From positions 124,001 through 188,000 of the forward strand of contig NZ_DS483477.1 of assembly GCF_000154285.1 (NCBI RefSeq): a stretch of 64,000 nt of DNA. Reading direction: 5' to 3'. The translations under genes were made by a program, and so were the position numbers. Source of the DNA: Amedibacillus dolichus DSM 3991. Its GTDB lineage: Bacteria > Bacillota_I > Bacilli_A > Erysipelotrichales > Erysipelotrichaceae. The notes under the pieces were generated by a model, which was not told the origin of the DNA, ran no database searches, and was given only the letters and a program-made list of their open reading frames with translations. Below are positions 1-64,000 of this stretch, piece after piece; within the stretch, counting starts at the first letter, position 1, and each line of letters begins with the position of its first letter.

Positions 1-594
1 CCGGATAAATTTGTTCTTAAATGTACTAATGGTAGTGGTAGCGTGATTGTTTGTGATAATATAAATAATTTTGATATAGAAGATGCTAAAAAAGAAATGG
101 GTAGGTGGCTTGTTGATGATTATTATAAGGAAAAAAAGGAATTACAGTATAGAGATGTAAAAAATAGAATAATCATTGAAGAGTATCTTGAGGATAGTTC
201 AAAATCATTGACAGATTATAAATTTTATGTATTTAATGGAAAAGTAGAATATTTTGCTGTATTTTATGATAGATATACAAATAAATCAGTGGATACATTT
301 AGAGTAGATGGAAAAAAATTAGAAAATGTAAAAGTTTGTAATATTCCTAATAGTAATTATGAATTTGAATATGATGAAAAAATAAAACAAATGATTAGGT
401 TATCAGAAATCTTATCAAGATGCTTTACTTTTGTTAGAGTGGATTTTTATTTAGTGAAAGGAAAAATCATATTTGGTGAATTGACATTTACAGATGGAGC
501 TGGATCAGATCCTTGGAATCCAATATCTTTTGATAAAGAAATAGGGGCAAAAATACCGCTATGTGAAATTTTAAAGGAAGGAAGAGTATTATGA
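1..594 (+). CDS. TupA-like ATP-grasp protein, C-terminal part (5' truncated)
   Basis: The frame is open from the first base of the window, so the true start lies upstream. What remains (about 197 residues) matches the second half of TupA-like ATP-grasp proteins, found in polysaccharide clusters and thought to join amino or carboxylic acids to sugars or teichuronic-type polymers. Visible features are the FVLKCTNGSGS segment at the edge (nucleotide-binding loop), the IIIEEYL strand, the DYKFYVFNGK motif and the acidic metal-binding region FVRVDFYLV...FGELTFTDGAG typical of this family. The stop overlaps the next ATG by four bases, so it is the upstream member of the polysaccharide operon. The family call is solid; the substrate is unknown. 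Confidence 0.8.
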   Translation, partial: PDKFVLKCTNGSGSVIVCDNINNFDIEDAKKEMGRWLVDDYYKEKKELQYRDVKNRIIIEEYLEDSSKSLTDYKFYVFNGKVEYFAVFYDRYTNKSVDTFRVDGKKLENVKVCNIPNSNYEFEYDEKIKQMIRLSEILSRCFTFVRVDFYLVKGKIIFGELTFTDGAGSDPWNPISFDKEIGAKIPLCEILKEGRVL

Positions 595-1643
595 GAGTGT
601 TAGTTATAGGTCCTGACATAGAAAAGTCAAAAGGTGGTATGTCAACAGTAATTAAAGAAATTAATGAAGATAAAGACTTACGAAGTAATGTAGAAATTGA
701 TATATTTTCATCATATGTAGATGGAAATAAAGCGTATATTCTACTATATTCATTTATCGCTATAGTAAAATTTATTTTATTTTATAGAAATTATGATGTT
801 TACCATATTCATTGTGCTTCATATGGAAGCACTTTTAGAAAGGGGATATATATTTATTTAGTAAAGTTATTCAATAAAAAAGCTATTTTGCATATCCACG
901 GAGCAGAATATCTAGTGTTTTTTGAGAAATCTAAACATAAAAATTTAATTATTAAAATATTGAATAAAGCTGACTTAGTGATAGCTCTGTCAAATGAATG
1001 GAAGAGGAATTTTGAAAAAACATTTCATATAGAAAATTGTATTGCTATAGAAAATGGAATTGATGTAGAGAAATATTCTAGTTGCAGTGGAGTAAAAAAA
1101 AATAATTATAATATTGTTATGTTAGGAAGGCTAGGCACAAGAAAAGGTACATATGATTTAATAAATACAATTGAAAGAGTTGTAACCCACTTTCCCAATT
1201 TAAAATGTTATATGGCAGGCGACGGAGAAATAAATAAGTGTATAACGCTAATTGAAAAAAAGAATTTAAAAAAAAATGTGTTCTGTTTGGGATGGGTAAA
1301 TTTAACTAGGAAAACTGAAATTTTGAAAGATTCAAATATACTAGTGCTTCCCTCCTATAATGAAGGATTACCAATGGCTATTTTGGAAGGGATGGCTTCA
1401 GGAAAAGCTATAATCAGTACAAATGTTGGAGCAATACCAGAAGTTATATCATCTGAAAAAAATGGAATTTTAATTCATCCTGGCGATATAGAAGCATTGG
1501 AAAATGCTATTATTAGGTTATTTACAGATTATAATTTAGTAAAAGAAATGTCAAAAAATAATAGGAAGAAAATAATAGAAGAATTTAGTACAAAAAAAAT
1601 GCATGAGGAAATATTAAAATGTTATAGAAAGGTGTTTATATGA
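591..1643 (+). CDS. GT4-family glycosyltransferase
   Basis: The 350-residue protein has the two-Rossmann GT-B layout. The N-terminal acceptor half includes HIHGAEY, which follows the usual HxHG pattern. The C-terminal donor half carries VMLGRLGTRKG, then LPSYNEGLPMAILEGMASGKAII with the EGLPMAILE nucleotide-sugar binding motif of GT4 enzymes (residues about 255-275). It probably transfers a sugar from an NDP-sugar to the lipid-linked repeat unit at the cytoplasmic membrane face. The start overlaps the upstream stop (ATGA) and the 3' end overlaps the next start by four bases, so it is translationally coupled on both sides. Specificity cannot be read from the sequence. Confidence 0.9.
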   Translation: MRVLVIGPDIEKSKGGMSTVIKEINEDKDLRSNVEIDIFSSYVDGNKAYILLYSFIAIVKFILFYRNYDVYHIHCASYGSTFRKGIYIYLVKLFNKKAILHIHGAEYLVFFEKSKHKNLIIKILNKADLVIALSNEWKRNFEKTFHIENCIAIENGIDVEKYSSCSGVKKNNYNIVMLGRLGTRKGTYDLINTIERVVTHFPNLKCYMAGDGEINKCITLIEKKNLKKNVFCLGWVNLTRKTEILKDSNILVLPSYNEGLPMAILEGMASGKAIISTNVGAIPEVISSEKNGILIHPGDIEALENAIIRLFTDYNLVKEMSKNNRKKIIEEFSTKKMHEEILKCYRKVFI

Positions 1644-2809
1644 ATAAAGTAGGATTAAGTGTCTGTTATGATACAAAAAATTTTGGTAGTCAATTGCAGG
1701 TGTTGGCAACTATTAATCAAATAGAAAAATTAGGATATGATACAGAAATTATTAGATATAAAAAAAAGATTTCTTTATCACTTATAATACAAAATATTCC
1801 ACGACTTTTTAATGGGCAATATATAAATGGACTCATAAAGAGTAATAAAAAAAATAAATTATTGTCAAAATATCCAGAGATTGTGGATAATATAAAAATT
1901 AGAAATAATAGATTTTCTAAATTCGCTAATGATAATTTTATAAATGTTTCAAATTTCTATTATGGGTGGCATTCATTGAAAAATGCTGCAAAGAAAAATT
2001 ATGATATGTTTTTATGCGGAAGTGATCAATTATGGTTACCAAGTAATTTAGAAAGTCATTTTTATACATTGGAATATGCCCCAAATGAAAAACCTAAAAT
2101 TTCATATGCTACTAGCTTCGGTGTCGGAGAAATTCCTTGGTATCAAAAAAATAGAACAAAAAAATATCTGAATAGACTAAACCATATAAGTACAAGAGAA
2201 TTAAAAGGGGCAGAGATAATTAATGACCTAACAGGTAGAGATGTACAAGTTGTATGTGATCCGACATTACTTTTAACGAAAGAGGAGTGGGATAAACTTA
2301 TTCCAAATCACACTGTTGTTAATGAAAAATACATTTTTTGTTATTTTTTAGGAGAAAATGAGAATCATAGGTTACAGGCTCAAAAGTTAGCAAATCAATT
2401 TAACTTAAAAATTGTAACTATTCCGTTTTTAGATAATTACGTAGAAATAGATAGATTTTTTGGTGATTATAGTTTATATGACATAGATACAAATGATTTT
2501 GTTAATTTAATTCGAAATGCAGAATTTGTTTTAACGGATTCATTCCATGGTACGATTTTCTCTATATTAAATAACAAAAAATTTATTACATTTAATCGTT
2601 TTGATTCGAAATCAAAAAACTCAAGAAATTCCCGTATTGATAGTTTATTTAAGGTATTAAATATTCAAGAACGTAGATATAATTCAAAATTAGAATTGTC
2701 TGAACAGATTATTAAAGATATTGATTATGGCACTGTAATTAATAATGTAGAGTCATTAAGAAATGATTCGATTAATTATTTGACTAATGCCTTAGCTGCG
2801 AGTGAATAA
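1640..2809 (+). CDS. Polysaccharide pyruvyl transferase family protein (first copy)
   Basis: The 389-residue protein belongs to the polysaccharide pyruvyl transferase family (CsaB/WcaK-like, PF04230). Supporting segments are the N-terminal CYDTKNFGSQLQ, the CGSDQLWLP motif near residue 130, and TDSFHGTIFSILNNKKFI near residue 300, the conserved histidine-containing region. Members add ketal-linked pyruvate to sugars from phosphoenolpyruvate. In many anaerobe clusters this subtype sits beside an F420-hydrogenase-beta-like ferredoxin protein, exactly as here. Starts with ATG overlapping the upstream stop. A second, diverged member lies at 5235. Confidence 0.87.
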   Translation: MNKVGLSVCYDTKNFGSQLQVLATINQIEKLGYDTEIIRYKKKISLSLIIQNIPRLFNGQYINGLIKSNKKNKLLSKYPEIVDNIKIRNNRFSKFANDNFINVSNFYYGWHSLKNAAKKNYDMFLCGSDQLWLPSNLESHFYTLEYAPNEKPKISYATSFGVGEIPWYQKNRTKKYLNRLNHISTRELKGAEIINDLTGRDVQVVCDPTLLLTKEEWDKLIPNHTVVNEKYIFCYFLGENENHRLQAQKLANQFNLKIVTIPFLDNYVEIDRFFGDYSLYDIDTNDFVNLIRNAEFVLTDSFHGTIFSILNNKKFITFNRFDSKSKNSRNSRIDSLFKVLNIQERRYNSKLELSEQIIKDIDYGTVINNVESLRNDSINYLTNALAASE

Positions 2810-2810
2810 T

Positions 2811-3989
2811 ATGATAGATAAATTAAAAAAAGATGAATGTTGTGGATGTACTAGCTGTTATAATGCATGTCCAACTTCTGCTATTACATTAAGAAAAGAT
2901 GAATTAGGATATCTGTATCCTAGTATAGATGAAAAAAAATGTGTTAAATGCAATCTATGCGAAAAAGTATGTCCATCGCTAAATAAAAAGGCGGATGTAA
3001 AGATAAAAAATGCATATATAGGTAGAAGTGTTTCAAGCTTCGTTTTAGATAACTCAGCATCTGGTGGTATAGCGACTGCCTTAGCCTTGAATTTCGTAAA
3101 AAGAGGAGCTATTGTATATGGTGCTGTATATAATGATAAATTTGAGGTTGTTCATAGTAGAATAGACAAAGAAGAAGATATACACAAAATTAGCGGTTCA
3201 AAATATATCCAAAGTAAAATCGGAGATACTTTTAAAAATATAGAGTTAGACTTAATATCAGGGAAAGATGTTTTGTTTATAGGTACACCTTGTCAGGTTA
3301 ATGGTTTAAATACATTCATTCGGTCAAATAAAGAAAATCTTTATACTATCGATTTTGTTTGTCATGGAGTTTGTTCACCGTCTATTTGGTCCGACTATAT
3401 TCATTTTATAGAACATAAAAATAAATCTAACATAGAAAAAGTTGATTTTAGGGATAAAATGATAGGATATAGAAGTACTGGAATGGGTATTGAATTTAAA
3501 AATGGGAAAAAATATTTTGGAAGTCCTAGGATTGACCTAATGCTAAAAATATTTTATAGTGATAAATTATCTAGAGATGCTTGTTATAATTGTGAAAATA
3601 AATCTACAAATAGATTAAGTGATTTGACTTTGTTTGATTGTTGGAATCCTTCTGATTATTTAGATATAGAAGATGATAATAGAGGTTATACAAAAATATT
3701 AGTTAATACTGAAAATGGGCAAAAAATAATTAATTATTGCAAAGATATTATTGTATATCAAGTTAACTATAAACAAATTTTACCTAAAAAAGCAAAAAAT
3801 GCATATAACAGTAGTATAGGTAGACAAGAAGATAGAAACGATATTATTCAAGAATATATATATAAGGGATTTGAAATATGTGTTGATAAATTTTTTAAAG
3901 TATCCATTTTTGATAATTTAGTAGAAAAACTTAAACTTTTATTGAATAAAGTAGGAGTGTTAGCAATTTTTACAAAAATAAAAAGGTAG
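2811..3989 (+). CDS. Coenzyme F420 hydrogenase/dehydrogenase beta-subunit-type iron-sulfur protein
   Basis: The N-terminus holds two ferredoxin-type 4Fe-4S motifs, CCGCTSCYNACP and CVKCNLCEKVCP (first about 55 residues). A FrhB-like domain follows, with GTPCQVNGL, the FVCHGVCSP segment and a later cysteine cluster DACYNCENK. The protein probably transfers electrons through a flavin and Fe-S clusters, and in polysaccharide operons it is found next to pyruvyl transferases; its reaction there is not established. I prefer ATG 2811. An in-frame GTG at 2802 overlaps the upstream stop and cannot be excluded. There are no membrane segments, so it is cytoplasmic. Confidence 0.83.
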   Translation: MIDKLKKDECCGCTSCYNACPTSAITLRKDELGYLYPSIDEKKCVKCNLCEKVCPSLNKKADVKIKNAYIGRSVSSFVLDNSASGGIATALALNFVKRGAIVYGAVYNDKFEVVHSRIDKEEDIHKISGSKYIQSKIGDTFKNIELDLISGKDVLFIGTPCQVNGLNTFIRSNKENLYTIDFVCHGVCSPSIWSDYIHFIEHKNKSNIEKVDFRDKMIGYRSTGMGIEFKNGKKYFGSPRIDLMLKIFYSDKLSRDACYNCENKSTNRLSDLTLFDCWNPSDYLDIEDDNRGYTKILVNTENGQKIINYCKDIIVYQVNYKQILPKKAKNAYNSSIGRQEDRNDIIQEYIYKGFEICVDKFFKVSIFDNLVEKLKLLLNKVGVLAIFTKIKR

Positions 3990-3999
3990 GTGATGGATA

Positions 4000-5238
4000 T
4001 TGCATTTAAATAAAATCTATCTTAAATCGGTATTCATGTTAGTAATTATAATATTAACAATGTTATCGCATGTGTTGAATATAGGATTCATAGGTGAATT
4101 TATATATGTTTGGGCTGTTTTTTATTTAGTTATTATAGGGGTAAAACGAAACCGGCTGAATAAAATCCATATTAAAATATTATTTTTACTTATTTTAATT
4201 CTAATGATTGGAATAATAGGAAATTTATTGGCAATATATAAGCCACCATTTAAGGGAATAGTAATGGATATTGTTAACTTTACTAAATTACCAATATGTT
4301 TCATTAGTTTTTCATTATTTTGGGATAATACATCTTTTATTGTTAAAGAAGATACTATGCATATGATTACTTTATTTGCAAAGATTTTTACAGCTATAGC
4401 GTTTTTGAGTTTGATTTTAAATTTTATATTACCAATAGGTATGGGGGACGATATAAGATATGGAATTGAATCATTTAAGTTTATTTATGATTCTGCGGCT
4501 TGGTTAAATCAATATTGGATATTTATTGTTATTGTTTTATTTGCAAGTATTTCGTTAAATCGTAAAAATTCAACATTTTTATTTTTAGCTCTAATCGTCT
4601 GGTCCTTTACGTTAAGAAGTAGAGCAATTGCACTAGTTTTTATAACTGTATTGATATATTTAATTATAACTAAAAAGCAATATGTGGATGATTTTAAAAA
4701 AAGATTTTTAAAAAAAAGGTATATTATTTCAATCACTATATTAATGGGGATTCTAGGATTAAGTTCGATAAAAAAATACTTTTTAGGAATAAAAGTTACT
4801 GCTAGGCAATTATTATTAGAAAATGGAATTACTATTATGAAAGATTATTTTCCTTTCGGATCAGGATTAGCGACATACGGTACCGAAGCAGCAAAAAAAT
4901 TTTATTCACCTTTATACCATGAATATAATTTATCATCCTTTTGGGCGCTTAAAGAAAACGGTACTGAATTAACTGATACATTTTGGCCGGCAGTAGGAGC
5001 ACAAATAGGTTTTTTTGGTTTACTGCTATATATTTGTTTAATCGTTACAATCTTCAAATATTGCATCTATAATACCCGCAAATCACCATTCTTTTTTGGA
5101 AGTGTTATTATATATGGAATATATTTATTTGTATCATCAACAGCTACTGGAATCTTTTTTTCAGATTTAACAGCTATTTTTATAACAGTGATATGTTTAT
5201 TTATTTCATTAGAGAAAGGCAGGAATTTTAATAAATGA
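4000..5238 (+). CDS. Wzy/O-antigen-ligase-like polysaccharide polymerase
   Basis: The 412-residue protein is very hydrophobic, with roughly ten membrane segments along its length and one larger non-membrane loop around residues 270-330 rich in aromatic and charged residues. This is the usual layout of Wzy polymerases and WaaL-type ligases. Sequence identity in this group is low, so the call rests on topology and position between pyruvyl transferase genes and the flippase. The start is a TTG at 4000 preceded by AGGTAGGTG; the nearby ATG at 3994 reads into a stop at once. Its 3' end overlaps the next start by four bases. Probable role: polymerising flipped repeat units outside the membrane. Confidence 0.72.
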   Translation: MHLNKIYLKSVFMLVIIILTMLSHVLNIGFIGEFIYVWAVFYLVIIGVKRNRLNKIHIKILFLLILILMIGIIGNLLAIYKPPFKGIVMDIVNFTKLPICFISFSLFWDNTSFIVKEDTMHMITLFAKIFTAIAFLSLILNFILPIGMGDDIRYGIESFKFIYDSAAWLNQYWIFIVIVLFASISLNRKNSTFLFLALIVWSFTLRSRAIALVFITVLIYLIITKKQYVDDFKKRFLKKRYIISITILMGILGLSSIKKYFLGIKVTARQLLLENGITIMKDYFPFGSGLATYGTEAAKKFYSPLYHEYNLSSFWALKENGTELTDTFWPAVGAQIGFFGLLLYICLIVTIFKYCIYNTRKSPFFFGSVIIYGIYLFVSSTATGIFFSDLTAIFITVICLFISLEKGRNFNK

Positions 5239-6206
5239 AAACTGTAGTATTGTTTGACCCAAGCATTAGATCATTGAATATGGGAGATCATATTATAATG
5301 AAATCTGCAAAAGATGAATTAAAAGAAATTATATCTGATAAATTTTTAATTCATTGCGCGACTCATCAACCCCCTGTAACTTGTTATCAAAATACAAGAT
5401 TAAATCCCAAAATTAAAATTTATGATGACGCTCAATTTAAATTTATTTGCGGTTCAAATTTATTATGGAAGAATTTAATGATACCAAGACCAACATTTAA
5501 TGTAAATTTATTTAATACCAAGATTTACGAAAATAGTATTTTAATGGGTGTTGGTACAAATTCCTCCAATAAAAATGCTAATTTATATACTCGCATTATT
5601 TATAATAGGATTTTATCAGAAAAATTTTATCATAGCGTACGTGATGAAAGAACAAAAAGATTTGTTGAAAGTTTAGGATTTAAAGCTATAAATACAGGAT
5701 GTCCAACAATGTGGAAGTTTAATAAGGAGTTTTGCAAACAAATTCCGACACATAAATCATCTAAAGTAGTTTTCACATTAACCGATTACAGTCAAGAACA
5801 AAGAGAAGATCAAGAGCTAATCAATATTTTGGTTAAGAATTATGAGAAAGTTTATTTTTGGCTACAAGGAGCATCTGATGAAGAATATTTTGATTCTTTG
5901 GCAAATACTAAAGGTATAATTAAAGTTGCGCCGACATTAGAAGCATATGAAGCCATTTTAAATGAAGGCGATATAGATTATGTGGGAACAAGACTTCATG
6001 CAGGAATGTATGCAATGCAACATAAAGTTAGAACAATTATTTTAGCAATTGATAATAGAGTCAGAGATATGAAAGAAACATATCATATTAATACAGTTGA
6101 ACGAACGGATATAAATAGCTTAGATTCATTAGTAAATTCAACAATCACAACGCAAATTTCTATTAATGAAAATAATATTAATGAATGGATGTCTCAATTT
6201 AAGTGA
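5235..6206 (+). CDS. Polysaccharide pyruvyl transferase family protein (second copy)
   Basis: The 323-residue protein has the PF04230 signature in a form different from the copy at 1640: an N-terminal NMGDHIIMKSA, then MGVGTNSS, SVRDERTKRFVESLG (the conserved xRDxxS/T-like region) and YVGTRLHAGMYAM near residue 255, holding the characteristic G-T-R-x-H. It is coupled to the upstream polymerase by a four-base overlap. Two pyruvyl transferase homologues in one operon suggest either two pyruvylated residues or that one copy has another transferase role. The fold assignment is firm, the reaction is inferred. Confidence 0.83.
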   Translation: MKTVVLFDPSIRSLNMGDHIIMKSAKDELKEIISDKFLIHCATHQPPVTCYQNTRLNPKIKIYDDAQFKFICGSNLLWKNLMIPRPTFNVNLFNTKIYENSILMGVGTNSSNKNANLYTRIIYNRILSEKFYHSVRDERTKRFVESLGFKAINTGCPTMWKFNKEFCKQIPTHKSSKVVFTLTDYSQEQREDQELINILVKNYEKVYFWLQGASDEEYFDSLANTKGIIKVAPTLEAYEAILNEGDIDYVGTRLHAGMYAMQHKVRTIILAIDNRVRDMKETYHINTVERTDINSLDSLVNSTITTQISINENNINEWMSQFK

Positions 6207-6213
6207 GTGAATA

Positions 6214-7614
6214 ATGAGTAGAGAAAAAAACTTATTGAAAAATATTTTTGTGTTAGGATTGGGGAAAGTTTTACCAAGATTTTTTAGTTTGTTTACATTG
6301 CCGATTATAACCTTTTATTTATCACAGGAGGAATTTGGAACCTATGATTTAATTACAACAATGGTCTCATTTTTCCTACCACTTGTTACTTTACAAATGC
6401 AATCTGCTGCATTTAGATTTTTATTAAATAATAGGGAGAATAAAGATTATTGTGAAATAATAATATCGAATATTTTACTATTTACATTTATATCCTCATC
6501 AATAGGATTAGGTGTACTGTTTCTTTTTTTAATTAAAGTTCCTTTTATATTAAGAGTTTTAATAGTTTTATATTATTTTATAGATACTTATTTTAATACA
6601 GTTCAACAGATAGCTAGAGGATTATCAAAGAATAAAGTGTATTCAACTAGTGTTATCGTTTGTACCGTTATTGAATTTTTTTCAATTTTGTTATTTGTTG
6701 TTTATTTAGAATTTTCATTGAATGGATTGATATGTGCATTGATTTTATCATGTTTTGTTGCTTCAATCTATATTACAATGGAGTTGAATATTTTAAAATA
6801 TTTCAAATATTCAAGAAGGTCAAAGAAAGTAATTTTAGAATTATTATCCTATTCTTGGCCACTAATTCCAAACTCATTATCTTCTTGGGTTATGCAGTTA
6901 TCTGATAGAGTAATTATTAGCCTGTTTCTAGGTGTTTCTTCTAATGCTGTATACGCTGTAGCCAATAAAATTCCTAATTTATTTAGTCTTGTTCAGGGAA
7001 CTTTTAATATGGCTTGGCAAGAAAATGCAAGTTTAGCAATTGATGATTCTGATTCTGATTTATATTATAGTAAAATGTTCTCTTTAACATTTGGAGTATT
7101 AGTAGGAATTCTCTCATTTACGATTGCTGCAACACCTCTTTTATTTAAAATTTTAATTAAAGGTAATTATCAATCTTCTTATAATCATATTCCAATTTTA
7201 TTTTTAGCAGCTTTTTTTAGTAGTATATCGTCATATATTGGTGGAATATATATTGCGTATAAAAGAACAAAAGAAATTGGTTATACAACATTAATTGCTG
7301 CTTTAATAAATGCTTTTATAAATTTTGCTTTAATAAAAAAAATTGGAGTATATGCGGCTTCGATATCAACTTTGATTAGTTATTTTTTCCTTGCATCATA
7401 CCGTATGATAAAAGTTCGCGATTTTCAAAAAATCGAATACGATTTATATAAATTTATTGGAGCAATAGCATTATTGATAATGATGTGTTTTATTTGTTTT
7501 TGCAAAATTCTAGTGTTAGATATATTTAATATTTTGATTGCCGTAATTATATCTTTCTTTTTTAATCAAGAATTAATAAAAATGATTTTCAAAAAATTTC
7601 GAGGTAATTTATGA
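6214..7614 (+). CDS. Wzx-type polysaccharide flippase (MOP superfamily)
   Basis: The 466-residue protein has about twelve to fourteen hydrophobic segments and starts with LGLGKVLPRFFSLFTLPIIT, a very common opening of PST/MATE-like exporters of lipid-linked oligosaccharides. It also carries the usual RGLSKNKVYS loop and the SWPLIPNSLSSWVMQLSDR segment in mid-protein. It would flip undecaprenyl-linked repeat units to the outer membrane face for the polymerase at 4000. It begins seven bases after the preceding stop and overlaps the next gene by four bases, so it is part of the same operon. Confidence 0.88.
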   Translation: MSREKNLLKNIFVLGLGKVLPRFFSLFTLPIITFYLSQEEFGTYDLITTMVSFFLPLVTLQMQSAAFRFLLNNRENKDYCEIIISNILLFTFISSSIGLGVLFLFLIKVPFILRVLIVLYYFIDTYFNTVQQIARGLSKNKVYSTSVIVCTVIEFFSILLFVVYLEFSLNGLICALILSCFVASIYITMELNILKYFKYSRRSKKVILELLSYSWPLIPNSLSSWVMQLSDRVIISLFLGVSSNAVYAVANKIPNLFSLVQGTFNMAWQENASLAIDDSDSDLYYSKMFSLTFGVLVGILSFTIAATPLLFKILIKGNYQSSYNHIPILFLAAFFSSISSYIGGIYIAYKRTKEIGYTTLIAALINAFINFALIKKIGVYAASISTLISYFFLASYRMIKVRDFQKIEYDLYKFIGAIALLIMMCFICFCKILVLDIFNILIAVIISFFFNQELIKMIFKKFRGNL

Positions 7615-8177
7615 GTAAAAAATTAAAAGTTAGAAAAAGGTATTTGTTAAAAGCAACAATTGAATTTATGGAAAGAATTAGATTTTATTTAATTCCGACA
7701 GCACAAGGCAGAATTAAATGGTTGAAAAAACATAATAAATTCGCATATATTGGTGAACATGTTCACTATCAACCCCGTAAATATCCAACAGATTCAAAAA
7801 ATATTAAGATTCACAATAATGTTGCAATTGCATCAAATGTAGAATTTACTGCACATGATATTATTCATTTTGTATTTGATGGACAAGAAGGGAAACGTAC
7901 ATATAAAGAATATGAAGGGTGTATTGAAATTTTAGACAATGTTTTTATTGGCGCGGGTACTAGGATTTTACCGAATGTAAAAATTGGACCTAATAGTATA
8001 ATTGCTGCTGAGTCTTTGGTGGTTAAAGATGTTCCAGAAGGAACTATTGTTGGTGGTAATCCTGCAAAAGTTATAGGTAATTTTGATGACTTAAAGAAAA
8101 AAAGAAAAATGTATTCAGATAGTCATCAAAATTTTAATAATAGCAAGTTATGGGATGAATTTTATAGGAAAGAGTGA
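7611..8177 (+). CDS. Hexapeptide-repeat acyltransferase
   Basis: The 188-residue protein has the left-handed beta-helix pattern of imperfect hexapeptides in its second half, for example IGAGTRILPNVKIGPNSII, and ends with the VPEGTIVGGNPAKVIG motif of LbH O-acetyltransferases (WbbJ/CapG type). A histidine in FTAHDIIHF may correspond to the catalytic one of maltose O-acetyltransferase-like enzymes. It probably O-acetylates the polysaccharide from acetyl-CoA. It is the last gene of the AT-rich operon, and no clear rho-independent terminator follows directly. Confidence 0.85.
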   Translation: MSKKLKVRKRYLLKATIEFMERIRFYLIPTAQGRIKWLKKHNKFAYIGEHVHYQPRKYPTDSKNIKIHNNVAIASNVEFTAHDIIHFVFDGQEGKRTYKEYEGCIEILDNVFIGAGTRILPNVKIGPNSIIAAESLVVKDVPEGTIVGGNPAKVIGNFDDLKKKRKMYSDSHQNFNNSKLWDEFYRKE

Positions 8178-8543
8178 TGGTTTTGTTGAAAATAGTCGAG
8201 AATTTGTGAAGAATTTTGCTATGATTTGGAAGTTGAGTCATATTTTTATGTTTACAGGTTTTAATCTAATGATTTTAGAAAAAATTCGAGGTTGGAAGTT
8301 TAGAGTACAATTGCTGAATTGATTCATGCAGATTAGATTTTATTGAAAGTAAGAAAAGAACATTGACATGGGATGGATTTCTACAACTGCAAAATAACCA
8401 GTAGATTGTAATGTTCATGATTACCTCCCAAATAGTAGAGTAAATATAAAATTATTTTACTGTAGATTGAGGAGGATGTTTTATGAATGTTCAAAAAGTA
8501 TTGCATAAAGTAAAAAAACAGCAAAGGTTGTCGTAAAAGAATT
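8178..8543. other. Intergenic DNA with no intact gene, probably decayed
   Basis: No frame longer than a few dozen codons survives in this AT-rich stretch. A short open piece around 8330-8400 (reading ESKKRTLTWDGF) looks protein-like but is bounded by stops, so it may be another gene remnant that I cannot name. A plausible ribosome-binding site and ATG occur near 8470-8485 (AGGAGG then ATG), but the frame stops after 17 codons. The stretch separates the polysaccharide operon from the IS66 remnant. Confidence 0.5.
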
Positions 8544-8815
8544 ATGCCAAAACCAGTTATACCTTTTCCTTATAGATCTACTAGCAATATCGCACATATT
8601 ATGTATCAAAAATATGTTAATGCAGTACCATTATATAGATAGGAACAGATTGGAAAAATCTGGGATAAAGCTAAGCCGTGCAACGATGGCGAACTGAATC
8701 ATATGGAGTTCGATGAATTGTTGAAACCTTTAGGCGAATGGATGCATAAAACGATATTAGAAAAAATATCCGCATGCAGATGGAAACTGTGATGTGGGTT
8801 ATGAATGAATTTGTC
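8544..8815 (+). pseudogene. IS66-family transposase remnant
   Basis: Conceptual translation, shifting frames, recovers consecutive IS66 transposase motifs: KPVIPFPYRS, IAHIMYQKYVNAVPLYR, DWKNLG, IKLSRATMAN, ELLKPLGEWMHK, and (after removing one extra base near 8780) HADETVMWVMNE, the region of the first catalytic aspartate. Between them lie nonsense codons (R-stop-EQ at about 8641, a TGA where Trp is expected after TMAN) and at least three frameshifts. Only the central part of a roughly 500-residue transposase is left and no inverted repeats are evident. It sits between the AT-rich polysaccharide operon and more typical chromosomal genes. Confidence 0.8.
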
Positions 8816-8837
8816 ATATAGTTTCTTTTGGAATATG

Positions 8838-8888
8838 AAAAAGTGGAAGGTATTCAGCGTAGTTAGTGCTGGTTCAATCCACTTTTTA
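8838..8888. terminator. Bidirectional stem-loop terminator
   Basis: AAAAAGTGG (8838-8846) pairs with CCACTTTTT (8879-8887). The T-run on the plus side and the A-run on the opposite side allow termination in both directions. It lies just past the stop of the minus-strand deacylase gene and after the IS66 remnant. Confidence 0.65.
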
Positions 8889-8895
8889 TTAACGC

Positions 8896-9369
8896 TTACA
8901 CAATATCCGCTGTTTTGGCATGTATAAATTCCAATAGCAAAACAGGAGACATGGCAATCTGTATCCCTATCTTACCACCGCTGAAATAAATTTTATCAAA
9001 TCGTAATGCGGATTCATGCAGTACGGTTGGATAGGCTTTCTTCATGCCGATTGGAGAACAGCCTCCGCGAATATATCCACTGATAGAAAGCAGATTCTTA
9101 ACATGAATCATTTCAAGACTTTTTTCATTGACACATCTTGCACATTTCTTTAGGTCAAGTTCACAATCGACAGGAACCATAAAAACATAATAATGCCTTG
9201 TATTTGAGGTTAATACCAAGGTTTTAAAAACCTGCTGAGGCTGTTGATGCAGCTTAGCTGCTACCTGCAAGCCATCAACCGCTTCCCCTTGATGCTCATA
9301 AGTCAAAACTTCATATTCTAATTTTGCTTTATCCAATATGCGCATGGCATTTGTTTTTGTTATGTTCAT
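8896..9369 (-). CDS. ybaK: Cys-tRNA(Pro)/Cys-tRNA(Cys) deacylase, YbaK/EbsC family
   Basis: The 157-residue protein matches the single-domain YbaK/EbsC family in length and motifs: TNAMRILDKAKLEYEV at the N-terminus, the VFKTLVL strand containing the conserved Lys, and RGGCSPIGMKK near residue 105, the GxxSPxG substrate-binding segment. It hydrolyses misacylated Cys-tRNA(Pro) in the cytoplasm. Transcribed alone on the minus strand and divergent from the HAD gene at 9469. The rho-type hairpin at 8838-8888 ends its transcript. Confidence 0.9.
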   Translation of the reverse strand: MNITKTNAMRILDKAKLEYEVLTYEHQGEAVDGLQVAAKLHQQPQQVFKTLVLTSNTRHYYVFMVPVDCELDLKKCARCVNEKSLEMIHVKNLLSISGYIRGGCSPIGMKKAYPTVLHESALRFDKIYFSGGKIGIQIAMSPVLLLEFIHAKTADIV

Positions 9370-9468
9370 AAAATCACCATAAAAAGTATATCACAAAACA
9401 CGTAATGGATAACTTCAAATTTTATCTTTGAGATGCTATAATGTTGCTGGTTAAAAGGGTGATGCTAG

Positions 9469-10359
9469 ATGATAAAAGCAATTGCGATGGATATGGACGG
9501 TACATTGCTGAATTCCAATGATGAAATCATGCCGCAAACCAAACAAACACTTATTGCATTAGAAAAGCAAGGGGTTCGTTTGGTATTATCAAGTGGCAGA
9601 AGCTATCGGCGCTTGATGAAATATGCCAAGGAATTGGAAATGGATCGTTATGGTGGATATTTGGTAGAGGTCAATGGAATTGCACTTTATGATGTTAAGC
9701 AAGATCAACGTAAACGATTGGCTAGCTTCTCTTTGTCGGAATGCAAAGATTTATTTGCCTACTTCAAGAATAAAGGCATGGAAGTTATCGGAAATATGGA
9801 CGATGGTTTGCTTTGTTATATGACAGAAGAAATTTATGAATATAAGAAGCATTATCGCAAGGAACATAAGATACCAAAGGATTTTCCATGGACGGCAGGT
9901 GCTTTTTCGGTTTTATCCGATATGCGTGAAGGGTATCCACACCAGCGTTATATCCAAGATGAAAGTGAAATTGATGTGATTTTCAATAAGATATGCGTAA
10001 CACATTTCGATTCGCAAAGAGTAGCTGCGATAATGGAACAGGCAAAACATGATTTTAAGGACAGCTATTGGTTGGGACTTACAACAAAGCGATGGCTGGA
10101 GGTCATGCCTAAGGGAGTTACCAAAGCAAGTGGCTTATCTGCCTTTTGTGAAGCAAGCGGTATTACCTTTGATGAGATATTGGCCTTTGGTGATGGTGAA
10201 AATGATATTGCGATGCTTGATGCTTGTGGCAAAGCGATTGCCATGGAAAATGCTTTGGATAGTGTCAAGAAGCATGCGGATTTTGTTACCGCAACGAACA
10301 ATGATGAAGGGATAGCAAAGGGGATTGCCTATTTTCGGGAGGAATTTATATGCGATTAA
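9469..10359 (+). CDS. Cof-type HAD-superfamily phosphatase
   Basis: The 296-residue protein has all four HAD motifs: DMDGTLLNS (nucleophile Asp at residue 8), SSGRSYRR (motif II), a lysine in the GVTKASGL segment (motif III) and FGDGENDIAMLDACG (motif IV). The large cap between motifs II and III identifies the Cof/YkrA C2B subfamily, which dephosphorylates small phosphometabolites. Its ATG follows an AGGGTGATG site; a TATAAT-like -10 lies about 30 bases upstream. It overlaps the next gene by ten bases. Confidence 0.92.
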   Translation: MIKAIAMDMDGTLLNSNDEIMPQTKQTLIALEKQGVRLVLSSGRSYRRLMKYAKELEMDRYGGYLVEVNGIALYDVKQDQRKRLASFSLSECKDLFAYFKNKGMEVIGNMDDGLLCYMTEEIYEYKKHYRKEHKIPKDFPWTAGAFSVLSDMREGYPHQRYIQDESEIDVIFNKICVTHFDSQRVAAIMEQAKHDFKDSYWLGLTTKRWLEVMPKGVTKASGLSAFCEASGITFDEILAFGDGENDIAMLDACGKAIAMENALDSVKKHADFVTATNNDEGIAKGIAYFREEFICD

Positions 10360-10724
10360 CAGGCTTAAATGCAGAAGATGTACTTGCAAGTGCCAAGCAA
10401 ATGTTTCCGGGGAAATACATTGAGCTTACGACTTGTGATTTGTTTTTAGCAGATATAGAAGCCGGCGAAATTCAAATCGAAGGAATTGATCACCCATTGT
10501 ATGTCAGCACCCATTACGCTTATGAAAATCGTATCGTAAATGGGAATCCGACACGCTACAAGGTGGAGTTAACGGCAATCTATGTCAAAGATAATCGCTA
10601 TGATGTCATCTATGACAGTACACAGTCTTATCATATTGCTTATGAGGAGCAGGGGGTTCAATTTGTTCGTTATGATAAGTTACAGGATTTTTTAAAGCCA
10701 TATATAAAAAAGCAAGACAGCTGA
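10350..10724 (+). CDS. Hypothetical protein, 124 residues
   Basis: I do not recognise this family. The protein is soluble, acidic in the first half and rich in aromatic beta-strand-like stretches (YKVELTAIYVK, YDVIYDSTQSYHIAYEEQ), with no cysteine cluster, signal peptide or membrane segment. GGGAGGA lies just before its ATG inside the 3' end of the HAD phosphatase gene, a ten-base overlap, so the two are co-translated. A role tied to that phosphatase is possible but unsupported by motifs. Confidence 0.7.
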   Translation: MRLTGLNAEDVLASAKQMFPGKYIELTTCDLFLADIEAGEIQIEGIDHPLYVSTHYAYENRIVNGNPTRYKVELTAIYVKDNRYDVIYDSTQSYHIAYEEQGVQFVRYDKLQDFLKPYIKKQDS

Positions 10725-10730
10725 CAAAAT

Positions 10731-10865
10731 TTGACAACTTTTGAAAGCAAATAACGATAGAATAAGAAAGGCAGCAGTTGCCACATACAGATACTTCCCT
10801 CATCTGTATGCAACGTCATTCTATCCCGAATCGAGATGAAGCCCTTGAAAGAGGGCTTTATTTCG
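10731..10865 (+). ncRNA. Candidate small RNA with own promoter and terminator
   Basis: A TTGACA (10731-10736) lies about 17 bases before a weak -10. About 100 nt follow, containing a perfect 9-bp inverted repeat (CATACAGAT...ATCTGTATG, 10783-10809) and a rho-independent terminator, AAGCCCT-TGAAAG-AGGGCTT plus a T-rich tail (10839-10865). The helicase gene downstream has a separate promoter at 10879-10907, so the unit need not be its leader. No start codon with a ribosome-binding site is present. It does not match the SRP, 6S or tmRNA cores I know. The simpler alternative is a long 3' UTR of the upstream gene. Confidence 0.4.
10839..10865 (+). terminator. Rho-independent terminator
   Basis: Seven-base stem AAGCCCT/AGGGCTT with loop TGAAAG, followed by TATTTCGTTTT. 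Ends the candidate small RNA and/or the 9469-10724 operon. Confidence 0.75.
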
Positions 10866-10878
10866 TTTTGGAAAGTGA

Positions 10879-10907
10879 TTGACGCTATCTTGGCTGTGTG
10901 GTAAACT
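10879..10907 (+). promoter_or_regulatory. Sigma-A-type promoter of the DEAD-box helicase gene
   Basis: TTGACG (10879-10884) and TAAACT (10902-10907) are separated by exactly 17 bases, about 40 bases upstream of the helicase ATG. Confidence 0.65.
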
Positions 10908-10946
10908 AAACAAGTTATTTTATAAACAAAAAGAAAGCAGGTAACA

Positions 10947-12665
10947 ATGACAACATTTAATGAATTACATATCAGTGAAGCGATTTTGCGTGCGGTAAGC
11001 GAAATGGGCTATGAACAAGCAACGGAAATTCAGGCAAAAGCCATTCCCTATATTATGGAAGGAAAAGATGTACTGGGAAGAAGCAACACCGGTACCGGAA
11101 AAACTGCCGCCTTCGGTATTCCGGCAATAGAAATGGTACAGCCGCAGGACAAATATGCGAATGCCTTGATTATTTGTCCTACCAGAGAGCTGGTAACTCA
11201 AGTCGCAATGGAATTGCGTAAGTTTTCCAAATATAAGGAAGGCGTGAAAATCGTTCCGATTTACGGCGGACAGCCGATTGAACGTCAAATTCAATTATTA
11301 AAGCGTGGCTGTGGGATTGTAGTAGGAACACCGGGACGAATCATGGATCATTTGCGTCGTAGAACGCTAAAGCTATCCGATATTCGAATGGTTATTTTAG
11401 ATGAAGCAGACGAGATGCTAAATATGGGCTTTAAAGAGGATATTGAAGAGATTTTATCTTTGATGCCAAGTGAGCGCAGCTATCAAACGATTTTATTCTC
11501 TGCCACATGGCCAAGTGAAATCATGCGAATTGCCAAAGAATTTCAAAACGATCCGGTAACGGTTGAAATCAAATCTGCACAGCGTACCATTGATACGGTA
11601 GAGCAGCTCTATTATGAGGTTCCGCGTGGAAAGAAAGCCAATGCCTTAAGGGTATTGTTGAATCACTATGATCCTGAGCTATGTATGATTTTTGCGAATA
11701 CGAAAAAAATGGTAGATGAGCTACAAGGCGAATTGAATAAGCATGATATCAAGGCTTGCGCATTGCATGGTGATATGAAGCAAGAATTTCGAAGTCGTGT
11801 CATGGAGCAGTTTCGAAGCGGCAGTATGCCAATCTTAATTGCGACCGATGTTGCAGCTCGTGGTATTGATGTTGATGATGTCGATTTGGTCATTAACTTT
11901 GATATTCCCCAAGATAATGAGTATTATATCCATCGCATCGGACGAACCGGTCGTGCGGGGAAAAAAGGCTTGGCCATTACGTTGATTAGCGGAGGCAGAC
12001 AGCGAAGTGAATTAAAGAATATCATGCGTTATACGAAAACCAACATTAAGCATCATGCCCTTCCGACTTCAGCACAAATGCAGGCGCATAACCGCAAAGC
12101 ATATATTGAAGGTGTGAAGCTGGCTTGCGATGAAGGAGTTACTGATGAAAGCATGGAAATCGCTAACGAATTGTTGGCGGAAGGAATTGCGGTGGAAAAT
12201 ATTATCTCTGCTTTAATTTCTATGACTTATAAAAACGAAATTATTGATATTGAAGAAGAGGAGCATGTGAAACGCTATGCGGCTGACTTTGAGGCAGTTA
12301 CCCTGAAATTCAGCATTGGTAAGCAAGATGGTGTAAAAACCGGTAATATCGTTGCGGCAATTAGTGAGGAGTGTGGAATTTCTTCAAAGGCAATCGGTCG
12401 TATTGATGTGCGTTCCAATTTCTCATTGGTTGATGTCGATGCGGCAAAGGTCGATTTGGTATTAAGCAATATGCAGCGTGCGCATATTCGCGGCAGAGAA
12501 GTAAGTGTAGAAATCGATCATGCTCCTAAGCGAAAAAATGCCGGTAAGGAAAAAAATACTCGTAACAAGATGAAAAATGAAAAAAACAGAAAACGTCGTG
12601 ATGAGCGTAAAAAACGAAATACAACAGGACGAGAAGGAAAACGTAAAAAGGTGAAGAAAGGATAG
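10947..12665 (+). CDS. DEAD-box ATP-dependent RNA helicase with DbpA-type RNA-binding domain
   Basis: The 572-residue protein carries the helicase motifs in order: Q-motif region FNELHISEAILRAVSEMGY, SNTGTGKTAAF (Walker A), PTRELVTQ, GTPGRI, LDEADEMLNMGF (DEAD box), FSATWP, and in the second RecA lobe ATDVAARGIDVDDV and HRIGRTGRAGKKG. Residues about 445-520 resemble the DbpA RNA-binding (RRM-like) domain, followed by a Lys/Arg-rich tail. This layout is that of CshA/DeaD/DbpA-like helicases acting in ribosome assembly or mRNA turnover and cold adaptation. The stop codon lies in the loop of its terminator. Confidence 0.95.
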   Translation: MTTFNELHISEAILRAVSEMGYEQATEIQAKAIPYIMEGKDVLGRSNTGTGKTAAFGIPAIEMVQPQDKYANALIICPTRELVTQVAMELRKFSKYKEGVKIVPIYGGQPIERQIQLLKRGCGIVVGTPGRIMDHLRRRTLKLSDIRMVILDEADEMLNMGFKEDIEEILSLMPSERSYQTILFSATWPSEIMRIAKEFQNDPVTVEIKSAQRTIDTVEQLYYEVPRGKKANALRVLLNHYDPELCMIFANTKKMVDELQGELNKHDIKACALHGDMKQEFRSRVMEQFRSGSMPILIATDVAARGIDVDDVDLVINFDIPQDNEYYIHRIGRTGRAGKKGLAITLISGGRQRSELKNIMRYTKTNIKHHALPTSAQMQAHNRKAYIEGVKLACDEGVTDESMEIANELLAEGIAVENIISALISMTYKNEIIDIEEEEHVKRYAADFEAVTLKFSIGKQDGVKTGNIVAAISEECGISSKAIGRIDVRSNFSLVDVDAAKVDLVLSNMQRAHIRGREVSVEIDHAPKRKNAGKEKNTRNKMKNEKNRKRRDERKKRNTTGREGKRKKVKKG

Positions 12666-12680
12666 CTTTCTTCCTTTTTT
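12653..12680 (+). terminator. Rho-independent terminator overlapping the helicase stop codon
   Basis: GAAGAAAG (12653-12660) pairs with CTTTCTTC (12666-12673), with loop GATAG containing the TAG stop, then CTTTTTT. Confidence 0.75.
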
Positions 12681-12692
12681 ATGCTTTTGAGA

Positions 12693-12718
12693 TAAAAAAG
12701 CTGCAATTATGCAGCCTT
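12693..12718 (-). terminator. Terminator of the MscS gene
   Basis: On the minus strand GGCTGCATAATTGCAGC is followed by six Ts, a short stem-loop seven bases past the MscS stop codon. Confidence 0.7.
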
Positions 12719-12724
12719 GGTTTA

Positions 12725-13585
12725 TTAAATTTCTTCTTTCTTATATACAATGGTGCGATGTGGATATGGGAATTCGATTCCCTCGGCATCAAAGCGCTTC
12801 TTTATGGATATACGCAAATCGGAAAGCATTGCGAATCCCTCGGCCTTGCTTCGAGAGGGAATGGTAGCACGCAGTTGGATACCGCTATCCATAAAGTCAA
12901 TGACACGTATGACGATATTGGGCATATCGGCAGCAATTTCCTCAGCATTTCGTATATCCATATAATGCGGGTGCTTTTCTGCTTCCTCACGAATAATTTG
13001 CATGGCTTTATCTAAGTCGCTTTCATAGCTGATTTGTAAGAAAAGAAAGTTGGCATTGGAGGAGCTTAAGCTTATATTCTCCAATACCGCTTTATTCATT
13101 ACACTGTTGGGAATGAGGATGCGTGTATTTTCGTATGTTTGTATGACGGTATGACGTAAGGAAATATCAACCACATAGCCTTCATACTCTCCATTATCCA
13201 CCTTGACAAGATCACCGATGTGAAACGGCTTGAAGGTAGAAATCAGAATACCATTGACCATATTGCCCAAGCTTTCTTGCGCTGCCAAACCGAAAACAAC
13301 CGCTAAAATACCGGCACTTCCCCATAACTTGCCAAGAATAGAATCAAATGGCTTAAACAAAGAAAGGCAGGCATAGGACGCTAGTGTATAAATTACAATA
13401 CGCACCATGCGCATGATAAAGGCTTCATTAGAAAATTGCTTGCGCTTGACGTAGCGTTGGATCATACGTCTTAAAATATAGGCAATGCCTAAAAACAAAA
13501 GGATCATAAGAATGGAATTAAATAAACCATAGGTAAAAAAATCCTCTCGTCCAAATGCATTGATAGAATCGATCATAGAACTCAT
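12725..13585 (-). CDS. mscS: Small-conductance mechanosensitive channel, MscS family
   Basis: The 286-residue protein has an N-terminal membrane region (segments near residues 20-40, 60-80 and 90-110) with the pore-lining helix GLAAQESLGNMVNGILI, typical of MscS TM3. The cytoplasmic beta domain follows (FHIGDLVKVDNGEYEGYVVDISLRHT). It would release solutes during hypo-osmotic shock. The start chosen is ATG 13585, six bases after AGAGGTGA; an in-frame GTG at 13594 overlaps that site and is less likely. Convergent with the helicase gene; each has its own terminator. Confidence 0.9.
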   Translation of the reverse strand: MSSMIDSINAFGREDFFTYGLFNSILMILLFLGIAYILRRMIQRYVKRKQFSNEAFIMRMVRIVIYTLASYACLSLFKPFDSILGKLWGSAGILAVVFGLAAQESLGNMVNGILISTFKPFHIGDLVKVDNGEYEGYVVDISLRHTVIQTYENTRILIPNSVMNKAVLENISLSSSNANFLFLQISYESDLDKAMQIIREEAEKHPHYMDIRNAEEIAADMPNIVIRVIDFMDSGIQLRATIPSRSKAEGFAMLSDLRISIKKRFDAEGIEFPYPHRTIVYKKEEI

Positions 13586-13727
13586 ACCATTCACCTCTTA
13601 TAGTATTATACATGATTATTATACAGGAAAAGTGGGATATCATTGAAGAAATAAGTGGAATTATGTGATATTGTTGAATATAAAAAAAATTCCGATATAA
13701 TACTTTTAAAGTAAGAAGGTGAATAGA

Positions 13728-14174
13728 ATGCGAGTTCGCAGCAAAATCTTAAAAATAAGGAATCTTCCGAAAACAGGAGAAAAACGCGGAGAAATTAAAA
13801 CAAAGCCCTATGGTTTGTTACTGACGTTTTTGGTCATCGGTATTGCGCTGCTGTTTACAAGCTATTATGTATTTGGAATCGTGCTGGTAGGTCTTTTCCT
13901 TTATTACCTCTTATTTATCAAGAATACGATACTGGTAGAATTTTTTGATACCTATGCAGTGTTTTATTTAAACAATGGGAAAGATGAATGCTATGTATTG
14001 TTTTGGAATGATGTCAAAGACTGGCAACTGGAAAAAGCAAAACGAGATATGGATATCTTGAATATTGTTTTAAAAGATGATACGACGATTGCTTTAAAAT
14101 GCTTAGGTCGTAAAAAAATATGCAAATATTTTAAACAATATGCGGCAGTAGGTGCACATAAAGAACAAGCATGA
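13728..14174 (+). CDS. Hypothetical two-TM membrane protein
   Basis: The 148-residue protein is basic at the N-terminus, then has two closely spaced hydrophobic stretches (about residues 35-65) and a soluble C-terminal half rich in beta-like strands (TILVEFFDTYAVFYLNNG, CYVLFWNDVKDW). That resembles small membrane-anchored PH-like proteins, but I cannot assign a family with confidence. ATG 13728 is preceded by AAGAAGGTG; an upstream in-frame GTG lies inside that site and is rejected. A TATAAT-like -10 lies just upstream (13694-13701). Confidence 0.65.
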   Translation: MRVRSKILKIRNLPKTGEKRGEIKTKPYGLLLTFLVIGIALLFTSYYVFGIVLVGLFLYYLLFIKNTILVEFFDTYAVFYLNNGKDECYVLFWNDVKDWQLEKAKRDMDILNIVLKDDTTIALKCLGRKKICKYFKQYAAVGAHKEQA

Positions 14175-14231
14175 CTGCCTTTTTCTTTGGGAATATGATA
14201 TAATTTTGAAAGATATGAGGAGTGATTGACA

Positions 14232-15059
14232 ATGCAAACCATGCAGGTTGTTTTTTATCATACAAAGGATATTTTAAAGAAGCGTGGCTGGCGTATGTAT
14301 GCCGCTTTGTTTTTTGTTTCTATGTTTATTATGCTTTACACCGAGGGACTTCAGTTATTGATGGATACGGCAGGGACAGCGTATATCATTATATCGTTTA
14401 TTTGTTCCTTGTTGAATATGGTAATGATGGACACAGTGCTGTTCTTGTTTGTAAAAGCCATTCGCAAGCAAACCTTCGGCAAGGCGGATCTTGTTTATGC
14501 GTGTAAAAAAGCACCACTTATGATCATAGTCGGTTTTTTATTGGCAATGCTGCAAATTACCTTTTCACTGGTATGTTCGCTTTTCTTTCGCATACAATGG
14601 CTGTATTTGATTGTTTATGCATTGATTTATGCTTTCTTTACGATTTACAATGCTTTGGTTGCTTATGGAATTTATGACGGAGTCAATTTTTTACAGCTGT
14701 TTAGCGGTAGTTTGTATATTATGAAGGAACATGCCAAGGAGCTGCTTGTGGCAAGTATTTTCTTGATTTTATGGTATATGGCAGGACAGTTGCTTGTACC
14801 GAAGCTGACAGTAAGCATCTTAGGCTCTGCTTATTATGCGGGAGCAATTATTCCCGGGATTTTACGGGCCTTTTTCATCAGTCCGTTGGCAGTTGTGCAA
14901 ATTACGCTGTTGAATATGGTCTATTACAGTGTTGTTTATGTGTTGCTGTTACCGGTGTATTGCATAAGTGCGAGAGCTTATGAAAGTGAGCATTATATGT
15001 GTATGCCAAGTGGCACTCGATTTTTAGAGGAGGTGTGCTGTGATGAAAAAAATAAATGA
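14232..15059 (+). CDS. Multi-pass membrane protein of unknown function
   Basis: The 275-residue protein has about six hydrophobic segments and resembles integral membrane proteins of the glycerophosphoryl-diester-phosphodiesterase membrane-domain/DUF975 type in layout, without a motif I can name. ATG 14232 is nine bases after AGGAG; the in-frame TTG six bases earlier is too close to it. The 3' end overlaps the next gene, whose product has similar size and topology, so the two may be paralogous partners in one complex. Confidence 0.65.
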   Translation: MQTMQVVFYHTKDILKKRGWRMYAALFFVSMFIMLYTEGLQLLMDTAGTAYIIISFICSLLNMVMMDTVLFLFVKAIRKQTFGKADLVYACKKAPLMIIVGFLLAMLQITFSLVCSLFFRIQWLYLIVYALIYAFFTIYNALVAYGIYDGVNFLQLFSGSLYIMKEHAKELLVASIFLILWYMAGQLLVPKLTVSILGSAYYAGAIIPGILRAFFISPLAVVQITLLNMVYYSVVYVLLLPVYCISARAYESEHYMCMPSGTRFLEEVCCDEKNK

Positions 15060-15852
15060 ATTTTTAACTATGATTCACTTACAAGAAAAACCACTTAAGC
15101 TTTGGTTGTTGATCGTTATTCCCAGTGTAATTTACTGTGTTATGCTATCCTTTGTCCAAACATTGATGTATATGGGCGATCCACTGATTTATTATTCTGC
15201 TTTATATTTCTTGATTCTATGGTTTGGCTTTGTTTGGTTGATTGTCTTTTTTCAGTTTTTAAATAAAAAGCGCGGCAACACCATGACCTTAAGCATCAAG
15301 CGTTATCTGCTTCCGTATTTCGGTGTGCAGACGATCTTCTATATTTTGATGATGGGGTGTCATTATATAACGATGCAGATTGCCGGTGATTTAAGTAAGA
15401 ATTTCTTATTTTATATATTAACGGCATTGTGTATCCTCCTTACCCTTGCTTATCTTCCATGGCAGCTGTTTTGCTGTTTTGAAATTTTGGACGGTAAAAG
15501 AAATCCACTACGTATTTTGAAGGACGGATTGGTAAAGCTGGCAAAGCAATATCAGATTTGCTTCTATGCATTGATCTTATTGGCATTTGTGGCAGTAGTG
15601 TTTGCTTTCGGAAAGGAAATGCTATTTCATATACCGATGAGCTTTGTTCCGTATATGAGCGTGCACGATATCATGGTCAATGCCAATCCATTTGCAGATG
15701 GAATCGCTATGGCGGTCTATGCGTTTAAAGATGTCAGTCAATGGGGCAGTGTGCTGTATTCTCTTGTATACGGCATCATTATGTCTGTATTGCTTGTTGT
15801 ATATTATATGCTGATGGCATGTGCATACGATGAGGATATATGCATATCGTAG
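15043..15852 (+). CDS. Multi-pass membrane protein of unknown function
   Basis: The 269-residue protein has about six hydrophobic segments, a size and topology matching the gene just upstream, with which it overlaps by 17 bases. A strong GAGGAGG lies at 15028-15034. GTG 15040 or ATG 15043 could start translation; I chose the ATG. No catalytic motif is visible. Its stop is followed within 16 bases by a 43-codon frame with its own ribosome-binding site. Confidence 0.62.
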   Translation: MKKINEFLTMIHLQEKPLKLWLLIVIPSVIYCVMLSFVQTLMYMGDPLIYYSALYFLILWFGFVWLIVFFQFLNKKRGNTMTLSIKRYLLPYFGVQTIFYILMMGCHYITMQIAGDLSKNFLFYILTALCILLTLAYLPWQLFCCFEILDGKRNPLRILKDGLVKLAKQYQICFYALILLAFVAVVFAFGKEMLFHIPMSFVPYMSVHDIMVNANPFADGIAMAVYAFKDVSQWGSVLYSLVYGIIMSVLLVVYYMLMACAYDEDICIS

Positions 15853-15867
15853 CATAGGAGGGATTTG

Positions 15868-15999
15868 ATGGAGGTTGAATGCAATACCTATACGTTGTGC
15901 TTTTATTATCGTAAACAGGCAATCGCAGTACGAGTTCATGTCAGCAGCAAGCCTTCCAAAAGAGAAATACGAATTATGGTAGAGCCTTTGTTTTCATAA
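15868..15999 (+). CDS. Small hypothetical protein, 43 residues
   Basis: An ATG at 15868 sits five bases after GGAGGG (15857-15862) and opens a 43-codon frame ending in TAA at 15997-15999. The product is basic and soluble, with two cysteines near the N-terminus (VECNTYTLCFYY) and a Lys/Arg-rich second half ending IRIMVEPLFS. It is 15 bases after the preceding membrane-protein gene, so probably the last gene of that operon, and the terminator overlaps its 3' end. Unknown function; the good ribosome-binding site is the main support. Confidence 0.5.
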   Translation: MEVECNTYTLCFYYRKQAIAVRVHVSSKPSKREIRIMVEPLFS

Positions 16000-16020
16000 A
16001 TAAGGGCTTTTCTTTTTTTT
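15981..16020 (+). terminator. Terminator after the membrane-protein operon
   Basis: AGAGCCTT near 15981 can pair imperfectly with AAGGGCTTTT near 16001-16010, followed by a long T-run. It isolates the giant repeat gene from upstream transcription. Confidence 0.55.
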
Positions 16021-16025
16021 ATAAC

Positions 16026-16052
16026 ACAATTTCGTTGTGGGCTCATATACTA
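16026..16052 (+). promoter_or_regulatory. Sigma-K-like promoter of the giant repeat gene
   Basis: CATATACTA (16044-16052) fits the mother-cell sigma-K -10 pattern CATAnnnTA, and AC (16026-16027) lies 16 bases upstream, as in Bacillus sigma-K promoters. It would give a leader of about 40 nt before the ATG at 16098, with GAAGGAGG just ahead of it. No clear sigma-A pair is seen here. Short motifs like this also arise by chance in AT-rich DNA. Confidence 0.45.
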
Positions 16053-16097
16053 GAATGTATAAGAAAAGAATAGGCTTATATATGAAGGAGGATCAAA

Positions 16098-19000
16098 ATG
16101 AGCAAACACTTAACGAAAGTCTTTGCCGGCATGCCTCATGTAAGTTTTCTTGCAACGATTCCTACAGAGCCGCAAAAAGAATGCCCAAGCATCGACATTC
16201 TTGTGGAAGAGGTAGATGATGAGGGGAAGTATCATGATGAAAATACACCAATGTTTATCAAGCTGTGGGAAGCAACAGGAGAATGCAGGCAATATGAGCT
16301 TTCAATGCAACAGGGTTGTGGTCGTTTATGTATAGACGATTGTATGTGTCCTATACGAATACAGTTGGTTGATGCAGATGGAACAGCCATCGAAAAGATA
16401 ACTTACTATGTAAATGACGAAAAGCAGGAAGCTGATGCTGCAATCGTCCAAGGAGGGGAAGAAAAAAAGATTTGTGTACGCATGGTATACTGCCATGAAG
16501 CGTATGCCTCTCTTACCTTAACGAAAAGTTTGCGTCTTATTGATGGAACATGCTGTCAGCCACTCAACGATATGGAATTCTTTATACGTCTTACCCATAC
16601 CGATGGATCAAATTACTTCTTTACACTGCACGAAGAAAATCAATTTTGCGAGCAGATCCAAGGCTTGAAGGTGGGAGAATATCAAATTGAGGAGCGCACA
16701 AACGGAAGCTATCAACCTTGCTTTTATCTTGATGGCGAACCGCTTGTTTCAACCCAATGTTTCATGTTAACAAAGGGAGAGCATACAGTAGAAATCATCA
16801 ATGCGAAAGCGATGCACACCCAATTTCAAATATCGCGTTATGTGCGCAATGCTTATGGAGAACTTTGTAAGCCATATGGTGAAACTATAGAAATGTTGTT
16901 GATAAGTGAGCGAGGGCAAAACAGCCTATGCTTTTGTGATGAAAATGATTTCTGTGTGCAAATCCAAGGTCTTGATGCAGGCTGCTATGAGCTTTGTGAG
17001 CAAGCCATGGCATCAAACATCAGTTATTTGGTAAATGATGAGCCGGAAAGCAAGCGAGCTTGCATAGAGCTTTGTGAAGGAGGCTGTGATGATATCGTAG
17101 TAATTGAATCACCATGTGATAAGCAAGCACAGCCAAGTTTTTCCTCCCTTCGTATTTGTAAATACATTCGTAGTGGAGGCGGTCGCCTTGTACGTCCAAG
17201 TGAGGAATATCAATATAAAGTACAGGTAAGAGGCTGTGGTACCTGCGATGCCTTTTATCTAAATGCCAATAATAATTTCTGTGTGGACTTAGCAAATGTA
17301 TGTCCGGGAGAGTATTGCGTAGAGGAAATCGGTTGCGAGGACTTTGTTACAAGCTACAGCATTAATGGCGGCTTGGAAAAGACAAGTGCCGAATTTTGTT
17401 ATGATGGGGAGCATGGCATTTGTGTTTCGATTATCAACGAGGCAAAAAATCGTGGCAGTGTATGCATTAGCAAATATATCCGTGATGCACAGGGAAATTT
17501 ATTACAGCCAAGCAAAGACAGCGTCTTTCGCGCAACCCTCAGCTCCTATTTTATGCGTCAATGCTTTGAGCTGAAGGCTGAAAATAACTTTACGGTTTGT
17601 TTCGATGATTTACGTTTTGGCAGTTATGAAATACGTGAGGAAGTGCAGTGCGACTTTGAAACCGGCTATCAGATTGATTGCGGCAGGCTGAAAAGCAACG
17701 GACGTTTTGTGATTGATAATTGCTTCGAGCATGAAGTAAAAATCATCAATGCCCTTCCATGCAGGGAAACATATTCTTTGCGTATATCCAAGTTTGTAGA
17801 AACATTGTCCGCTCAGCTGGTAAAACCGGCAGGTGATGAGGTATTCAAGGTTTGGGTGCATGGGGAAGATTTTTCCGAAACCTATTGCTTGAAGGCATCT
17901 AACAATTGGCAGCTTCAACTAGAGGGCTTGCGAGAAGGCTGCTATCAAGTGGAAGAGGTTGGCTGTGAAAACAACGATATCAGCTATATTGTAAACCATC
18001 AGCCTTGTAAGGAGGCATGTGTATGTTTGAAAAACTGTAATCAAGAGGTGGTTATTATCAATCATGCAGCAGAAATGGGAACCATTACACTAAAGGCAGT
18101 CGTAAAGAACTGTGATGGCGAAATCATTGAGCCACCATGCGATGCACGCTTTGAGGTGCTTGTAGAAGGAAAAGAAGGCTGTTATCAGGCATGCTTATGT
18201 AGGGATAATGATTGGTGCTTTGCGTTAGATGATGTATGTTGTGGCAAGTATCGCATCATTCAAAAGGATAATTTCGGATATCGCGTCAGCTATTATATAC
18301 AAGGAAGGCTTGACAGTTTCGGAAAGCTGCGCATGGGCAGCGAGGACGAAAGTGTTGTTATCATCAACGAGGAAAACGATTGCAGCGGAAATGTCATCGT
18401 TACGAAATATGTCGAAAACGATCAAGGACAGCTTGTGCTTCCAACGACAGATAGCACCTATTGTTTTGCGCTTTGCAATGATGCCGGTATGCAGGAGTAT
18501 ACATTGGATCAACAAAACGATTTCTGTGTATATTTTGATGATTTACCAAAGGGTGCGTATGAAATCGTAGAACAAGGTGGTGGAGAACAGGTACGCTATC
18601 AAATTGATGGAAGTGAGGTCGAAAGAGCTTGCTTCACGCTTGCTAAGCAGGATATTCATATTGATATCATCAATATGGAGAAAACCGCAAAGCCACTGCA
18701 TATTTGTAAGAAGATCTGCGATGGAAAGCAGTGGAAGCTGCCAGATGCTTCCCAATGCTATCACATTTTGTTGAAGGGGAAAAAGACCCATGAAATCTAC
18801 GAACTGAATGCGGAAAACAATTTTGCGATTTCACTTTGTGATTTAAGAAAACAACACTATGAGATAAAGGAGCTGCATGCGCAAGGAAATGTAAGCTATT
18901 ATGTGAACGGAAGCTGCCAAGAGGACGGCTATTTCTTATACAACGGGGAAGAAACGGAAATTGAAATTGTGAATGAGGAGCACGCTTTGGCCGGTATTGA

Positions 19001-22000
19001 GATTCGTAAAATGGTTTGTGATGCGTATGGCGATTTGCGTCGTCCATCATCGCATGATACTTTTGAGGTCATGATCGAAAGTGAAAGTTTTAAGCAAAAG
19101 TTAACGCTATGTGATGAAAATGATTTTACGATCCATTTATTTGATATGCCAAGAGATCATTATGAAATTTGGGAATGCGGAAATCATGCGGTGCGCTATC
19201 TCATCAACGATTTGCCATACGAGCGGGCATGCATTGATGTCGGTGATGAAGATGTGTATGTAACCATTGTAAATTATCCATGTCCAAGAGGTAGCTTGCA
19301 TTTTATTGCGGATACCAATTGTGCAACTGATCCACTCTGTTTTCAAGTACAAAGCAAAGCCTTTTGTGAAACTATTACACTTGATGCTACACATCATTTT
19401 CAAGCAAGTCTATGCGACTTACAGCCGGATAGCTACTTGGTAGAGGGTGATGATGATATTTGCTTTACGATGCATGGACAATGCTTCGATCAGCACGTAT
19501 GTATTGAATTGCAGGGAGAAGATGTTGAGGTCTGTGTGATGCGGAAAGAAAAGCGTCAAAGTGAGCTTTTTGTTCAGAAGTGGCTGCAAGATGATGAAGG
19601 CAGAAGGAAACCTTTCCATGATGCCTGCTATGACATGGTGCTTTGTGCAAAGGATTGGGAAAAGAGCTTTCAGCTATGTGCCAATCAAGATTTCAAAGCT
19701 TGTTTTATGCTTGAGGAAGGCAGCTATGAGCTAAAGGAATGTAATGGACAGGCTAAATATTGCATCAATCAGGGAGAATTGCGTAAAAAGGCTTGCTTTG
19801 AGGCATGCGGTGATCCGATTTCTATTGATGTAATCAATGAAATGCCAAAGGCTGTCCTGCATCTTGGAGTATGTGTGCAAGCATGTGATGGGACAATGGA
19901 AAAGCCGCAAGGCGATCTTAGCTTTCTAATGGAAATTACGAAGCAAGGACAGAAAATAAAGCGTGTGGTGCTAGATGCGGAAAATGATTGGTCAAAATCC
20001 ATCGAGCTTCCTTATGGAGATTATGAAATCACCCAACTTCCACATGAGCAATTCGCTGGGGTGCAGTATATGGTTTGTGAAGAGCTTTGTGAGCAAGCCT
20101 GTATTCATTTAGAAGCAGATATGTGTATTACCGGTATCAACGAAGCTATGTGTGCTATGGGCAGTATTGAAATCAGTAAGCTGATCAAAGAGCAGGATCG
20201 CTATCACTATCCGCCACAAGACGCACAATACTATGTTCAACTCATCGGTGAGCAGGAAACCATACGCACTCTTTTATATGCGGATAATGGTTTTTATGCC
20301 AATATCTCAAACTTAGCAAGGGGAACCTATGAGGTCGTAGAGGAGAATAGCGATGAAACAACAGCCTATATTGTAAACAATGCTGCTTTAAATAAGCAGG
20401 GGATCGTTCATGTAGCGGATAATGCCAATACGGTGCATATCATCAATACCGTAGAGGAAAAGATGGGGAGTATCGTGTTACAAAAAAAGCTTCGTGAAAA
20501 CGATCAGCTGCATACGCCGCAAGATAGTGATCGCTTTACTTTTTTGATTAGTCGCCCGGGGTATCGCCAAACGGTTAGCTTAGATGCCGCAAATCAGTGG
20601 CAAACGGTTTTAAGTGATTTGGCAAGTGGGGATTATGTAATCAGCGAAATTGATACTGATGCAGATGTAAGCTTTATTATTGATGGAGGAAGTGAGGTCA
20701 ATCGAGCGGTTGTGCATGTCGATGGAACCTCGCATCAGGTGCAAATCATCAACGAATATAAAAAAGTGGTAAATGGCTTACGGATTCAAAAACGTATGCG
20801 AGATAGTGAAGGAAATTTCCATACACCTAATGAGGATATGCGTATTCGCTTGCGTGTTACCAGCCCCGGCTTTTACGAGCTTGTAACCTTGAGTAAGGAA
20901 AATGATTGGCAGATTGTTTTTGAAGATCTGAATACCGGTTGGTATGTTGTTGATGAGATTGATGCACAGGGCAAGGTAAGTTATATTGCCGATCATGGAA
21001 GTGAAAAGGATCATGGTGTCATTTTGGTGCATGATGGTATGCACAGTATGGAGGTTATCAATGCAAGTGAGCAGCAAAGCCTAGGTAGCTTACAGATTGA
21101 AAAAATGATTCGGACCGCACAGGGTTTAAAGCGTCCGCAAGATGACTTTACCGCTCTTATCTATGTGCATAAACCGGGCTTTCAGCGGGTAATTACGCTA
21201 GATAAGGAAAATCAATGGAGTGCTAAAATTGAGGATTTAGCCAATGGCTTGTATGCCATAGAGGAAATCGGAGCGACGCAAAGGGTGTCCTATATTGTCA
21301 ATGGTGAAAAAGAGAGCGAGCATGCGGAAATAAGTGTAGAGAATAATGCGCATCATGTTTTGGTGATCAATGAAGAAAGCAATGGCGACGCTTCCTTATC
21401 CATTCGCAAGCGCATTCGTGCCGCAAATGGGAATTTGGTTGCACCGCAGTTGGAAGAGAGCTTTCAAGTGGAAGTTTATCAAGAAGCACAGCTATTTCAA
21501 ACACTTACCTTAAATCGTCAAAACCATTGGCAACAAACCCTAGAGCATTTGCCACAGGGAAGCTATGAGATAAAAGAAGTTAGCGATTTGGATTATGATG
21601 TCAGCTATATCCTTGATGATGGGCAGGAGCAAGAGCGTGCGGTAGTAGAGCTGGATCATGGAGCACATCGTGTTCAAATTTTAAATTCACGCATGCGGGA
21701 TAGCGGTCATTTGACGCTTACAAAGCATATTCAAAATGCCGATGGAAGCATAATGAAACCGGCAGATGGAGATGAATTTGTCGTACGTGTTTTCAGTGAA
21801 GAATATGAACGACTTGTGCCGCTTAATAACGGAAATGATTTTGAAGCATTGGTGGAAGGCTTGCCAGATGGACAATATGGTATTTTGGAAATTCAAAATG
21901 CGGCATATTTGACAACCTATCGCATTAACAACGGTCCGCAGCAGGCAAGTGCGACCATTGGTATGGCACCCAATGTCAGTCATCATGTTGATGTGATCAA

Positions 22001-22697
22001 CGAACTGCGTGGCAATCGCAATACGATTGAAGTATTTAAATATATGCTAGATGCAGACGGCAATTATCTGCCGCCAACCGCTCCTGATGTATATTCCTTT
22101 ACGATTACCGGCTTAGATAACGATGTATCAGAAACGTATGAGTTGAATGTGGAAAACAGCTGGCATCAAAGTATTCGAACCTTGCCAAGTGGGCGTTATC
22201 AGGTGCAAGAAAGCGGTGGTTCGCCATATTCGGTGAAGTATTTGATTAACAGTGCACAGCTAATGGAGGAAGCAATCTTTGAGGCAACTGCCGGATCTAC
22301 GCAGGTCATCGGAATCATCAATACACAGGCGAATGATGGTAAAGGAACCTTGTCGATTTCAAAGCGTATTCGTGATGCCAACGGTTCTTTATCTGTTCCG
22401 CAAAACGGAGAGGTTTTTACGGTCGTGCTATCCGGTGGGGATTATCAACAAACGATTACGTTAGAACCGAATAATAATTATCAATTTACGGTGTATGATT
22501 TACCATTTGGATCATATCAGGTAGGTGAGGTTACCAGCGATTACGAAGTCAGCTATCGGGCAAATGATGGAAGTGAGTCCGCACAAGGAAACATTGAAAT
22601 CAATGCAACGGCAGTGAATACGATGCTGATTATCAATACACCGATAGCATCTGTGATAAAAAGAAGCTCTACACCAATACGAGTCGTAATTGAATAG
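16098..22697 (+). CDS. Giant tandem Cna-B-like repeat protein, Cys-rich N-terminal part
   Basis: The 2199-residue protein has a divergent N-terminal unit (about 1-137) and 20 tandem units of about 100 residues. A typical unit opens with a strand like ISKYIRDAQG, has a mid-unit NNF/NDW motif, then GxYxIxE, then a YxIN/YIV strand, and closes with VxIIN. This is the Cna-B (prealbumin-like) pattern, in which the opening-strand Lys and closing Asn form an isopeptide bond assisted by the Glu of YxIxE. I see the Lys/Glu/Asn set in 16 of 20 units. Units 3 and 11 lack both Lys and Asn; 7 and 13 are otherwise degenerate. About 90 cysteines lie before residue 1353; none follow. There is no signal peptide, TM segment or LPXTG motif. 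The strong AAGGAGG site supports ATG 16098. Function unknown; a structural or spore-surface role is my hypothesis. Confidence 0.8.
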   Translation: MSKHLTKVFAGMPHVSFLATIPTEPQKECPSIDILVEEVDDEGKYHDENTPMFIKLWEATGECRQYELSMQQGCGRLCIDDCMCPIRIQLVDADGTAIEKITYYVNDEKQEADAAIVQGGEEKKICVRMVYCHEAYASLTLTKSLRLIDGTCCQPLNDMEFFIRLTHTDGSNYFFTLHEENQFCEQIQGLKVGEYQIEERTNGSYQPCFYLDGEPLVSTQCFMLTKGEHTVEIINAKAMHTQFQISRYVRNAYGELCKPYGETIEMLLISERGQNSLCFCDENDFCVQIQGLDAGCYELCEQAMASNISYLVNDEPESKRACIELCEGGCDDIVVIESPCDKQAQPSFSSLRICKYIRSGGGRLVRPSEEYQYKVQVRGCGTCDAFYLNANNNFCVDLANVCPGEYCVEEIGCEDFVTSYSINGGLEKTSAEFCYDGEHGICVSIINEAKNRGSVCISKYIRDAQGNLLQPSKDSVFRATLSSYFMRQCFELKAENNFTVCFDDLRFGSYEIREEVQCDFETGYQIDCGRLKSNGRFVIDNCFEHEVKIINALPCRETYSLRISKFVETLSAQLVKPAGDEVFKVWVHGEDFSETYCLKASNNWQLQLEGLREGCYQVEEVGCENNDISYIVNHQPCKEACVCLKNCNQEVVIINHAAEMGTITLKAVVKNCDGEIIEPPCDARFEVLVEGKEGCYQACLCRDNDWCFALDDVCCGKYRIIQKDNFGYRVSYYIQGRLDSFGKLRMGSEDESVVIINEENDCSGNVIVTKYVENDQGQLVLPTTDSTYCFALCNDAGMQEYTLDQQNDFCVYFDDLPKGAYEIVEQGGGEQVRYQIDGSEVERACFTLAKQDIHIDIINMEKTAKPLHICKKICDGKQWKLPDASQCYHILLKGKKTHEIYELNAENNFAISLCDLRKQHYEIKELHAQGNVSYYVNGSCQEDGYFLYNGEETEIEIVNEEHALAGIEIRKMVCDAYGDLRRPSSHDTFEVMIESESFKQKLTLCDENDFTIHLFDMPRDHYEIWECGNHAVRYLINDLPYERACIDVGDEDVYVTIVNYPCPRGSLHFIADTNCATDPLCFQVQSKAFCETITLDATHHFQASLCDLQPDSYLVEGDDDICFTMHGQCFDQHVCIELQGEDVEVCVMRKEKRQSELFVQKWLQDDEGRRKPFHDACYDMVLCAKDWEKSFQLCANQDFKACFMLEEGSYELKECNGQAKYCINQGELRKKACFEACGDPISIDVINEMPKAVLHLGVCVQACDGTMEKPQGDLSFLMEITKQGQKIKRVVLDAENDWSKSIELPYGDYEITQLPHEQFAGVQYMVCEELCEQACIHLEADMCITGINEAMCAMGSIEISKLIKEQDRYHYPPQDAQYYVQLIGEQETIRTLLYADNGFYANISNLARGTYEVVEENSDETTAYIVNNAALNKQGIVHVADNANTVHIINTVEEKMGSIVLQKKLRENDQLHTPQDSDRFTFLISRPGYRQTVSLDAANQWQTVLSDLASGDYVISEIDTDADVSFIIDGGSEVNRAVVHVDGTSHQVQIINEYKKVVNGLRIQKRMRDSEGNFHTPNEDMRIRLRVTSPGFYELVTLSKENDWQIVFEDLNTGWYVVDEIDAQGKVSYIADHGSEKDHGVILVHDGMHSMEVINASEQQSLGSLQIEKMIRTAQGLKRPQDDFTALIYVHKPGFQRVITLDKENQWSAKIEDLANGLYAIEEIGATQRVSYIVNGEKESEHAEISVENNAHHVLVINEESNGDASLSIRKRIRAANGNLVAPQLEESFQVEVYQEAQLFQTLTLNRQNHWQQTLEHLPQGSYEIKEVSDLDYDVSYILDDGQEQERAVVELDHGAHRVQILNSRMRDSGHLTLTKHIQNADGSIMKPADGDEFVVRVFSEEYERLVPLNNGNDFEALVEGLPDGQYGILEIQNAAYLTTYRINNGPQQASATIGMAPNVSHHVDVINELRGNRNTIEVFKYMLDADGNYLPPTAPDVYSFTITGLDNDVSETYELNVENSWHQSIRTLPSGRYQVQESGGSPYSVKYLINSAQLMEEAIFEATAGSTQVIGIINTQANDGKGTLSISKRIRDANGSLSVPQNGEVFTVVLSGGDYQQTITLEPNNNYQFTVYDLPFGSYQVGEVTSDYEVSYRANDGSESAQGNIEINATAVNTMLIINTPIASVIKRSSTPIRVVIE

Positions 22698-22743
22698 TAT
22701 AAAAACAAGATAAGCAGCTATTAAAAATCTATAAAAAATAGAG

Positions 22744-22790
22744 GACCCTATGAAGAAAGTGAGAAGCTTAGCTTTATAGGGTCTTTAATG
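22744..22790 (+). terminator. Terminator after the giant repeat gene
   Basis: GACCCTAT (22744-22751) pairs with ATAGGGTC (22776-22783), followed by TTTAATG; the loop can form a smaller hairpin. Confidence 0.6.
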
Positions 22791-22824
22791 TGGTATTTTA
22801 TATGGAATCAGAACAATATAAATA

Positions 22825-23073
22825 ATGATTATACAGTTTATCATAGATGTTGTAAAAGCATTAATAATCGCACTTCCGATTGCAATCCTTTTAAATATGA
22901 TTTTGTATATGATGAGGACATTTACTAGCAGTGCGGGATTTACGATAAATATTTGGCAAATGATTGTGATTACGGGTGTAGTTCTTTTTGTTGGAATTTT
23001 AGGAACATTTGTCGGTTGGAAGATGCTATCGAAAGAAAGTATCATAGATAAAATACGAAAAACAAACGTATAG
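22825..23073 (+). CDS. Small two-TM hypothetical protein
   Basis: This 82-residue frame encodes two clear membrane helices (about residues 8-30 and 43-67) with a basic C-terminal tail (KIRKTNV), an orientation typical of real small membrane proteins. The ribosome-binding site is weak (GGAATCAGAAC), and a minus-strand frame covers the same bases, so the call is tentative. I prefer the plus strand because of the positive-inside tail and co-orientation with its neighbours. Family not recognised. Confidence 0.45.
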   Translation: MIIQFIIDVVKALIIALPIAILLNMILYMMRTFTSSAGFTINIWQMIVITGVVLFVGILGTFVGWKMLSKESIIDKIRKTNV

Positions 23074-23321
23074 AAACGAAGGATATAGGGAGAAAATGAA
23101 GAGATAAAATATTCGTGTTTTTCTATGGTTGAAAAAAGCTGATTTTGTTACATTGCATTATCACTTTCTTTCATAAAATAAGAAAGTATTGTAAGAAAAG
23201 AAATGTAGTACAAAAATATTAAAAAAACATAGTTTTTCAGCATAAAAATCAAGAAAACAGCTAGAAAAAACAATAGTTTCGTTCTATAATAAAGTAGTAT
23301 CGTAATCAAGGAGGAAAACAA

Positions 23322-26300
23322 ATGACTAAGAAATTTATGTCAATGGACGGTAATACAGCCGCTGCTCATTGCGCGTATGCTTTTACCGAACTATCTGCGA
23401 TTTATCCAATTACTCCATCTTCACCAATGGCTGAAGTTGTGGATCAATGGGCTACCCAAGGTCGTAAAAATATTTTCGGCAGTGTGGTAAAGGTTGCGGA
23501 GCTTCAATCAGAGGGTGGAGCTGCCGGTGCCGTACATGGTGCTTTACAGGCAGGAACACTGGCTACTACATTTACAGCATCTCAGGGCTTGCTGTTGATG
23601 ATTCCAAACATTTACAAAATGGTTGGTGAATGCTTGCCGGGTGTTATCCACGTAGCTGCTCGTGCACTTGCAACCAGAGCATTGAATATCTTCGGTGATC
23701 ATGAAGATGTTTATTCCGTACGTCAGTCCGGTGTTTGTATGCTGGCTAGCCACTCCGTACAGGAAGCTATGGACTTAGCTGGTGTTGCACATTTGGCTGC
23801 ATTAAAGGGAAGTGTACCGTTTATTCACTTCTTCGATGGATTCCGTACATCTCACGAAATTCAGAAAATCGAGGTTTTGGATACAGAAGTATTCAAAGAT
23901 TTAATTGATAAGGAAGCACTTGCAAATTTCCGCAAGAATGCTTTGAACCCACATACAAATCCGGTTACACGCGGTGGTGCGGAAAACGATGATATCTTCT
24001 TCCAGGGTATGGAAGCTCGTAACAAGCACTTTGATGCAATTCCGGATATCGTTGCCGGTTATATGAAGGAAATCTCAAAAATTACTGGACGTGAATACGC
24101 TCCATTTACATACTATGGTGCAAGCGATGCAGAACGTGTTATCGTTGCAATGGGTTCTGTAACCGAAGCTGCTAAGGAAACGATCGATGCACTTACAGCT
24201 GCCGGAGAAAAGGTTGGTATGATCAAGGTTCACTTGTATCGTCCATTCTCTGTAAAATATTTACTTGCAGTTCTTCCAGAAACAGTGAAGAAAATTGCGG
24301 TACTTGACCGTACAAAAGAAACCGGTTCTTTAGGTGAACCACTATATTTGGATATCCTTTCTGCATTGAAAGATAAAGATATCGAAATCATCGGCGGACG
24401 TTATGGTCTAGGATCTAAGGATACACAGCCATATCACATCAAAGCCGTATTTGATGAATTGAAGAAAGATGTTATGAAGAACTCTTTCACAATCGGTATC
24501 AACGATGATGTTACAAATCTAAGTTTAGATGCGGATTCTTCATTCACAGTTCCGGCAGACTACACAAGCTGCTTGTTCTGGGGACTTGGATCTGATGGTA
24601 CGGTATCTGCTAACAAATCAACTGTTAAGATTATCGGTGATAACACAGATCAGTATGCACAGGCTTACTTTGCTTATGACTCTAAAAAAGCCGGTGGTGT
24701 TACACGTTCTCACTTGCGTTTTGGAAACTCTCCAATCCGTTCAACTTACTACATCGACAACGCTGACTTCATCTCTTGTTCATTAGATGCTTACATGTTC
24801 AAATATGACATGGTAAGAAACTTGAAAAAAGGCGGTTCTTTCTTGTTGAATACAACATTCTCTAAAGAAGAAATCGTTGAACATATGCCAAATCGTATGA
24901 AGGCACAGTTGGCGAAGAAGGAAGCTAAGCTTTATATCATCAACGCTACAAAGATTGCTGCTGAAATCGGTATGGGACGTAGAACAAATACCATTCTACA
25001 GTCTGCATTCTTTGCATTGAACGAACAGATCATGCCTTATGATACTGCAGTTGATCTAATGAAGGCTGCTGCTAAGAAATCTTACTCTAAGAAGGGTGAT
25101 GCTGTTGTTGAATTGAACTACAAGGCAATCGATGCCGGTAAAGCTGGAATTGAAGAGGTTGCTATCGACCCAACATGGGCTGAACTTCCATACGATGCAG
25201 CTCGTACACTAACTGGTGATGAGTATTTCGATAACCATGTAGCTGTTATCAACGGTCTTGAAGGTTATGATATGCCGGTATCTGCATTTGCCGGAGATTT
25301 CCTACTTGATGGATCTATCCGCAACAATGTTGCATTTAATGAAAAACGTACCATCGCTGTTCAGGTACCTACTTGGCATGCAGAAAACTGTATCCAGTGT
25401 GGTATTTGTAGCTTTGTTTGTCCACATGCTACCATTCGTCCGTTCTTATTGACAGATGAAGAAGTTGCTAACGCTCCTATGGAATTTGAAACTCTACAGG
25501 CTATGGGCAAGGGTGTAGAAAACTTGAAATATCGTATTCAGGTTACTCCTGCTAACTGTGTAGGCTGTGGCTTATGTGCTGTTGAATGTCCTGGTAAAGC
25601 AGGTAATAAGGCACTTGAAATGGTTGATATCAATGAAAAACTTGGTGAAGAACCACTTGCTGATTACTTGTTCAAGCAGGTTGAATACAAGACAGAGTAT
25701 TTCCCTAAAGATACTGTAAAGGGTTCTCAGTTCTTGATGCCTTACTTTGAAGTATCCGGTTCTTGTCCGGGTTGTGGAGAAACTCCATACTACAAGCTTG
25801 TTTCTCAGTTATTCGGTAGAGATATGTTAGTAGCAAACGCAACAGGCTGCTCAATGATTTACTGTTCATCTACACCATCTACTCCATTCGTAAATGATGC
25901 TAATGGCGAAGGTGTTGCTTGGGCAAACTCTTTGTTTGAAGATAATGCTGAATTTGGATATGGTATGGCACTTGCTCAGAACTACAAAGAAGCTAGAATC
26001 TTGAAAACAATGGAGGACAACATGGAAAATGTTGAACCTGCATTGAAAGATGCATTCGCTAAATATATTGAAGTACACGGTGATCGTGAAGCAGAAAGAG
26101 AAGTTGCTCCAACAATTAAAGAACTTGCTGCTAAATCTGATATCGCTGATGTAAAAGAACTTGCTGAAGAAGATCTTATCAGCAAATCTGTATGGATCGT
26201 CGGTGGAGACGGTTGGGCTTATGACATCGGTTACGGTGGATTAGACCACGTATTGGCAAATGACTTGAACGTTAATGTACTTGTACTTGATACAGAAGTT

Positions 26301-26828
26301 TACTCTAACACAGGTGGTCAGTCATCTAAATCTAGCCAGGCTGCTTCTATTGCGAAGTTTGCTGCCGGTGGTAAGACAACTGCTAAGAAAGATCTTGGAC
26401 AGATTGCTATGGCATACGGTCATGTATATGTAGCATCTATCTCTATGGGTGCTAACAAGGCTCAGACATTGAAGGCTATCAAGGAAGCAGAAAGCTATAA
26501 CGGACCATCTTTGATTCTTGCTTACTCTCCATGTGCTGAACACGGTATCAAGGGCGGACTTGCTAATCACCAGAAAACACAGGCAAAAGCTGTTGAGTGT
26601 GGTTACCTAGACTTGTATCGTTACGATCCAAGAAAAGAAACTCCTTTGACAATCGATTCTAAGGAACCTGACTTCGATAAGATGTTAGACTTCATGATGA
26701 GCGAAACTCGTTATAGCCAGTTACCTAAGTTGAAGGGTGAAACTGCATACGAAATGTTCGAGAAAACAAAGAAAGACGCTATTAAACGTCATAAGAGATT
26801 ATTAGCTATCGCTAAAGAAGATATTTAA
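23322..26828 (+). CDS. nifJ: Pyruvate:ferredoxin (flavodoxin) oxidoreductase
   Basis: The 1168-residue single-chain PFOR oxidises pyruvate and CoA to acetyl-CoA and CO2, reducing ferredoxin; it is a hallmark of anaerobic fermentation. Domains in order: N-terminal pyrimidine-binding part (YPITPSSPMAE), CoA and transketolase-like domains, a two-cluster ferredoxin domain with CIQCGICSFVCP (about 687) and CVGCGLCAVECP (about 746), then CPGCGETPYYKL and the TPP-binding GGDGWAYDIGYGG. Length is normal for the family. Codon choice (many gct, ctt, aac) is more biased than in neighbours, as expected for high expression. A TATAAT at 23285-23290 and AGGAGG precede the ATG. Monocistronic, with its own terminator. 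Confidence 0.97.
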   Translation: MTKKFMSMDGNTAAAHCAYAFTELSAIYPITPSSPMAEVVDQWATQGRKNIFGSVVKVAELQSEGGAAGAVHGALQAGTLATTFTASQGLLLMIPNIYKMVGECLPGVIHVAARALATRALNIFGDHEDVYSVRQSGVCMLASHSVQEAMDLAGVAHLAALKGSVPFIHFFDGFRTSHEIQKIEVLDTEVFKDLIDKEALANFRKNALNPHTNPVTRGGAENDDIFFQGMEARNKHFDAIPDIVAGYMKEISKITGREYAPFTYYGASDAERVIVAMGSVTEAAKETIDALTAAGEKVGMIKVHLYRPFSVKYLLAVLPETVKKIAVLDRTKETGSLGEPLYLDILSALKDKDIEIIGGRYGLGSKDTQPYHIKAVFDELKKDVMKNSFTIGINDDVTNLSLDADSSFTVPADYTSCLFWGLGSDGTVSANKSTVKIIGDNTDQYAQAYFAYDSKKAGGVTRSHLRFGNSPIRSTYYIDNADFISCSLDAYMFKYDMVRNLKKGGSFLLNTTFSKEEIVEHMPNRMKAQLAKKEAKLYIINATKIAAEIGMGRRTNTILQSAFFALNEQIMPYDTAVDLMKAAAKKSYSKKGDAVVELNYKAIDAGKAGIEEVAIDPTWAELPYDAARTLTGDEYFDNHVAVINGLEGYDMPVSAFAGDFLLDGSIRNNVAFNEKRTIAVQVPTWHAENCIQCGICSFVCPHATIRPFLLTDEEVANAPMEFETLQAMGKGVENLKYRIQVTPANCVGCGLCAVECPGKAGNKALEMVDINEKLGEEPLADYLFKQVEYKTEYFPKDTVKGSQFLMPYFEVSGSCPGCGETPYYKLVSQLFGRDMLVANATGCSMIYCSSTPSTPFVNDANGEGVAWANSLFEDNAEFGYGMALAQNYKEARILKTMEDNMENVEPALKDAFAKYIEVHGDREAEREVAPTIKELAAKSDIADVKELAEEDLISKSVWIVGGDGWAYDIGYGGLDHVLANDLNVNVLVLDTEVYSNTGGQSSKSSQAASIAKFAAGGKTTAKKDLGQIAMAYGHVYVASISMGANKAQTLKAIKEAESYNGPSLILAYSPCAEHGIKGGLANHQKTQAKAVECGYLDLYRYDPRKETPLTIDSKEPDFDKMLDFMMSETRYSQLPKLKGETAYEMFEKTKKDAIKRHKRLLAIAKEDI

Positions 26829-26838
26829 TAGTGAGTAA

Positions 26839-26864
26839 AGAGATCCTTAGGGGTCTCTTTTGTT
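26839..26864 (+). terminator. PFOR gene terminator
   Basis: AGAGATCC-TTAG-GGGTCTCT followed by TTTTGTT, eleven bases past the stop codon. Confidence 0.8.
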
Positions 26865-26988
26865 ATTTATAAGCTTATTGTGTAATATCAAGAAAAATAC
26901 TTTGAATGAACGAGGTATTGACAATCCTTTTATTATAGTTTACAATATGAACCATTAACAAAGTGAATGAAAAATAAGGAGGAGCACT

Positions 26989-27417
26989 ATGGCTGGTTTT
27001 AATGAAGATTTGTTAGATGCGTGGTTACAGCTTACACTTGTGATTGATAATGAGAAGATCGTATCCGGTATGCCGCTGAATGAGATATTGATTTATCGTT
27101 ATTTGTATCATCATCAAGCAGAGGATATTACAGCAACGACGCTTTGCCAAGCAATCGGAATGCTGAAATCACAAATGAATCGTACCTTGACATCGATGGA
27201 GGAAAAGGAACTGATTCATCGTGTTCGTTCACACAAGGATAAACGACAGATTTTCGTTCATCTCAACGAGGCTCATATCTCTTTATATGAACAAGAGCAT
27301 GCGCGAATCCTACACATTGTGGATTGCTTGATTGAGCGTGTAGGAACGGAAAATGCGAAAGAAGCTTTAAAGCTCTTTCAGTTGATTGCACAAATTGCAA
27401 GGGAGGAAATACGATGA
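26989..27417 (+). CDS. MarR-type winged-helix transcriptional regulator
   Basis: The 142-residue protein has a MarR layout: an N-terminal helix, then the wing region with TATTLCQAIGMLKSQMNRTLTSMEEKELIHR (recognition helix about residues 60-75) and the RSHKDKRQIFVHL wing. It should act as a cytoplasmic dimer responding to a small ligand. It overlaps degV by four bases (ATGA), so it may control or co-express with it. AAGGAGGAG precedes the ATG, with promoter-like AT-rich DNA at 26915-26945. Ligand unknown. Confidence 0.82.
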   Translation: MAGFNEDLLDAWLQLTLVIDNEKIVSGMPLNEILIYRYLYHHQAEDITATTLCQAIGMLKSQMNRTLTSMEEKELIHRVRSHKDKRQIFVHLNEAHISLYEQEHARILHIVDCLIERVGTENAKEALKLFQLIAQIAREEIR

Positions 27418-28253
27418 TACGTTTAGTGGTGGATTCTTCAGCAGACTTGATGCAGGAGGAATTGGAAGCATGTAATATCAGTTTGGTGCCGCTTCAAGTA
27501 ACAATCGGAAATCAAAGCTATTATGATGGTGTTGATTTATTTCGTGATGAGTTTTATGAGTTATTAACAACAAGTACAGAGTTTCCCAAAACCTCACAGC
27601 CATCACCGCAGGATTTTGTGGAGATCTTTGAAAAGGCAAAAGAGCAGGGCGATACGCTGTTGTGCATCTTGTTATCGAGTGCATTGAGTGGAACCTATCA
27701 AAGTGCTGTTTTAGCGAAAAGTATAGTTGAATACGATGGAATTTATTTAATTGATTCCCTATCGGCTACGGTAGGTACTCGTATGTTAGTGGAAGCGGCA
27801 AAAGGTATGGTAGCTGCTGGAAACAATATTACAGAAATTGTGGAATATTTAGAAGAAATGAAAAAGCATATCAAAATCTTAGCCGCAGTGGATACCTTGG
27901 AATACTTATGCCGAGGAGGACGTGTTTCTAAGACGGCGGCTGCAATTGGGGAGATGGCAAGTCTTAAGCCTTTGATTACGGTAAGTGCTGAGGGAAAGGT
28001 GGAAGTGGTTGGTAAGCGACCGGGAACACAGCGAGCAATCTCTTTCTTAATGAAGAAATTAGCTGAATATGAGCTGCATGAAGCTTATCCACTGTATTCC
28101 TTGTTTACTTATGGAACAAGCAACTGTGAAAAACTGGAAGCGAAGCTGATAAAAGAAAATTATCAAATAAAAAAACGCCAACAAATCGGACCGACAATTG
28201 GTACACATGTTGGACCGGAGGCGTTTGGCATTTGCTTTGTTGAGAAATTTTAA
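27414..28253 (+). CDS. DegV-family fatty-acid-binding protein
   Basis: The 279-residue protein matches DegV/FakB length and motifs: VVDSSADL at the N-terminus, FPKTSQPSPQDF with the substrate Thr/Ser, SSALSGTYQSA, DSLSATVG, and EYLCRGGRVSKT in the second domain. FakB-type members hand a bound fatty acid to FakA kinase for phospholipid synthesis; no FakA is in this window. Coupled to the MarR-type gene upstream and convergent with the LysR gene, with only three bases between their stops. Confidence 0.92.
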   Translation: MIRLVVDSSADLMQEELEACNISLVPLQVTIGNQSYYDGVDLFRDEFYELLTTSTEFPKTSQPSPQDFVEIFEKAKEQGDTLLCILLSSALSGTYQSAVLAKSIVEYDGIYLIDSLSATVGTRMLVEAAKGMVAAGNNITEIVEYLEEMKKHIKILAAVDTLEYLCRGGRVSKTAAAIGEMASLKPLITVSAEGKVEVVGKRPGTQRAISFLMKKLAEYELHEAYPLYSLFTYGTSNCEKLEAKLIKENYQIKKRQQIGPTIGTHVGPEAFGICFVEKF

Positions 28254-28256
28254 GAA

Positions 28257-29135
28257 TCAATAGTTGCCTTCTAAACATAGCTGTTGCAGCTTTGTTAATG
28301 GCTCTGACATATATTTATTTTTATGAACAACAAAATGAAAGCTGCGTATAACGGAGAGGTTTTCGATGGATAAGATCGATAACACTCCGTTTTTTACTTC
28401 TTCCTCTACCATGCGTTTGGAAAATATAGCAATACCTCTGCCGGCGATAACAGCATTTTTAATTGCTTCGGTACTGGTAGCACAAAAGCTGCGATGCAGT
28501 TTGATCTTGTGTTCTTCTAATAGCTTCTCATATTGGTTTTTATCGGCACTTCCACTTTCGCGACTCACATAGTTTTGTCCGTCAAGCATGGCAAGGGAGA
28601 GTGTCGTGTGATTTGCAAGAGGGTGATTCTTACCACATACAAGCACAAGTTCATCTTCACAAAAGGGCAATGCAATGAGCTGTTCGTTGTTGATGGTACC
28701 CTCGATAAGCCCAATATCGACTTGATTGTTTAAAAGAGCCTGTTCGATATTGGAGGAATTGGTTACGGTAACTTCAAAACTGCATTGGGGGAGCTTATCT
28801 TCGGCAGTGTGTAGGATATCGTTGATTAAGCAGGTACCGATAGAAACACTGCAGCCGATTTGAATATGTGTTTTTTCGCTTGCTTGATGCATAGCTTCCT
28901 CCATTTGCTTATAGGAGTCCAAGATATGACGGGAAAAGGAAAGCAGCAGCTTTCCCTCATTTGTTAAATAGAGCTTTTTTGAAAGACGTTCAAATAGCTT
29001 GACACCATAGAAATGCTCAAGTTCTGAAATTGCCTGACTAACACTTGGTTGAGAAATATGTAGGCTATGAGCGGCTTTGCTCATTCCTCCATGATCAACA
29101 ACAGCGGTAAAAATCATTAAATGGCGTAAAGTCAT
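28257..29135 (-). CDS. LysR-family transcriptional regulator
   Basis: The 292-residue protein has the LysR N-terminal helix-turn-helix (MTLRHLMIFTAVVDHGGMSKAA, residues 1-60, with HISQPSVSQAI as recognition helix) and a periplasmic-binding-protein-like effector domain (about 90-290). It is the third gene of a minus-strand operon behind two chromate-type transporter halves and may sense their substrate. There are 20 bases between it and the upstream gene. Confidence 0.92.
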   Translation of the reverse strand: MTLRHLMIFTAVVDHGGMSKAAHSLHISQPSVSQAISELEHFYGVKLFERLSKKLYLTNEGKLLLSFSRHILDSYKQMEEAMHQASEKTHIQIGCSVSIGTCLINDILHTAEDKLPQCSFEVTVTNSSNIEQALLNNQVDIGLIEGTINNEQLIALPFCEDELVLVCGKNHPLANHTTLSLAMLDGQNYVSRESGSADKNQYEKLLEEHKIKLHRSFCATSTEAIKNAVIAGRGIAIFSKRMVEEEVKNGVLSILSIENLSVIRSFHFVVHKNKYMSEPLTKLQQLCLEGNY

Positions 29136-29155
29136 AGTATCCCTGCTTCCTGCTG

Positions 29156-29728
29156 TTAAACAGCTCCTAATAATACATAAATCAGTGTTCCAATCAAACC
29201 GCTTCCTAAAATGATGGCAATCGCATTGGCTTTATATTTTCGTAAAATATATAAGGAAACAGCAAAGATTAAAACTTCTACCCAACGAATATTGCTGAGA
29301 ACGATATCACCTAGTTCAGCTTGGAAGATACCCAATAAAAGAATGGAAGCACCTGCCGAAGCGATAAGGGCTACTACTGCCGGACGCATGGCACCTAAGA
29401 CAATCTGCACTCCATTAACATTACGATATTTATAATAAAAATGAGCGAGTGTTAAGCAGATGATAAAGGAAGGAATGATACAGCCTAAGGTGCATAGCAG
29501 TACGCCAGGAATACCGGCAATGCGCATACCGACAAAGGTGGCGGAGTTGATGGAAATCGGACCCGGTGTCATTTCCGCAACGGTGATTAAATCGGAAAAC
29601 TCTCCTAAGGTCATCAATCCGTAGATATTAACGATTTGTTCCTGTATCAAGGGAATAGCGGCATAGCCTCCTCCGACACTGAATAAGCCTACCTGAATGA
29701 AGGCGATAAATAGTTTAATGAGCAGCAT
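29156..29728 (-). CDS. CHR-family (chromate-type) transporter, half-size, second subunit
   Basis: The 190-residue protein has about five membrane segments and the CHR family signatures FSVGGGYAAIPLIQEQ at the N-terminus and EMTPGPISINSATFVG near residue 50. Short-chain CHR proteins work as pairs, and the partner is the overlapping upstream gene. Chromate/sulfate transport is the family label; the true substrate in anaerobes is uncertain. The start overlaps the upstream gene by 14 bases. Confidence 0.88.
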   Translation of the reverse strand: MLLIKLFIAFIQVGLFSVGGGYAAIPLIQEQIVNIYGLMTLGEFSDLITVAEMTPGPISINSATFVGMRIAGIPGVLLCTLGCIIPSFIICLTLAHFYYKYRNVNGVQIVLGAMRPAVVALIASAGASILLLGIFQAELGDIVLSNIRWVEVLIFAVSLYILRKYKANAIAIILGSGLIGTLIYVLLGAV

Positions 29729-30305
29729 TGCTTGTCCCTGCCTTTCTGTTTTGGAATGTTTGCTTGATGCAGTCGATGATACCGATGCCTAAGCAGATGA
29801 GAATGATGATCATTGCACTGATATCCAATAGATAGGTAGCGATAAAGGCAAGGACCATCATAGCGATATAAAGCATGCGCTTGGTGTGGAAAACATTTTT
29901 TGCCAAATTGATAACAACATCGAAAATAACGGCTGCCACACCGGCACGCATGACCTGCAAAGCGATGCTGATGTAGGGATTGGTACGGAATTGATCGTAA
30001 AACATAGAAATGATGGAAATGATGATCATCGGAGGAAGAATGGTTCCTAAAATAGCAACAAGGGAGCCAACCACTCCGGCGATACGATAACCGATAATAA
30101 CCGAAGCATTTACCGGCAGCGGTCCGGGAGAAGATTGCGTGATTGCTGTTACATCGAGCATTTCATCTTCCTCTAACCAACCTAACTCTTCTACATATTT
30201 CTTTTTCATAAGTGATACAATTACAAATCCTCCGCCAAAGGTACAGGCACTTAAGACGAACATGGATTTAAATAATGTCCACAATTTACTATAATCCTTT
30301 TTCAT
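29715..30305 (-). CDS. CHR-family (chromate-type) transporter, half-size, first subunit
   Basis: The 196-residue protein has an N-terminal CTFGGGFVIVSLMKKKYVEE, then the ITQSSPGPLPVNASVIIGYR motif, both diagnostic of CHR half-transporters, and about five membrane segments. It is the first gene of the minus-strand operon with its partner and a LysR regulator. A GGAGGA ribosome-binding site lies directly upstream of the ATG, and the 5' region is extremely AT-rich. Confidence 0.88.
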   Translation of the reverse strand: MKKDYSKLWTLFKSMFVLSACTFGGGFVIVSLMKKKYVEELGWLEEDEMLDVTAITQSSPGPLPVNASVIIGYRIAGVVGSLVAILGTILPPMIIISIISMFYDQFRTNPYISIALQVMRAGVAAVIFDVVINLAKNVFHTKRMLYIAMMVLAFIATYLLDISAMIIILICLGIGIIDCIKQTFQNRKAGTSNAAH

Positions 30306-30589
30306 ATTGTCCTCCTTATTTGAAACAAGAAAATTTTACCACATAAAAATATATTTGAAAAATATATAATTATTATATATATCATAGGTAAATAATTATG
30401 AATTATACATATTTAAAAGAAAACGAAAAAAAGAAAAATATAGAAGTAGCAGAAAGAGTTTATTAGGTAAAAATTGATGGGAAAGGTAACACATTTTGAA
30501 AAGTGTTACCTTTTTGGACATTTTCTCATATTTGTCCATAGGAGATTTTTTGCTTGCCGATTATATTGTAATGTGTAAGGTGATATAAG
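30306..30589. other. Divergent intergenic region with a leader-like frame and hairpin
   Basis: This region separates the minus-strand CHR operon from the plus-strand activase operon. It holds an AT palindrome near 30361-30382, a possible 22-codon frame (ATG 30398, stop 30464-30466) six bases after AGGTAA, and a strong stem-loop AAAGGTAACAC...GTGTTACCTTT (30482-30513) followed by TTTTT. The hairpin has no upstream gene to terminate on the plus strand, so it may attenuate the operon starting at 30590. A further promoter could lie between 30515 and 30590. Confidence 0.4.
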
Positions 30590-31627
30590 ATGGGTAAGGA
30601 TATTGATTACATTTTGATTGAAAATTCAGTGAAAAAAGCCTTGAGGGATATACAGGATAATCCCAAGCGAACGATTCGCAATTTGGTTGATTACGGCTTG
30701 GAGTTTGCGAAGGGTGGCTTTCAGAAGCAAAGCTTACAGCTTGCTCAGCGGCTATTGGCAGATGAAAATTGCCGTTATTATGATCTGATTGGCAATGCCG
30801 TTGAGCATGTCGATCCAAAAACATTGTTAAGCTTCGGTATGAATGTCGGTTATAATGCGTGTACGATGGGTGTAAAACGCATTCGCTTGTTGGAGGCAAG
30901 GGAACAGCTGCATATTCCTTGGAGTTTGTTTTTGAAGGTAAAGGATTTTGATGAGGTGCATCAAAAACAGCTTTGCCAGATTATTGAGGAAGGCATGGAG
31001 CTTGGAATTTATGTGTTTGTTTTCGTAGTTGAAGGGCAGGTTGAGCAACTGTTGAGTATGCTTTTTGAATATGAGCAATGTGCCTTTGTGTTGATGTGTC
31101 GAAAGGAATGCTTGCATGAGGAGGTTCTTGATCAGATAGCAGAGCTGCATAATCTTATGCTTTCTGTTGGGTATGAAAAGGATATTGATACAACGGTTGC
31201 TGACATGCGTAAGCGAGGTCTTTTGTATGGCTTGCATGTTGTATATGGTAAGCAAGAACTTGCGGAAATTGAAAGCGGACAGTTTTTTCAATCGTTTGAG
31301 CCGCTTTGGCCGCTGAGTGTTGCCTTGCTTGCAGACAGCGATGTTGAGGAAAAGGAAAAAGCAAAGCTTGATCAAGCGCTTTGCACATTGCGTATTACGA
31401 AATCATATCCTACCTTTATCCTACATTTACAAGAGGATATTCAACGCATTGATGAGGTGTTTTCCAATGAAGGATATTGCGTGGGAATTGATGAGCAGGG
31501 CTTTTTGATGCTGAATGGAAAGAGCATTTATCAAGCAGCTGCCAATGTTTTTCAAAGATCACTAAAAACGGTTTTGCATCATTGTTTAGCAAAACAAGAC
31601 GGTTGTGTATGTAAGGAGGGTGATTGA
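30590..31627 (+). CDS. Unrecognised 345-residue protein, partner of the dehydratase activase
   Basis: I cannot place this soluble protein. Its N-terminal 90 residues (ALRDIQDNPKRTIRNLVDYG...KQSLQLAQRLLADENCRYYDL) look all-helical. The middle alternates strands and helices in a way suggestive of a barrel (IPWSLFLKVKDFD, MELGIYVFVFVVEG, CAFVLMCRKE), and it ends in a Cys-containing tail (HHCLAKQDGCVC). It resembles the accessory half of some radical-SAM-like proteins but has no CxxxCxxC cluster. Its stop is one base before the activase ATG, so the two are made together and probably work together. Confidence 0.7.
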   Translation: MGKDIDYILIENSVKKALRDIQDNPKRTIRNLVDYGLEFAKGGFQKQSLQLAQRLLADENCRYYDLIGNAVEHVDPKTLLSFGMNVGYNACTMGVKRIRLLEAREQLHIPWSLFLKVKDFDEVHQKQLCQIIEEGMELGIYVFVFVVEGQVEQLLSMLFEYEQCAFVLMCRKECLHEEVLDQIAELHNLMLSVGYEKDIDTTVADMRKRGLLYGLHVVYGKQELAEIESGQFFQSFEPLWPLSVALLADSDVEEKEKAKLDQALCTLRITKSYPTFILHLQEDIQRIDEVFSNEGYCVGIDEQGFLMLNGKSIYQAAANVFQRSLKTVLHHCLAKQDGCVCKEGD

Positions 31628-31628
31628 G

Positions 31629-34600
31629 ATGCCGCAATATTCCATGGGAATTGATGTAGGTTCTACAACAGTGAAATTGTTTGTTAGCGATGAGCAGGAT
31701 AACAATGTGTATCAAAGCTATCTTCGTCATCATTGCGATGTTCGCAAGACGATCCTAGAAGAATTGCAGCGACTGAAGGAGCAGCTTGGCAATGTAGAGG
31801 TCAAAGCGGTTATTACCGGTTCCGGCGGCTTGGAAATAGCAAAGCGATTGGATATTGAATTTATGCAAGAAGTCATTGCCTGTACGAAAACGGTAGAAAC
31901 GTATATTCCGCAAACCGATGTGGCGATTGAGTTGGGTGGGGAAGATGCGAAAATCACCTATTTTAAAGGAACGCTTGAGCAGCGAATGAACGGAACCTGT
32001 GCCGGTGGAACAGGGGCGTTTATCGATCAAATGGCGAGCTTATTGGAAACAGATGCGGAAGGTTTGAATACATTGGCGAAATCTTATACTTGCATTTATC
32101 CGATTGCCTCTCGCTGTGGGGTTTTTGCGAAAACGGACATTCAACCGTTAATAAATCAAGGAGCATTAAAAGAGGATATTGCCGTATCCATCTTCCAAGC
32201 TATCGTCAATCAAACGATCAGCGGGCTTGCGTGTGGAAAACCGATTCGTGGAAAAGTAGCCTTTTTGGGTGGACCCTTATATTTTCTTGATGCTTTGCGT
32301 GAACGCTTTATTGAAACTTTGCATTTGAAAAAGGAAGATGTCATCTTTCCGAAAAACTCCCAGCTGTTTGTTGCTATGGGAGCTTGTTTGCATGCAAAGG
32401 AGCTGAAAAAAGAACGATCTTTAGAAAACATCATAGAACAATTAAAGCAGCTTTCTTTACAAAGCTTGGAAGAAAAACAACATTTGCCTGCGTTGTTTGA
32501 ACATGCTGAGGAGCTGCAAAGCTTTCAAGAACGCCATCAAAAACAGCAGGTGAGAGAAGGAAACTTACAAAACTATTGCGGCGATGTGTATTTGGGTATT
32601 GATGTCGGAAGTACCACAACGAAGCTTGTTTTGATTGGGAAAGATGGAACGATTTTATATAGCTTTTATAGCTCTAATAAAGGTGAGCCTTTGGATTTGG
32701 TCTTAAAAGCGATGAAGCAGGTTTATCAACAGTTGCCAAAAGGCTGCAAGATTCGAAAAGCAGGGGTTACCGGCTATGGGGAGGCACTGATAAAGAGTGC
32801 ACTAAAGGTTGATATCGGTGAGGTAGAAACGATTGCCCATTATCAAGCAGCACGCTGCTTTTGTGAGGACGTTGATTTTATTTTAGATATCGGCGGACAG
32901 GATATGAAGGCAATGCGAATTTGTGATGGTGTTATTCAGGATATTACATTAAATGAAGCTTGCTCCTCCGGCTGCGGTTCCTTTTTGGAAACCTTTGCGC
33001 ATTCCTTAGGATATTCGATTGAGGAATTTGCGCAGCTTGCTATGCGCTCTGTAAAGCCCTTGGATTTAGGCAGTCGTTGTACGGTCTTTATGAATTCAAA
33101 GGTAAAACAGGCACAGAAAGAGGGAGCTTTCATTGAGGATATTGCGGCAGGGTTGGCATATTCTATTATTAAGAATGCGTTGTATAAGGTTATTAAGCTA
33201 AGGAATAAAGAGCAGCTTGGTAAGCATATCGTTGTGCAAGGTGGTACATTTTATAATGATTCGGTTTTGCGTGTGTTTGAACTGGAAACCGGTATGCACG
33301 TAATACGTCCTAATATTGCCGGTCTTATGGGTGCTTATGGTATGGCTTATATGGCTAAGGAGGCAGATGATGGTCTTGGTACAAGCCTGTTAAGCTATGA
33401 AGAAATCTGCCGCTTTCATGCAACACATGAGATGCGTCGTTGTGGAAAATGCAGCAACAACTGTCTTTTGACGGTTACCTCCTTTTATGACGGACGAAAA
33501 TTTGTGAGTGGAAACCGTTGTGAGCGTGGTGCGGATATGCCGCTTGTAAAAGCAAAGCTTCCCAATATATATGAATATAAGTATCGGCGTGTATTTCAAT
33601 ATACATCGCTTTCCAAAAAAGAGGCGTTAAGAGGAAGTGTCGGCATTCCTAGAGTCTTGAATATGTATGAGAACTATCCTTTCTGGCATACCTTTTTTAC
33701 AGCCTTGAAATTTCGGGTAGTCATTTCATCAAGATCTTCTAAGCAGCTGTTTGAAAAAGGAATGGAGTCGATTCCAAGTGAAAGCGTTTGTTATCCGGCA
33801 AAGCTTGTCCATGGACATATAGAGGACTTATTAACGAAGGATATTGATTTTATTTTTTATCCTGCTGTCTTGTATGAGCATGTTGAATTTAAAGATGCGG
33901 ATAATCATTATAATTGTCCGGTTGTTGCCGCGTATAGTGAAACGATACGTAACAATATGGATTCCATTGCAGAGGCAAAGATAAAATTTAAAAACCCGTT
34001 TATATCTTTCAATAATCCAAAGACACTGTTAAGGGTGTTGGAGAAAGAATTGCAGGAGTATCATATTCCCCATGCGGAAATCAAGGCGGCACTAAAGCTG
34101 GCATTTGCGGAAGATGAGCATTACCATGCGGATATTCGAAGGGAAGGCATGCGTGCCTTAAGCTATATGAAAAAACATCATAAAAAAGGGATTGTTTTAG
34201 CTGGCAGACCATATCATGTTGATCCGGAAATCCATCATGGCATTGCGGAGCTAATTGCTTCGGAGGGTTTTGTGGTTTTGAGTGAGGACAGTGTTTGTCA
34301 TTTGGATACAAAACGCTTGCAGCTGCGAGTGGTTAATCAATGGACCTATCACTCACGCTTATATCGGGCAGCCTCCTTTGTGGCGGATCAAGAGGATTTG
34401 GAGCTGATTCAGCTGACTTCCTTTGGCTGTGGCTTAGATGCGGTAACAAGCGATCAGGTTACGGAAATTTTAAAGGCAAGCAACAAGCTTTATACATTGA
34501 TTAAGATTGATGAGGTCAGCAATCTTGGCGCAATTCGTATTCGCATTCGCTCCTTGAAATCAACCATTGAAAAGAAAAGTGCACGTGCACATCAAAACAA

Positions 34601-35939
34601 AAGCTATGAGCTTTCTTGTGTACCGTTTACCAAAGAAATGAAAGAACAAGGCTATACCATTCTTTGTCCGCAAATGTCGCCGATTCACTTTCAGTTTATT
34701 GAAGTCGCAATGAAAGAAGCGGGATATCGTTTCGAGGTATTACCTTCGGTTGATAGAGAAGCGATGGAAGAAGGCTTAAGATATGTGAATAACGATGCGT
34801 GCTATCCATGTATCTTGGTTGTAGGACAAATGATGAATGCCTTGCATAGCGGAAAGTATGATTTGCATAAAACTGCCTTGATGATCACGCAAACAGGGGG
34901 AGGGTGTCGTGCTACCAATTATATCGCGTTGATTCGTAAGGCGCTTCATGATGCGAAAATGGATTATATTCCGGTGATTTCCGTCAATCTTGCAGGCTTG
35001 GAAAGCAATCCCGGTTTTCAGCTTACACCAAGCTTAATCAAACGAGTGATCATGGGTGTATTATATGGCGATTTATTGATGCGGGTATTGTATCGTATGC
35101 GTCCTTATGAAAGAGAAAAGGGGGCAGCCAATCAGCTATATGAAAAATGGGTAAAGCTATGTAAGTATAATCTGCATACCGGCAGTCTATCGGAATTTAA
35201 ACGCAATGTTTGTGGGATTATAAAAGAATTTGATGCGTTGGAGACAATTGATGTGGTAAAGCCACGTGTTGGCTTGGTTGGTGAAATCTTAGTGAAATTT
35301 CACCCTACGGCAAATAATCAAATTGTGGATATCATTGAAAAAGAGGGCGGAGAAGCAGTCGTACCGGATCTATTGGATTTCTTTCTATACTGCTTCTACA
35401 ATGCGCATTTTAAGGAAAGCAATTTTGAAGGAACGCATATGGCAACCATGCTTCGTCAATGTGGTATCGAGATCGCGGAGCTGCTGCGTAAAAATATTGT
35501 AAAGGAACTGCGCCTTTCAAAGCATTTTGATGCACCGCATCGTATTGAAGAAATCGCACAGCTTGCCTCTGAAATCGTATCCTTGGGAAATCAAACCGGA
35601 GAGGGTTGGTTTTTGAGCGGAGAGATGCTTGAATTGATGGAAGATGGCTGTTTCAATATCGTATGTATGCAGCCCTTTGCCTGCTTACCAAACCATATTA
35701 CCGGAAAAGGAGTTATAAAAGCGATTAAGAAAAAGTACCCTAAGAGTAATATCGTTGCTATTGATTATGATCCGGGTGCCAGTGAGGTCAATCAGCTTAA
35801 CCGAATCAAGTTGATGTTTGCTACTGCGAAAAAGAATTTAGCGGCACAGGAAAAAAGTTCTGTGGCTTATCAAGAGCCGCTTTTAGAGACTTGCGAAAAT
35901 ACAAAATCTCAAAAGGATTTGAGAATCATGAAGTCTTAA
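31629..35939 (+). CDS. Fused 2-hydroxyacyl-CoA dehydratase activase/dehydratase-like protein
   Basis: The 1436-residue fusion has two BadF/BcrAD ASKHA ATPase domains. The first (residues about 5-265) has GIDVGSTTVKLF, GGEDAKIT and GTCAGGTGAF; the second (about 325-585) has GIDVGSTTTKLV, DIGGQDMKAM and NEACSSGCGSFLE. The cysteine of each GTCAGG/CSSGCG loop should ligate an inter-subunit 4Fe-4S cluster. A cysteine-rich bridge (RRCGKCSNNCLL, about 625) and a DUF2229 region follow, then an HgdB/FldBC-like C-terminal part (about 1000-1400). Members activate radical dehydratases by ATP-driven electron transfer, but the substrate of such fusions is unknown. ATG 31629 follows GGAGGG; an in-frame TTG at 31605 is rejected. 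Confidence 0.87.
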   Translation: MPQYSMGIDVGSTTVKLFVSDEQDNNVYQSYLRHHCDVRKTILEELQRLKEQLGNVEVKAVITGSGGLEIAKRLDIEFMQEVIACTKTVETYIPQTDVAIELGGEDAKITYFKGTLEQRMNGTCAGGTGAFIDQMASLLETDAEGLNTLAKSYTCIYPIASRCGVFAKTDIQPLINQGALKEDIAVSIFQAIVNQTISGLACGKPIRGKVAFLGGPLYFLDALRERFIETLHLKKEDVIFPKNSQLFVAMGACLHAKELKKERSLENIIEQLKQLSLQSLEEKQHLPALFEHAEELQSFQERHQKQQVREGNLQNYCGDVYLGIDVGSTTTKLVLIGKDGTILYSFYSSNKGEPLDLVLKAMKQVYQQLPKGCKIRKAGVTGYGEALIKSALKVDIGEVETIAHYQAARCFCEDVDFILDIGGQDMKAMRICDGVIQDITLNEACSSGCGSFLETFAHSLGYSIEEFAQLAMRSVKPLDLGSRCTVFMNSKVKQAQKEGAFIEDIAAGLAYSIIKNALYKVIKLRNKEQLGKHIVVQGGTFYNDSVLRVFELETGMHVIRPNIAGLMGAYGMAYMAKEADDGLGTSLLSYEEICRFHATHEMRRCGKCSNNCLLTVTSFYDGRKFVSGNRCERGADMPLVKAKLPNIYEYKYRRVFQYTSLSKKEALRGSVGIPRVLNMYENYPFWHTFFTALKFRVVISSRSSKQLFEKGMESIPSESVCYPAKLVHGHIEDLLTKDIDFIFYPAVLYEHVEFKDADNHYNCPVVAAYSETIRNNMDSIAEAKIKFKNPFISFNNPKTLLRVLEKELQEYHIPHAEIKAALKLAFAEDEHYHADIRREGMRALSYMKKHHKKGIVLAGRPYHVDPEIHHGIAELIASEGFVVLSEDSVCHLDTKRLQLRVVNQWTYHSRLYRAASFVADQEDLELIQLTSFGCGLDAVTSDQVTEILKASNKLYTLIKIDEVSNLGAIRIRIRSLKSTIEKKSARAHQNKSYELSCVPFTKEMKEQGYTILCPQMSPIHFQFIEVAMKEAGYRFEVLPSVDREAMEEGLRYVNNDACYPCILVVGQMMNALHSGKYDLHKTALMITQTGGGCRATNYIALIRKALHDAKMDYIPVISVNLAGLESNPGFQLTPSLIKRVIMGVLYGDLLMRVLYRMRPYEREKGAANQLYEKWVKLCKYNLHTGSLSEFKRNVCGIIKEFDALETIDVVKPRVGLVGEILVKFHPTANNQIVDIIEKEGGEAVVPDLLDFFLYCFYNAHFKESNFEGTHMATMLRQCGIEIAELLRKNIVKELRLSKHFDAPHRIEEIAQLASEIVSLGNQTGEGWFLSGEMLELMEDGCFNIVCMQPFACLPNHITGKGVIKAIKKKYPKSNIVAIDYDPGASEVNQLNRIKLMFATAKKNLAAQEKSSVAYQEPLLETCENTKSQKDLRIMKS

Positions 35940-35954
35940 TGAAGGAGAATGCTT

Positions 35955-36698
35955 ATGACAGTGAAAGAAATTGGACTTTGGATATTTATCTTTTTCCTAT
36001 ATAGCTTTTTCGGTTGGGTATGGGAAAGTTGTTATCGCTCGGTTAAACAAAAGAAGTTTGTGAATCGTGGATATCTCAATGGTCCATGGCTGCCGATTTA
36101 CGGATTCAGTGCGTTGATTATTTTATATCTTACTTATCCCTTTAAGGAGCGTATCGCCATGGTCTTTTTGGTTGGTGCATTAAGTGTCAGTATCATTGAG
36201 GTAGTTGTTGGGTTAAGTATGGAAAAGCTGTTTCATGTACGTTATTGGGATTATCGAGGAGTTCCTTTGAATTATAAAGGTTATATTGCCCTTCCGATTT
36301 CTTTGCTTTGGGGTGTGTTGGCAGTGCTGTTGGTGCGCTTTGCGGATCATCAGGTAATGCAGCTTACCGCATGTTTACCGCTACCCGTTTTGTATGTGGC
36401 AGATAGCATATTGCTTGCTTTATTTCTTTTTGATGTGATTCTATCAACGATTCAGGCCTTGCACCTAAAAAGAATCTTGCATAATAATATTCAAAGTATA
36501 AATGAGCGTAATAAACGTTTAAGAAAACAAGTGAAGAAGCATCGTGCAGAACTGAATGAGAAGGTCTTAAAAAAAGCAGAAAAGGCTTTGAAACGAAATC
36601 CAAGCATCTTCTCCAGCAAGCATAATGCCGGACTTAGTGAAATGCGTACAATGATCAACGAAATCAAAGATAAGCTGAATAAAGATCAGGGAAAATAA
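35955..36698 (+). CDS. Putative ABC-transporter type IV (CmpB-like) membrane protein
   Basis: The 247-residue protein has five or six hydrophobic segments in its first 170 residues, beginning with FLYSFFGWVWESCYRSV, the signature of the PF06541 (ABC_trans_CmpB) family. RWYLNGP-like and HVRYWDYRGVPLNYKG segments follow, with a basic coiled-coil-like tail. ATG 35955 is seven bases after GGAG; ATG 35949 is too close to it. It lies 15 bases after the activase gene, so co-transcription is likely, but no functional link is obvious. Confidence 0.8.
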   Translation: MTVKEIGLWIFIFFLYSFFGWVWESCYRSVKQKKFVNRGYLNGPWLPIYGFSALIILYLTYPFKERIAMVFLVGALSVSIIEVVVGLSMEKLFHVRYWDYRGVPLNYKGYIALPISLLWGVLAVLLVRFADHQVMQLTACLPLPVLYVADSILLALFLFDVILSTIQALHLKRILHNNIQSINERNKRLRKQVKKHRAELNEKVLKKAEKALKRNPSIFSSKHNAGLSEMRTMINEIKDKLNKDQGK

Positions 36699-36708
36699 TG
36701 CTGTTAAG

Positions 36709-36751
36709 GCTCAAGGAGTGTGCGAAATTGCGGCGACTTGAGCTTTTTTTG
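36709..36751 (+). terminator. Terminator after the activase operon
   Basis: GCTCAAG (36709-36715) pairs with CTTGAGC (36737-36743), followed by seven Ts. Confidence 0.72.
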
Positions 36752-36858
36752 TAGCATTTTCTTGGAAATGAACGAGAGCTTATGTTTGAAAAATGTCGAT
36801 AAGAATGCTATAATGTGAGAAATTTTAATAAGAAATGAATGCTTGAAAAGGAGCTACA

Positions 36859-37431
36859 TTGATTGGGAGTGAGCGTGTGCCGGAATCAAATATCACAAAG
36901 AAGGTTCTTGCCAAAGCGTTGAAAAACTGTATGCAGACAAAAAGCTTTGCGAAAATTACGGTTATGGATATTTGCGAGGAATGTGGCATGAATCGAAAGA
37001 CCTTTTATTATCACTTCAAAGATAAATTCGATTTGGTAAATTGGATTTTTAATATCGAATGCTTGAAGCAGCTGCATCATAGCGAATATGTCTTTTTATG
37101 GGAAAATTTTGAAACGCTGTGTGAATATTTCTATGAAAATAAGGAGTTTTATCGGGAGGTATTTTCTTATGATGGCCAAAATTCCTTTACCGAGTATTTT
37201 CAAGAGATTTTTTATGCCTTGTTGGCAGAAGATTTTTGTGTAGTTTTTCCCAGTTTAAAAGGGCATAAATATGAAAGCTTTGTAATCTCCTTGTATTTAG
37301 ATGTTTTTGTTTGTGGAATCAAGCGTTGGATTCGTGATCCGGCATGTACGCCACCAAAAGAATTTTGTATGCTGATCAAAATGATTTTATTGAAATCATC
37401 GGAGGCTTTCGTGGAGAATTTTCATTATTAA
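36859..37431 (+). CDS. TetR-family transcriptional regulator
   Basis: The 190-residue protein begins at a TTG five bases after AAAAGGAG. The N-terminal helix-turn-helix is clear: KKVLAKALKNCMQTKSFAKI, then TVMDICEECGMNRKTFYYHFKDK (residues about 30-55). The C-terminal half resembles the DhaS-type TetR_C domain. No target gene is adjacent in the same orientation apart from the deacetylase 240 bases downstream. A TATAAT-like -10 lies near 36809. Confidence 0.88.
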   Translation: MIGSERVPESNITKKVLAKALKNCMQTKSFAKITVMDICEECGMNRKTFYYHFKDKFDLVNWIFNIECLKQLHHSEYVFLWENFETLCEYFYENKEFYREVFSYDGQNSFTEYFQEIFYALLAEDFCVVFPSLKGHKYESFVISLYLDVFVCGIKRWIRDPACTPPKEFCMLIKMILLKSSEAFVENFHY

Positions 37432-37669
37432 AAGAGTTTAACTGTTAAAAATGAGGAAGCAAAAGCTGTTTATGACTTTTTGCAGGATTTGAATACATTA
37501 GGCTTTGATAGCTTTTTTTATTTTGTTTTAAATCTTACGATATCTTTAGAAAAACGTAACAATAAATTTTACTATTTTTTGTAAACGATATACTATAATA
37601 CATTTGTAAAATAGGTTTAGGATAAGAGTATATATTGTGGCTGTTATTTGAGGTTATCGGGAGGTATGT

Positions 37670-39070
37670 ATGGAGCGATTAAGACGTAAACGGAAATTAA
37701 AGCCTAAAATTGTTTATACATTGTGTGGTCTCTTGGGCACTTGTGTAGTGATTTGCGGTTTTTTGCTGATTCACCCGGTGGTAATTTGTGAGGAGCGTAT
37801 CGAGGTCGGTTTACAAAAGGATTTCCATTATCAAGATGGTATTAAGCTTGTGATGTTTGGAGATAAGAAAGAAGTTAGCTTTGAAGGGAAGGTCGACACC
37901 TCAAAAGTAGGAGTGTATAAGGGGGCATATCGCTATAAAGAAAGAAAAATGCCGGTTGAGATCGAAGTTAAGGATTTAACACCGCCTTCCTTGCAGGTTA
38001 AGGAATATACTACTGATATGGTGGAAAAGGTATCTGCTAAAATGTTTGTGAAAAAGGTTGAGGATCAATCGAAGGTTACGCTTTCCTTTGCTTCTGAACC
38101 ATCTAACAAGGAAGGAAAACAAAGGGTTGTTATTGTCGCAAGCGATGAAAACGGAAATGAGACAAGGAAAGAAACGATCTTGGTGCGCAAGGAGGATAAA
38201 ACAAAGCCGTCTTTGGAGGTGCGTGGTGCATTGTCCTTTTATTTAGGGGATACTTATACTTTCGAAGATAAGGTAGCGGTAAAAGATAATCTTGACAAGA
38301 AGCCGAAAATTGAGGTGGATACTTCAAGAGTGAATTTTAAGCAAGCAGGAAGCTATCCGCTTCGTTATTTGGTAAGTGATCGTTCGGGAAATAAAGCAGA
38401 GATAAAAACAAGTGTACGTATTCGTCCACAATCGGAAAAAAATCAAAAGGTAGTATATTTAACCTTTGATGACGGTCCTTCATATAATACAGAAGAAATT
38501 TTAAAGGTCTTGGAGCGTTATGATGTGAAAGCAACCTTCTTTGTAACCGGAGTCAGAGCGGATTGTTATGAGAGTATTGCCAAAGCGTATAAAGCAGGGC
38601 ATTCGATCGGTCTGCATACATATAGCCATGATTATGCTTCGGTATATAGCTCTACACAGGCGTATTTCCAAGATTTGCAGAAAATAAGTGATTTAGTGGA
38701 GCGTATGACAAATGAAAAATCTTATCTGATTCGTTTTCCGGGAGGATCCAGCAATACGATCAGTGCGAAATATGTGCCGCAGATTATGACAAAGCTTACA
38801 CAAAAGGTGCAAGAAGAAGGGTATCAATATTTTGATTGGAACTGCGATTCTACCGATGCCAGTGGAAATAATGTTCCGGTTGCACAGATTGTTAGAAATG
38901 CGACCTCCTCTGATGCGCAATATATCAATATTTTGATGCATGATACCGATGCTAAGGATACGACAGTGCATGCACTTCCGCAGATCATCGAATATTATCG
39001 TAGGCAAGGATATGTGTTTGAAGGCTTGGAAACAGATTCGTATGCACCGCATCACCATGTCAATAATTAA
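37670..39070 (+). CDS. Membrane-anchored polysaccharide (peptidoglycan) deacetylase
   Basis: The 466-residue protein has a basic N-terminus and one membrane anchor (residues about 16-38), an extracellular region with beta-rich Ig-like segments (about 40-255) and a NodB deacetylase domain (about 262-450). Catalytic motifs are LTFDDGPSYNTEEI (metal and base Asp), GLHTYSHDY (metal His pair), IRFPGGSSN and ILMHDTDAKD. It should N-deacetylate peptidoglycan GlcNAc, giving lysozyme resistance, as in PgdA. A TATAAT (about 37590) and GGGAGG precede it, and an imperfect terminator follows at 39071. Confidence 0.92.
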   Translation: MERLRRKRKLKPKIVYTLCGLLGTCVVICGFLLIHPVVICEERIEVGLQKDFHYQDGIKLVMFGDKKEVSFEGKVDTSKVGVYKGAYRYKERKMPVEIEVKDLTPPSLQVKEYTTDMVEKVSAKMFVKKVEDQSKVTLSFASEPSNKEGKQRVVIVASDENGNETRKETILVRKEDKTKPSLEVRGALSFYLGDTYTFEDKVAVKDNLDKKPKIEVDTSRVNFKQAGSYPLRYLVSDRSGNKAEIKTSVRIRPQSEKNQKVVYLTFDDGPSYNTEEILKVLERYDVKATFFVTGVRADCYESIAKAYKAGHSIGLHTYSHDYASVYSSTQAYFQDLQKISDLVERMTNEKSYLIRFPGGSSNTISAKYVPQIMTKLTQKVQEEGYQYFDWNCDSTDASGNNVPVAQIVRNATSSDAQYINILMHDTDAKDTTVHALPQIIEYYRRQGYVFEGLETDSYAPHHHVNN

Positions 39071-39096
39071 AGTGTCTGTTTATCAGATGCTTTTTC
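39071..39096 (+). terminator. Terminator after the deacetylase gene
   Basis: AGTGTCTG (39071-39078) pairs with CAGATGCT (39084-39091), including wobble pairs, followed by TTTTT. Confidence 0.6.
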
Positions 39097-39125
39097 ATGA
39101 GAGGGGAGCTTTATAAAATCTTCCT

Positions 39126-39153
39126 TTGACAATCTGCGTTAAGTACATATAAT
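39126..39153 (+). promoter_or_regulatory. Sigma-A promoter of the c-di-AMP receptor-like gene
   Basis: TTGACA (39126-39131), 16-base spacer and TATAAT (39148-39153) match the consensus at all twelve positions. Confidence 0.75.
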
Positions 39154-39178
39154 TATAGATAGGATATGAGGTGTTAAA

Positions 39179-39436
39179 ATGAAGTTGCTTGTTGTGATGG
39201 CAGGAGATGATTATGCCCAACCGATTTCCGATTGTGTCATAGAGGGAGGGTATCATGCTACTACTATCGGTTCCAGCGGAGAATTTTTACAATATGGAAA
39301 GACCGTAATGCTGATAGGGGTAGAAAATAATCAGGTACAAGAAGTTGTTACTATGATTGAAAAATTGAATTGTCATGAGGAAGTAGAGATTTATGTTATT
39401 CCGGCGTATGATTTTTTTAAGACACAGAAGGTTTAG
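39179..39436 (+). CDS. DarA/PstA-like cyclic-di-AMP receptor, shortened
   Basis: The 85-residue PII-like protein begins MKLLVVMAGDDYAQPISDCV and has TIGSSGEFLQYGKTVMLIGVE, corresponding to the TTGGFLxxGNTTxxIGVE segment of DarA, and ends in VEIYVIPAYDFF. DarA homologues of about 109 residues have an extra loop of roughly 20 residues between those last two parts that helps close over cyclic di-AMP. Here it is replaced by EKLNCHEEV. Single-gene unit with a near-consensus promoter. Cyclic-di-AMP binding is plausible but untested with the short loop. Confidence 0.72.
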   Translation: MKLLVVMAGDDYAQPISDCVIEGGYHATTIGSSGEFLQYGKTVMLIGVENNQVQEVVTMIEKLNCHEEVEIYVIPAYDFFKTQKV

Positions 39437-39531
39437 CGGACATTATGGAAGCATATAAGACAGACTGAAATATAGGGTGTTTTTAGCTTAAAATAAAAAA
39501 ATTAAAAAATACAAAAAATTATAAAAAGTTA

Positions 39532-39560
39532 TTGACATAACGATAGAGCGATGGTATTAT
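39532..39560 (+). promoter_or_regulatory. Promoter of the tRNA operon
   Basis: TTGACA (39532-39537), 17-base spacer, TATTAT (39555-39560), 49 bases before the first tRNA. The DNA just upstream is A/T-tract rich, like an UP element. Confidence 0.82.
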
Positions 39561-39609
39561 ATATGAGCGCTGATTTCCTAAAGGAAATTTGGTTGCCCAA
39601 TAAAAACGT

Positions 39610-39685
39610 GGAGGTTTAGCTCAGTTGGGAGAGCATCTGCCTTACAAGCAGAGGGTCAGCGGTTCGAGCCCGTTAACCTCCACCA
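39610..39685 (+). tRNA. tRNA-Val (anticodon TAC)
   Basis: Cloverleaf with acceptor GGAGGTT/AACCTCC, D-arm GCTC...GAGC, anticodon loop CTTACAA (TAC at 39643-39645) and GGTTCGAG T-loop. CCA is encoded. Confidence 0.95.
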
Positions 39686-39691
39686 TGATGT

Positions 39692-39767
<76 letters not shown>

Positions 39768-39782
39768 TTTTTAATCAATCTA

Positions 39783-39867
39783 GGGAAGGTAGCGAAGAGG
39801 CTAAACGCGGCTGACTGTAACTCAGTTCCTTAACGGTTCGGCGGTTCGAATCCGTCCCTTCCCACCA
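39783..39867 (+). tRNA. tRNA-Tyr (anticodon GTA)
   Basis: Acceptor GGGAAGG/CCTTCCC, long variable arm typical of tRNA-Tyr, anticodon loop CTGTAAC (GTA at 39817-39819), encoded CCA; 85 nt in all. Confidence 0.95.
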
Positions 39868-39875
39868 TCTTTTAT

Positions 39876-39951
39876 TGGGGTATAGCCAAGCGGTAAGGCA
39901 CCAGACTTTGACTCTGGCATTTCACTGGTTCGAATCCAGTTACCCCAGCCA
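39876..39951 (+). tRNA. tRNA-Gln (anticodon TTG)
   Basis: Acceptor TGGGGTA/TACCCCA, anticodon loop CTTTGAC (TTG at 39908-39910), discriminator G, encoded CCA. Confidence 0.95.
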
Positions 39952-39966
39952 TTCATGTAGTACCAT

Positions 39967-40042
39967 GACCCGTTAGCTCAGTTGGTAGAGCATCTGACTT
40001 TTAATCAGAGGGTCGGGCGTTCGAATCGCCCACGGGTCACCA
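39967..40042 (+). tRNA. tRNA-Lys (anticodon TTT)
   Basis: Acceptor GACCCGT/ACGGGTC, anticodon loop CTTTTAA (TTT at 40000-40002), encoded CCA. Confidence 0.95.
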
Positions 40043-40049
40043 TTTGATT

Positions 40050-40123
40050 GCGGGTGTAGTTCAATGGTAGAACTTCAGCCTTCCAAGCTGACTACGTGAG
40101 TTCGATTCTCATCACCCGCTCCA
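40050..40123 (+). tRNA. tRNA-Gly (anticodon TCC)
   Basis: Acceptor GCGGGTG/CACCCGC, anticodon loop CTTCCAA (TCC at 40082-40084), encoded CCA. Last tRNA of the operon. Confidence 0.95.
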
Positions 40124-40132
40124 TTGTGAGCA

Positions 40133-40160
40133 AAAAGCCTTTGTTTAAAGGCTTTTTTTC
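40133..40160 (+). terminator. tRNA operon terminator
   Basis: AAAGCCTTT-GTTT-AAAGGCTTT followed by a run of Ts. Confidence 0.8.
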
Positions 40161-40316
40161 TATATATAACAACGGTTTTACTTTTCAACTATAACAAGTA
40201 AACTTTCGAAAGATTGTTGGGAAAATAAAAAAGTGTGCTTGAAAGGCACACTGGAATTGTAAATAACACTAGATTAAATACATATATTATATCTTTCGTT
40301 TTCGGATATATTTATC

Positions 40317-41558
40317 CTACCTTACTTGCCCATCTCCCAAAATAATATATTTTTGAGAGGTTAATGCTTCCAGTCCCATAGGACCACGAGCATGAAGCTT
40401 CTGTGTACTGATTCCGATTTCCGCACCGAAACCAAACTCAAAGCCATCGGAGAATCGAGTAGAAGCATTGGCATAAACACAAGCGCTATCGACTTCACGT
40501 AAGAATTGTTTTATATTTGTATAGTTCTCGGAAACAATCGTTTCACTGTGATGAGTGCTGTATCGGTTAATATGATAAATGGCTTCTTCAAGATCTACAA
40601 CCTGTTTCATGGAGATTTCCATTCCCAGATATTCCTTGTAGTAATCCTCTTGACTAGCAAGCTGACAGCGTTCATCATAGGCACAAAGATAAGGATCGGC
40701 ATGGATAGTAACACCAAGCTCCAATAAACGATGAATAAGTATGGAGATGAAATCACTATCCACATCTTTGTGAATTAAAACACTTTCACATGCATTGCAT
40801 ACACTGGTGCGAGAGGTTTTTGCGTTGATGATAATTTCCAATGCTTTGTCTAAATCAGCCTCATCATCAATATATACATGACAATTCCCACTTCCGGTTT
40901 CAAGGACAGGAACACTAGCCTTTTCTACGGTTGAGCGAATCAGTTTTGCGCTTCCACGAGGAATGAGCACATCAAGATATTCGTGCATTTTCATAAATTG
41001 AGCTGCGGCTTCATGACTTGTATCCTCTACAAAGGAAATTGTTTCTTTAGGAAATTGGCATTGTATAAGTGCTTTTTGCATGAGTTCAACAAGCTTTCGG
41101 TTAGTATGAAAAATATCTTTGCTACCACGGAGCATTACGCTGTTGCCGGATTTGATGCATAAAATCGCAGCATCTACGGTTACATTTGGACGTGCTTCAT
41201 AGATCATTCCGACTACTCCCAAGGCAACACGCATCTTTCCTATTTGCAAGCCGTTGGGCAAGGTTTTCATTTGCGAAACTTCACCGATTGGATCAGGAAG
41301 TGCGATAACTGTTTGAATGCCGGATAGTATAGCATCAATGCGCTCATCGTTAAGCATCATGCGATCTAGCAATTGCTCGCTCATGCCACAGGCTTGTGCC
41401 TTTTGCATATCGATTTGATTTTGTTCTAAGATCTCCTTACGATGAGTGTCTAGTATTTGAGCGATATGGGATAGAATATTATTTTTTTCCATTGTTGAAG
41501 CATTCATGATAGCAAAGCTGGCATCTTTACAGCGTCTTGCATCTTCGATTAAGCTCAT
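40317..41558 (-). CDS. proA: Gamma-glutamyl phosphate reductase
   Basis: The 413-residue protein has normal ProA length and order: N-terminal CKDASFAIMNASTMEKN, VGMIYEARPNVTVDA, NSVMLRGSKD, the ETGSGNCHVYID stretch and the catalytic cysteine segment TSVCNACESVLIH near residue 255, ending with FGAEIGISTQKLHARGPMGLEALTS. It reduces glutamyl-5-phosphate with NADPH in proline synthesis. Its ATG overlaps the proB stop by four bases, so the two are translationally coupled, which matters because proB is frameshifted. Confidence 0.95.
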   Translation of the reverse strand: MSLIEDARRCKDASFAIMNASTMEKNNILSHIAQILDTHRKEILEQNQIDMQKAQACGMSEQLLDRMMLNDERIDAILSGIQTVIALPDPIGEVSQMKTLPNGLQIGKMRVALGVVGMIYEARPNVTVDAAILCIKSGNSVMLRGSKDIFHTNRKLVELMQKALIQCQFPKETISFVEDTSHEAAAQFMKMHEYLDVLIPRGSAKLIRSTVEKASVPVLETGSGNCHVYIDDEADLDKALEIIINAKTSRTSVCNACESVLIHKDVDSDFISILIHRLLELGVTIHADPYLCAYDERCQLASQEDYYKEYLGMEISMKQVVDLEEAIYHINRYSTHHSETIVSENYTNIKQFLREVDSACVYANASTRFSDGFEFGFGAEIGISTQKLHARGPMGLEALTSQKYIILGDGQVR

Positions 41559-42348
41559 AGGTGTTCCTCCTTATAAAATAAAGTTCCGCGATAGTCGTTG
41601 TTTAGAATATCGTAGATGATTTGGGGGTTTTCTCCGTTTGCGATAACCATGGGAATCCCTGCATCAGTAGCGATTTTAGCAGCCTGTAGCTTTGTTGCCA
41701 TTCCGCCGGTTCCAAGCTTACTTCCAACTCCTTGTGCCATAGAAAATATGTGTTCGTCGATTTCGGTAACGATTGGAATAAGGGAAGCATGGGGATTGCT
41801 TGTAGGATTGTCGTTATAAAGTCCGTCAATATCACTAAGCAGAATCAAAAGATCGGCATGGATCAAAGTGGCGGTAACGGCACTTAAGGTATCGTTATCA
41901 CCATAGGTAATCTCATCAACGGCGATGCTGTCATTCTCATTAACGATAGGAATGACTGCTAATTCAAATAGGGTTTTTAGTGTGTTGATGGCATTATCTC
42001 GTAAAATACTGTTTTCGGTAATGGTTTTTGTTAAAAGCAGCTGTGCGATCTTTGAGCCGTATTGCGAGAAAAATTTATCATAAATAAACATAAGCTCACA
42101 TTGACCAACACTGGCAGCAGCTTGTTTTTCGCGCATTGAGTGGGGCGCTTTGACATTTGAAGCTTTGCCATACCGGCACTTACCGCACCACTGGTAACTA
42201 GCACGATTTCCTTTCCGCTGTTTTTTAAATCACTTAATACCATGGCTAATTGATCGATCTTGCGAAGGTTTAATCCACCATGAGCATGACTAAGGGTGGA
42301 GGAGCCTACCTTGATGACGATTCGTTTCATATCTTTAAACTGCTTCAT
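41555..42348 (-). pseudogene. proB: Glutamate 5-kinase, interrupted by a frameshift
   Basis: Two overlapping minus-strand frames together give one short-form ProB. The first (42348 downward) has IVIKVGSSTLSH, VLVTSGAVSAGMAKL and KRPTQ. The second, in another frame from about 42136, continues EKQAAASVGQCELMFIYDKFFSQYG to IPIVNENDSIAVDEITYGDNDTLSA and the C-terminal GTGGMATKLQAAKIA. The break lies between CCCCACTC and ATGCGCGAA near 42136-42145, consistent with one missing base after a CCCC run. The second frame begins at an ATG, so reinitiation could give a fragment lacking the first part of the kinase domain. A genuine mutation or sequencing error cannot be told apart here. Confidence 0.85.
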
Positions 42349-42469
42349 AAGCCTTCATCTCCTTTGAAATTTTTATATATTATAGTAAATTCTGAGCTTT
42401 TCGGCAATACTCCTGATGAAAGTAGGGGTAACGTGTCAAACATTGAGTGAGAAAAAGAAATTGCAGATT

Positions 42470-42540
42470 TTAGCACTCGATACTTGACGCTGCTAAGGAA
42501 AAGGTCTATACTATTAGCAGACTTATAAATAGAGTGCTAA
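42470..42540 (+). promoter_or_regulatory. htpG promoter flanked by two CIRCE-type HrcA operators
   Basis: TTGACG (42484-42489) and TATACT (42507-42512) with a 17-base spacer form the promoter. The first CIRCE-like element is TTAGCACTC-N9-CGCTGCTAA (42470-42496), overlapping the -35. The second is TTAGCAGAC-N9-GAGTGCTAA (42514-42540), just after the -10. Against TTAGCACTC-N9-GAGTGCTAA they match at 15 and 16 of 18 arm positions, each with one perfect arm, outermost. Confidence 0.8.
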
Positions 42541-42555
42541 TCGGAGGTAATGAAA

Positions 42556-44496
42556 ATGGCTAGAAAGAAACAATTTAAAGCAGAATCAAAACGACTTTTA
42601 GATTTGATGATCAATTCCATTTATACGCATAAAGAAATCTTCTTGCGTGAGCTTATCAGCAATGCAAGTGATGCGATTGATAAGCTATACTATCAATCCT
42701 TAAGTGAAAATGACAGTGCGGTGGATCGCAGTGCATTTAAGATTCATTTGGATATTGATAAGGAAAATCGTGCCTTGGTAATTTCGGATAATGGTATCGG
42801 TATGGATAAAGAGGAGCTGGAGGAAAACCTTGGAACAATTGCGAAGAGTGGTTCTTTGGCATTTAAAGAAGGTCTAAGTGAAGAAGAAAAGAAAGACGAG
42901 GCAGTGGATATTATCGGGCAATTCGGTGTCGGATTCTATTCTGCATTTATGGTAGCATCTCGTGTAGAGGTATTAACGAAAAAGTATGGAAGTGACACAG
43001 CTTACGAATGGAGCAGTGATGCGGTTGACGGCTATACGATCGAAGAAGCACAAAAGGATAGCTGTGGTACAACGATTACTTTATATTTAAAGGATAATAC
43101 CGATGATGATAACTATGACGAATATTTACAGCAGTATGAAATCGAACGTTTAGTTAAGAAATATTCAGATTATATTCGTTTCCCAATTGAAATGATGATG
43201 GAAACGCAAAAGCGCGTAGATGAGGAAACAGCGGAAGGCGAGGAAAAGCCGGCTGAACCGAAATACGAAACAGTATTAGAGCTGAAAACATTAAACTCTA
43301 TGATTCCTTTATGGAAACGTAATAAATCTGAAATTACGAAAGAGGAATACAATGAGTTTTATCAGGATAAATTTAATGATTTCCATGAACCACAGCGTGT
43401 AATCCATACAAGCGTTGAGGGAGCGGTATCTTTTTCTACCCTGATGTTTATTCCGGGAAAAGCACCTTACAATTACTATCAACAGGATTATAAGAAGGGC
43501 TTGCAGTTATATAGCCGCGGTGTGTTTATCATGGATAACGCCGAAGAGCTGATTCCCGAGCATTTCCGTTTTGTAAAGGGATTGGTTGATTCACAGGATC
43601 TATCCTTGAATATTTCACGTGAGATGCTTCAGCATGATCGTCAACTGAAGGTGATTGCGAACCGTATTGAAAAGAAGATCAAATCCGAATTGTTGTTAAT
43701 GCTGCGCAACGAGCGTGAGGAATATGAAAAATTCTGGAATAATTTTGGTTTACAAATCAAATTCGGTGTATACAATGATTATGGTATGCATAAGGATTTG
43801 TTGCAGGATCTGTTGTTGTTCTATTCCTCTAAGGAAGAAAAACTCGTTACTCTTGATGAGTATGTTGCACGCATGGAAGAAGGACAGGAATTTATCTACT
43901 TCATGAGTGGAGATAAGATTGAAAATATCGATCAGATGCCAACCGTTAAGAAGGTCAAGGATAAAGGTTATGAAATTTTGTATTTAACGGATAATGTCGA
44001 TGAATTTGCATTGCAGGTGCTTGGTAGCTTCAAGGATAAAAAATTCAAAAATATCTCACAGGGCGATTTGAATTTGGATAGCGAAGAGGAAAAGAAGGAA
44101 CTTGAGAAAAAGGCAGAAGAAAACAAGGATTTACTAGGCGGCATTAAGGAAGCACTAGGTGAAAAGGTCAAAGAGGTTAAGATTTCTTCTCGTTTGGTAG
44201 ATGATCCGGTATGTCTGTCAAGTGATGATGGTATGTCTTTTGAAATGGAAAAGGTATTGAGTGCGATGCCGGAAGGAAATCCTTATGGCATGAAGGCTTC
44301 TCGTATCTTGGAAATTAACCCAAATCATGAAATCTTTAAAGCTTTGCAGAAGGTATATGCCGATGATGCAAATGCGGTGAAGGATTATGCCGAACTGTTG
44401 TATGATCAAGCATTATTGATTGAAGGATTCCCAATTGAAAATCCAACTGAGTTTGCTAAAAAGATTTGTGATTTCATGGTAAAAGCAAGTAAATAA
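42556..44496 (+). CDS. htpG: Molecular chaperone HtpG (Hsp90)
   Basis: The 646-residue protein has the GHKL ATPase domain (residues 1-220) with LRELISNASDAIDKL, ISDNGIGMDKEEL and IGQFGVGFYSAFMVA. The middle domain has YSRGVFIMD and the catalytic-loop Arg in NISREMLQHD; a C-terminal dimerisation domain follows. Length is normal for bacterial Hsp90. ATG 42556 is eight bases after GGAGG; ATG 42550 is too close to that site. Two CIRCE-like elements flank its promoter, which points to HrcA control, not usual for Bacillus htpG. Confidence 0.96.
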   Translation: MARKKQFKAESKRLLDLMINSIYTHKEIFLRELISNASDAIDKLYYQSLSENDSAVDRSAFKIHLDIDKENRALVISDNGIGMDKEELEENLGTIAKSGSLAFKEGLSEEEKKDEAVDIIGQFGVGFYSAFMVASRVEVLTKKYGSDTAYEWSSDAVDGYTIEEAQKDSCGTTITLYLKDNTDDDNYDEYLQQYEIERLVKKYSDYIRFPIEMMMETQKRVDEETAEGEEKPAEPKYETVLELKTLNSMIPLWKRNKSEITKEEYNEFYQDKFNDFHEPQRVIHTSVEGAVSFSTLMFIPGKAPYNYYQQDYKKGLQLYSRGVFIMDNAEELIPEHFRFVKGLVDSQDLSLNISREMLQHDRQLKVIANRIEKKIKSELLLMLRNEREEYEKFWNNFGLQIKFGVYNDYGMHKDLLQDLLLFYSSKEEKLVTLDEYVARMEEGQEFIYFMSGDKIENIDQMPTVKKVKDKGYEILYLTDNVDEFALQVLGSFKDKKFKNISQGDLNLDSEEEKKELEKKAEENKDLLGGIKEALGEKVKEVKISSRLVDDPVCLSSDDGMSFEMEKVLSAMPEGNPYGMKASRILEINPNHEIFKALQKVYADDANAVKDYAELLYDQALLIEGFPIENPTEFAKKICDFMVKASK

Positions 44497-44503
44497 GGAA
44501 GAT

Positions 44504-44539
44504 AAAGGAATGCGAACGGAAAAATTTGCATTCCTTTTT
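44504..44539 (+). terminator. htpG terminator
   Basis: AAAGGAATGC (44504-44513) pairs with GCATTCCTTT (44528-44537), followed by TTC. Confidence 0.75.
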
Positions 44540-44614
44540 CGAGTAATGGTATAATTTCCATATCAAAGAGGCATGCACTGTTTTTAGCATTGCCGATGAA
44601 AGAGGAGGAGAGGT

Positions 44615-44944
44615 ATGAGAAAGCGTGGTATTGTAAGCATCGTGATACTTACAATCATTACTTGCGGAATCTATATGTTTGTCGCAATGTATCAGATTTA
44701 TTCCGATGTTAATTATGCAGCGAGGGAGACCGATACGGCATTAACCGATGTATTATTAAGTATCGTTACTTGTGGCTTATGGTCTTTGTATTGTTACTAC
44801 AAATATTCCAAAAAGCTTTCCGCTTTAGGGGCTGAGGATAATGCATTGATCAATGTTTTGTTAGGAATTTTCGGCTTTGGTTTAATTTCTTTATGTATTA
44901 TGCAGAACAGTATTAATAATTTGATTGATAAGGGAATGGCATAG
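44615..44944 (+). CDS. DUF4234 small membrane protein
   Basis: The 109-residue protein starts KRGIVSIVILTIITCGIYMF, then SIVTCGLWSLYCYYKY and GIFGFGLISLCIMQN: three membrane segments with repeated T-C-G-I/L motifs, the pattern of DUF4234 proteins. GAGGAGAGG precedes the ATG and a TATAAT lies at 44550-44555. One base separates it from the next gene, another small membrane protein. Function unknown. Confidence 0.75.
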   Translation: MRKRGIVSIVILTIITCGIYMFVAMYQIYSDVNYAARETDTALTDVLLSIVTCGLWSLYCYYKYSKKLSALGAEDNALINVLLGIFGFGLISLCIMQNSINNLIDKGMA

Positions 44945-44945
44945 C

Positions 44946-45344
44946 ATGAAAAAAAAGCATGACATGATTTTGCTTGGGATAGTTCTTCTTGTAGTGCTCA
45001 TACTTTTTGGTGCATATTGCCCTATGGAGGAAATCATCGGCATTCCATGTCCCGGCTGCAATATGCTTACAGCACTGTATTGGCTTAGCAAGGGAAACAT
45101 GGAAATGGCAAGCTTTTATCACCCGGCTGTTTGGGCATTTATAGGCTATGCTGTATGCGTCATCATGTTGTGGTTCAAATATCGTGAGCGTATGTTTCAA
45201 ACAAAAACTTTTCGTATTTGTTCAGGTTTGTTCCTATTTGTTTTTTTAGGAGTATATGCGTATCGAATGCTGACTGTTTTTCCGAAAGAGCCGATGCAGT
45301 TAAATGAAAACGCAATGCTAATAAAATGTTTCCGTCTATTCTAG
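44946..45344 (+). CDS. DUF2752 small membrane protein
   Basis: The 132-residue protein has the DUF2752 signature IPCPGCNMLTALYWLSKGNMEMA...HPAVW at residues about 30-65, with three membrane segments. The CPGC pair is conserved in the family, though no function is established. I prefer ATG 44946, one base after the DUF4234 stop; the in-frame TTG at 44925 would add seven residues. Its end overlaps the start of a hairpin at 45330. Confidence 0.75.
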   Translation: MKKKHDMILLGIVLLVVLILFGAYCPMEEIIGIPCPGCNMLTALYWLSKGNMEMASFYHPAVWAFIGYAVCVIMLWFKYRERMFQTKTFRICSGLFLFVFLGVYAYRMLTVFPKEPMQLNENAMLIKCFRLF

Positions 45345-45360
45345 GCGGAATTTTTCTTTT
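45330..45360 (+). terminator. Terminator after the DUF2752 gene
   Basis: TTCCGTC (45330-45336) and GGCGGAA (45344-45350) form a stem with one wobble, then TTTTTCTTTTT. It overlaps the stop codon. Confidence 0.65.
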
Positions 45361-45409
45361 TATTCCGAGCATTCCCATGTATAATGAAAGAATAGTAGGA
45401 GATGTTGAT

Positions 45410-46024
45410 ATGATTAAAAATATGATATTTGATATTGGAAATGTATTGGTAACCTTTTATCCCAAAGCTTATTTTTCACAAAATTTTCCCGATGAAATAC
45501 AATGTGCAAGAATATGTGAGGAGGTATTCGCTGATGAGGTGTGGCAGCTTTATGATCAGGGAATATATGATAAGGGAGATTTATCGCAAATATATAAGGA
45601 AAAGTATCCGCAAGATTGGCAGGAAATCTCTTATGTGTTAGAACATTGGCTGTCGTTGATGCAGCTAAAGGAGGATACCTTTGCGTATGTCCAAGCAATG
45701 AAAAATCAAGGTTATAAGATCTATCTTTTAAGTAATATCAGTATAGATAGTGCTGCCTATTTAAAGGCAGCTATGCCATTTTTTAAAGTGGCAGATGGAG
45801 CTGTTTTATCTTATGAAATAAAGGTGAATAAGCCGAATCGTAAAATTTTCGAGGCCTTATTTCAACGCTATCAGCTTCAAGCACAGGAATGTATCTTCTT
45901 TGATGATCTGCCCCAAAATATTGCAGCGGCGAATGCTTTGGGAATGCATGGAATCGTTTTTGAAAATATGACACAGGCTGCGAAAGAAGCAGTTGATATT
46001 ATTGAAAGGGAGCGTTTATGTTAA
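45410..46024 (+). CDS. HAD-IA family hydrolase
   Basis: The 204-residue protein has the HAD motifs FDIGNVLVTF (nucleophile Asp, with Gly-Asn instead of the common Asp-Gly-Thr), LLSNIS (motif II), VNKPNRKIFEALF (motif III Lys) and CIFFDDLPQNIAAANALGM (motif IV). The DIGNVLV form is typical of YihX/epoxide-hydrolase-N-like HADs that act on sugar phosphates such as alpha-glucose-1-phosphate. ATG 45410 is ten bases after TAGGAG; the longer frame from 45326 lacks such a site and crosses the promoter (TATAAT 45380-45385). Confidence 0.87.
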   Translation: MIKNMIFDIGNVLVTFYPKAYFSQNFPDEIQCARICEEVFADEVWQLYDQGIYDKGDLSQIYKEKYPQDWQEISYVLEHWLSLMQLKEDTFAYVQAMKNQGYKIYLLSNISIDSAAYLKAAMPFFKVADGAVLSYEIKVNKPNRKIFEALFQRYQLQAQECIFFDDLPQNIAAANALGMHGIVFENMTQAAKEAVDIIERERLC

Positions 46025-47373
46025 AAAAGAAACAGGTAGTTACGGGAACGATTGCGCATATTGATGAAATGGGCAATGGCATTATAAAATATCGCGAGGA
46101 TATGATACTGGTTCGAGGAGCATTGCCACAGGAGGAGGTACGTGTTGAAATTGTAAAAAGGCTACAGCAGGGGTATGTCGGAAATATTTTGGAAATCATC
46201 AAGCCCAGCGAATATCGTTGTAAGCCGAAGTGTTCGATTTATGCAAAATGCGGAAGCTGTCAGCTGATGCATCGAAAACAATCCAATCAGGCACAGTATA
46301 AAAAAGAACAGGTGGTAGAGCTTTGTAAGAAGCAGCGTTTATCAATACCGGTAGAAGATGTCTTGTGCGCTGGCAATCCATATCATTACCGTAATAAAAT
46401 GATCATCGGATTTCAAAAAGGAAGAGATAAGCGTATCAAGGCGGGCTTTTATGAAGAATTTTCCCATCGTATCATTCCTTATGAGGCATGTTTATTGCAC
46501 CCAAAGGAATGTGATGATATAGTACAGAGCATTGTCTCGCTTATTCAAAAGCTTGCTATTGAGATTTACGATGAGGATCGAAGAACAGGATTGCTAAGAC
46601 ATGTATTGATACGCTATGGCAAAGTAACAAAGCAAATTATGGTGGTGTTTGTTGTCAGCTCAAATGTTTTTCCCGCTCGCCGTAAGCTTGTTGAAGAATT
46701 GCTGAAGGCACACCCGAATATCACAACAATCGTTCAAAATGTAAATCCACGTAAAACAAGCATTGTTTTGGGAAATGAGGAGCGTATCTTGTATGGAAAA
46801 GGCTATATTGAAGATATCCTGTGTGGATTACGCTTTAAAATATCTTGCAAATCCTTTTATCAAATCAATCATGATCAATGTGAGGTATTATATACGAAGG
46901 CATTGGATAAGTTGATGCTAACAGGTAATGAGGTTGTTTTAGATGCTTATTGCGGAATTGGAACAATCGGTATGTGCGTTGCTTCCAAGGTAAAGCAGGT
47001 AATAGGTGTTGAGCTTAATAAAGATGCGGTTAAAGATGCTATTCAAAATGCCAAATTGAATAGGATTCGCAATATTCGTTTTTTATGTGATGATGCGGGA
47101 AGCTTCATGAGTCAGCTTGCCAAAGCTCAACAAACACTAGATGTATTGATCATGGATCCTCCACGTAGTGGCAGCAGTCAGGAGTTTCTCAGTAGTGCTG
47201 CTCGTTTGAGGGTACCTAAGATTCTTTATATTTCCTGCAATCCCAATACGCAGATAAGAGATATTCGTATGCTTCAAAAGCTGGGATATCGTGTGGAGGG
47301 AAGCATGACGCTAGTGGATATGTTTCCTTTTACAAATAGTATCGAAAGTGTCTGCATGCTTGTAAGAAAATGA
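46018..47373 (+). CDS. rlmD: 23S rRNA (uracil-C5)-methyltransferase, RlmD/RlmCD family
   Basis: The 451-residue protein has an N-terminal TRAM domain (residues 1-60), a four-cysteine iron-sulfur site CKPKCSIYAKCGSCQLMH, and a SAM methyltransferase domain with LDAYCGIGTIGM, the IMDPPRSGSSQEFLS motif and the catalytic ISCNPNT cysteine. It is a TrmA/RumA-family enzyme methylating uracil in 23S rRNA; which position (747, 1939 or both) cannot be told. It overlaps the HAD gene by seven bases. Confidence 0.92.
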   Translation: MLKKKQVVTGTIAHIDEMGNGIIKYREDMILVRGALPQEEVRVEIVKRLQQGYVGNILEIIKPSEYRCKPKCSIYAKCGSCQLMHRKQSNQAQYKKEQVVELCKKQRLSIPVEDVLCAGNPYHYRNKMIIGFQKGRDKRIKAGFYEEFSHRIIPYEACLLHPKECDDIVQSIVSLIQKLAIEIYDEDRRTGLLRHVLIRYGKVTKQIMVVFVVSSNVFPARRKLVEELLKAHPNITTIVQNVNPRKTSIVLGNEERILYGKGYIEDILCGLRFKISCKSFYQINHDQCEVLYTKALDKLMLTGNEVVLDAYCGIGTIGMCVASKVKQVIGVELNKDAVKDAIQNAKLNRIRNIRFLCDDAGSFMSQLAKAQQTLDVLIMDPPRSGSSQEFLSSAARLRVPKILYISCNPNTQIRDIRMLQKLGYRVEGSMTLVDMFPFTNSIESVCMLVRK

Positions 47374-47580
47374 TTGATGGTTACTTATTAAGTAGAAAAT
47401 TATAAATTATCATGTAGAGATGCTTTCTTTTGGGTGTATGTGAAGCAGAATGATAGGATTTTGATGATAATATACTAACATTTCAATAAAAATACAGATT
47501 TTGCATGATATTTTTCGCAATATGATGTAAAATTGATATAACAAAGCATTTGATACGAGGTATCATCTTGGGAGGTTACT

Positions 47581-48741
47581 ATGGATTACGAAAATAACGA
47601 TGTGTATGAAGAAGATGTTCGAGACTTTGATGTGGATATCGAACAGCGGAAGGCTTTGATCGAAGAAGCAAAGCAAATAGAAGATACAGGAGATTGGAGT
47701 GCATTGAATCGTGAACTATCCGATCTACAACGCAGATGGCGCAGAATCTATTATTGGGAATCTGCGTATGAGGATACATTGGAAGAAGAATTTGATGCGC
47801 TTATCGACAAGTTTTATGCTAAGCGCAGAGAGCTTTACGCCAGTGTAGAGGAAACCAAAAAGGATTTGATCAAGCAGGCAAAGGCACTGATGAATTCTAC
47901 GGATTGGAATCGTGCGACCGAAGCGATGAAGGATTTGATGACACAGTGGAAGGCAGCAGGCTCTGCGGGAAAAGAAAAAGATGATGTATTATGGGAAGAA
48001 TTTAATGTTGCACGTAATACCTTCTTTGATCGTAAGCATACGCATTGGGAGGATATGCAAACAAAATTCGAACAGGCACGTAAGGTAAAGGAAGAATTGA
48101 TCGAAGAAGCGAAAAAGCTAGAGGACAGCACTGCTTGGCAAGCTAGCGGCAATGCCTTCAAGGAATTGTTTGCTCGTTGGAAGGAAGCCGGAAGTGCGGG
48201 ACGTGAATATGAGGACGATTTATGGAATGCCTTTCATGCAAGTCGTCAAAAGTTCTATGCTGCACGTGATGCCTATTACGATGAATTGCATGAGAAACAA
48301 GATGCTTTATATCAGCAAAAGGAAGAGCTGTTAGCAAAAGCAAAGGAAATTGCTGAAAATACATTGTTCACCCGTGAAGATACGGCCGCAATGAAGCAAC
48401 TTTCTGTGGATTGGAAAGCTGTTGGCTTTACTGGAAAAGAACGCGATGATGAAATTTGGAAAGCTTTCCGCGATGTGATGGATACCTATTTTGCCGGCTT
48501 GAAGCAGTTTAATGAATCAAAACATGCACAGTGGCGTCAGCGTATGGAAGATCGCCGCATGCGTAAAACGGAGCTGATTCAGGAACAAAAGCGTCAGATT
48601 CAGCGTATTGAACGAGATATGGTCGCTCTATTGGGAGAACGTGCAATCGAAGATGCTAAGGAACGCATTGCGGATAAAGAAGATTTTATCAAAACATTAG
48701 AGGCTGAAATCGAAGAATTGGATAAAGCTTTAGCACAATAG
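47581..48741 (+). CDS. DUF349 repeat protein
   Basis: The 386-residue protein is strongly helical and consists of four or five DUF349-type units of about 70 residues, each with a W...F segment (WNRATEAMKDLMTQWKAAGSAGKEKDD; LWEEFNVARNTFFDRK) and a coiled-coil C-terminus (ERDMVALLGERAIEDAKERIADKEDFI). DUF349 proteins are cytoplasmic and poorly understood. GGGAGG lies just before the ATG. Monocistronic, with a clear terminator. Confidence 0.85.
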   Translation: MDYENNDVYEEDVRDFDVDIEQRKALIEEAKQIEDTGDWSALNRELSDLQRRWRRIYYWESAYEDTLEEEFDALIDKFYAKRRELYASVEETKKDLIKQAKALMNSTDWNRATEAMKDLMTQWKAAGSAGKEKDDVLWEEFNVARNTFFDRKHTHWEDMQTKFEQARKVKEELIEEAKKLEDSTAWQASGNAFKELFARWKEAGSAGREYEDDLWNAFHASRQKFYAARDAYYDELHEKQDALYQQKEELLAKAKEIAENTLFTREDTAAMKQLSVDWKAVGFTGKERDDEIWKAFRDVMDTYFAGLKQFNESKHAQWRQRMEDRRMRKTELIQEQKRQIQRIERDMVALLGERAIEDAKERIADKEDFIKTLEAEIEELDKALAQ

Positions 48742-48745
48742 GAAG

Positions 48746-48771
48746 AAACAGCATCGTAGGGTGCTGTTTTT
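48746..48771 (+). terminator. Terminator after the DUF349 gene
   Basis: AAACAGCA (48746-48753) pairs with TGCTGTTT (48762-48769), followed by more Ts. Confidence 0.78.
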
Positions 48772-48813
48772 GCATATCGGAAGCTATCGTAAGGATAAAC
48801 AGAAGGTGGAAAT

Positions 48814-50184
48814 ATGGAAATGAAACAATTGGTAGAAAAACAACGACGCTTTTATCAGAGTCATCAGACAAAGGACGTAAGCTATCGCAAGCAAGCTTTA
48901 AAGCGCCTTCGCTCGGCGATTATGATGTATGAAAAGGATATTTCTGCGGCCTTATATCAGGATTTGCATAAGGCAGAGATGGAAAGCTATATGACTGAAG
49001 TCGGCATGGTGTTTAGTGAATTGACCTATCAGCTTCGTCATCTTGATACATGGGCAAAGCCAAAGCAGGTACGCACACCGCTGGCACAGTTTCCTTCGAA
49101 AAGCTTTCAGCTTGCCGAGCCTTATGGTGTAGTATTGGTCATGTCGCCTTGGAACTATCCTTTTCAACTTGCTATGGAGCCATTGATTGGAGCTTTGGCA
49201 GCCGGAAATACCGTTATTGTGAAGCCCAGTGCGTATGCTCCGCATACCTCGGCAGTTATTGCTAAGCTGCTTGCTTCTTGTTTTGAAGAAAGCTATGTGG
49301 CGGTAGTAGAAGGTGGTCGTACAGAAAATAAAGAGCTTTTGGAACAGCGCTTTGATTATATCTTTTTCACCGGAGGAGTTGAGGTTGGTCGCTTGGTGAT
49401 GGAGAAAGCAAGTCGCTATTTAACTCCGGTTACATTGGAATTGGGTGGAAAGAGTCCATGCATCGTTGAAAAATCAGCCGATTTGCGTTTGGCAGCAAAG
49501 CGCATTGTATTCGGTAAGTTTCTTAATGCCGGACAAACCTGCGTAGCACCGGATTATGTATGGATTGATGAAACGGTACGCAAGCCTTTTTTAGCTTATG
49601 TGCAGTATTATATTACGAAGTTTTTCGGCACAGATCCAATGCATTGTGAAACGTATCCCCACATTGTGAACGAAAAGCATTTTCAGCGTTTGAAAGGATT
49701 GATGCAATCGGGAAATATTTGCATTGGCGGAAAGATGGAGGAAGCAAATCTGTGTATTGAGCCAACTGTTTTTGAAAATGTCAGCTTTGATGATGCCATC
49801 ATGCAGGAGGAAATCTTCGGACCGCTTTTGCCGGTAATAGGTTATGAAACGCTAGAAGAAGCATTGTCTTATATTCAGCAACAGGAAAAGCCGCTTGCCT
49901 TATATATATTTACAAGAAGAAAAGCGATTGCACGGCAGGTTATAAACAGTTGCAGCTTTGGCGGTGGTTGTATCAATGATACGATCATTCATCTTGCGAC
50001 CAGTCAAATGGGATTTGGTGGAGTCGGACAAAGTGGAATGGGCAGCTATCATGGCTACGATAGTTTTCGTACTTTTTCTCATTTTCGCAGTATCGTGCAA
50101 AAAAGTAATCGAATGGACTTACCGATTCGTTATCAGCCTTATACGAAAGGAAAGCAGCGCTTTGTTCGTTGGTTTATGAAATAA
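48814..50184 (+). CDS. Class-3-type NAD(P)-dependent aldehyde dehydrogenase
   Basis: The 456-residue protein has the shorter ALDH3-type length, with MSPWNYPFQLAMEP (substrate entry), IFFTGGVEVGR, LELGGKSPCIVE (general-base Glu about 207) and NAGQTCVAPDYVW (catalytic Cys about 241), and EEIFGPLLPVI near 330. It oxidises aldehydes, possibly lipid- or fermentation-derived. Close to YwdH/AldH-type proteins of Firmicutes. AGAAGGTGG precedes the ATG. Monocistronic. Confidence 0.92.
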   Translation: MEMKQLVEKQRRFYQSHQTKDVSYRKQALKRLRSAIMMYEKDISAALYQDLHKAEMESYMTEVGMVFSELTYQLRHLDTWAKPKQVRTPLAQFPSKSFQLAEPYGVVLVMSPWNYPFQLAMEPLIGALAAGNTVIVKPSAYAPHTSAVIAKLLASCFEESYVAVVEGGRTENKELLEQRFDYIFFTGGVEVGRLVMEKASRYLTPVTLELGGKSPCIVEKSADLRLAAKRIVFGKFLNAGQTCVAPDYVWIDETVRKPFLAYVQYYITKFFGTDPMHCETYPHIVNEKHFQRLKGLMQSGNICIGGKMEEANLCIEPTVFENVSFDDAIMQEEIFGPLLPVIGYETLEEALSYIQQQEKPLALYIFTRRKAIARQVINSCSFGGGCINDTIIHLATSQMGFGGVGQSGMGSYHGYDSFRTFSHFRSIVQKSNRMDLPIRYQPYTKGKQRFVRWFMK

Positions 50185-50248
50185 AGACAGAATCCTATCT
50201 TTTTCATCTTACCCTTGAAATATGCCTATGAGCAAAAGATGTATGTTG

Positions 50249-50257
50249 CATATAGTA
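50249..50257 (+). promoter_or_regulatory. Sigma-K-like -10 upstream of the Cys-rich gene
   Basis: CATATAGTA fits CATAnnnTA and sits about 40 bases before the ATG. The -35 AC is not present at the ideal distance, so the match is partial. A small inverted repeat GAGAT...ATCTC lies between it and the start codon. Confidence 0.35.
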
Positions 50258-50297
50258 GAGTGAGATCGATAATCTCAGCTATTAAAGGAGGAAGAAG

Positions 50298-50609
50298 ATG
50301 AATACAGGAAAATGTAACTGCAACAAATGCAATGGAGAGCGAATTGTGGTAAATCAGAATCGAGGGTGTGGTTGTCCACGTTGTAATTCCGCTTATCAAA
50401 ACACGTATCGCCCGGGCGCAGCTTGCTGCTGTCATCGTCCGAAACCATGTCGTCCACGTCCATGTCCTACAATGAGTTGTGAGGATCGCTGTCGTGCCCA
50501 ATATCGCAGCTGTATGAACAACTGCCGTCAAAATGAGGATTGCAGCTGCAGCTGTCATGGAAGAGAACAGTGGAATGATTTTGATGAATGTGATAACGAA
50601 CGTGAATAA
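50298..50609 (+). CDS. Small cysteine-rich protein
   Basis: The 103-residue protein contains 19 cysteines by my count, in clusters such as CNCNKC, CGCPRC, ACCCH and CSCSC. It also has an Arg/Pro stretch (PKPCRPRPCP) and a highly acidic C-terminus. It has no signal peptide or membrane segment. Such composition is seen in spore-coat-type or metallothionein-like proteins; I do not recognise a defined family. AAAGGAGG lies eight bases before the ATG and a perfect 11-bp terminator follows. Because it shares a CATAnnnTA promoter element with the giant repeat gene, co-expression is possible. Confidence 0.75.
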   Translation: MNTGKCNCNKCNGERIVVNQNRGCGCPRCNSAYQNTYRPGAACCCHRPKPCRPRPCPTMSCEDRCRAQYRSCMNNCRQNEDCSCSCHGREQWNDFDECDNERE

Positions 50610-50611
50610 AC

Positions 50612-50645
50612 AGAAAACCATGCGCATGCATGGTTTTCTTTTGTA
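50612..50645 (+). terminator. Terminator after the Cys-rich gene
   Basis: AGAAAACCATG (50612-50622) pairs perfectly with CATGGTTTTCT (50629-50639), followed by Ts. Confidence 0.82.
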
Positions 50646-50692
50646 AAAATAGCTGTGTAAGGGGTTACTGTATGTTTTTTTACAACCCTATC

Positions 50693-50754
50693 TTGACATA
50701 TAGGGAAGAAGTGATAAAATGTAGCTAGAATTAAATTAGCTTAGGCTAACATTG
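50693..50754 (+). promoter_or_regulatory. feoAB promoter with DtxR/IdeR-type iron box
   Basis: TTGACA (50693-50698), 16-base spacer and TAAAAT (50715-50720) form the promoter. TTAGCTTAGGCTAACATTG at 50736-50754 matches the DtxR/IdeR box TWAGGTWAGSCTWACCTWA at 16 of 19 positions. It covers the region just downstream of the expected start site, as for a repressor acting with Fe(II). Confidence 0.68.
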
Positions 50755-50766
50755 AGGAGGGATCGT

Positions 50767-51009
50767 ATGACACTGGATCAGCTAACACCTGGTGAAGGTG
50801 GTATTATTTTAAAGGTTCATGGCGAGGGTGCTTTGCGTCGCCGTTTATTAGATATGGGGCTTACGCCGAAAACACATGTACATGTGCATAAGATTGCGCC
50901 GATGGGAGATCCGATGGAGCTTCAGCTGCGTGGTTATACTTTGACATTACGTTTGGAAGATGCGGCTAAGATTGATATACAAAAGGAAGAGGAGCTACAT
51001 CATGCGTGA
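50767..51009 (+). CDS. feoA: Ferrous iron transport protein A
   Basis: The 80-residue SH3-like FeoA has the family segments LTPGEGGIILKVHGEG, LRRRLLDMGLTPKTHV and MGDPMELQLRGYTLTLR. It is a cytoplasmic partner needed for FeoB-mediated Fe(II) uptake. ATG 50767 is six bases after GAGGAGG; an in-frame TTG at 50752 lies over that site and is rejected. It overlaps feoB by eight bases. Confidence 0.93.
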   Translation: MTLDQLTPGEGGIILKVHGEGALRRRLLDMGLTPKTHVHVHKIAPMGDPMELQLRGYTLTLRLEDAAKIDIQKEEELHHA

Positions 51010-53047
51010 GGTATTGATTGCATTAGCGGGAAATCAAAACAGTGGAAAAACGACACTGTTTAATCGTTTGACGGGTAGTAATCAGCATGTTGGAAACTTT
51101 CCCGGCGTTACGGTAGAACGTAAAGAAGGAACGATTAAAAGCTACAAGGAAGCAACACTTGTAGATTTACCGGGTATTTATTCCCTTTCTCCTTATACAA
51201 GTGAGGAGGTAGTTACACGTGATTTTATTTTGGAAGGACACCCAGATGTATTGATCAATATTGTCGATGCGACCAATATTGAAAGAAATCTTTATCTTTC
51301 CTTACAACTGTTAGAATTAGAAATTCCGATGGTCATAGCTCTAAATATGATGGACGAGGTGAATGCCAGCGGGAACAGTATTGATGTGAAGAAACTTTCC
51401 GATAAATTAGGTGTTCCGGTGGTTCCGATTTCGGCCGGAAAAAACGAAGGGATCTTTGATTTGATCGATACCTTGAAAAAAACGGTTAAGGAAATAAAGC
51501 CTAAGCAAAGTGATGATGAGATTTTAAAAATGCCGCAGTTTGATTTTTGCAGTGGGGAGGTGCATCGAGCCATTCATGCGATCGCGCATATTGTTGAGGA
51601 TCATGCTCGACGACTGCAATATCCGCTTCGTTTCACTGCAACGAAATTGGTAGAAGGCGATGAACTGATTGAACAAGCGTTAGCTTTGCATCAAGATGAT
51701 CGAGATATTATTGATAAAATAGTACAAAGTATGGAGCAGGCATTGGGACTTGATCGTGAAGCAGCACTTGCGGATATGCGTTATACGTATATCGAACAAT
51801 TGGTAAAGGAATGTGTTGTTAAACGCAATGAAACCTTAGCACATGTTCGTAGTGAAAAGCTAGATCGTCTCTTCACTCATAAGTATTTGGGGATACCGGT
51901 ATTTATCATGATCATGCTTGCTGTTTTCTATTTGACCTTCGGTCCGATCGGCGGTACGCTGCAAGCGCTTATGGAAGAGGGCGTTGGGTATGGAATTGAT
52001 GCATTATCCGCCTTTCTTGTAAATGTGGGAGTAAGCGATTGGCTGCATGCGCTGATCATTGATGGTATTTGTAACGGGGTAGGAAGTGTAGTGTCCTTTT
52101 TACCGCTTATCGTTGTATTGTTTTTCTTTCTGTCTTTATTGGAGGACAGTGGCTATATGGCACGTGTTGCCTTTGTTATGGATAAGGCACTTCGAAAAAT
52201 CGGCTTATCCGGTAAAAGCTTTGTGCCCATGCTGATTGGCTTTGGGTGCAGTGTTCCGGCAATCATGTCTGCACGTACCTTGAGCAGTGAGCGAGATCGT
52301 AAAATGACCATCATCGTTACTCCGTTTATGTCATGCTCTGCCAAGCTTCCGATTTACGGCATGATTACCGCTGCCTTTTTCCCTGAACATACAGCTCTTG
52401 TATTGATAGCGGTGTATGGATTAGGGATTTTGGTTGCTATCGTATCGGCTTTATTGTTGAAACGTACGGTTTTTCAGGGGGAACCGATTCCCTTTGTATT
52501 AGAACTTCCAAACTATCGCATACCAGATGCCAGAAGTGTTGTATTGCACATGTGGGAAAAAGCAAAGGATTTCTTAGTACGTGCTTTTACGATTATTTTT
52601 GTGGCGTCCATTCTGATTTGGTTTTTACAAAGCTTCGATTTTACATTGCACATGGTTGCGGATTCCGGAGAATCTATGTTAGCGCAGCTGGGAACATGGT
52701 TATCTCATATTTTTGCACCACTTGGCTTTGAGGATTGGCGAGCATCAACTGCTTTGGTAACGGGCATTACCGCAAAGGAAAGCGTGGTTTCTACCTTAAG
52801 TGTTTTAACGAATGCTACAAGCGATGCCGGTTTAAGTGCCGCCTTGATGAATATCTTTACACCGGTATCCGCATTTGCTTATTTATGCTTTACGGTTTTG
52901 TATATGCCATGTGTAGCCGCCTTTGCGGCAACCAAACGAGAGCTTGGCTCTATGAAGGAAGCAATGTTTACCGCATTGTTTCAAACCGGAGTAGCTTATA
53001 TCGTAGCATTGATCGTTTATCAGCTAGGAACACTATTGTTCATGTAA
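51002..53047 (+). CDS. feoB: Ferrous iron transporter B
   Basis: The 681-residue protein has an N-terminal G-domain (GNQNSGKTTLFN, FPGVTVERKEG, DLPGIYSLSPYT, NMMDE), a helical linker and a membrane domain of about ten segments with two Gate-type motifs (FGCSVPAIMSARTL, and TPFMSCSAKLP with the conserved Cys). It imports Fe(II) under anaerobic conditions. ATG 51002 follows GGAAGAGGAG; a longer in-frame start at 50960 inside feoA is unlikely. The Cys-rich membrane partner follows 45 bases later. Confidence 0.96.
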   Translation: MREVLIALAGNQNSGKTTLFNRLTGSNQHVGNFPGVTVERKEGTIKSYKEATLVDLPGIYSLSPYTSEEVVTRDFILEGHPDVLINIVDATNIERNLYLSLQLLELEIPMVIALNMMDEVNASGNSIDVKKLSDKLGVPVVPISAGKNEGIFDLIDTLKKTVKEIKPKQSDDEILKMPQFDFCSGEVHRAIHAIAHIVEDHARRLQYPLRFTATKLVEGDELIEQALALHQDDRDIIDKIVQSMEQALGLDREAALADMRYTYIEQLVKECVVKRNETLAHVRSEKLDRLFTHKYLGIPVFIMIMLAVFYLTFGPIGGTLQALMEEGVGYGIDALSAFLVNVGVSDWLHALIIDGICNGVGSVVSFLPLIVVLFFFLSLLEDSGYMARVAFVMDKALRKIGLSGKSFVPMLIGFGCSVPAIMSARTLSSERDRKMTIIVTPFMSCSAKLPIYGMITAAFFPEHTALVLIAVYGLGILVAIVSALLLKRTVFQGEPIPFVLELPNYRIPDARSVVLHMWEKAKDFLVRAFTIIFVASILIWFLQSFDFTLHMVADSGESMLAQLGTWLSHIFAPLGFEDWRASTALVTGITAKESVVSTLSVLTNATSDAGLSAALMNIFTPVSAFAYLCFTVLYMPCVAAFAATKRELGSMKEAMFTALFQTGVAYIVALIVYQLGTLLFM

Positions 53048-53092
53048 CCAAAGGATTGAGAGTACATAAACTGTTATATAAGGAGTGAGATT

Positions 53093-53266
53093 ATGAATAT
53101 TGCGGATCTTATCGTTGTCATTGTTTTGTTTGCTATTCTTGCACTTATTTTCTATGCGACAAGAAATTCCGATAAAAACGGGTGTTCGGGCTGTCATAGC
53201 GACTGTTCATCATGCTCTTCCTTTTCCAATCTTTATGAAGAATACAAAAAAGATCATCATGAGTAA
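53093..53266 (+). CDS. FeoB-associated Cys-rich membrane protein
   Basis: The 57-residue product has one membrane helix (ADLIVVIVLFAILALIFY) followed by a cysteine cluster CSGCHSDCSSC and a charged tail. This matches the FeoB-associated Cys-rich membrane protein family, thought to aid iron uptake. AAGGAGTGAG lies just upstream of the ATG, and the terminator overlaps the stop codon. It completes the feoA-feoB operon. Confidence 0.88.
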   Translation: MNIADLIVVIVLFAILALIFYATRNSDKNGCSGCHSDCSSCSSFSNLYEEYKKDHHE

Positions 53267-53286
53267 ACATTCATGATGATTTTTAA
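53253..53286 (+). terminator. feo operon terminator
   Basis: ATCATCATGA (53253-53262) pairs perfectly with TCATGATGAT (53271-53280), followed by TTTTTA. Confidence 0.8.
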
Positions 53287-53392
53287 TGTTTTAATGATAC
53301 TATAATGAGGTAGTACCTTATGAATGGCATATTGCTATTTTGCTTGCTGATGTAAGGTAAGGCTGTTTTCACAATACAAGGAGATGATATGT

Positions 53393-53902
53393 ATGATTAT
53401 GAAGTTTGAAAATAATGCACCGCAAATTGATGCTTCTTGCTTTATCGCAAAGGACGCTGATGTGATTGGTAGAGTGGATCTAAAAAAGAATGTTTCGGTT
53501 TGGTTTCATAGTGTGATTCGCGGAGATAAGGAGGAAATTGTGATTGATGAAAACTCCAATGTTCAAGATGGTTGTATCTTACATACCGATCCCAATCATA
53601 AGCTCTATATCGGAAAGAATGTAACGATTGGGCATCGGGCAATCGTTCATGGAGCACGAATCGAGGACAATTGTTTGATTGGTATGGGAGCAATTATTTT
53701 AAACGGAGCGCATATTGGAGAAAACTGCATGATCGCTGCCGGTGCATTGGTGAAGGAAAATCAATGTATTCCACCGAATAGTCTTGTGGTTGGTGTTCCG
53801 GGAAAGGTAATACGAAAGATAGATGAGGAACAGGTAAAGGATATTTATGACAATGCTTTGCATTATATTGCGTTGGCAAAGACCTACAAAGAACAAGTGT
53901 AA
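53393..53902 (+). CDS. Gamma-carbonic-anhydrase-like hexapeptide protein
   Basis: The 169-residue protein has the left-handed beta-helix of the gamma-CA/YrdA family: VSVWFHSVIRGDKEEIVIDE with conserved Arg and Asp, then NVQDGCILHTDP and VTIGHRAIVHG, which supply the three zinc-type histidines. It may hydrate CO2 or act as another metal-dependent enzyme. ATG 53393 is nine bases after AAGGAG; ATG 53384 abuts that site. It lies alone. Confidence 0.88.
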   Translation: MIMKFENNAPQIDASCFIAKDADVIGRVDLKKNVSVWFHSVIRGDKEEIVIDENSNVQDGCILHTDPNHKLYIGKNVTIGHRAIVHGARIEDNCLIGMGAIILNGAHIGENCMIAAGALVKENQCIPPNSLVVGVPGKVIRKIDEEQVKDIYDNALHYIALAKTYKEQV

Positions 53903-54164
53903 ATAAGAAAGAAGAATGCATCTTGTTGTATGCGTAAGGTTTTTGTTTGACAATATTTATCATAAGATTGATAAGAAGGATATCGTATGGTTAGCAGCAA
54001 TGCCGACAGCTGCTTAAAAACAAAGATAGAAATTTGCAATTTTCTTTCTCTATGGAAATTTAAGCATTTGCATTTCTTTTTTTGGGAAACTGTGGCATAA
54101 TGAAACAACAAAGGGGCAAGCATTCTTCCCTTTGCATATACTGTAGGAGGCGAAGGAGGAGCTT
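53903..54164. other. Structured non-coding leader region before the cys genes
   Basis: It holds a promoter-like pair TTGACA (53947-53952) and TGATAA (53969-53974, 16-base spacer), a hairpin TTAGCAGC...GCTGCTTAA (53990-54018), an imperfect terminator-like stem AGAAATTTGCA...TGCATTTCT with T-run (54028-54083), a second -10-like CATAAT (54095-54100) and a stem CAAAGGG...CCCTTTG (54109-54134). No T-box motif (TGGNACCGC) or S-box core is visible. It may hold a small RNA at 53981-54083 and the true leader of cysKE. Confidence 0.4.
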
Positions 54165-54230
54165 ATGAAAAAGAATGGTTTTATTTGTCAATATGTACTG
54201 CTTCGCGGACGATGTTGTAGCATATCATAA
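54165..54230 (+). CDS. Cysteine-codon leader peptide of the cysKE operon
   Basis: An ATG follows GGAGGCGAAGGAGGAGC, one of the strongest ribosome-binding sites in the window, and opens a 21-codon frame. It contains three cysteine codons, two in tandem near the end (GRCCSIS), just before a stop 29 bases upstream of cysK. The RNA over the Cys codons can fold (54190-54226). This fits ribosome-mediated sensing of Cys-tRNA, as known for trp or his leaders in other bacteria, but no obvious terminator lies between the stop and cysK, so control would be translational. Confidence 0.5.
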   Translation: MKKNGFICQYVLLRGRCCSIS

Positions 54231-54259
54231 AAAAGAACAACATACAGGAGGAAAAAACT

Positions 54260-55141
54260 ATGAGAGAAAGTACAAAGCTGATTGGGAATACACCAATGCT
54301 TCGTTTAGAAAATACAAATATTTATATCAAACTTGAAAAATTTAATGCCGGTGGCAGTGTTAAGGATCGTGCGGTATTGGGAATGCTTAGTAAAGCAATG
54401 GAAAAAGGGAAGCTGGTACCGGGTGATGTACTAGTAGAAGCAACTAGCGGTAATACGGGAATCGCATTGGCTATGCTTGGTGCGATGTATAACATTGAGG
54501 TTATTATCTTTATGCCGGAATCCATGAGCTTAGAGCGTCGTCAGTTGGTTAAAGCGTATGGGGCACAACTGGTATTAACTCCTGCCTCTCAAGGAATGAA
54601 GGGAGCAATGGAGGCGATGAATGCCTATAAGCAGGAGCATGTCAATGCGAAAAGCTTGGATCAATTTGATAATGAAGATAATGTATTGGCACATTATGAA
54701 ACAACGGGAAAAGAAATGTTAAAGCAGGTAGAGCATATTGATATGTTTGTTGCCTGCGTAGGAACAGGTGGAACCTTTAGTGGAGTAGCCAAACGTTTAA
54801 AAGAGCATGATCCTTCCATTATGTGCATTGCCGGTGAACCGGAAAAAAGCGCTTTGTTAAGTGGTCAAGAGGCAGGTCCACATAAGATTCAGGGAATCGG
54901 AGCCAATTTTGTGCCGGGCAATTTTCATCGTGAGCTGTGCGATGATATCATGTTGGTAAGCGATGAAGAGGCACTGCGTGAAACGAAGGCATTTGTGAAG
55001 GAAACCGGTATTTTAGTAGGAATCAGTTCCGGTGCCAATATTGCGCTTGCGAAACGCTTGGCATGGCGAAATCCGGATAAAACGATTGTTACGATTGCAC
55101 CAGATGGGGGAGAGAAATATCTTTCCGTTTTGGATTTTTAA
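54260..55141 (+). CDS. cysK: Cysteine synthase (O-acetylserine sulfhydrylase)
   Basis: The 293-residue PLP enzyme of fold type II has ESTKLIGNTPMLRLEN, NAGGSVKDRAV (PLP Lys about 36), EATSGNTGIALAMLGA, VGTGGTFSGVAKRLKE and PDGGEKYLSVLDF at the end. It makes cysteine from O-acetylserine and sulfide. It lacks the longer loop of some CysK proteins, as usual for the short CysK/CysM forms of Firmicutes. Three bases separate it from cysE, so both steps are co-expressed behind the Cys-codon leader peptide. Confidence 0.94.
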   Translation: MRESTKLIGNTPMLRLENTNIYIKLEKFNAGGSVKDRAVLGMLSKAMEKGKLVPGDVLVEATSGNTGIALAMLGAMYNIEVIIFMPESMSLERRQLVKAYGAQLVLTPASQGMKGAMEAMNAYKQEHVNAKSLDQFDNEDNVLAHYETTGKEMLKQVEHIDMFVACVGTGGTFSGVAKRLKEHDPSIMCIAGEPEKSALLSGQEAGPHKIQGIGANFVPGNFHRELCDDIMLVSDEEALRETKAFVKETGILVGISSGANIALAKRLAWRNPDKTIVTIAPDGGEKYLSVLDF

Positions 55142-55144
55142 CAA

Positions 55145-55675
55145 ATGCTGCAACGTTTAAAGGATTTGCATTATAACGTAACACGTACCTTGAATAACGA
55201 TCCGGCAGCCCATTCAAAGCTGGAGGTGCTTTTGTTATATCCGCACATCAAGGCATTGATCATTCATCGTATTTCTCATGTGTTGTATCGACATCATTTG
55301 TATTTCTTAGCACGTCTCAATTCCAATTTGGCAAGAAATTGGACAGGAATCGAAATTCACCCGGGAGCTACGATCGGGCGAGGCTTGATTATTGATCATG
55401 GTATCGGTGTTGTTATTGGAGAAACGGCTCAAATCGGTGATGACTGTCATATTTATCATGGAGTTACCTTGGGTGGTACGGGAAAGCAGCATGCGAAACG
55501 CCACCCTACAATCGGCAATCGTGTTATGATTGGTGCAGGAGCAAAGTGTCTTGGGAATATCGTAATTGGTGATGACGCAAAAATCGGTGCAAATGCAGTT
55601 GTTATCACAGATGTTCCCCAAGGAGCAACCTATATCGGCTTAGCTGCTAAGGATAAACGTGAAAAACATCGGTAA
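55145..55675 (+). CDS. cysE: Serine O-acetyltransferase
   Basis: The 176-residue protein has the SAT N-terminal helical part ([21 protein letters not shown]) and the hexapeptide beta-helix with [18 protein letters not shown] (catalytic His), [25 protein letters not shown]. It acetylates serine with acetyl-CoA, supplying CysK. The length is that of short Firmicute SATs. Cotranscribed with cysK. Confidence 0.94.
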
Positions 55676-55733
55676 ATTGAAATTTGCAACCCATCGGGTA
55701 AGTTCTAGGTTATCGGATTAAAAATAAACAACG

Positions 55734-55786
55734 GAGATTTCCAATGTGGTTGAATGAAGTAACCATATAAGAAATCTCTTTTTTAT
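55734..55786 (+). terminator. cysKE operon terminator
   Basis: GAGATTTC (55734-55741) pairs with GAAATCTC (55771-55778), enclosing an inner TGGTT...AACCA stem, followed by TTTTTTA. Confidence 0.75.
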
Positions 55787-55939
55787 ACCTAACATTAAGA
55801 AGGAAGCATTATGGTGCAAGAAATATTGTTGAGATTATGATGGGGCATGCTATTCTTTTAATGAAAATAGAAGCAGCAAGTATAAGTGAATAAGGAAATG
55901 AAGGAAGCTTTTTCATAATGGATAAAGGAGAGGGTTTTG

Positions 55940-56497
55940 ATGAATGTTGAGAACATCGGACAAAAGGACGGTTATAGCATACGTTTGGCAAGAGCCGATG
56001 ATGCGACAGCTTATTATGAACAAAATTATTGTCCCTTGGATAAGGAGGTTGCACGCCTTACCGGTTGTAAGGAAGCTTTTACTAAGGAAGAGGTCATGAC
56101 GTTTTTTCTACACTCGCTTGAGGATAAGAATCGTCGTTTCTTTTTGGTCATTGCGCCTGATGGAAAAATTATTGGAGAAAGCGTAATCAATGAAATTGAT
56201 TGGGATTTACGCAGTGCTAATTTTCGTATCGGACTTTATCATGCGGATAAGCGAGGCAAAGGACTTGGTACTTGGATTTGTGAAGCAACGCGTGATTTTG
56301 CGTTTGAGGTATTAAAGCTGCATCGCTTAGAGCTAGATGTCTATTCCTTTAATCTGGCAGCTGAAAGAGTATATGAAAAAGCAGGCTTTAAGCGAGAAGG
56401 AGTTTTACGTGATGCGCTGAAAGATCAGGGAAGATATGCTGATATTATTTTAATGGCAATCCTTGAGGACGAGTGGAGAAGCATCAAGCACAGCTAA
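55940..56497 (+). CDS. GNAT-family N-acetyltransferase (RimJ/RimL type)
   Basis: The 185-residue protein has the GNAT core: FRIGLYHADKRGKGLGTWICEA (acetyl-CoA-binding R/Q-x-x-G-x-G/A, residues about 100-120) and RLELDVYSFNLAAERVYEKAGFKREGVLRD, the typical RimJ/L tail. It acetylates an amino group on a protein or small molecule; the substrate is unknown. ATG 55940 is used because the in-frame TTG just before it is too close to AAAGGAGAGGG. Monocistronic with terminator at 56555. Confidence 0.9.
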   Translation: MNVENIGQKDGYSIRLARADDATAYYEQNYCPLDKEVARLTGCKEAFTKEEVMTFFLHSLEDKNRRFFLVIAPDGKIIGESVINEIDWDLRSANFRIGLYHADKRGKGLGTWICEATRDFAFEVLKLHRLELDVYSFNLAAERVYEKAGFKREGVLRDALKDQGRYADIILMAILEDEWRSIKHS

Positions 56498-56554
56498 AAT
56501 AAGAAAAAAGACGGAGTAAATAAAGCTTAACGCTTTTTGAATCCTAGCTTATCT

Positions 56555-56577
56555 CGGCAGACTTCTGCCGTTTTTTT
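56555..56577 (+). terminator. Rho-independent terminator
   Basis: CGGCAG-ACTT-CTGCCG followed by seven Ts. Confidence 0.8.
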
Positions 56578-56600
56578 ATACAAATTTATCTTTCATATTG

Positions 56601-56659
56601 TATCTATAATGGATATATGCTAAACTATATCTATAAACGATATATCTATCATTGATATA
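56601..56659 (+). promoter_or_regulatory. Triple palindrome operator of the PadR operon
   Basis: Three inverted repeats share the same seven-base spacing: TATC-N7-GATA (56601-56615), TATATC-N7-GATATA (56626-56644) and TATATC-N7-GATATA (56641-56659). The last two overlap, and the third ends at the ribosome-binding site. Repeated sites just before a padR gene suggest autoregulation. Confidence 0.6.
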
Positions 56660-56671
56660 GGAGGTGATGGT

Positions 56672-57007
56672 GTGTCTAAAAATAATACTGCGGAAAGTGA
56701 AGAATTAACCGATGCGATGTATTATATTTTATTGGCACTTATGAAAGAACGTCATGGGTATGCAATTATGAAATATGTAGAAGAACTGACGCAAGGACGA
56801 GTAGTGATTGGACCGGGAACACTTTATACCTTGTTAAAGAAGCTGGTGAAAATCGAGTGGATCAAACAATTGGAAGGAAGTGAACGTCAAAAACTCTATG
56901 TGATAACAGCGAAGGGAAAGCATGTTTTGGTACATGATTGGCAACGCAGAAGTGCCATGGTTGAAGATGGACGTTTATTGATAGGGGAGAGTTTTGATGG
57001 GAAATAA
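56672..57007 (+). CDS. PadR-family transcriptional regulator
   Basis: The 111-residue protein is the short PadR type: DAMYYILLALMKERHGYAIMKYVEELT, then GTLYTLLKKLVKIEWIKQLEGSERQKLYVITAKGK (winged helix, residues about 20-90). A GTG start at 56672 is seven bases after AGGAGG. It probably represses the operon with the DUF2812 protein and the ABC exporter and is induced by an antimicrobial or membrane stress, as in related operons. It overlaps the next gene by 11 bases. Confidence 0.9.
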   Translation: MSKNNTAESEELTDAMYYILLALMKERHGYAIMKYVEELTQGRVVIGPGTLYTLLKKLVKIEWIKQLEGSERQKLYVITAKGKHVLVHDWQRRSAMVEDGRLLIGESFDGK

Positions 57008-57686
57008 AAAATATATTATGTGCAGTGGCTTGGCATTTGCCGATGAAGAGGATATGGAAATGCTCCATGAATATGCCAAAGAGGGTTGGATCTTTGAGCG
57101 TTTACGCTTTGGTGTGTTGTATGAGCTGCATCGAAAACAGCCGCAAAACCGAATATACAGCTATGATTCCAATGCTGTTAAAAAGAAAGATAAAGATGAT
57201 TATTTGGCAATGTTCGAAGAAAGCGGTTGGCATTTGGTTGGGCAATGGTCAAGGGATATTCGCTTCTTTTGGGCAGAAGCGGGAACGCCAGCTTTGCATA
57301 GTGATGCAAAGGTATTGGGAAATCAATATCGTGGTCTTTTTTGGGGAAGCGTTGCTTGTGTGGTAGTGGCAGTTATCTGCTTTCTGTTTGGTGGCTCAAA
57401 GGTGTGGCTTTATGCACTGGGTGGTGCTCTTTTAGGGGGCGGTGGCTTGTTAATGATTGCCTGCTATCTGCGTATGAAAGGTAAGCGGCTTGCCATCAAT
57501 CCCAAAACTTATGGCTATCAACTTTGGCGTATTGCAACCGGTATTATTTTGCTGGTGTTTATGATTCGTACAAAAAGTGCATGGAATTTTTGGAAATTAC
57601 TTGCGGCAGGAATTGCCGGGTATTTCTTACTTATGGGCTGTATAGATATATTGCGTATTTATTTGCGTAAGAAACAAAAAAGATAA
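56997..57686 (+). CDS. DUF2812 membrane protein
   Basis: The 229-residue protein has a soluble N-terminal domain with DEEDMEMLHEYAKEGWIFERL and the MFEESGWHLVGQW motif of DUF2812 proteins, followed by four hydrophobic segments in its second half. DUF2812 genes are commonly next to padR genes, as here. ATG 56997 is chosen because GGGGAGAG lies seven bases upstream. The function of the family is unknown; a sensor or partner of the exporter is a guess. Confidence 0.85.
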   Translation: MGNKKYIMCSGLAFADEEDMEMLHEYAKEGWIFERLRFGVLYELHRKQPQNRIYSYDSNAVKKKDKDDYLAMFEESGWHLVGQWSRDIRFFWAEAGTPALHSDAKVLGNQYRGLFWGSVACVVVAVICFLFGGSKVWLYALGGALLGGGGLLMIACYLRMKGKRLAINPKTYGYQLWRIATGIILLVFMIRTKSAWNFWKLLAAGIAGYFLLMGCIDILRIYLRKKQKR

Positions 57687-57696
57687 GGAGAAGCGT

Positions 57697-58404
57697 ATGA
57701 TTGAAGTAAAACATGTAACAAAGTGCTATGGGAAATTTAAGGCAGTGGACGATGTAAGTTTAACGGCATTAGGAGGTAAGATCACTGTTTTGTTAGGACC
57801 AAATGGAGCGGGAAAATCAACAACCATTAAGAGTATTACCAATCTTTTGAAATTTGAGGGTGAAATTCAAATTTGCGGATATGACAATAAGACCTTAGAA
57901 GCGAAAAAAAGCTTTGCATACATTCCGGAAACACCGGTTTTATATGATTCTTTGACAATTGAGGAACATGTTGAATTTATCGCTAAAGCGTATCGTTTGA
58001 AAGAATATAAAGAAATCGTTGAGCGCTTATTGATATTGTTTCATTTGGAAGAAAAACGTAAAAAGATCGTTAAGGAGCTATCCAAAGGTATGCGTCAAAA
58101 GGTTAGCATGCTGCTGGCGCTTATGATTTCACCTAAGGCCTTGCTTGTCGATGAGCCGATGATGGGGCTTGATCCGCAAAGTATTGAAGATACCCTACGT
58201 TTATTGGTGGACTTAAAGAATGCGGGAGTTGCTGTTTTGGTATCTACGCATATTATTGATGTATTTGCTGATGTGTGGGACGAAGCCTATATATTGAATA
58301 AAGGAAAAATCGTTTATCATGCCACACGAGAAAATATCGGCGAGGAAAGCTTGAAGGATATTTTCTTTACCTATACGGATAGGGAAGTCGGTGATGAGGC
58401 ATGA
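57697..58404 (+). CDS. ABC transporter ATP-binding protein
   Basis: The 235-residue protein has Walker A GPNGAGKSTTIKS, the ABC signature LSKGMRQKVS, Walker B ALLVDEPMMGLDP and the H-loop STHI. It powers the exporter encoded next, with a four-base overlap (ATGA). It resembles ATPases of putative ABC exporters of the PF16962 group. Part of the PadR-regulated operon. Confidence 0.94.
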   Translation: MIEVKHVTKCYGKFKAVDDVSLTALGGKITVLLGPNGAGKSTTIKSITNLLKFEGEIQICGYDNKTLEAKKSFAYIPETPVLYDSLTIEEHVEFIAKAYRLKEYKEIVERLLILFHLEEKRKKIVKELSKGMRQKVSMLLALMISPKALLVDEPMMGLDPQSIEDTLRLLVDLKNAGVAVLVSTHIIDVFADVWDEAYILNKGKIVYHATRENIGEESLKDIFFTYTDREVGDEA

Positions 58405-59966
58405 AGGCGTTAGTCTATTTATATTATTTACGCATCAAGGGCATCGTGCGTAGTATGTTTTCTAAGGTTAGTACCGCTATTTTCACCTGTGTGATGCTTT
58501 TGATTTACGGTGGCTTGTTTATTATCATGCTGAACAACGGAGCGCAGAGCATCTATGCTGCCGATGCCATCACGATGTCAATGGCAGTGTTAATTGGGAT
58601 TGGGTGTACGGCTTTTATGGTCATAACGATGCTGTTACAGAAGCGCAAAGCTTTATTTATGGAGCCGGACGCTTTCTACTTGTTTACCGGACCTTTTCCA
58701 CGTACTTCTATTATGCGCTTTATCATGCTGCAATCTTTAGTTAGTTCCTTGCTTTGCGGGGCTTTATCCATTTTTATGTTAGTTATATTGATGAGTGGGG
58801 TTGCCTTTGACTTTTGGTTTTTAGGAATGTGTTTTATCGGACACACTCTTGTTTATATGTTTTTTCTGGTACTTTACTATTATTTGTATTTGTTAAGCAT
58901 CAAAGAAAAGAAATATCAGCATTTATCTTGGTATATCTTAGCGATCTTTCTCTTATTTGTGGCAGTAGCTGTTATTGGTATTTTTATTCAAAATGGTTGT
59001 ACACTGCATCAGCTTTGGACGCAGCTTTTCACTAGCAAGCTTTTGTATGCAGTACCGCTTTTTGGTTGGTTGAAGCTAATGCTGGAGGGATATGTGCAGG
59101 CCAATATGTCGATGATGCTATCAGGTGCGCTCTTGATTATAATAGCGTGCTTCATCATGTATCGCTTGATGCTTCGCTATGATTTTGACTTTATCGAACG
59201 GGCTATGCAAGATGCCGGTGAATTTTCAAGAATGTATGAGGAAATGCGTGCAGGTAAGCGTATGGCTATGAGTGATAAGAAGGTACGAAATGTGTGCATG
59301 AAGGGATTTCGTGAAGGTGCAGCAGCAATCATGTCCAAAAGCTTTTTAGAAATGCGTAAGGGAAACAGCTTTATCAGCACACAAGATATTATCTTGTTGG
59401 TTATCTATTTTGCTATATCCTTCTTCTTGGATATGGGACTGTGGTTCTTTGTTTATATGATGATGTTTTGGCTCTTTAGCAGCATTCAGGCAGCGGAGTT
59501 TATGCGTGAATTAGACTATTACCATATTTATTTGATTCCCGAGCGACCGGGGAAAAAACTGTTTTATTTGTTGGCTCCATATCTTTTAAAATATGTTGTA
59601 TTGGTTGCTTTTCCATTGGCTATCGCAGCAATCATTACACATGCTACGCTATTGGAGTTTATCCAGTATTACTGTATGCTTGCCGGCTATGCTTGTTTGT
59701 TTATTACCGCTTCCGTTTTAGCAACTCGTTTATTGAAAAGCCGTAAAAATGCTTTTATGGAAAATATGCTTCGTATGCTGATGCTTGTATCAGCTGCAAT
59801 TCCAAGTATTGTTATTATTTTTGTATTATTTTCTAGTGGATTGGCAAATACGACGATGATGAATTATATGAGTGTTTTGACCTTAGTTGTAAATGTCGTG
59901 CTTTCTATTGTGATTTTATATGGTTGTAAGAATATGCTCAATGGGCGTGAAATCAAGAGTGAATAG
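58401..59966 (+). CDS. ABC exporter membrane subunit
   Basis: The 521-residue protein has about twelve membrane segments and an internal soluble loop (residues about 255-310, KRMAMSDKKVRNVCMK). Length and the MEPDAFYLFTGPFPRT segment fit the putative ABC exporter family (PF16962). With the ATPase upstream it should export a lipid, peptide or drug; the substrate is unknown. Last gene of the PadR operon. Confidence 0.8.
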   Translation: MKALVYLYYLRIKGIVRSMFSKVSTAIFTCVMLLIYGGLFIIMLNNGAQSIYAADAITMSMAVLIGIGCTAFMVITMLLQKRKALFMEPDAFYLFTGPFPRTSIMRFIMLQSLVSSLLCGALSIFMLVILMSGVAFDFWFLGMCFIGHTLVYMFFLVLYYYLYLLSIKEKKYQHLSWYILAIFLLFVAVAVIGIFIQNGCTLHQLWTQLFTSKLLYAVPLFGWLKLMLEGYVQANMSMMLSGALLIIIACFIMYRLMLRYDFDFIERAMQDAGEFSRMYEEMRAGKRMAMSDKKVRNVCMKGFREGAAAIMSKSFLEMRKGNSFISTQDIILLVIYFAISFFLDMGLWFFVYMMMFWLFSSIQAAEFMRELDYYHIYLIPERPGKKLFYLLAPYLLKYVVLVAFPLAIAAIITHATLLEFIQYYCMLAGYACLFITASVLATRLLKSRKNAFMENMLRMLMLVSAAIPSIVIIFVLFSSGLANTTMMNYMSVLTLVVNVVLSIVILYGCKNMLNGREIKSE

Positions 59967-60086
59967 GAAAGAAGCAGGTAGATTTGCCTGTTTCTTTTGT
60001 GATAATATGTGAGAATAAGAGAAACGATTGCGCTTAGAAAGGTATTTGTGGTATAGTATGTTACACGGTAAAAAGAGGTAAGAGAT

Positions 60087-61340
60087 ATGTGGAAATATCA
60101 ATGTAAACGACATTTATTATTTTTATTTGGTGCAGCAATCTTCGGAGCTGTTATTTTCGGTCTATTAGGTTATAGTGAAGATGCTTTGCAGCAGGCTGCG
60201 GAAATGGCTAATTTTGAAGAAATTTTAGAAATTCCTTATTTGGAATATATCGTAGGGGCAATCTTCGGTGCGGGGGCAGCGAATGGAATGCTGCTATTAA
60301 CCTATATTGTGCAGCGTTATCACATGTCCTTTTGGTTTGTTTATTTGATTGTATTCTTTTTATTTTCACCGATGGCTGCTATCGGTACGCTTGTATTGAT
60401 TCCGACTATTTTTGTTTGTATTTACGGTTGGCTTACGATTCCTAATCGCAGTGAGCATAAGAATTTGAAGAAGAATAAGGTAAACAGTGTTGCCGAGGTA
60501 GAGAGGGTTTATCGCTTGCACCACAAGTATTTAAGTGAGTATGAGGATTTAGCCAAAAAGGTATGGGATTATACGATGCGTATTACGCTTTCCTATATCA
60601 TAGGTTTGTTAGTTGTCTTTTTGTTGATTTTATGGATTGATAATATGTTGGTATTGATGCTATCCGTTTTTGCATACGGTATGCTGTATTTGATTATGGC
60701 ACGTAAAAAAGCGATGGCTATGCAGCCGATTATTTCGTTATTGTATGATGAGTGCAATCCGGAGGCTTGTGCATCTGTTATCTTTGCGCTTGCGAAAAAA
60801 GCCAGAAAGCGTAAAAGCTTCCCACTTCCGCAATATTTAGCACAATGTATGATTTTTTTGAATGATCCGCATCTTGCGGCAGATATTATGGTTACTTGTG
60901 AACGCAATCGAGGAGCCATTCAATTTCCGTATTATACGGTAATGGGCTATGCGTATTACCAACTAGGAGATCGCGGCATGGTTAAATTCCAACTTGATGA
61001 ATGTGAGAAAGCAGGTGCCGGTACGAATAATCAGGCGGTTGCTTTGTTAAGGGAGCAGTGCTTGACGGGAATTAAAAATAAGCTTGACTTAATGGATAAG
61101 AAATTTGATTCCTGTAAACAATATTTCCGTGCAATCCTAGAGGCTACTCCTTTTGAATGTCAGCGAGTAGATGCACATTATTATTTAGGCTTGATTGCCT
61201 TTGTTGATCGCGATTTAGATGATGCTAAATATCATTTTAATTATGTAGAAGGACATGGTAATACTATGTATTTCAAAGAAAAAGCAAAAAGCTTTCTTGC
61301 GACGATTGCAAAGCATGAGGAGACAGTTGAGGGAGCTTAA
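60087..61340 (+). CDS. Membrane protein with TPR-like C-terminal half
   Basis: The 417-residue protein has an N-terminal part with two pairs of membrane helices (about residues 8-30, 55-115 and 165-205) and a soluble C-terminal half of helical repeats (YYTVMGYAYYQLGDRGM, AHYYLGLIAFVDRDLDDAKYHFN) that look like TPR motifs. I do not recognise the family. GAGGTAAGAG lies before its ATG and a -10-like TATAGT near 60050. Monocistronic, with a large terminator downstream. Confidence 0.7.
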   Translation: MWKYQCKRHLLFLFGAAIFGAVIFGLLGYSEDALQQAAEMANFEEILEIPYLEYIVGAIFGAGAANGMLLLTYIVQRYHMSFWFVYLIVFFLFSPMAAIGTLVLIPTIFVCIYGWLTIPNRSEHKNLKKNKVNSVAEVERVYRLHHKYLSEYEDLAKKVWDYTMRITLSYIIGLLVVFLLILWIDNMLVLMLSVFAYGMLYLIMARKKAMAMQPIISLLYDECNPEACASVIFALAKKARKRKSFPLPQYLAQCMIFLNDPHLAADIMVTCERNRGAIQFPYYTVMGYAYYQLGDRGMVKFQLDECEKAGAGTNNQAVALLREQCLTGIKNKLDLMDKKFDSCKQYFRAILEATPFECQRVDAHYYLGLIAFVDRDLDDAKYHFNYVEGHGNTMYFKEKAKSFLATIAKHEETVEGA

Positions 61341-61661
61341 AAGTAAAGCTAATATTAGCTATTGCTTGGGCGCTCGATGATAGTATTTATCGCTCTTGTG
61401 TAAAATAAGTTTGATTGGAAAAGTTTGAGTGAAAATAGAACCTTAATTTTTAGCGGTATTGACTAAAAATTGAGGTTTTTTATTTAAATTGAAATGATTT
61501 TGTATCCTTACCAACGGGATTAAGTTGGTTCAAACATTACAATCTGCTTAGTAAGTTTTTTTTGAAATAGCTTTTATGATTAGTTATTTTTTATGTACTA
61601 AAGATGTATGAGTAAAATTACGGACAGTGTAAATGGTATAGTTAATAATAAGGGAGAGGTG
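61341..61661. other. Intergenic region with a terminator; nothing else recognised
   Basis: It contains the stem-loop listed at 61438-61484 and AT-rich DNA with possible promoter elements but no convincing short gene. An in-frame upstream ATG at 61608 could lengthen the following protein by 18 residues, but it lacks a good ribosome-binding site. Confidence 0.5.
61438..61484 (+). terminator. Rho-independent terminator
   Basis: CCTTAATTTTTAG (61441-61453) pairs with CTAAAAATTGAGG (61463-61475), followed by TTTTTTATTT. Confidence 0.75.
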
Positions 61662-62696
61662 ATGATTTTGCGCAAGGTTAGAAATATGATGCGAAATTAT
61701 CTTCAAAAGATGTGCGTTTACATTCTGTCTAAATTAAATGAAACTGTTGTATATGACAATAAAAATGTTTTTATAGGTGAAGTATATTGGTGTATTATGC
61801 CGTTACCGAAGGAAAGCTTATTGAAAATTGACATCGGTCATCGCATTCGTCCGTATGTAGTAATCGATCTTCAGGAAAATCGCTTTATAGGATACGCTTG
61901 TTCTTCGAAAGGAAGTAAAAAAGGAAATTATAATAGACAATATTTCATTGATAACAAATCCTATGGAATATATAAGTCATCTTATGTAGATACCTCAAAG
62001 GAAATAAAAGTTCCTTACGAAAATATTCAAGCCTATTTTTATGAATTGTCAGATAAAGATTATGAAAATATGTTAAAGACGAGCATGCAAAGTGCAAAAG
62101 CGATAAAAAACGATTTTAGCTTGGGTTCTGTTTTATCGAAGAATAATAATTTATATTTTGTGTTTGATATTAAAAGTGAGTTTATTTGTGTCCACCCATT
62201 AAGAAAAAATCTGAATGGTATAAGTGATCATAAAACCGCACTTTTCAGTTTTCAAAATAAACAGTATTTTATTGATTTTACTTCTGTTATGCAAATCAAA
62301 AACAGCGATGATCTAAATGTGATTTCAATGCTTTCCAGAGTTCAGCGGACAGAGGTTATGAAAACAAAGGAAAAGATGATGAAAAAACCACAGAAAACAG
62401 GGAATAGCGTTCGCAAAGATTTGTATTTTAAATATCCAATCGGTTCGCAACTTTATTTGGGATATCAAGATAGTTATTTTATATATTTTTTCCATCAGCA
62501 TCAAAAAGCTTATGGCTTATTTTATGATGAAGAGGGAAATGAAAAATATACATATTACACAACGGATTTTAATTATATGCAGCTATTGGACGAACGATGT
62601 GATGCTGATGAATTAGTGGATTTGATTTCGCATAGTCCTTATGATAAAAAAACACAGGAATATTTATTAATGAAGATTGATTCGCAACGATCATAA
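61662..62696 (+). CDS. Protein with MazF/PemK-like N-terminal fold and further SH3-like units
   Basis: The 344-residue protein opens, after a basic helix, with GEVYWCIMPLPKE...GHRIRPYVVI, close to the GDVYWxxLP...GxxRPVVVI pattern of the MazF/PemK toxin fold. It then has two further segments of similar look (LGSVLSKNNNLYFVFDI; YPIGSQLYLGYQDSYFIYFF), so it may contain three SH3-like barrels. The family is not otherwise recognised and no antitoxin gene is adjacent. GGGAGAGGTG lies at the ATG 61662; alternatives are ATG 61608 and TTG 61668. Convergent with the WYL regulator gene. Confidence 0.55.
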   Translation: MILRKVRNMMRNYLQKMCVYILSKLNETVVYDNKNVFIGEVYWCIMPLPKESLLKIDIGHRIRPYVVIDLQENRFIGYACSSKGSKKGNYNRQYFIDNKSYGIYKSSYVDTSKEIKVPYENIQAYFYELSDKDYENMLKTSMQSAKAIKNDFSLGSVLSKNNNLYFVFDIKSEFICVHPLRKNLNGISDHKTALFSFQNKQYFIDFTSVMQIKNSDDLNVISMLSRVQRTEVMKTKEKMMKKPQKTGNSVRKDLYFKYPIGSQLYLGYQDSYFIYFFHQHQKAYGLFYDEEGNEKYTYYTTDFNYMQLLDERCDADELVDLISHSPYDKKTQEYLLMKIDSQRS

Positions 62697-62709
62697 AAAA
62701 TATAAATGC

Positions 62710-63681
62710 TTAAGAGTTGTAATTTAATACGGCAGTTTTTAAAATATTAAGAATTTCGTTTTTGAGTTCAATTGGTGCCGTAATTTCACAGTATTGCAGG
62801 TATTGTAAACAAAAATAAATGATACCTTGTCGAGAAGAAGTAATAATAGCAAGAAAATGATTTTGATCAAAGGGTTGTAAAGACATACCAGTACCAAAAC
62901 GATCGATAATATCATCTAATATGCGATATTTACATTTTAAAATGATTCTTTCCTCTTTACCTCCATACATATAAAATTTAGATTTGGCATAATCATATGG
63001 ATCAAAGGAGTTTTGAAGAGGCTTTCTGACAGCATCTTCATCAATTGCTATATTTTGCATTTTATCAATGCGATAATGACTTAAATTATCATAGTTATCG
63101 TTTTTACAAATCAAATAATAGTTTTCATTTGCATAGACCATATAGTAAGGGTGTACGCGATATTTATGTTCTTTACGTTTAACCAATGCTTTGTTAATAT
63201 CGTATTTCATATAGTCAAATATGACAGGGTGATTATGCTGTATAGCCTCTGTTAATAATTCGATATTTAAGAAAAACTCTTTGTTTTGAGTTTTACGCAT
63301 ATTTCGCATATATACCGTTTTATTGAAATCTTTTTTCATATATTGGCTTTGCGTTGAAAAAAGCTTTTGTATCAAATCATTTGAAGCTTTTTCCGGTATG
63401 AAGTGCGAAGCGTAAATTGCATTGCATAATAAGTGAATTTCATAAGGCTCGAAAAGACGTTGGGCAATGAAATATCCATCTTTTGCAGAAGTAGCAAAAT
63501 GAATATCACAACCGCAATCATTTAATGTTTGAATATGATCGTGCAGTGTTTTTCGATTTAGCTCACAATCATATTCTAATAATAAATATTGTTCGATTTG
63601 TTTGCGAGTAAGGCGATGCGTTTCATCGGAATATTTATTAAGTATATTATATACATGAATCAAGGAAGCTTTTTTGCTCAT
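62710..63681 (-). CDS. WYL-domain (YafY-type) transcriptional regulator
   Basis: The 323-residue protein has an N-terminal helix-turn-helix (LTRKQIEQYLLLEYDCELNRKTLHDHIQTL, residues about 20-60) and a WYL domain with HKYRVHPYYMVYANENYYLICKN and YRIDKMQNI (about 170-215). WYL regulators sense nucleic acids or nucleotides and often control defence genes. ATG 63681 is seven bases after CGGAGG; two in-frame upstream ATGs are too close to or ahead of it. Divergent from the HIRAN gene at 63817, sharing a control region with a palindrome. Confidence 0.87.
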   Translation of the reverse strand: MSKKASLIHVYNILNKYSDETHRLTRKQIEQYLLLEYDCELNRKTLHDHIQTLNDCGCDIHFATSAKDGYFIAQRLFEPYEIHLLCNAIYASHFIPEKASNDLIQKLFSTQSQYMKKDFNKTVYMRNMRKTQNKEFFLNIELLTEAIQHNHPVIFDYMKYDINKALVKRKEHKYRVHPYYMVYANENYYLICKNDNYDNLSHYRIDKMQNIAIDEDAVRKPLQNSFDPYDYAKSKFYMYGGKEERIILKCKYRILDDIIDRFGTGMSLQPFDQNHFLAIITSSRQGIIYFCLQYLQYCEITAPIELKNEILNILKTAVLNYNS

Positions 63682-63767
63682 ATTCATACCTCCGAATTTA
63701 TTTATCAATTATATAGTATCACAAATATTTATGAAAAAAATGACTCGTATATTTAATGCGTAAAAAA

Positions 63768-63800
63768 AGTATCACATTATTATATATAATGGTAATGTGA
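63768..63800. promoter_or_regulatory. Palindrome around the -10 in the WYL-HIRAN divergent region
   Basis: TCACATTA (63772-63779) and TAATGTGA (63793-63800) form an inverted repeat with a 13-base spacer containing TATAAT (63785-63790). AGTATCACA at its left edge recurs at 63715-63723. It could be an operator for the WYL regulator. Confidence 0.45.
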
Positions 63801-63816
63801 AAGAGAGGTTTTGTAT

Positions 63817-64000
63817 ATGTATATAACGATTTCAGGAATGGGACACTATTTAGGAATGGACGTTTTTCGATTAGGACAAATATTATTTTTAGAGAAGGAA
63901 GAAAGCAATCAACATGACATGGAAGCAATTAAAGTGTGTATGGAGGGTGGAGCACAGATCGGTTATGTTGCGAATAGCACCTATACAAGAGCTATTGGAA
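63817..64000 (+). CDS. HIRAN-like domain protein, 3' truncated
   Basis: The window ends inside this gene; 61 residues are visible. GAGAGG lies eight bases before its ATG. The sequence has ITISGMGHYLGMDVFRLG near the start, EKEESNQHDMEAIKV in the middle and GGAQIGYVANSTY at the end, the order of a HIRAN domain (G-x-x-x-Y, NxxDxxAI, IGYV). HIRAN domains bind DNA 3' ends or sense damaged DNA and occur in mobile or DNA-repair contexts. It is divergent from the WYL regulator. Confidence 0.7.
   Translation, partial: MYITISGMGHYLGMDVFRLGQILFLEKEESNQHDMEAIKVCMEGGAQIGYVANSTYTRAIG

Follow-up and report, generated by a model that had tools for sequence, protein, structure and literature searches.

The window analysed here, a 64,000-nucleotide stretch of the Amedibacillus dolichus DSM 3991 genome, carries an open reading frame for a giant protein of 2199 residues, with a ribosome-binding site and a conserved promoter ahead of it (Table 1). 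A terminator-like hairpin precedes the promoter, and the giant gene is therefore probably its own transcription unit. Small membrane-protein genes of this kind recur upstream of the giant gene in several genera, and nifJ adjoins it downstream in many members of the family described below, as it does a decayed copy. Since some 20 other nifJ neighbourhoods lack a giant, this arrangement was treated as synteny and not as a functional partnership; in most genomes of one genus the giant gene is located away from nifJ.

Table 1. Features of the giant gene and its surroundings (positions in the window; aa, residues of the giant protein).
Feature	Position	Strand	Basis or remark
MscS-type channel, flanking gene	12725..13594	-	conserved across several genera
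Three genes for small membrane proteins, function unknown	13719..15852	+	
Terminator-like hairpin directly 5′ of promoter	15981..16010	+	
Conserved promoter, predicted mother-cell type	16026..16061	+	sequence conservation; sigma-K consensus from PMC3789822
Ribosome-binding site AGGAGG	16086..16091	+	sequence
Giant CnaB-unit protein gene, 2199 aa	16098..22697	+	ORF call, ATG start, Pfam, unit HMM
N-terminal 27 aa	16098..16178	+	model: aa 1-25 pLDDT <50; not signal peptide
Unit 1 (aa 28-132), divergent CnaB-like domain	16179..16493	+	V-D-M, without triad
Units 2-13 (aa 137-1351), Cys-rich	16506..20150	+	triad incomplete in 3, 7, 11, 13
Unit 7 (aa 661-760)	18078..18377	+	A-Q-N in place of K-E-N
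Unit 13 (aa 1252-1351)	19851..20150	+	V-Q-N
Units 14-21 (aa 1355-2183), Cys-free	20160..22646	+	K-E-N in 8/8
C-terminal tail (aa 2184-2199)	22647..22694	+	last residues IRVVIE
Pyruvate:ferredoxin oxidoreductase (nifJ)	23322..26828	+	

A preliminary description of this sequence had read the protein as a chain of Cna-B-like units, with 20 repeats behind a divergent first one. Delimiting the units with an iterated unit HMM led to the same arrangement: 21 CnaB-like units, of which that at aa 28-132 is divergent and the 20 others reach aa 2183. The whole protein was matched by the Pfam families SpaA (49.1 bits, curated cut-off 23.1), DUF5979 (40.2 bits, cut-off 25) and Cna_B (26 bits, cut-off 22.3), all of which are CnaB-type. 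Together with that of the window there are 16 giants (15 further ones) in 7 Erysipelotrichaceae genera, and Longicatena caecimuris and Merdibacter massiliensis are among the hosts; scanning genome contigs with the giant protein itself as query returned no relative. An N-terminal motif resembling MSKHL..HVSFLATI is common to several members, and the C-termini of others (LRIVIE, LKIVIE, IKIVIS) resemble that of the window protein. Units within the window protein have a mean identity of 23%, and an ortholog in another genome (G014) is colinear with it from end to end at 33% identity; with members coming from independent assemblies, this rules out a recent tandem expansion or an assembly artefact. 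Searching phage and plasmid collections by tblastn with the giant gave no match in either, and an origin from such elements is thus unsupported.

The structure predicted for unit 18 (mean pLDDT 97, pTM 0.88) had PitA (Z 11.7), GBS52, BcpA, RrgB, Cpa and CNA-B1 as its best structural matches, with Z scores of 8.5-11.7 against isopeptide pilin domains. Fold scores and Pfam together place the unit model among CnaB/transthyretin-like beta-sandwiches; a search for solved structures with a sequence profile of the units found none. Counted from the aligned ends, and assuming no gap there, K7 and N99 of unit 18 coincide with Lys633/Asn717 of 1D2O, Lys610/Asn715 of 4BUG and Lys349/Asn428 of 2X9Z, which are the bonded residues (PMC12617251). 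Structure prediction of a single unit had been put forward as a check on the isopeptide reading, and the model, with a CnaB fold and with Lys and Asn at the predicted bonding positions, did not refute it.

Judged by the unit HMM, 16/21 window units carry the canonical triad of first-strand Lys, Glu and last-strand Asn, the number given in the preliminary description. The joint loss of Lys and Asn that it had reported for units 3 and 11 was also recovered (R-E-E and A-gap-R, with the divergent unit numbered 1). Two further cases were absent from it: units 7 (A-Q-N) and 13 (V-Q-N), where Lys and Glu are gone and Asn is kept. In several other genera the equivalent of unit 7 reads x-Q-N and that of unit 13 A-Q-N. 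Across 146 units, taken from one genome per genus, K occurred with E (odds ratio 650, p=7e-28) and with N (odds ratio 53, p=1e-17), making the coordinated loss of triad residues far stronger over the whole family than in the window alone. Where Lys is lost Glu is often replaced by Gln (x-Q-N), as expected of a buried charge pair.

We infer that the predicted isopeptide bonds form in intact units, in which case each of these would show a mass loss of 17 Da and the x-Q-N units none. It could instead be argued that the CnaB fold has been retained while its triad survives as a relic, with bonds that do not form, or are irrelevant, in a protein made in the cytoplasm. The bonds are predicted from sequence and model, and many triads are gone in several members (G064, G065 and G238-G240), indicating that bonds are not needed everywhere. 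However, the whole triad is kept in most units of the window protein and of several genera despite an identity of about 33%, the three residues co-vary strongly, and CnaB isopeptide bonds are autocatalytic (PMC12617251). A relic is in our estimation improbable, and bond formation in the intact units is the reading that we carry forward.

Cysteine, on which the preliminary description was silent, accounts for 4.2% of the residues of the window protein, with none past aa 1352, and in the family giants it lies largely within the N-terminal 60%. Within the N-terminal 1350 aa the triad-bearing units are slightly richer in Cys than the others (5.6 vs 4.8, p=0.025). There is thus no trade-off between the two, which excludes a disulfide substituting for the isopeptide. 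Some Cys column pairs co-occur within units but none predominates, and a conserved intra-unit pair is therefore unsupported.

The protein had been described as lacking a signal peptide, a TM segment and LPXTG, and both hydropathy and sequence bear this out. Its hydropathy peaks at 1.34 over 19 residues and, at the N-terminus, at 1.27 over 10 residues; the signal peptide of a genuine pilus protein from the same genome reaches 3.23. By the same comparison an N-terminal signal peptide is absent from all family members; a C-terminal LPXTG-type signal is absent from the last 80 aa of every one, with no TM-like stretch, and a sortase-type secreted protein can accordingly be dismissed. The earlier proposal of an isopeptide filament that stays inside the cell or is released non-classically therefore stands as regards the lack of an export signal; it left the location open, and the evidence points to sporulation. 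Fibrillar adhesins and pilins typically have CnaB stalks (PMC12617251), and the giant might on this ground be an adhesin or filament of vegetative cells, synthesised in the cytoplasm under a standard sigma-A promoter and reaching the surface through lysis or an unknown route. Such a role is at odds with the missing secretion and anchoring signals, with the Pfam matches of the window protein, which include no adhesion domain, and with the ordinary sortase pilus locus with LPXTG that the host already holds.

The promoter bears on the same question. In the window it is predicted to comprise AC at -35 (16026-16027), a 16 bp spacer and the -10 box CATATACT (16044-16051), followed by conserved AGAATGTATA. 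A CATATA(C/A)T box is present in all 15 members with upstream DNA, and the CA preceding TATA is invariant among them; in its strict form the box is found at none of the 138 other ORFs of the giant loci and once in the genome. AC stands 16 bp ahead of the box in 5/7 genera, the remaining two having TC at 16 bp and GC at 17 bp. In C. difficile the -10 element is common to sigma-E and sigma-K, AC at -35 is that of sigma-K, and sigK P2 carries CATATAAT (PMC3789822). Among 14 spoIVA promoters inspected in the giant-bearing bacteria, 12 have CATAnnnT, and of the remaining two one is uninformative; most of the boxes are followed by AATG or AGTG, as are those of the giant genes. CATAnnnT also occurs in several of the cotJ operons used as a promoter control, the starts of which are uncertain; YabG, sought as a second control, was not found in ten giant-family genomes. 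We conclude that, by sequence, the giant genes have a promoter of the mother-cell sigma-K/sigma-E type, with the -35 AC of the window favouring sigma-K. The -10 box includes TATACT or TATAAT, which would be compatible with a sigma-A promoter and so with a vegetative adhesin; no sigma-70-type site was called at the giant promoter. Against that reading are the similarity to the spoIVA promoter and the strong association with spoIVA itself, and we consider an adhesin of vegetative cells unlikely.

The giant is found only in lineages with spoIVA, apart from a single decayed copy in a genome where spoIVA was undetected. spoIVA was found in 14/16 giant-bearing genomes and in 22/256 others (Fisher p=4e-12), counts that are not independent because the seven genera lie in one family and may share a single acquisition; by genus the figures are 7/7 with a giant and 10/52 without (p=6e-5). 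The two giant-bearing genomes without detected spoIVA are 66% and 86% complete. In G012, where spoIVA was undetected, the giant copy is split (108 + 507 aa) and has no complete triad. About ten further spoIVA-bearing genera have no giant gene, so the giant does not belong to the core coat proteins. L. caecimuris was isolated from ethanol-treated feces and is classed as a spore-former (PMC8340488).

The promoter in every member with upstream DNA, the confinement of relatives to spoIVA-bearing lineages, the richness in Cys and the decayed copy in a spoIVA-less genome together point to a role in sporulation, during which proteins from the mother-cell cytoplasm are deposited on the spore without a signal peptide. 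We propose that the giant is probably a structural component of the spore coat or exosporium, made by the mother cell, stiffened by isopeptides and cross-linked through Cys. During sporulation the gene would be transcribed from its own promoter by RNA polymerase carrying sigma-K or sigma-E, the sigma factors of the mother cell, and synthesis in the mother-cell cytoplasm would make a signal peptide unnecessary. Each intact unit would fold as a CnaB sandwich in which the buried first-strand Lys and last-strand Asn bond autocatalytically with the help of Glu; as only intact units have the triad, about 16 of the 21 would be individually locked. The 13 Cys-rich N-terminal units may become disulfide-linked in the coat or exosporium under oxidising conditions, the eight Cys-free, triad-bearing C-terminal units forming the stiff rest of the chain, and lysis of the mother cell would expose the giant together with the spore. 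The spore location is presumed from these data, as are the disulfides and the orientation of the chain.

The promoter and phyletic data bear on the site of expression, not on the final location, and the giant could also stay in the mother cell as a scaffold or filament for spore building. We hold this to be doubtful, since triads and Cys-richness fit a durable extracellular layer and Cys-rich self-assembling proteins such as CsxA are known on spore surfaces (PMC7333573). The chances are slightly better than even that the giants constitute a class of their own among spore-surface proteins, namely chains of some 2200 residues, made in the mother cell, with intramolecularly isopeptide-locked CnaB units and a disulfide-linking, Cys-rich half; possibly they form spore fibres in gut Erysipelotrichaceae. 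If so, self-locking pilus chemistry would have been put to hardening spores in a protein made in the cytoplasm, and the giant would be a first candidate spore-surface protein for gut Erysipelotrichaceae. Our literature search found no published description of the giant, and titles and abstracts on Erysipelotrichaceae and the exosporium named no such protein.

Exported pili and fibrillar adhesins are the main proteins in which intramolecular isopeptide bonds have been reported (PMC12617251). With CnaB pilins and adhesins (SpaA PF17802, DUF5979 PF19407, Cna_B PF05738) the giant shares the fold, the triad positions, including Glu in the GxYxIxE strand, and long chains of repeats. Unlike them, it has no signal peptide, LPXTG or detected adhesion domain, is Cys-rich, has a promoter of predicted mother-cell type and, a single decayed copy apart, occurs only in lineages with spoIVA. 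High Cys, restriction to spore-formers and, by inference for the giant, mother-cell expression are shared with CsxA of Clostridium sporogenes and ExsY/CotY of Bacillus, none of whose families is among the Pfam matches of the window protein; the likeness is in composition only, the giant consisting of about 2200 aa of triad-bearing CnaB units. Ena fibres, the endospore appendages of the B. cereus group, are beta-sandwich spore structures with covalent cross-links (PMC8619143), as is proposed for the giant, and the Ena domain is not among the Pfam matches of the window protein up to E=1. Ena subunits are small and joined in a disulfide-linked helix, whereas the giant is a single long polypeptide and its predicted isopeptides are intramolecular. 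Sporesilk fibres (Remaut, Sleutel and Sogues 2025, cited in PMC12617251) are, in the citing paper's account, a case of endospore-associated isopeptide chemistry, and to that extent they and the giant, for which it is predicted, both join isopeptide chemistry with endospores.

The 2199-residue product of the window ORF, referred to here as the giant, matches three CnaB-type Pfam families (SpaA, DUF5979 and Cna_B), all above their curated cut-offs. An iterated unit HMM resolved 21 units, 16 of which carry the complete Lys-Glu-Asn (K-E-N) triad, bearing out the counts of the preliminary description; its list of triad losses, however, had left out units 7 and 13, where Lys and Glu are lost and Asn is kept. 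All 92 cysteines lie N-terminal of residue 1353, and in the giant's relatives they likewise fall mostly within the N-terminal 60%.

Single-unit structure prediction, proposed in the preliminary description, gave a CnaB-like match with Lys and Asn predicted on known bonded positions. Unit 18 (aa 1765-1865), modelled with an alignment of 46 units, had a mean pLDDT of 97, and its structural matches were isopeptide-bearing pilin domains. Under VIA-align, the ends of the model (residues 1 and 101) matched residues 627/719 of 1D2O, 604/717 of 4BUG and 343/430 of 2X9Z. Counted from these aligned ends, and presuming a gap-free stretch from end to residue, K7/N99 correspond to 633/717, 610/715 and 349/428, respectively, which are bonded residues in a global isopeptide survey (PMC12617251). 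Unit 2, in a second model, gave the same K/N correspondence with 2X9Z. Unit 1 was modelled as a CnaB-like sandwich without a triad, preceded by 25 residues of pLDDT below 50, and the C-terminus carries a brief motif seen repeatedly among members, for example LRIVIE; either the N-terminal 25 residues or this motif could be a docking element.

Across 319 units from 16 proteins, Lys, Glu and Asn were retained or lost jointly, with odds ratios (one genome per genus) of 650 for K-E and 53 for K-N in tests that assume independent units, an assumption that holds in part. Loss of Lys was frequently accompanied by Glu to Gln, as expected from neutralisation of a buried Lys-Glu charge pair. Several genera share the x-Q-N state at the counterparts of units 7 and 13 (counted as 6 and 12 if unit 1 escaped detection), and triad loss there is therefore old. 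Fold, triad placement and triad co-variation are shown computationally.

By computation the giant also lacks export signals. In a simple hydropathy test the highest N-terminal 10-residue values of the family members ranged over 0.6-1.8, whereas a conventional pilus tip protein from the window genome reached 3.2 in its signal peptide. That tip protein (2575 aa, with signal peptide, Cna_B and LPXTG) is encoded beside a 478-aa backbone pilin and a sortase.

A search of 272 genomes with a profile built on two sequences turned up 16 giants, counting the window's own, spread over seven genera of the host family; in 395 genomes sampled from the class there were no members beyond that family. Complete ORFs, as called, span 1749-2436 aa; the G143 member (1537 aa) is cut by a contig end. 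Carriers include Merdibacter massiliensis and Longicatena caecimuris DSM 29481 (nifJ-anchored matches), the latter with a nifJ 92% identical to that of the window genome. The G014 ortholog is colinear with the giant end to end at 33% identity. In many members the gene precedes nifJ, and in several genera an MscS channel and small membrane proteins lie upstream. A 130-aa stand-alone Spo0A C-terminal DNA-binding domain is encoded directly upstream in G014 (L011). G035 also has such an ORF, about 5 kb ahead of nifJ; the giant gene was not found there.

Features and their locations
Feature	Location	Strand	Description
Giant ORF	window 16098-22697	plus	21 units; triad-incomplete: 1 V-D-M, 3 R-E-E, 7 A-Q-N, 11 A-gap-R, 13 V-Q-N
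Small membrane-protein genes	window 13719-15852		three, without Pfam family; such neighbours recur upstream across several genera
Conventional sortase pilus locus	L016 (G000:C5:100001-120000) 7239-17243	minus	same genome as the giant
Split giant remnant	L012:6327-8181 (G012)		108-aa ORF then 507-aa ORF, beside nifJ
Cys-rich ORF	L157:497 (G145)		245 aa, upstream of cotJ-like genes

SpoIVA is a spore-coat assembly ATPase. Its gene passed the cut-off in 14 of the 16 carriers against 22 of 256 non-carriers, the two carriers without a match being incomplete genomes (G143, 66%; G239, 86%). Such phyletic tests overstate independence because all carriers belong to one family; the fairer genus-level test, itself uncorrected for phylogeny, gives 7/7 carrier genera against 10/52 others (p=6e-5). 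The phyletic link to spoIVA is shown computationally. About ten spoIVA-bearing genera lack the giant gene, which makes it an accessory spore component at most. Ethanol-treated feces were the source of L. caecimuris, a species classed among the spore-formers (PMC8340488). G012 has Spo0A, but spoIVA was not detected in it; its longer remnant ORF holds five units with zero complete triads by inspection, and the split looks like decay following sporulation loss. Independent evidence that several of these genomes encode spore-coat components comes from cotJ-like operons (L157-L164) ending in a Mn-catalase-type CotJC. The very Cys-rich ORF of G145, with CATAAGAT at -50, is a possible further coat protein.

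The giant promoter is conserved. CATATA(C/A)T lies upstream in 15 of the 15 members having upstream DNA, at -25 to -58 from called starts that themselves vary, followed 3' by a conserved AGAATGT-like stretch. The strict box precedes 14/15 giants and 0/138 other ORFs of the same loci, the loose form CATAnnnT 15 of those 138. With TATACT or TATAAT inside the box, a sigma-A promoter is a less likely alternative. Sigma-E and sigma-K of C. difficile have a -10 element in common, and AC at -35 marks sigma-K, as in the sigK promoter P2, CATATAAT with AC (PMC3789822). AC with a 16-bp spacer is present in six genomes, that of the window among them, from five of the seven genera; Merdibacter has TC in its place and the largest genus GC at 17 bp. 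As a control, spoIVA upstream regions were taken from 14 genomes (12 fetched, plus G000, the genome bearing the pilus locus, and G014); CATAnnnT lies a short way upstream in 12, as CATACATTAGAATG in G014, and in most of these AATG or AGTG comes next, matching the giant promoters. The G145 region (L172) had no match, and that of G035 (L181), mis-anchored in the start search, was uninformative.

The sporulation reading draws on the spoIVA link, the promoter, the N-terminal concentration of Cys, the spore-forming carrier L. caecimuris and the G012 remnant. On this reading, the gene would be transcribed with sigma-K rather than sigma-E, isopeptide bonds would form in the mother cell, and the chain, presumably in a defined orientation, may be cross-linked by disulfides and placed in the coat or exosporium. 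As far as searches show, the literature holds no description of a giant chain of CnaB isopeptide units destined for the spore. Its elements are already known singly: CnaB domains, Cys-rich spore proteins, and isopeptides in spore-associated fibres, namely sporesilk as cited in PMC12617251. Disulfide-linked spore-surface proteins are Cys-rich (PMC7333573), and the giant resembles them in composition only.
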